From an uncultured Oscillospiraceae bacterium (lineage in GTDB: Bacteria > Bacillota > Clostridia > Oscillospirales > Oscillospiraceae), in the NCBI GenBank assembly GCA_934565775.1, contig CAKTIN010000043.1, positions 1-16,257 on the forward strand: DNA of 16,257 nucleotides, given 5' to 3'. Of the stretch, positions 1 to 16,257 are shown in pieces. The translations under genes were made by a program, and so were the position numbers. Position 1 is the first letter of the stretch, and each line of letters starts with the position of its first letter. The notes below the pieces were generated by a model. It did no database searches. It was not told where the DNA came from and saw nothing but the letters and a program-made list of their open reading frames with translations.

Positions 1-1767
1 ATACACATAGCCGATCACGGAGCCCAGGCCGCCCAGAACCATGTTGTCGCTGTAGAAGTCGTTGGCGTCAATGGTGTTGTCCAGAACGGGAGAGTTCTTC
101 TTGTTGGTCAGCAGGACGATGACCAGATCGTTCTCGGGATCGATCACGGTCAGGGTGCCGGTCCAGCCCTGATGGCCGATGGTGCTGCCGGAGGCATGGG
201 TGGTGAAGTAGCCATACCGGCCGATCTCGGCCTGCCGCCACCAGCCCAGGCCCCAGGTGGGGTAAGCCAGGCTCTTGGCCTTGGTGAATTCGTCGATGGT
301 GTTCTTGGAGAAGAAGCGGTGCTCGCCATAGCCGCCGGTGAGCATCACGCTGGCCAGCTTGGCCAGATCCTCGGCGTTGGAGAACATACCGGCGTGGCCG
401 GAGATACCGCCCATGGCATAATAGGCCTTCTCATCGTGGACCTCGCCCTGCACGGTCGCGGTACGCACGTTCTTGAAGGAGATGATGCCGTCCCGGGTGT
501 TGCCCTGGAGCTCGGTGGCCGCACAGTCGTTCTTCGTGAAGCCGTTCTCCAGAGGATTGTAGGTCACGTGGGTCAAGCCCATGGGATCCCAGAAGGTCTC
601 CTTCAGGAAAGCGTCCAGGCGCTGGCCGGTGATCTGCTCGATGATGAAGCACAGCAGCATGTAGTCCACATCGGAGTACACGGTCTTGGTGCCGGGCTCA
701 TAGGTCAGGGGAGAGGCCAGAACCATGGTCCGGGTGGTGTCCCGGTCCTGGGAGAACAGGGGGTTCGCAACACCCTGCGCCGGCTTCTGGGTCACCTGGT
801 TAAACTGATCGTTGTGATACTGGGGATCGGGATCAAAGCCGGCCTGGTGCATGAGAATATCCCGCACAGTGAGCTCGGCCTTCCAGGCCAGAATCTGAGC
901 CTTCTGCTCCTCCGTGGTGTTGGCCTTGAAGATCGTCTTGCCTTCCTGGGCAAATTCCGGGAAGAAGGAGGTGATCTTCGCGTCCAGGTCAACCTTGCCC
1001 TGATCGTACAGGTACTGCAGAGCGTAGTTCACGGAGTACATCTTGGTGTTGGAGGCCAGGTCGTACAGGGTGTCCGTGGTCACGGGGACGTAGTCCTCGC
1101 TGCCGGGGAGGATCCGGGTGCCGTCGGCGTGATAGCCGTTGGCAGCGCCCCAGGCCTCATTGACCACCAGGCGGCCTTCCTTGATGACGGCCAGCTGCGC
1201 GCCGCTGAAGCCGTACTTAGTTTCGGCGCTGATGTAGTCCCCGACCAGATCCATGATGTCCTGGTCCATACCCACATCCGCCAGGCTGCCGCTGATGACG
1301 GTGGGATAGGGGATGGAGACGGTCACGGCCTCAGCCAGAGCGGCGGGGGCGATGTTGGTCACCTGAATGGTGTTGGTGCCGTCCAGCGTGATGTCGGAGA
1401 TGTCCACGCGGTAAGTGCCGCCGGCGGGCATGGCGCCGGTGTCCATTTCCACGTTGTTCACGAACATCCGGAAGGACTCCACGCCGGAGGCGACGGTGAC
1501 GTACAGCTCTCCCTGACCGGAGAAGGTCGTGAAGCTGTACAGACTGTTCATGGCCAGGGTGTCATCCACATAGCCGTCCCAGTCGGGGAAGGAGACGACA
1601 TCCTGCCAACCCTGCTCGGGCAGGCTGGCCGGGGTAATGCCGCCGTGAAGATAGGCGCTTGCCGCGCCGGTGGTCTGACCGACCGCTGCCGCAGGGCCGA
1701 TTGCAGCAAATAGCATTACTGCGGCCAGGGCAAAGCCGATCACTCTGCGAAGTTTCGTTTTTAACAT
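1..1767 (-). CDS. Exported beta-lactamase-family serine hydrolase (AmiE/PBP4*-like), 3' end cut by window edge
   Basis: An open frame of 589 codons runs from ATG at 1767 to the window edge without a stop, so the C-terminus is missing. A signal peptide is visible: basic MLKTKLRR, a hydrophobic stretch and an AAA cleavage site near residue 28. Residues about 35-165 look like a beta-rich jelly-roll domain. The rest is the class C beta-lactamase/penicillin-binding fold: S239-N-T-K242 (SxxK nucleophile), Y364-S-D366 (YxN/YxD element) and H532-Q-G534 (KTG-box equivalent). The RBS AAGGGAG precedes the ATG. In Bacillus subtilis the murQ-murR-murP cluster contains AmiE (YbbE), a protein of this fold that removes peptide from MurNAc. 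Proximity to murR/murQ here suggests a similar exported muropeptide amidase. An esterase or DD-peptidase is also possible. The fold is secure; the substrate is inferred. Confidence 0.85.
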   Translation of the reverse strand, partial: MLKTKLRRVIGFALAAVMLFAAIGPAAAVGQTTGAASAYLHGGITPASLPEQGWQDVVSFPDWDGYVDDTLAMNSLYSFTTFSGQGELYVTVASGVESFRMFVNNVEMDTGAMPAGGTYRVDISDITLDGTNTIQVTNIAPAALAEAVTVSIPYPTVISGSLADVGMDQDIMDLVGDYISAETKYGFSGAQLAVIKEGRLVVNEAWGAANGYHADGTRILPGSEDYVPVTTDTLYDLASNTKMYSVNYALQYLYDQGKVDLDAKITSFFPEFAQEGKTIFKANTTEEQKAQILAWKAELTVRDILMHQAGFDPDPQYHNDQFNQVTQKPAQGVANPLFSQDRDTTRTMVLASPLTYEPGTKTVYSDVDYMLLCFIIEQITGQRLDAFLKETFWDPMGLTHVTYNPLENGFTKNDCAATELQGNTRDGIISFKNVRTATVQGEVHDEKAYYAMGGISGHAGMFSNAEDLAKLASVMLTGGYGEHRFFSKNTIDEFTKAKSLAYPTWGLGWWRQAEIGRYGYFTTHASGSTIGHQGWTGTLTVIDPENDLVIVLLTNKKNSPVLDNTIDANDFYSDNMVLGGLGSVIGYVY

Positions 1768-1822
1768 CGAAAAGCTCCCTTCTTGTGTTGTTTTCGCGGT
1801 GGCCCGCGGACTTCTACTTGGA

Positions 1823-1851
1823 AGTATATCAAGATGCACATTTTTCTGCAA
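1823..1851 (-). promoter_or_regulatory. Promoter of the serine hydrolase gene
   Basis: On the minus strand, TTGCAG (1851-1846) and TATACT (1828-1823) are separated by 17 bases. This predicts a transcript start near 1816 and a leader of about 50 bases before the ATG at 1767. The gene is therefore probably transcribed separately from the murR operon, which ends at the terminator just upstream. Confidence 0.6.
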
Positions 1852-1931
1852 GAGGCTGGGGAAACCTTGGTACAATATTACCACAACTTGAAATTTAATG
1901 ACCTGAAGATGAGAATTCTTTGAAACTTTTT

Positions 1932-1946
1932 TCCAAACGGTTTGGA
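1932..1946. promoter_or_regulatory. 15-bp palindrome, candidate operator
   Basis: TCCAAACGGTTTGGA is a perfect 7+1+7 palindrome. It lies between the murR terminator and the serine hydrolase promoter, about 80 bases upstream of the -35. The central AAACGGTTT fits the core of LacI/CcpA-type operators (AANCGNTT), but the outer bases do not match the CcpA cre consensus. Function is inferred only. Confidence 0.35.
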
Positions 1947-1955
1947 GCAGTACAG

Positions 1956-2007
1956 AAAAAGAGCAGGGCGGCAGATTTCCAATATCTGGAAATCTGCCGC
2001 CCTGCTC
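1956..2007 (-). terminator. Rho-independent terminator of the crr-ptsH-ptsI-murR operon
   Basis: Perfect 20-bp arms (1961-1980 and 1988-2007) enclose a 7-base loop. On the minus strand the stem is followed by a run of five T (1960-1956). It begins 14 bases after the murR stop codon and separates this operon from the serine hydrolase promoter. Confidence 0.93.
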
Positions 2008-2020
2008 CGGTGCTTGCCGG

Positions 2021-2866
2021 TTAAGGCGTAGGCTTCTTGATGTGGGTCTTGGAGAGCTGCTCCAGGCAGCGCTCATATTCGCTGTTGGCAAAGGCTGTGT
2101 ACAGAATGTCGATGATATTCAGCTGAGAGATCCGGGAGGACATGGCGCCGCTGCGGAAGATGGATTCGTTGGCGGTGGTATAGAGCTTGTAGTTCGCCAG
2201 CTCCGCCACCGGGGAGTTCACGCAACGGGTAATGGCAATAATGGGGGTGTGGTTCTCCTGCATGGCCTTCATGCACTCGATGACCTCCACGGTGTTGCCG
2301 GAGTAGGAGATGACAATCCCCAGATCCTGGGCGCAGGTGTTCCGGGCCTGAAGAAGCTGGGAGTGCCAGTCCTCGTTGATGACGCAGGGCTTGTTCAGCC
2401 GGAGAAATTTCAGATAGGCGTCCTTCGCCGCACACAGCGACGCGCCCATGCCGAACAGCAGCACCATGCGGCAGTTGCGGATCAGCTCCACGCACTTGCC
2501 CAGAGTCTCGGTGTCCAGCAGGTTTTTCGTGTCCTCCAGGGACATGATATTCTTGTAGGTGATTTTTTCGACAATATCCTCCAGACTGTCGGAGCGGGTG
2601 ATCTCCTTCTGGGCGCTCTCCTCGTTCTGCCGCCGGATGGCCATTTCGTAGGTGACGGCCTTTCGGAACTCCTTGAAGCCCTCAAAGCCCACCCGGTGGC
2701 ACATCCGGATGATGGTGGAGGGAGAGGAGAAGGTCCGCTTGGCGAGCTCATGAATGCTCAGGTCGATCACGTCCTCCGGATGCTGAAGGAGGTAGTCCGC
2801 AATTTCCCGCTCGGTGGGGCTGATCGTGCTCCGGGACTCCCGGATTCGCAGCAGCGCGCTTTTCAT
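2021..2866 (-). CDS. murR: RpiR-family transcriptional regulator, MurR-like
   Basis: This 281-residue protein has the RpiR layout. An N-terminal helix-turn-helix domain (about 1-77, including the recognition segment around SSPSTIIRMCHRVGF) is followed by a C-terminal SIS sugar-phosphate-binding domain (about 107-260). The SIS signatures G139-M-G-A and S188-Y-S-G-N-T are visible. MurR proteins bind MurNAc-6-phosphate through the SIS domain and control murQ/murP genes. It is the last gene of the crr-ptsH-ptsI operon: only 13 bases, with an AGGTGG ribosome site, separate it from the ptsI stop. The divergent murQ-murP-mupG operon is the obvious target, and autoregulation is likely. The family is certain; the ligand is inferred from neighbours. 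Confidence 0.9.
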   Translation of the reverse strand: MKSALLRIRESRSTISPTEREIADYLLQHPEDVIDLSIHELAKRTFSSPSTIIRMCHRVGFEGFKEFRKAVTYEMAIRRQNEESAQKEITRSDSLEDIVEKITYKNIMSLEDTKNLLDTETLGKCVELIRNCRMVLLFGMGASLCAAKDAYLKFLRLNKPCVINEDWHSQLLQARNTCAQDLGIVISYSGNTVEVIECMKAMQENHTPIIAITRCVNSPVAELANYKLYTTANESIFRSGAMSSRISQLNIIDILYTAFANSEYERCLEQLSKTHIKKPTP

Positions 2867-2879
2867 GGCTCCACCTGCC

Positions 2880-4514
2880 TTACGGGACCTGCCGCTCCAG
2901 CAGACGGCGCTTGACCGGCAGAATTTTGCCGGGGACCATGGACAGCTCGTCTACACCCAGCTCCGCGAAGAAGCCGGAGAGGGTCTCGTCCGCCGCAAGC
3001 TCGCCGCAGATGCCGACCCAGATTCCGGCCCGGTGCCCCTCCTCCACGGTCCGGCGGATCAGCCGGAGGACGGCGGGGTGATGGGGATCGCAGAACGGAC
3101 CGATGGCGGGATTCTGCCGGTCCGCCGCCAGGGTGTACTGGGTCAGGTCGTTGGTGCCGATGCTGAAGAAATCCACCTCCGGGGCAAACTGATCCGCAAG
3201 GACCGCCGCCGCAGGGGTTTCGATCATCATGCCCAGGGGAACCTCTCGGAAGGCCACGCCCTCGGCGGCCAGCTCCTGGCGGACCTGGGCGCAGAGCGCC
3301 TTGATCTGCTGAATCTCCCCCAGAGAGGCAATCATGGGGAACATGACGGACAGATTGCCGAAGGCGGAGGCCCGGTACAGAGCCCGGAGCTGGGTGCGGA
3401 ATACCTCCGGCCGGGTCAGGCAAATGCGGATGGCCCGCAGGCCCATGGCGGGGTTCTCCTCCTTGGGCAGGTCGAAGTAAGACGCCTGCTTGTCCGCCCC
3501 GATATCCAAGGTGCGCACCACCACGGGGCGCTGGCCCATGGCTTCAAGAACCTGCCGGTAGGCCTGGAACTGCTCTTCCTCCGAGGGGAAGTCCTCCCGG
3601 CCCAGATAGAGGAACTCGCTGCGGAACAGGCCAATGCCGTCGGCGTCCGCCTGGCTCACCGCCTCCAAATCCTTGGGAGAGCCGATGTTGGCGCACAGAA
3701 GGATCCTGCGGCCGTCGGCGCCGGTGGCGGGAACGCCCCGGTACTGCTCCGCCAGACGGCGGTTCTCTTCCCACTGGGCCCGGCGCTGCTGCAATTGCGC
3801 CAGCGTCTGACCGGCAGGGTCCAGATAGACCTCGCCCGTGCCGCCGTCTACCCAGGCGGTCCTGCCCGCCTGGTCCGGCCGAAGCTGGCTGCCCAGAGCC
3901 ACAACGGCGGGGATGCCCATGGTCCGGGCAAAGATTGCCGTGTGGGAATTTCCCGTGCCCTGGGCCGTGATAAAGGCGCGGACCCGGCTCCGGTCCAGCC
4001 GTGCAGTCTCGCTGGGGGCCAGGTCATCCGCAGCCAGGATCACCGGCTCGCCCTCTGCGGGCAGCGCGTCCTCCCCCCGGCCCAGCAGCAGCCGGACCAC
4101 CCGGCGGGAGATGTCCCGGACGTCCGCCGCCCGGGCCTGCCTATCCGCGTCGTCCATGGCGGCAAACATCAGGGCCAGATCCTCCCCGGTCTGCCAGACG
4201 GCATAAGCCGCGTTCCAGTGCTCCTCGGTGATGTGCTGGGTCACGCCGTCCACATAGTCCGGATCGTCCAGCATCATCTGGTGGATCTGGAAGAGCAGCG
4301 CCTGCTCCTGGCCCAGGGTGGCGGCGGCCTCCGCCTCCAGCCGACCCAGGGCCTCAACGGCCTGGGACTTGGCCTGCTGGAACCGCGTCAGCTCCGCAGC
4401 CGGATCGGTGACCTTGTTATGGGGAATCTCATCCTCCCGGCGGAGGAAGAAGAGGGGGCCGGAGGTCACACCGCCGGAAACACCGTTCCCCCGGAGAAGC
4501 TCCATTGTCTCCAT
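2880..4514 (-). CDS. ptsI: Phosphoenolpyruvate-protein phosphotransferase (PTS Enzyme I)
   Basis: Enzyme I takes phosphate from PEP onto a histidine and passes it to HPr in the cytoplasm. With ATG at 4514 the protein has 544 residues, slightly short of the usual 570 or so. The N-terminal HPr-binding and phosphohistidine domain contains GNSH191TAIFART, with H191 as the active-site histidine. The PEP-binding barrel shows LFRSEFLYL, EENPAMGLRAIR, FSIGTNDLTQY and, near the C-terminus, the conserved cysteine in GICGELAAD. The start at 4514 is preferred over ATG 4505 because GAGG lies about five bases upstream. The gene begins 7 bases after the ptsH stop and is followed 13 bases later by murR. The usual GGxTSH is GTGNSH here, a variant I recall from clostridial EIs. 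Confidence 0.96.
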   Translation of the reverse strand: METMELLRGNGVSGGVTSGPLFFLRREDEIPHNKVTDPAAELTRFQQAKSQAVEALGRLEAEAAATLGQEQALLFQIHQMMLDDPDYVDGVTQHITEEHWNAAYAVWQTGEDLALMFAAMDDADRQARAADVRDISRRVVRLLLGRGEDALPAEGEPVILAADDLAPSETARLDRSRVRAFITAQGTGNSHTAIFARTMGIPAVVALGSQLRPDQAGRTAWVDGGTGEVYLDPAGQTLAQLQQRRAQWEENRRLAEQYRGVPATGADGRRILLCANIGSPKDLEAVSQADADGIGLFRSEFLYLGREDFPSEEEQFQAYRQVLEAMGQRPVVVRTLDIGADKQASYFDLPKEENPAMGLRAIRICLTRPEVFRTQLRALYRASAFGNLSVMFPMIASLGEIQQIKALCAQVRQELAAEGVAFREVPLGMMIETPAAAVLADQFAPEVDFFSIGTNDLTQYTLAADRQNPAIGPFCDPHHPAVLRLIRRTVEEGHRAGIWVGICGELAADETLSGFFAELGVDELSMVPGKILPVKRRLLERQVP

Positions 4515-4521
4515 TGCCGCC

Positions 4522-4779
4522 TCACAGATTCTCCCGGAAGAAGGCCTCCAGGGCGGATACGGCCTGGGCCTCATCGGGACCCTCGGCGGTCAGGGTAACG
4601 GTGTCGCCCTGCTTCACGTTCAGACCCATCAGGGCGAACAGGCGCTTCAGATCGGCGGCCTTCTCTCCCTTGGTCAAGCGAATGCTGCTGGAAAAGCCCT
4701 GAGCGGCTTTCACGAGCAGCCCGGCGGGGCGGGCATGGATTCCGTTGGGGTCCTGGATGGTGTAGGTAAACTGGGTCAT
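4522..4779 (-). CDS. ptsH: Phosphocarrier protein HPr, lacking Ser46
   Basis: This 85-residue HPr carries phosphate from Enzyme I to EIIA. The active-site motif GIH15ARPAG is intact. The region that normally reads like K-S46-I-M-G-V-M-S-L is K45-R46-L-F-A-L-M-G-L. The serine phosphorylated by HPr kinase in Firmicutes is therefore arginine, and Ser52 is glycine. The catalytic role should be normal, but Ser46 phosphorylation, and with it CcpA partnering, is not possible through that residue. The ATG at 4779 follows AAAGGAG, 17 bases after the crr-like stop. The next gene, ptsI, starts 7 bases after the HPr stop, implying translational coupling. Confidence 0.96.
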   Translation of the reverse strand: MTQFTYTIQDPNGIHARPAGLLVKAAQGFSSSIRLTKGEKAADLKRLFALMGLNVKQGDTVTLTAEGPDEAQAVSALEAFFRENL

Positions 4780-4796
4780 TTTTATTGGCTCCTTTC

Positions 4797-5306
4797 TCAG
4801 CCTTCTTTTTTCTGAAGGGTCAGCAGCGCCTCGCCCGGGGCGATCTCTCCGGGGGCGGCGGTTTCCATGGTGAATTCGTCTCCGTTGCAGACGATGACCG
4901 GGGTGGTCAGGTCAAAGCCCAGGGCCAGAAGGGCCTCCCGGTCAAACTCCAGCAGGAGTTGGCCTTTCTTGACCAGATCCCCTTCCTTGCAATGCAGGGT
5001 AAAATGCTTGCCGCCCAGGGAGACGGTGTCCCGGCCCACGTGGATCAGAATTTCCACACCCAGGTTCTTGGTGGTCAGGCCCAGGGCGTGCCCGGTGTCC
5101 ATGAGGTTTTCAATCTTGCCGTCCGCCGGGGCGTAAAGCTGGCCCTCAGACGGGATGACGGCCATCCCGTCGCCCAGGACCTTGCCGGAAAATGTGGGGT
5201 CCGCAACCTCTTCCAGGGGAATGGACCGGCCGGACAGAGGGCTGCCGATCACCTCGGACGCGTCTTGCTGATGAAACAGGCGGGAAAGCCAACTCTCTTT
5301 TTTCAT
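4797..5306 (-). CDS. crr: PTS sugar transporter subunit IIA, glucose family (EIIA-Glc/Crr-like)
   Basis: This 169-residue EIIA-Glc-fold protein accepts phosphate from HPr and gives it to an EIIB domain. Both conserved histidines are visible: TGH73ALGL (accessory) and ILIH89VGRDTV (phosphorylated), matching H75 and H90 of Escherichia coli EIIA-Glc. The core begins near residue 20 with SPLSGRSIPLEEVADPTFS. The frame stays open upstream to 5567, but ATG 5306 has a good AAGGAGTG site and the EIIA homology begins just after it. It is the first gene of the crr-ptsH-ptsI-murR operon. The divergent EIIBC permease has no IIA domain of its own. E. coli MurP has the same layout and depends on Crr, so this is its likely phosphate donor. 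Confidence 0.94.
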   Translation of the reverse strand: MKKESWLSRLFHQQDASEVIGSPLSGRSIPLEEVADPTFSGKVLGDGMAVIPSEGQLYAPADGKIENLMDTGHALGLTTKNLGVEILIHVGRDTVSLGGKHFTLHCKEGDLVKKGQLLLEFDREALLALGFDLTTPVIVCNGDEFTMETAAPGEIAPGEALLTLQKKEG

Positions 5307-5332
5307 TGCTGCGTTCACTCCTTTTATTCGTG

Positions 5333-5348
5333 GGAGCCGGGGGGCTCC
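5333..5348 (-). promoter_or_regulatory. GC-rich hairpin in the crr leader
   Basis: GGAGCC and GGCTCC (5333-5338 and 5343-5348) form a 6-bp stem around a four-base loop. It lies between the predicted crr operon start (near 5372) and the ribosome site. It could stabilise the leader or tune translation. No known riboswitch class is recognisable. Confidence 0.3.
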
Positions 5349-5378
5349 GGCGGCGGCTGCCGCTGTACTAATAAATTC

Positions 5379-5407
5379 AGTATAGCAACCGAAGTTTCGC
5401 CTGTCAA
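5379..5407 (-). promoter_or_regulatory. Promoter of the crr-ptsH-ptsI-murR operon
   Basis: On the minus strand, consensus TTGACA (5407-5402) and TATACT (5384-5379) are separated by 17 bases. The -10 is preceded by TGC, giving an extended -10 (TGCTATACT). The predicted start is near 5372, about 65 bases before the crr ATG. This close to consensus, it would need a repressor to be silent. Confidence 0.8.
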
Positions 5408-5422
5408 GACAATTAGGGAAAC

Positions 5423-5437
5423 AAAATTTGAAATTTT
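5423..5437. promoter_or_regulatory. AT-rich 15-bp palindrome, candidate MurR operator
   Basis: AAAATTTGAAATTTT is a perfect 7+1+7 palindrome located 15 bases upstream of the -35 of the crr promoter. RpiR-family proteins bind as dimers to such inverted repeats. Assigning it to MurR rests only on position between the two divergent mur operons. Confidence 0.4.
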
Positions 5438-5457
5438 TGGGCAATTGGCACAGGGAA

Positions 5458-5483
5458 ATGAAACGAACGGAATTCGGTTTCAT
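5458..5483. promoter_or_regulatory. 26-bp interrupted palindrome, candidate MurR operator
   Basis: ATGAAAC (5458-5464) and GTTTCAT (5477-5483) are perfect inverted arms around a 12-base spacer. The site lies about midway between the crr promoter and the murQ promoter at 5552. A dimeric or tetrameric regulator bound here could affect both. No direct evidence of binding exists in the sequence. Confidence 0.45.
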
Positions 5484-5551
5484 CATTTTGCACGAATAAG
5501 GGGAATATCTTCCAATATACGAAACTTTGTGCCGCAATCGGTGCTGGGATA

Positions 5552-5580
5552 TTGACATAAAGTGCAAGATTGGTTAGGAT
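5552..5580 (+). promoter_or_regulatory. Promoter of the murQ-murP-mupG-HAD operon
   Basis: TTGACA (5552-5557) and TAGGAT (5575-5580) are spaced by 17 bases. The predicted start is near 5587, giving a leader of about 70 bases with a short GGCAG/CTGCC complementarity before the AAGGAGG ribosome site at 5643-5649. Confidence 0.7.
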
Positions 5581-5655
5581 GAATATGCAAGGCAGCACTT
5601 GCTCCGTAGGCTGCGGTGGTCGGACGGTCCTGCCAACCCTGTAAGGAGGCTGTCT

Positions 5656-6552
5656 ATGAAACTGAACCTGGACAAAATGACAACGGAAACCAGAAACCCT
5701 GCCACCATGAACCTGGACCAGATGACGCCCCTGGAGATCGTTACGGCGATGAACCGGGAGGACGCCAAGGTGCCCGAGGCGATCCGGCCTCAGCTGCCGA
5801 AGATCGCGGAGGCGGTCCAATGGGCGATCGATGCGCTGAATGACGGCGGCAGAGTCTTTTATATGGGCGCCGGCACCAGCGGCCGCCTGGGTGTACTGGA
5901 CGCGGCGGAGTGCCCGCCTACCTTCGGTGTTTCGCCGGACCTGATTGTCGGCCTGATCGCCGGAGGCGAGACCGCTTTTCTGAAGGCGGTGGAGGGCGCG
6001 GAGGACAGCCGGGAGCTGGGCGCCGCGGACTTGAAGGACCATGGGCTGAAGGCCTGTGACCTGGTGATCGGCATTGCCGCCAGCGGGCGGACGCCCTATG
6101 TGCTGGGTGGCCTGGATTATGCCAAGCAGACCGGCTGCCGGACGGTTGCCATCTCCTGCAACGCGGGGGCGGCCATCAGCGCGGCGGCAGACCTGGCCAT
6201 TGAAGTGGTGCCCGGGCCCGAGGTCCTCACCGGCTCGACCCGTCTGAAGGCGGGCACGGCCCAGAAGCTGATTTTGAACATGATCTCCACGGCGACCATG
6301 GTGGGTGTTGGCAAGGCCTATCAGAACCTGATGGTGGACGTCATGCAGACCAATGAGAAGCTCCATGTGCGGGGCGAAAACATCGTCATGGAGGCCACCG
6401 GCGTGGACCGGCAAACCGCCCGGGCCACCATTGACGCCGCAGGCGGCAGCGTTAAGACCGCCATTACCATGATTCTGGCAGACTGCGACTGCCAGGAGGC
6501 GACCCGCCGCCTGGAAAAGGCGAAGGGCCACGTCCGTCAGGCTATCGTCTGA
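5656..6552 (+). CDS. murQ: N-acetylmuramic acid 6-phosphate etherase
   Basis: MurQ cleaves the lactyl ether of MurNAc-6-phosphate in the cytoplasm, giving GlcNAc-6-phosphate and D-lactate. The 298-residue length matches the family (about 300). The SIS-domain signature GAGTSGRLGVLDAAECPPTF (71-90) is intact. E85 and D117 correspond to the catalytic E83 and D115 of the E. coli enzyme. IAASGRTPYV (second sugar-phosphate segment) and TNEKLHVRG near the C-terminus are also typical. The start at 5656 follows AAGGAGG by 6 bases; the open frame extends upstream to 5599 but without a ribosome site or homology. It is the first gene of the plus-strand operon, divergent from the PTS/murR operon. Confidence 0.97.
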   Translation: MKLNLDKMTTETRNPATMNLDQMTPLEIVTAMNREDAKVPEAIRPQLPKIAEAVQWAIDALNDGGRVFYMGAGTSGRLGVLDAAECPPTFGVSPDLIVGLIAGGETAFLKAVEGAEDSRELGAADLKDHGLKACDLVIGIAASGRTPYVLGGLDYAKQTGCRTVAISCNAGAAISAAADLAIEVVPGPEVLTGSTRLKAGTAQKLILNMISTATMVGVGKAYQNLMVDVMQTNEKLHVRGENIVMEATGVDRQTARATIDAAGGSVKTAITMILADCDCQEATRRLEKAKGHVRQAIV

Positions 6553-6705
6553 CGCATGGGCAGGCCGGTGGATCCGGTGGGGCTGCACCGGAATTGGTTG
6601 CCCCGGCTTGTCTCCCATTGTACAAAGGCGGCTCACGGCTGCTTTTGCTGCTCCGCCCTGCGGAGCGCTTCCGTTTCCACATTAAATAAAGGAGAGGTGC
6701 AAAGA
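6553..6705 (+). other. Structured gap between murQ and murP
   Basis: These 153 bases hold no gene. They contain a perfect 7-bp hairpin, GCTCCGC/GCGGAGC (6650-6656 and 6660-6666, 3-base loop). A longer imperfect pairing lies just after the murQ stop, between the segment near 6557-6568 and the one near 6604-6618. Neither is followed by a T run, so they are more likely mRNA-stabilising or partial attenuation structures than terminators. No convincing promoter was seen. The murP ribosome site GGAGAGG lies at 6691-6697. Confidence 0.4.
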
Positions 6706-8133
6706 ATGACAAATCAGGAACTGTCCAGAAAGATTCTGGAGCTGGTCGGCGGCAAAGAGAACGTCACCAGCGCAACCAGCTGCATGACGCGGCTGCGTAT
6801 CACCCTTAAGGACGCCACCAAGGTCAATATGACCGCCCTTAAGAACACCGAAGGCGTGCTTGGCGTAGTGGAGGATGTCACCCTGCAGGTCGTCCTCGGC
6901 CCCGGCAAGGCCCGTAAGGTTTGCGATCTGTTCGTTGTGGACGCCGGTGTGAAGGGTATGAACACCGAGGCCACCTGGCAGGAGAATAAGGCCGCCATGA
7001 AGGCCGGTCAGAAGGATAACGCGCTGAAGCGCGGCCTGCGGACCATCGCCAGCATCTTCATCCCCATGATCCCCGCCATCATCGCTGCGGGCCTGTTTAA
7101 CGGCATTGCCAGCCTGCTGGGCCAGATCTTCGCCAATGACGCAAGCTATGCGGCAAAGACCGGCTTCTGGTTCGTATTCTCCCAGCTGTGCTCCCTGTTC
7201 GGCGCTTCCTTCCTGAGCTACTTCGCCATCTACACCGGCGTGAACGCGGCCAAGGTCTTTGGCGCGACTCCCGCTCTGGGCGGCATGATCGGCGGCATTT
7301 CCATCGGCTCTCAGATCGTTACCATTTCTACGGTCCTGGGTCTGTACAACGCGGAAGTTCCCCTGAACTCCATCCTCACCACCGGCAAGGGCGGCATCAT
7401 CGGTGTCATCCTGGGCGTGTGGATCCTGGCTCAGGTGGAGCGCTTCATCCGGAAGCACATCCCCGATGTTCTGGACCTGATTGTGACGCCTCTGGTTTCC
7501 ATCCTGCTGGTCGGCGCTCTGTACGTGTTCGTGCTGATGCCCATCACCGGCTATGTCTCCGACGGCCTGGTTTATGTCCTGAACCTGCTGGTCAGCTCCG
7601 CGAACCCCGTGGTCAGCGTGATCTCCGGCTATGTCCTGGCGGCTCTGTTCCTGCCCATGGTCTTGCTAGGCTTGCACCATGGCCTGATCCCCATCTACAG
7701 CGTGCAGCTTGAGGCCACCGGCGGCGTGTCCCTGTTCCCCGTGCTGGCTATGGCTGGCGCCGGCCAGGTTGGCGCTGCTCTGGCGATCCTCATCAAGGCG
7801 AAGAAGACCAAGAACACCCGCATGGAGAAGACCATCATCGGCGCTCTGCCCGCTGGCTTCCTGGGTGTTGGCGAGCCCCTGATTTACGGCGTTACCCTTC
7901 CCATGGGCAAGCCCTTCATCACTGCCGGCCTGGGCGCTGGCTTCGGCGGCGCGTTCGTGATGCTCATGGGCGTGCAGTCCATCGCTTGGGGCCCCTCCGG
8001 CCTGGTCGCAACTCCTCTGATGCGGACTCCCGCCATGATGGCCTGCTATGTGGGCGGCCTGGTGATCTCCTACATCATGGGCTTCATCATCACTTGGTTC
8101 GGCATCAAGGAAAAGGACGTTGCCAATGCCTAA
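6706..8133 (+). CDS. murP: PTS EIIBC permease, N-acetylmuramic acid type (MurP-like)
   Basis: This membrane permease takes up and phosphorylates its sugar. It has 475 residues, almost the same as E. coli MurP (474). The EIIB domain (about 1-90) has its phosphocysteine in SATSC26MTRLRI. A linker leads to an EIIC domain (about 105-470) of the glucose/beta-glucoside family with around ten hydrophobic segments and the GVGE390PLIYG signature of the substrate site. No EIIA domain is fused; the divergent crr-like gene can supply it. The start at 6706 has GGAGAGG upstream. Because it lies between murQ and mupG, MurNAc or MurNAc-GlcNAc is the likely substrate. By sequence alone a trehalose or sucrose EIIBC could not be excluded. 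Confidence 0.92.
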   Translation: MTNQELSRKILELVGGKENVTSATSCMTRLRITLKDATKVNMTALKNTEGVLGVVEDVTLQVVLGPGKARKVCDLFVVDAGVKGMNTEATWQENKAAMKAGQKDNALKRGLRTIASIFIPMIPAIIAAGLFNGIASLLGQIFANDASYAAKTGFWFVFSQLCSLFGASFLSYFAIYTGVNAAKVFGATPALGGMIGGISIGSQIVTISTVLGLYNAEVPLNSILTTGKGGIIGVILGVWILAQVERFIRKHIPDVLDLIVTPLVSILLVGALYVFVLMPITGYVSDGLVYVLNLLVSSANPVVSVISGYVLAALFLPMVLLGLHHGLIPIYSVQLEATGGVSLFPVLAMAGAGQVGAALAILIKAKKTKNTRMEKTIIGALPAGFLGVGEPLIYGVTLPMGKPFITAGLGAGFGGAFVMLMGVQSIAWGPSGLVATPLMRTPAMMACYVGGLVISYIMGFIITWFGIKEKDVANA

Positions 8134-9172
8134 TCGGCTAGGCTACTCTGTATACCTATCCACCTTCGGGGGCCAGCAGGATCTGCTGGCCCCTCTGGCG
8201 GGTAGTGGGGCTATGGTGTTTCTCTCCCTGCATATCAGCGAGGAGTTCGGCCCCGACTATTGTAGGCAGGCGGAGGAGGCCTGCCGTTGGCTCACCCAGC
8301 GGGACTTCCGGATCGTGGCGGACGTATCCGTCAAGACCCGGCAGATGTTCGGGGAGCCGGATCTGCTGAAGCTGGCCCGGCGGCTGGGGGTCTGGGCGCT
8401 GCGGATCGACTATGGCCTGGACCGGGAGGAGATCGAGACCCTGGCCCGGGAAATTCCCATTGTGCTTAACGCCTCTACCACGGACCCGGAGCAGGCGGCG
8501 GTCATTGCCGGAAGGGGGAAGCTGGTGATGGCCATGCACAACTTCTACCCCCGGCCGGAGACCGGCCTGGATGAGGCCTTCCTCCGGGAATCCACCCTGC
8601 GGCTGCAGGCGGCGGGGCTGAAGGTCCTGGGCTTCCTGCCCGGGGACCGGACGCTGCGGGGCCCCATCGGGGAGGGCCTGCCCACCCTGGAGGCCCATCG
8701 GGGGCTGCTGCCCTCGGCCTGCTTTGCGGACCTGGTCCTGCGTTTCGGCCTGGACGGCGTGTTCCTGGGGGACCCGGACCTCAGCGAGAAGGAACAGGCG
8801 CGGATCGATGGGTTCTGCGAGGACGGGATCCTGCGGGTCCCCGCCGTTCTGGAGCCGGAGTTTGAGGCTCTGTATGGCCGGGTCTTTACCAACCGGCCGG
8901 ATGCCCCGGCGGGGCTGGCGCGCTTTGAGGAATCCCGGACCTACTCCTGCATCGGCGGTCCGGTCGAGCCGGCGCATTGCGTCAACCGGAGCCGCGGGAG
9001 CATTACTATGGATAACAAGACCTATGGCCGCTATTCCGGGGAGATTCAGCTGACCCGGGCGGATTACCCGGCGGACCCCAGGGTCAATGTAATTGGGGCC
9101 GTACCCCGCAATGCGCTGCTACTGGCGGACTGCATCGGCCGGGGCAAGCGCTTCATGCTGGTCCGGCCCTAG
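8126..9172 (+). CDS. mupG: 6-phospho-N-acetylmuramidase, DUF871/GH170 family
   Basis: This 348-residue protein carries DUF871 signatures: LGYSVYLST near the start, MHNFYPRPETGLD in the middle, FLPGDRTLRGPIGEGLPTLE, and a C-terminal small domain around NKTYGRYSGEIQLTR. Staphylococcus aureus MupG (about 350 residues, GH170) hydrolyses MurNAc-6P-GlcNAc, produced by MurP, into MurNAc-6P and GlcNAc. A barrel domain (about 1-240) precedes the cyclophilin-like C-terminal domain. The ATG at 8126 overlaps the murP stop by 8 bases and AAAAGGA lies upstream, indicating translational coupling. Its place directly after murP supports the disaccharide as the transported substrate. Confidence 0.92.
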   Translation: MPNRLGYSVYLSTFGGQQDLLAPLAGSGAMVFLSLHISEEFGPDYCRQAEEACRWLTQRDFRIVADVSVKTRQMFGEPDLLKLARRLGVWALRIDYGLDREEIETLAREIPIVLNASTTDPEQAAVIAGRGKLVMAMHNFYPRPETGLDEAFLRESTLRLQAAGLKVLGFLPGDRTLRGPIGEGLPTLEAHRGLLPSACFADLVLRFGLDGVFLGDPDLSEKEQARIDGFCEDGILRVPAVLEPEFEALYGRVFTNRPDAPAGLARFEESRTYSCIGGPVEPAHCVNRSRGSITMDNKTYGRYSGEIQLTRADYPADPRVNVIGAVPRNALLLADCIGRGKRFMLVRP

Positions 9173-9186
9173 GGAGAAACAAAGCA

Positions 9187-10020
9187 ATGGAAATTCGTAT
9201 GATCTGCATGGATCTGGACGGCACCGCCCTTCAGGCGGACGTCCGGTCCTTTTCCCCCCGGCTGAGCCGGGTCCTGCTGGAGGCACACCGGCGGGGCGTT
9301 GCCGTGACCCCGGTCACCGGGCGGCAATTTGTGCTCCTGCCGGAGCCGGTGCGCTGCCATCCCGCTTGGGAGGGATTGGCGGTGCTGTGCAACGGCACGG
9401 AGGTCCGCCGCCTGGCGACGGGGGAGGTCCTGGCGGAAAAATATATGCAGCCGGAGAGCCTGTTGGCGGTTCTGGATGTGGCGGAGAAGTTTTCCCTGTC
9501 CATGGAGCTGTCCAGCGGCGGGACGCTGCACCTGACCCGGGAGGCCCTGGAGCGGGAACAGCGCTTTGGTTATGCCTTCCACCAGACGGTGCTGGACACC
9601 AACGGGAAATGCGTGCCGGATCTGCGGGCATTCTGCCTGGAGAGCCGGAAGCCGGTGGAAAAGGTGAACCTACTGTGTGTGCTGCCGGAGCGCAAGGCGG
9701 AGGTGGAGCGGGCCCTGGGGGCGCTGCCCTTTACCTGGTCCTGGTCCTCGGACAGCAGCATAGAGCTCACCCGGCGGGACGCCGATAAGGCCAGCGGAAT
9801 GCTTCAGGTCTGTGCCATGCTGGGCATCGCCCCGGAGCAGGTCCTGGCGCTGGGGGACAGCGGAAACGACATTTCCATGCTCCGCAGCGCGGGGCTGGGG
9901 GTCGCCATGGGCAATGCGCCGGAGGAGGTCCGGGCGGCGGCCAGAGCGGTCACCGGCACCAATGTAGACGACGGCGCTGCCGCCGCCATAGAGCGCTATG
10001 TGCTGCAAAAAATGGGGTAA
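9187..10020 (+). CDS. HAD-superfamily hydrolase, Cof-type (class IIB)
   Basis: This 277-residue phosphatase-like protein has all four HAD motifs: D9-L-D11-G-T (nucleophile and acid), T44 in VTGR, K201 in DADKASG, and GDSGND (223-228). The large insert between motifs II and III is the class IIB cap of Cof/YidA-type sugar phosphatases. It follows mupG by 14 bases with an AGGGAG site, and a terminator comes directly after, so it is the last gene of the MurNAc operon. A role in dephosphorylating an amino-sugar phosphate (MurNAc-6P or GlcNAc-6P), as an overflow valve, is an inference. Cof-type enzymes are promiscuous and the substrate cannot be read from sequence. Confidence 0.9.
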   Translation: MEIRMICMDLDGTALQADVRSFSPRLSRVLLEAHRRGVAVTPVTGRQFVLLPEPVRCHPAWEGLAVLCNGTEVRRLATGEVLAEKYMQPESLLAVLDVAEKFSLSMELSSGGTLHLTREALEREQRFGYAFHQTVLDTNGKCVPDLRAFCLESRKPVEKVNLLCVLPERKAEVERALGALPFTWSWSSDSSIELTRRDADKASGMLQVCAMLGIAPEQVLALGDSGNDISMLRSAGLGVAMGNAPEEVRAAARAVTGTNVDDGAAAAIERYVLQKMG

Positions 10021-10027
10021 ATAGGAG

Positions 10028-10063
10028 AAGGCCGGCAAGCAGGATTCTGCTTGCCGGCCTTTT
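10028..10063 (+). terminator. Terminator of the mur operon, possibly bidirectional
   Basis: Perfect 15-bp arms (10028-10042 and 10047-10061) enclose a four-base loop, followed by a short T run ending at 10063. It lies between two convergent genes (HAD and PHP) and probably serves both, though the T tract on the minus side is poor. Confidence 0.85.
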
Positions 10064-10079
10064 CGGGAAGATGGCGTTC

Positions 10080-10757
10080 TTACGCCTCTTTGCCCAGCAG
10101 GGTAAACTGCCGGGAACGCAGGAGCCGGGCCAGTCCCATGGAATCCGTGGGGAGCTTCTCCGCGCCGATGCCGCCTAGGGCCAGGTCCTGGGTGCGGTGG
10201 CAGTCTGAGCCGCAGAGCCCGATCAGACCAAACTGCCGGGCGTAAGCCGCCGCCCAGGAATTGTGGCTCTCATGCCGGGGGTGAAGATTCCGGACCTCCA
10301 CGCCGTCCAAATACCGGGCAATGGCGGGGGTGCATTTCTCCCGGTAAGGGTGCGCCTGAATGAGCAGCGCCCCCTGTCCCCGGGCAATGGGGGAAAAAGC
10401 GGCGATCCCCATGGCAAAAATTTCATCCGGGTCCTCCAGCAGGGACTCCCGGAAGCCGTACAGCAGATAGTCGTTGTCGCACTCGTCAAAGCGCAGCTCC
10501 GCCCCCAGATAGACCCGCAGATTGTACTTCTTTGCCTCTTCCGCGACCCTGCGGTACCCCTCCAGGAAGGGACCGACCTTATCGCCCCCGGCCCGGAGGT
10601 CGATCTTCAAATAGTCAAAGGTGATGCGGTTGAAGTGATCGGTGACCACCAGGCCGCTGTATCCCGCTTCGGCATAGGCCTCGGCTATGGTTTTGGCGTC
10701 CAGATGGCCGCAGGCGCTGGCGTAAACGGTGTGCAGATGGGTTTCAATTTTGTACAT
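10080..10757 (-). CDS. PHP-domain metal-dependent phosphoesterase
   Basis: This 225-residue protein has the polymerase-and-histidinol-phosphatase metal-binding pattern: ETH7LH9T, TD40H41F, GAE87L, QAH136PYR and GSD185CH187. All usual ligands for the metal cluster are visible. Stand-alone PHP proteins include histidinol phosphatase and oligoribonuclease or nucleotide phosphoesterases. This one is near histidinol-phosphatase size but no histidine genes are nearby. AGGAGG precedes ATG 10757, and an upstream in-frame extension to 10982 would run through the promoters and is rejected. It has its own promoter, divergent from the malic enzyme. The substrate is unknown. Confidence 0.88.
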   Translation of the reverse strand: MYKIETHLHTVYASACGHLDAKTIAEAYAEAGYSGLVVTDHFNRITFDYLKIDLRAGGDKVGPFLEGYRRVAEEAKKYNLRVYLGAELRFDECDNDYLLYGFRESLLEDPDEIFAMGIAAFSPIARGQGALLIQAHPYREKCTPAIARYLDGVEVRNLHPRHESHNSWAAAYARQFGLIGLCGSDCHRTQDLALGGIGAEKLPTDSMGLARLLRSRQFTLLGKEA

Positions 10758-10799
10758 GGGGCGCCTCCTGTTGCAGAATAGGGAAATTTCTGTGAAGTT

Positions 10800-10828
10800 A
10801 TTGTAATATATTTTGCAGATTTTGTCAA
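10800..10828 (-). promoter_or_regulatory. Promoter of the PHP gene
   Basis: Minus-strand TTGACA (10828-10823) and TACAAT (10805-10800) are separated by 17 bases. The predicted start is near 10793, with a leader of about 36 bases. Confidence 0.75.
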
Positions 10829-10845
10829 TTGGTGGGAGAATGTAA

Positions 10846-10874
10846 TTGACATTTGAACAAAAGAATGCTATGAT
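10846..10874 (+). promoter_or_regulatory. Promoter of the malic enzyme gene
   Basis: TTGACA (10846-10851), 17 bases, then TATGAT (10869-10874) with an upstream TGC (extended -10). The predicted start is near 10881. The leader contains a small GCGC-AAA-GCGC stem directly before AAAGGAG. The -35 elements of this and the PHP promoter are only 17 bases apart, back to back. Confidence 0.8.
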
Positions 10875-10915
10875 ACCGGTGTAACTGCTGCGCAAAGCGC
10901 GAAAGGAGTATTCAT

Positions 10916-12088
10916 ATGGATTACGCAAAGGAATCCCTGCGTCTGCACAAGGAGTGGGGCGGTAAGATCGAAGTTGTGGCAAAGGTTCCCGTGGAGACCA
11001 AGGACGACCTGTCCCTGGCCTATACCCCCGGCGTTGCCCAGCCCTGCCTGGAGATTCAGAAGGATATTGATCAGTCTTATGTGCTGACCCGGCGGCATAA
11101 TCTGTGCGCCGTGATTACCGACGGCTCCGCGGTCCTGGGCCTGGGGGATATTGGGCCTGAGGCCGGTATGCCGGTCATGGAGGGCAAATGCGTCCTGTTC
11201 AAGGCCTTCGGCGGCGTGGATGCCTTTCCCCTTTGCGTAAAGACGAAGGATGTGGATGAGTTCGTCAACACCGTATATCTGATCTCCGGATCCTTCGGCG
11301 GGATCAACCTGGAGGACATTGCCGCCCCCCGGTGCTTTGAGATTGAGCGGAAGCTGAAGGAAAAGTGCGACATCCCCGTATTTCACGACGATCAGCACGG
11401 CACCGCCGTCATTACCCTGGCAGGGCTGACCAATGCGCTGAAGGTCGTGGGGAAGAAGAAGGAAGAGGTGAAGATCGTGACCTCCGGCGCAGGCGCTGCG
11501 GCGATCTCCATCGTAAAGCTGCTGCTGTCCGCCGGATTCCGGAATGTGGTCATGACCGACCGGAAGGGCGCTATCTACCAGGGCCGGGAGGGCCTGAACT
11601 GGATCAAGGAGGAGATGGCCCAGGTGACCAACCGCGCCATGGAGAAGGGCTCCTTGGCGGAGGTCATTCGCGGGGCGGATGTGTTCATCGGCGTGTCTGC
11701 GCCGGGGACCTTGACCACGGACATGGTCAAGACCATGAACCGGGACGCCATCGTCTTTGCCTGCGCCAACCCCACCCCGGAGATCTTCCCGGATGAGGCC
11801 AAGGCGGGGGGCGCGGCAGTGGTCTCCACCGGCCGCAGCGATTATCCCAACCAGATCAACAATGTGCTGGCCTTCCCCGGCATTTTCCGGGGGGCGTTCG
11901 ATGTGCGGGCCAGCGACATCAACGAGGAGATGAAGATGGCGGCAGCCCATGCACTGGCGGAGCTGATCTCCGATGAGGAGCTGAGCCCGGAGTATATCAT
12001 CCCCAAGGCCTTTGACAAGCGGGTGGGGCCCGCTGTGGCGAAGGCGGTGGCGGAGGCGGCCCGGCGCACCGGCGTTGCCCGCATCTAA
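10916..12088 (+). CDS. NAD(P)-dependent malic enzyme (oxaloacetate-decarboxylating)
   Basis: Malic enzyme converts malate to pyruvate and CO2 with reduction of NAD(P). The 390-residue protein is of the short bacterial type. Visible elements are the catalytic Tyr in AY36TPGVA, the catalytic Lys in MEGK91CVLFK, metal ligands in NLE133D134 and HD158D159QHGTA, and the Rossmann loop SGAGAAA (190-196). FACANPTPEIFPDEA and YPNQINNVLAFPGIFRGA are strong family signatures. AAAGGAG lies upstream of ATG 10916. It has its own promoter and terminator, so it is a single-gene unit. No link to D-lactate from MurQ is visible beyond proximity. NAD versus NADP use cannot be decided. Confidence 0.97.
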   Translation: MDYAKESLRLHKEWGGKIEVVAKVPVETKDDLSLAYTPGVAQPCLEIQKDIDQSYVLTRRHNLCAVITDGSAVLGLGDIGPEAGMPVMEGKCVLFKAFGGVDAFPLCVKTKDVDEFVNTVYLISGSFGGINLEDIAAPRCFEIERKLKEKCDIPVFHDDQHGTAVITLAGLTNALKVVGKKKEEVKIVTSGAGAAAISIVKLLLSAGFRNVVMTDRKGAIYQGREGLNWIKEEMAQVTNRAMEKGSLAEVIRGADVFIGVSAPGTLTTDMVKTMNRDAIVFACANPTPEIFPDEAKAGGAAVVSTGRSDYPNQINNVLAFPGIFRGAFDVRASDINEEMKMAAAHALAELISDEELSPEYIIPKAFDKRVGPAVAKAVAEAARRTGVARI

Positions 12089-12106
12089 AATGGATTTTGA
12101 AAAGGC

Positions 12107-12140
12107 CCTCCGGCGGGATTCCCCGCCGGAGGACGTTTTT
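12107..12140 (+). terminator. Terminator between malic enzyme and flavoprotein genes, probably bidirectional
   Basis: Perfect 11-bp arms (12107-12117 and 12122-12132) enclose a four-base loop, with T5 at 12136-12140 on the plus strand. On the minus strand the stem is followed by GGCC then four T, so it may also end the convergent flavoprotein gene. Confidence 0.88.
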
Positions 12141-12759
12141 AGTGGTGGAAGCTGGTGATGAGATGGGGTTCCTTTTCCGGGAGGCCCAGGGCTTCTTTCC
12201 CAAGCTGAATGCTCTTCATCAAAAACGCCATATTTCGGCCCAACGTCCGCATGGTTTGCAGACCTTCCCGGTCCGCAAGGACCTCCTGGGGGGTGTTGCC
12301 GTAGACCATGTTCCAATACTGGCTGCTGGCAATGGGCATAGAGTTGATGGAAAAGTATTTGTTCAGCACGTCAAAGGAGGAGGTGTTGCCGCCCCGGCGG
12401 CAGGAGACCACGGCCGCGCCGACCTTCATGGTCTTGTCTACGCCTGCGGTGCTGTAAAACAGCCGGTCCAGAAAGGCAATCGCGCCGCCGGCGGGGGAGG
12501 CGTAATACACCGGCGCACCGATGACGAACCCGTCCGCCTCGGCCAGCTTCGGGGCGACCCGGTTGACGGCGTCGTCAAAGACGCACCGGCCCAGCTCCCG
12601 GCATTTGCCGCAGGCGATGCAGCCGTGGATGTCCTGATGGCCCACATGGATGAGCTCGGTTTCGATGCCCTCCGCCTCCAGCGTGCCCTGGAGCTCGGCC
12701 AGGGCGGTATAGGTGCAGCCCGTGGCATGGGGACTTCCGTTGATAAGCAGCGCTTTCAT
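12139..12759 (-). CDS. Iron-sulfur flavoprotein-like NADPH-dependent FMN reductase
   Basis: This 206-residue flavodoxin-fold protein begins MKALLINGSPHATGCT, the FMN-phosphate-binding loop. It has GAPVYYASPAGGAIAFLDR, the second FMN-contact segment of the reductase family. Four cysteines, C47-x2-C50-x2-C53-x5-C59, form the compact motif known from archaeal and clostridial iron-sulfur flavoproteins, where they bind a [4Fe-4S] cluster. It probably shuttles electrons or reduces small acceptors in the cytoplasm; the partner is unknown. AGGAG precedes ATG 12759 by 8 bases. Single gene, with its own extended -10 promoter. Confidence 0.88.
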   Translation of the reverse strand: MKALLINGSPHATGCTYTALAELQGTLEAEGIETELIHVGHQDIHGCIACGKCRELGRCVFDDAVNRVAPKLAEADGFVIGAPVYYASPAGGAIAFLDRLFYSTAGVDKTMKVGAAVVSCRRGGNTSSFDVLNKYFSINSMPIASSQYWNMVYGNTPQEVLADREGLQTMRTLGRNMAFLMKSIQLGKEALGLPEKEPHLITSFHH

Positions 12760-12791
12760 TCATACGACTCCTTTTCTCATAAGGTGCCATT

Positions 12792-12820
12792 ATTATACCA
12801 GATAAGACCCCGTTTGAAAA
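12792..12820 (-). promoter_or_regulatory. Promoter of the flavoprotein gene
   Basis: Minus-strand TATAAT (12797-12792) has TGG directly upstream (extended -10). The -35 at 17 bases is a weak TTTTCA (12820-12815) that coincides with the T tract of the preceding terminator. Confidence 0.6.
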
Positions 12821-12848
12821 GCCCTGCCGCATGGGATGCGGCAGGGCT
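12816..12848 (-). terminator. Terminator of the thiamine pyrophosphokinase gene
   Basis: Perfect 13-bp arms (12820-12832 and 12836-12848) enclose a three-base loop, followed on the minus strand by a short T run. It starts 5 bases after the thiN stop codon. Confidence 0.82.
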
Positions 12849-12852
12849 CCTG

Positions 12853-13467
12853 TCACGTTTCAGAGAGCAGGACGGCAAGGATCCCGGCCTGCACGGAGAG
12901 CTCCGCCGTCGATTCCCACTCGTTGCTGACCCCGATGGGGAAGCGGTTGGTCAGCTCGGCATTTACCAGGGGGTATTTTACGCCTTGAATGGTCACCCCC
13001 GTGCAGCGGTCGCTGAGGCTGAGCAGGGAGAGAGACCGGCCCGGCTGCGGAGGCAGGGTCAGGCTGCCGCTGCCCAAGAGATAGAGAGTGTCCCGCGCCC
13101 CAAGGATCGTTACCCGGGCCCCGCGCTCCACGGCGAAGGCCCCGGCCTGTAAATTCCCCAAAAGATGATCCAGCCGCCCGCCCAGGGCACAGTAGAGATA
13201 GATTTCCCCATAGCCGTGGGCCAGGGCCCAGCGCATGGCGGCCATGGTGTCCGTGTCGTCCTTCTCTCGGGGCAGGTCCAGAACGGGAATTTCCCCGGGG
13301 AGCGGCCCGGGAAAAGAGTCAAAATCTCCCACAAACAGCCCCGGCCGGATACCGGCCTGCTGCAAATAGAGGCAGCCCTTGTCGCAGGCAATTACCATGG
13401 ACGCACGGTCGATCCCGGTCAGCGGCCCGGGCTCTCCCCCGGAGACAATTGCACAAAGCTGTTCCAT
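12853..13467 (-). CDS. thiN: Thiamine pyrophosphokinase
   Basis: The enzyme transfers pyrophosphate from ATP to thiamine, giving thiamine diphosphate. This 204-residue protein carries the family motifs VGD48FD50SFP, EK69DDTD73T and GGRLDH (96-101); the aspartates bind magnesium and ATP. The C-terminal beta-rich thiamine-binding domain contains TGVTIQGVKYPL and ends with SNEW and a short strand. AGGAGG precedes ATG 13467. A longer open frame to 13707 exists but lacks homology and runs over the divergent promoter. In many Firmicutes this gene lies near ribosome-assembly or stk/prp genes; none are seen here. Confidence 0.95.
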   Translation of the reverse strand: MEQLCAIVSGGEPGPLTGIDRASMVIACDKGCLYLQQAGIRPGLFVGDFDSFPGPLPGEIPVLDLPREKDDTDTMAAMRWALAHGYGEIYLYCALGGRLDHLLGNLQAGAFAVERGARVTILGARDTLYLLGSGSLTLPPQPGRSLSLLSLSDRCTGVTIQGVKYPLVNAELTNRFPIGVSNEWESTAELSVQAGILAVLLSET

Positions 13468-13477
13468 AAAACCTCCT

Positions 13478-13500
13478 AAACGCCGATTCGGGCGTTTTTT
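13478..13500 (+). terminator. Short hairpin with T6 between divergent thiN and DivIVA-like genes
   Basis: AAACGCC and GGCGTTT (13478-13484 and 13491-13497) form a 7-bp stem whose plus strand runs into T6 (13495-13500). No plus-strand gene lies directly upstream, so it may insulate the following promoter from read-through. On the minus strand the same stem sits immediately before the thiN AGGAGG and could influence its translation. Confidence 0.5.
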
Positions 13501-13503
13501 CTG

Positions 13504-13532
13504 TTGTTTTTCCCAAAATACTATGGTATAAT
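13504..13532 (+). promoter_or_regulatory. Promoter of the DivIVA-like/TPR operon
   Basis: TTGTTT (13504-13509) and TATAAT (13527-13532) are spaced by 17 bases, with TGG directly before the -10 (extended). The predicted start is near 13539, 40 bases before the ATG. Confidence 0.75.
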
Positions 13533-13578
13533 GAAGTTTAGCAAAAAACCCTGTTATTTGTAGCGGAGGGAAGAAAAA

Positions 13579-14235
13579 ATGACGAATTTGCAGAGCTTCC
13601 GCACGGCCTTCCACGGGTTTAACCGGGATGACGTGGTGCGGTATATCGAAACGGCCAACGCCCAGCATGACAACGCCATGGCCGCCCAGCGCGATGAGGT
13701 CCAGCACCTGCGCCGGGAGCTGGAGGAAGAGCGGGCTTCCGCGCAGACGGCCCGGGAGAACGCCGAGCGCCTGGAGGCCGAGAAGGCTGAGGCTCAGGCC
13801 CAGCGGGCGGAGCTGGCCCGGCAGCTGGAGGAGACCTCCGCGCAGGATGAGACGGTGCAGGCTCTGCGAGAGGAGAATCGCGCCCTGCGTGAGGAGCGGG
13901 AGACCCTCAGGGGCGAGCTGGAGGCATTGAAGGCCCAGCCGGCGCAGCCCGTCTGCGAGGATTGGACCTCCCAGGAGCTGGAGGCTTACCGCCGGGCGGA
14001 GCAGGCGGAGCGCCTGGCGAAGGCCCGGGCCGCCCGGGCCTTTGACCAGATGAACGGCCTGATCGCGGACCTCACTGCCCGGCTGGACGAGAGCATGGAG
14101 GAGACCTCCCAGGCCCAGGCGCAGGTGTGCGCCGATCTGGAGCAGCTGCGCACTGCCGCCTCCGGCAGCAAGCGCCTTTTGGCGGATACCGCCACGACCC
14201 TGCGCTCCCTGCGCTTAAGCGATGATGCGGAATAA
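13579..14235 (+). CDS. DivIVA-like coiled-coil protein
   Basis: This 218-residue protein opens with FRTAFHGFNRDDVVRYIE (7-24), resembling the N-terminal domain of DivIVA/GpsB proteins (F..GF..DEV..Y). Almost everything after that is charged coiled coil, about 30-115 and 135-195, rich in Glu, Arg, Ala and Gln with heptad-like spacing. A Pro-containing break lies near 118-128. DivIVA-type proteins mark curved membrane at poles and septa and organise division or wall synthesis. GGAGGG precedes the ATG. It shares an overlapping transcript with the TPR-like membrane protein. Relation to DivIVA is moderate: only the short N-terminal block is diagnostic. Confidence 0.75.
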   Translation: MTNLQSFRTAFHGFNRDDVVRYIETANAQHDNAMAAQRDEVQHLRRELEEERASAQTARENAERLEAEKAEAQAQRAELARQLEETSAQDETVQALREENRALREERETLRGELEALKAQPAQPVCEDWTSQELEAYRRAEQAERLAKARAARAFDQMNGLIADLTARLDESMEETSQAQAQVCADLEQLRTAASGSKRLLADTATTLRSLRLSDDAE

Positions 14236-15028
14236 GAGCCGGGGCTCCCGGGTCCTGGTGGGAGCGGTCCTGGGGCTGCTGCTGGCGGCGGTTCTGGGCT
14301 TTATGGTCCTGGATCTGATCCGGGGAGGAGAGCCCCAGGAACGGGGCGTGATCCGCATGGTGCTGCTGTGTATTGTGACGGCGTTTCTGCTGGGCCGCCT
14401 GACCTCCGGCCGCCGGTCTCACCAGGAAAATGGCGAGGCGCTGTACGGCGACCTGATCCGGGGCGCTTTCGCGGCGGATCTGTCCAGCCGGGCGGCGCTG
14501 CTGTCCACCATTCACCGCTTCCAGACCCGGGCCTATGCCCAGGCGGAGGCCCAGCTGATGGGGCTGCTGCCCAAATGCACCGGGCCGGAGGAGCAGAACG
14601 CAGTGGAATTTTTCCTGGGCGCGGTGTATACTGCGGAGAAGCGGGATGAGATGGCCCTGCCGCTGTACCGGCGAATCCTGCAGCGGGACCCGGCTCACGC
14701 CATGGCCCGGACCAACCTGGGCCGTATTCTCCTGCGCCAGGGCAAGCAGAACGAGGCGGAGGAGGCATTCCTCCGGGCAGACCGGGACGATGAGGCCCTG
14801 CCGTATCCGGCGATTTGTCTGGCAGACCTGCGCCTGCGCCAGGGGCGGACGGAAGAGGCCTTGCGCTATGCCCAGCAGGCGCTGGAGCGGGATCCCACTC
14901 AGCTTCATGCCATGCGCCTGGCGGTTCTGGCGGCCCGGGGCCTGGGGAAGAAGGAGCTGGCCGCAGCTTACCGGGAGATGTTCCTGGATGCCGGCGGGGA
15001 CGCCCGGCAGCTGAAGGACCAGACCTGA
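14222..15028 (+). CDS. Membrane-anchored TPR-repeat-like protein
   Basis: This 268-residue protein overlaps the DivIVA-like gene by 14 bases and lacks its own clear ribosome site, so translation is probably coupled. ATG 14225 is an equally possible start. Two hydrophobic segments lie at about 10-29 and 40-57, joined by a short charged loop. From about 135 onward there are TPR-type helix pairs, for example EMALPLYRRILQRDPAHAMA, NLGRILLRQGKQNEAEEAF and EEALRYAQQALERDPTQLHA. The repeats should face the cytoplasm if both segments span the membrane. A scaffold role with the DivIVA-like partner is an inference. No specific family name is recognised. Confidence 0.8.
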   Translation: MMRNKSRGSRVLVGAVLGLLLAAVLGFMVLDLIRGGEPQERGVIRMVLLCIVTAFLLGRLTSGRRSHQENGEALYGDLIRGAFAADLSSRAALLSTIHRFQTRAYAQAEAQLMGLLPKCTGPEEQNAVEFFLGAVYTAEKRDEMALPLYRRILQRDPAHAMARTNLGRILLRQGKQNEAEEAFLRADRDDEALPYPAICLADLRLRQGRTEEALRYAQQALERDPTQLHAMRLAVLAARGLGKKELAAAYREMFLDAGGDARQLKDQT

Positions 15029-15117
15029 TAGGAAGAGTATAGCACATTCTCGGAGAAAATGCCAGGGATTCTCCCGCCAGGGGGCAAAAGGGCGGATGCG
15101 AATTCGTGAAATTTTGC

Positions 15118-15146
15118 TTGCATATTTCCGAATTTTGTGCTATTCT
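15118..15146 (+). promoter_or_regulatory. Promoter leading into a hairpin RNA
   Basis: TTGCAT (15118-15123), 17 bases, TATTCT (15141-15146) with upstream TGC (extended -10). The predicted start at about 15152 falls on the first base of a long stem. Confidence 0.5.
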
Positions 15147-15151
15147 CTTAG

Positions 15152-15230
15152 TAAGAGCGATTGCTTTCTCCACCAAGGCCTAGTAGCCGTAGGTCTGAGA
15201 AAGCAAATCGCTCTTTCTCTTTGTCCTTTT
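15152..15230 (+). ncRNA. Candidate small hairpin RNA / compound terminator
   Basis: An outer stem pairs 15153-15170 with 15197-15215: 18 bp with one extra base on the 3' side. Inside it, a 7-bp stem with one G-U pair joins AGGCCTA and TAGGTCT around a 7-base loop. A T-rich stretch follows (15216-15230). A promoter lies directly upstream and no convincing gene downstream, so a short structured RNA is plausible. The same element could also serve as the terminator of the TPR-like gene. No known RNA family was recognised. Confidence 0.4.
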
Positions 15231-15508
15231 GAAGGAACTGCAGCCTGGCTCTGTGGAGATTGTGCTGCAAAAGCCCCCCGGAGGACAGCAGAATCCTTTT
15301 GGGGAGGCAGACATTTCGGAGAAAAAACTGAGCACATTTCTCATGGGAACCGGCTTGCTTTTTCACGGGTGGCGCAAAACCGTAATTATGATAAAAACTT
15401 GCTAAGGAGGTGTAATCCTTGGTTTAGGGGGCGGCTTTCACCGATTGCGCCCCAATTGGAGAAAAGCATATGGTTACGCTACGCCCGACAGGCTTAAATC
15501 TATCAATC
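15231..15508. other. Intergenic stretch without a convincing gene
   Basis: Frames here are short or unsupported. Visible features are an imperfect hairpin at about 15276-15304 (CCCC.. / ..GGGG arms) and a ribosome-site-like AAGGAGGTG near 15404-15412 that is followed at once by stop codons. A 14-codon ATG frame begins at 15470 with GGAG upstream. In one frame, residues such as YGYATPDRLKSINLID look protein-like but have no start codon, so a decayed gene fragment is possible. Base composition falls toward the AT-richer right end. Confidence 0.35.
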
Positions 15509-15919
15509 TCATAGATCCTTTTCCGCATATGGTTTATTCCAGGAACCAATCTCAATGATGTTTCCTTCTGGGTCGGCAATAAAGCAGGTTCTTTGCCCCC
15601 AAGGCTCGGTAGTAGGCGCTAATAAAGAAGTGGCACCGTGGGCAATTGCTTTTTCGTATTGTAGGTCAACGTCCTCATAGGTGTCAACATACAATGCCAT
15701 TTCAGAGTGTGCATTTATTCCCGTAAGGTATTCATATTTTTTGCCGGTGAGCTTTTCAAAATCCTTTCTCCCGTAAAGCAAAAAGAGAGTGCCATCTTTC
15801 AATAAGTAAACATTGTCTGTGTTCTCGTCTTCTTTGATTTCAAATTCCAAAACATCTCGATAAAAACGAATCATTTTTGCCATGTCTTTAACAAACAAGC
15901 CATATCCATCTAGCCGCAT
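15509..15919 (-). CDS. VOC-superfamily (glyoxalase/bleomycin-resistance-like) protein
   Basis: This 136-residue protein has the vicinal-oxygen-chelate layout. Repeat one, DGYGLFVKDMAKMIRFYRDVLEFEI, is followed by the second half AHSEMALYVDTYEDVDLQYEKAIAHGA. The closing motif is TCFIADPEGNIIEIGSW. The glutamate of IIEIG and the HSE segment could supply metal ligands, but the usual first-strand His or Glu is Tyr/Gly here, so metal binding may be incomplete. Length is typical for a single VOC unit. GGGGGAG precedes ATG 15919. Its codons are clearly AT-richer than every gene to the left, suggesting separate ancestry. The substrate cannot be assigned. Confidence 0.88.
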   Translation of the reverse strand: MRLDGYGLFVKDMAKMIRFYRDVLEFEIKEDENTDNVYLLKDGTLFLLYGRKDFEKLTGKKYEYLTGINAHSEMALYVDTYEDVDLQYEKAIAHGATSLLAPTTEPWGQRTCFIADPEGNIIEIGSWNKPYAEKDL

Positions 15920-15972
15920 TGTAGCTCCCCCTATTCATGATTGCTGCTGCCAAATTTCGATTTTGCGAAATC

Positions 15973-16001
15973 ATTGTACCATAATGCAGCTTGTAAAACA
16001 A
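15973..16001 (-). promoter_or_regulatory. Promoter of the VOC gene
   Basis: Minus-strand TTGTTT (16001-15996) and TACAAT (15978-15973) are spaced by 17 bases, with TGG directly before the -10. The -35 lies in the T-rich tail of the terminator next to it. Confidence 0.65.
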
Positions 16002-16042
16002 GAAAAAGCCCACCATAATTCGATCAAAATTACGGTGGACTT
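16001..16042 (-). terminator. Terminator of a minus-strand gene beyond the right side
   Basis: The arms 16006-16020 and 16028-16042 pair over 15 positions with two mismatches around a 7-base loop. On the minus strand the stem runs into a T-rich tract. It must terminate transcription coming from the right, so a minus-strand gene ends shortly outside or inside 16043-16257. Confidence 0.75.
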
Positions 16043-16257
16043 ATGGTGGAGCAGGGGTGCTCAAGGATGAACACCCCTCCGAAGCTCCGGTTTCGCCTTC
16101 AAAGGCCATTTCAATAGTATAGGTGCTTGCTTGCCAGAGGCGATGCAATGGTGCGCAGAATGTCTGCCGGCTTACAACGTTTTTCCTTCATCACAGACAC
16201 TTTCTAAAAATCTTGGGTCAGCCCATATCGGCGGACAGTGCCTTGTCGATTTGAGCT
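16043..16257 (-). other. Right end: possible C-terminal tail of an unidentified minus-strand gene
   Basis: A minus-strand frame enters from the right edge and stops at 16172-16174, giving only 27 residues that I do not recognise. Another minus frame stays open from about 16190 to the stop at 16043-16045 but has no start. A 7-bp inverted repeat, AGGGGTG/CACCCCT, lies at about 16053-16078. The terminator at 16001-16042 suggests that transcription reaches here from the right. No function can be assigned. Confidence 0.25.

Follow-up and report, generated by a model that had tools for sequence, protein, structure and literature searches.

A mur locus with its own Enzyme I, HPr and EIIA genes in Oscillospiraceae: a probable self-contained module for MurNAc salvage

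The window analyzed here, a stretch of 16,257 nucleotides from an uncultured Oscillospiraceae bacterium, contains a mur locus in which genes for EIIA, HPr, Enzyme I (EI) and the regulator MurR are divergent from genes for MurQ, a MurP-like EIIBC, MupG and a HAD hydrolase. This locus probably serves to take up and break down MurNAc or MurNAc-GlcNAc, as a self-contained module with a phosphorelay of its own. EI lies beside murQ in few relatives, and an arrangement like that of the window recurs in three of them.

Results

We assigned the proteins of the window with Pfam and NCBIfam profiles, setting scores against the model cut-offs, and the assignments confirm the opposed gene sets that the earlier note had read from the DNA. 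On the minus strand, a stand-alone EIIA of the glucose family (4797..5306; PF00358, 2.8e-45) is followed by HPr (4522..4779; PF00381, 4e-30), EI (2880..4514, alternative start 4505; TIGR01417, 562 bits versus a cut-off of 342) and murR (2021..2866), with intergenic gaps of 17, 7–16 and 13 bp. MurR, encoded by the final gene of this unit, is an RpiR-family protein with HTH_6 and SIS domains; it shares 77–79% identity with its counterparts in the relatives G468, G498 and G382, and falls short of the E. coli MurR model NF012026 (137 versus a cut-off of 408 bits). On the plus strand, murQ (5656..6552) encodes a MurNAc-6-phosphate etherase (TIGR00274, 405 bits versus a cut-off of 302), murP (6706..8133) an EIIBC that matches PF00367 and PF02378 alone and carries no IIA domain, and mupG (8120..9172) a 6-phospho-N-acetylmuramidase with both MupG_N and MupG_C (PF19200, PF05913). 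The last gene of this strand (9187..10020) encodes a Cof-type HAD hydrolase, which scores under the TIGR00099 cut-off and over that of Pfam Hydrolase_3; the mur loci of G382, G498, G446, G207, G306, G009 and G590 carry one too. Alignment to solved relatives shows the phosphorylated His and the active Cys in EI, both His residues in EIIA, and His15 in HPr. By profiles and alignments, the gene set of the locus is complete with its active-site residues. Neither an Rfam scan nor a tRNA scan gave any match in the window.

The exported hydrolase that had been described as AmiE-like is indeed present next door (1..1767, minus strand), with two corrections. It clears the PBP4B model NF002968 (441 bits versus a cut-off of 385), and only its N-terminal part is seen, the gene being cut by the window edge. 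In addition, an intrinsic-terminator-like hairpin of 20 pairs (1961..2007, minus strand; a pattern match) stands between murR and this gene, directly after murR, suggesting that the hydrolase forms a separate transcription unit. Its relatives in G382 and G446 are open frames of 1,851 and 1,694 residues, respectively, each with two PBP4B-type domains and three S-layer-homology repeats.

The EIIA-HPr-EI-murR unit is bracketed by this hairpin and a promoter-like site (TTGACA-17-TATACT, 5379..5407, minus strand, 11/12), and a second such site precedes murQ (TTGACA-17-TAGGAT, 5552..5580, plus strand, 10/12). These are consensus matches only; between positions 1700 and 10200, four promoter-like sites were found where 1.7 are expected, and 11 terminator-like sites where 7.1 are expected. 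We also sought palindromes that could serve as a MurR operator in 11 intergenic regions; none was common to all, and a similar palindrome occurred only in the close pair G498 and G382. Arms ATGAAAC and GTTTCAT, at about 5457–5482 between the two promoter-like sites, were spotted by eye only, and a rough estimate puts their chance expectation at about one per two such regions.

Taken as a pathway, these genes suggest the following scheme. A PBP4B/AmiE-type enzyme at the surface would trim muropeptides outside the cell. Phosphate would pass from PEP through the linked EI, HPr and EIIA to the IIB domain of MurP, which would take the sugar in and phosphorylate it. MupG would then cleave MurNAc6P-GlcNAc, and MurQ would convert MurNAc6P to GlcNAc6P and lactate. 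The gene for MurR shares a transcription unit with the relay genes; MurR would control the relay, which would accordingly be made when its substrate is present.

The identity of MurP leaves some room for a complete private PTS serving a different amino sugar or lactyl-ether sugar. The MurNAc transporter model NF007152 is the top NCBIfam match for MurP, and the score of 338 bits lies under the cut-off of 516 of this E. coli model. Furthermore, two MurP types, about 50–54% alike, adjoin similar MurQ and MurR proteins among the relatives, so transporter specificity may vary. The neighbors MurQ and MupG nevertheless come from families whose substrates are MurNAc-6P and MurNAc6P-GlcNAc, as the excerpted account of the S. 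aureus system describes (PMC6262408), and we consider another substrate improbable.

We surveyed murQ in a 400-genome sample of the family and found 35 murQ loci in 33 of the 400 genomes. EI adjoins murQ at 4 of these 35 loci, and the order seen in the window, with murR-EI-HPr-EIIA divergent from murQ-murP, is kept at three (L153, L154 and L155, in G468, G498 and G382). A mur locus with EI beside murQ is thus a rare arrangement. The earlier note had named a lack of conserved gene order in relatives as refuting its reading; these three genomes do conserve the order, rare as it is. Since G498 and G382 are closely related to each other, the three genomes represent only about two lineages. Chance adjacency of general PTS genes was considered and rejected on the recurrence of the order in these three genomes, two of them close. 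Of the named EI loci, at least 80 in number, the neighborhoods of 80 were searched, and none of these 80 gave a match to MurQ, MurR or MupG; many of these contigs are short, and this search by itself does not prove rarity.

The surroundings of the conserved core vary. At G468, the mur locus continues into nagB and nagA, and neither PBP4B nor the HAD gene was seen there; at G498, mupG was not seen, the contig ending beyond the HAD gene. G207 and G590 have similar mur genes without the EI-HPr-EIIA block, and the mur locus of G446 retains EIIA without EI or HPr. G548 is a different case, in which a mannose-type EII, an RpiR regulator, MurQ, EI and HPr occur together.

The EI-HPr pair could alternatively be the general PTS of the organism, lying beside the mur genes and feeding other transporters too. 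For this organism the analysis covered the window alone, and EIIs without an EI of their own could be encoded elsewhere in its genome; a general ptsI/ptsH pair in a sugar-specific cluster also has a precedent in Corynebacterium glutamicum, where the excerpted source places ptsI, ptsH and ptsF in the fructose cluster and ptsG and ptsS apart (PMC2222622). We therefore inventoried EIs and three EII families (PF02378, PF00359 and PF03610) in the relatives. G498 has three EIs and G382 has four; all seven have an EII domain no more than about 4 kb away, and an EI lies equally near to each of the five PF02378 transporters of these two genomes. The mur EI in G498 and G382 is accordingly an extra one, and probably represents an additional, dedicated relay. 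In G468, the single EI is that of the mur locus and MurP is the single PF02378 transporter, with no PF00359 and no PF03610 match. The earlier note had held that several other EII systems lacking another EI would reduce the locus to the general PTS; in G468, G498 and G382, no orphan transporter of the families searched relies on the mur EI. The unit shared with murR, which suggests substrate-linked expression, likewise argues against a general PTS. We regard that explanation as unlikely, though it deserves more weight than a change of substrate.

The relatives also accommodate both halves of the earlier proposal, that the organism has either a dedicated second relay (as G498 and G382 would) or an only PTS devoted to cell-wall sugars (as G468 would); either may apply to the window's organism. 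Linkage is not a prerequisite for MurP function: in G009, MurP is the only transporter of the families searched and the only EI, a member of the glucose-type clade, lies on another contig, so MurP can be served without a linked EI. The linked HPr may not be the only one in use: G468 has a second HPr elsewhere, and six matches to HPr occur in G498 and six in G382, with one weak match among the six in either genome.

In the EI tree, the four mur EIs belong to one clade of 13 rows (SH-aLRT 99), which does not include the glucose-type EIs of G498 and G382. On their own, the mur EIs do not form a clade; among the other members are an EI from a Pseudoflavonifractor isolate and that of G657, which adjoins nagA and nagB. 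In the general PTS of Bacillota, Ser46 of HPr is the site for HPr kinase. The mur HPrs carry Arg instead of Ser at position 46, as an ungapped alignment to the HPr of PDB 1rzr shows for the window, although Ser46 is absent in 11 of 14 aligned HPrs (four of these mur), making it a weak discriminator in this group.

The G657 genome also bears on a chiefly sensory role for the linked EI and HPr, in which they would report PEP supply or MurNAc flux through their phosphorylation state rather than act as the transport relay. Next to nagA and nagB it encodes an EI-HPr pair belonging to this clade, yet it has no match genome-wide to PF02378 or PF00359, the two EII families searched there. A transport chain is nonetheless the simplest reading of a linked EIIA with both His residues and an IIBC without a IIA domain, leaving a primarily sensory role very improbable.

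Discussion

Our analysis favors a MurNAc or MurNAc-GlcNAc module with a private relay, which shares features with several known systems. The general ptsHI(-crr) operon likewise encodes EI, HPr and glucose-type EIIA together. Unlike that operon, the set in the window lies inside a mur locus and its HPr lacks Ser46, and two of the three relatives with the same order have further EIs near other EII domains. A ptsH-ptsI-crr gene order is given in an excerpted source (PMC2405797), which also describes fructose PTS clusters with their own EI and HPr, as FruB/FPr fusions and in a plasmid cluster of Haloarcula marismortui. These resemble the window in being sugar-specific clusters that bear EI and HPr; as described there, however, they combine a fructose-class transporter with partly fused multi-domain proteins, whereas the window encodes separate proteins, a glucose-family EIIA and functions for a cell-wall sugar.

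Among model MurNAc loci, the excerpted accounts give murR divergent from murQ-murP-yfeW in E. coli, mupG-murQ-murP-murR in S. aureus and murQ-murR-murP-amiE-nagZ-ybbC in B. subtilis (PMC5061867, PMC6262408). By these accounts, MurQ, a MurP or MurP-like IIBC without a IIA domain, and a MurR-type regulator are common to the window and all three; MupG is shared with S. aureus, the PBP4B/AmiE-type hydrolase with E. coli and B. subtilis, and the divergent murR with E. coli. The murR unit of the window encodes EIIA, HPr and EI, while the gene lists in these accounts contain no EI or HPr. The IIA partner of S. aureus MurP is called unclear in the excerpted source (PMC6262408), and the EIIA of the window offers a linked candidate for this role.

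An EI and HPr dedicated to one sugar are already known for fructose PTSs; the MurNAc case appears to be new, no description of one having been found in the part of the literature that was searched. In the usual picture of the PTS, one shared EI/HPr pair feeds all transporters, and uptake is thereby tied to catabolite repression. Given a private relay, a module could free the scavenging of bacterial walls from this hierarchy. We tentatively extend this to a wider picture, for which the case is still short of even, in which some Oscillospiraceae-type bacteria might run cell-wall scavenging on a private, MurR-controlled relay beyond the reach of HPr kinase, with an EI for each EII. Private relays for murQ-linked PTSs may then have arisen at least twice, once with a glucose-family MurP and once with a mannose-family transporter, and in some lineages the sugar PTS may have shrunk to this single purpose.

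Divergent mur units with a linked, possibly private phosphorelay

The mur genes of the window lie in two units that diverge from each other. In the minus-strand unit, a promoter-like site (5407-5379) stands ahead of EIIA (4797-5306), a stand-alone glucose-family protein, which is followed by HPr (4522-4779), Enzyme I (EI; 2880-4514) and murR (2021-2866); successive genes are separated by 17, 7-16 and 13 bp. A terminator-like hairpin of 20 pairs (2007-1961, minus strand) lies directly 3' of murR, and after it a PBP4B-type exported hydrolase, on the same strand, is truncated by the window edge at base 1. In the plus-strand unit, a second promoter-like site (5552-5580) precedes murQ, murP (the IIBC transporter), mupG, which overlaps murP, and a Cof-type HAD gene. 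These promoter- and terminator-like sites are consensus or pattern matches and no evidence of function, because 4 and 11 such sites were found where shuffles gave 1.7 and 7.1, respectively. Alignment to solved structures shows that the phosphate-transfer residues of EI, HPr and EIIA are all present.

The flank at 12139-15919 is ordinary (an FMN-reductase-type gene, thiamine diphosphokinase, a TPR protein preceded by a protein without Pfam match, and a glyoxalase-family gene). The malic enzyme (10916-12088) is 88% identical to one in G622 (L238:4498-5667), where a different murQ is about 4 kb away; the neighbourhood is perhaps shared.

We read the locus surroundings in eight genomes whose MurP match has 50-81% identity. 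The order murR-EI-HPr-EIIA divergent from murQ-murP is kept in three of them, G468, G498 and G382, the last two being close relatives of each other; the PTS relay within the mur genes that the earlier note described is a real and unusual arrangement. PBP4B follows murR in G498 and G382, mupG follows murP in G468 and G382, and a HAD gene follows murP in G498 before the contig ends. G446 has the window's order and keeps EIIA, without EI and HPr. In G207, G306 and G009, murR diverges from murQ-murP-mupG-HAD without general PTS genes there, and these are also absent from G617, whose related locus is on a contig of 6.2 kb. We also sampled 400 genomes of the family at even spacing from a larger group; at E <= 1e-60, MurQ matched in 33 of them, with 35 matches in total. 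EI adjoins murQ at 4 of these 35 loci, all of which were read, some cut off at contig ends; three have the window's order and one, in G548, is of another type.

The G548 locus (contig C66; L236:2435-8838) holds, in one row, mannose-family EIIA, IIC, IID and IIB, an RpiR regulator, MurQ, EI and HPr. A second murQ of G446 (L252) also adjoins a mannose-family EIIA, and an RpiR regulator joins mannose-family PTS genes and MurQ at both loci; no EI match was found in the 19 kb read around this G446 murQ. Mannose-family PTS genes with RpiR and MurQ are a possible second transporter kind for a lactyl-ether amino sugar. The G548 EI is placed, on a long branch, in another part of the EI tree, and we infer that a private relay was joined to a murQ-linked PTS at least twice.

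Lineages of Enzyme I and MurP

In a quick EI tree of 92 rows, including eight database proteins that we put in, the EIs of the four mur loci (window, G468, G498, G382) fall inside one 13-row clade (SH-aLRT 99) that also takes in those eight proteins and G657. They form no clade of their own, since database proteins of unseen context and G657 fall among them; between P0083, from an uncultured Pseudoflavonifractor sp., and the mur EI of G498 the distance is zero. The tree carries warnings for the window's EI, whose composition is odd, and for long branches, including those of G548 and G657. G498 and G382 also have glucose-type EIs, which belong to a distant clade shared with EIs of many relatives. 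In G657, whose genome has no PF02378 or PF00359 match, EI and HPr lie between nagA and a divergent nagB (L152:5474-9755), which ties the mur-type EI lineage to amino sugars.

Of 7998 EI relatives scored, the best 120, with the window's own protein (100%) set aside, are 65-67% identical to the window's EI, except P0002 at 53%; source names among them are Oscillospiraceae bacterium, uncultured Pseudoflavonifractor sp. and Pseudoflavonifractor capillosus. P0002 is a 711-residue Enzyme I with part of the PEP-binding domain repeated internally, which is either a true duplication or an artefact of assembly. The window's EI had no match at E <= 1e-60 in 92 of 119 sampled relatives of G382, and a close ptsI may be absent from many members of that family.

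Five MurP relatives are 97-99% identical, on contigs of up to 21.6 kb. G382 and G498 share 79-84% identity with the window in MurQ and MurR, yet only 52% in MurP, for which G468, G446 and G207 reach 76-81%. The MurP tree has two types, the second of which, G587 excepted, has SH-aLRT 99. MurR groups G498 and G382 with G207 (81), G468 (73) and the window (51); both are small quick trees with weak forks. From these sequences, the relay seems to have been retained and the IIBC exchanged.

Dedicated or general relay

The earlier note had offered either a dedicated second relay or a sole PTS devoted to cell-wall sugars. We counted EI N-domains and three EII families, namely PF02378 transporters, EIIA_2 (PF00359) and mannose-type EIIA (PF03610), in genomes of unstated completeness; the counts, in that order, were 1, 1, 0 and 0 in G468, 3, 2, 1 and 0 in G498, 4, 3, 3 and 0 in G382, 3, 8, 11 and 8 in G446, and 2, 9, 5 and 0 in G207. 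In G498 and G382, an EII domain lies within ~4 kb of 7/7 EIs (for those of G498 C24 and G382 C3 the domain counted is an EIIA_2 alone), and an EI within ~4 kb of 5/5 PF02378 transporters, which looks like one EI per EII. G446 and G207, with 8 PF02378 transporters for 3 EIs and 9 for 2, have no mur-linked EI. In G468, whose mur locus continues into nagB and nagA, the sole EI is the mur EI and the sole transporter of the searched families is MurP. Relatives with the window's gene order fit both proposals, G498 and G382 with their three and four EIs the first and G468 the second. In G009, MurP is also the only transporter of the searched families, and the one EI, of the glucose-type clade, is on a separate contig with HPr and EIIA; MurP presumably does not depend on a linked relay. 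The relatives with a mur relay also have HPr elsewhere: a second copy lies on a different contig in G468, and six matches were found in each of G498 and G382, of which one per genome is weak.

Ser46 of Bacillus HPr is the site modified by HPr kinase. At this position all four mur HPrs have Arg, within the motif DLKRLFA. With Arg instead of Ser, the classical repression signal is not expected on the mur relay, which, judged by this residue, should operate without it. Ser46 is missing from 11 of the 14 aligned HPrs, including the glucose-type HPrs of both G498 and G382 and the HPrs of G207, G306, G009, G657 and G548, and is present only in G498 C24, G382 C3 and G382 C10. Its absence is common in this group and hence no mark of the mur relay.

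A surface enzyme beside murR

The window's hydrolase passed the PBP4B model, and the E. coli murQ operon likewise includes a PBP4B gene, yfeW (PMC5061867). The hydrolase has relatives in G382, G498 and G446, encoded by open frames 1,617-1,851 residues long; very large surface proteins adjoin murR at L155:836-6388 (G382) and L156:3576-8657 (G446). The two scanned, from G382 and G446, have two PBP4B/beta-lactamase-type domains and three SLH repeats, with an additional Exo_endo_phos domain in G382. The 591 residues of the window's hydrolase align to both repeats of the relatives' protein. The window's protein would also be S-layer anchored, its C-terminus falling outside the window.

Relation to known systems

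S. aureus MurP requires a IIA, of unclear identity, plus general EI and HPr (PMC6262408). The genes listed for the mur loci of E. coli, S. aureus and B. subtilis in PMC5061867 include neither EI nor HPr, whereas the window has both at its mur locus. Firmicutes EI and HPr are, according to PMC2405797, mainly one vertically inherited evolutionary unit; the same paper records fructose-class PTS clusters that, like the window, carry their own EI. We found no description of a MurNAc PTS with its own EI and HPr in the literature searched. MurNAc salvage is a known pathway and sugar-specific EI and HPr a known principle; the locus combines the two in a way for which we found no description.
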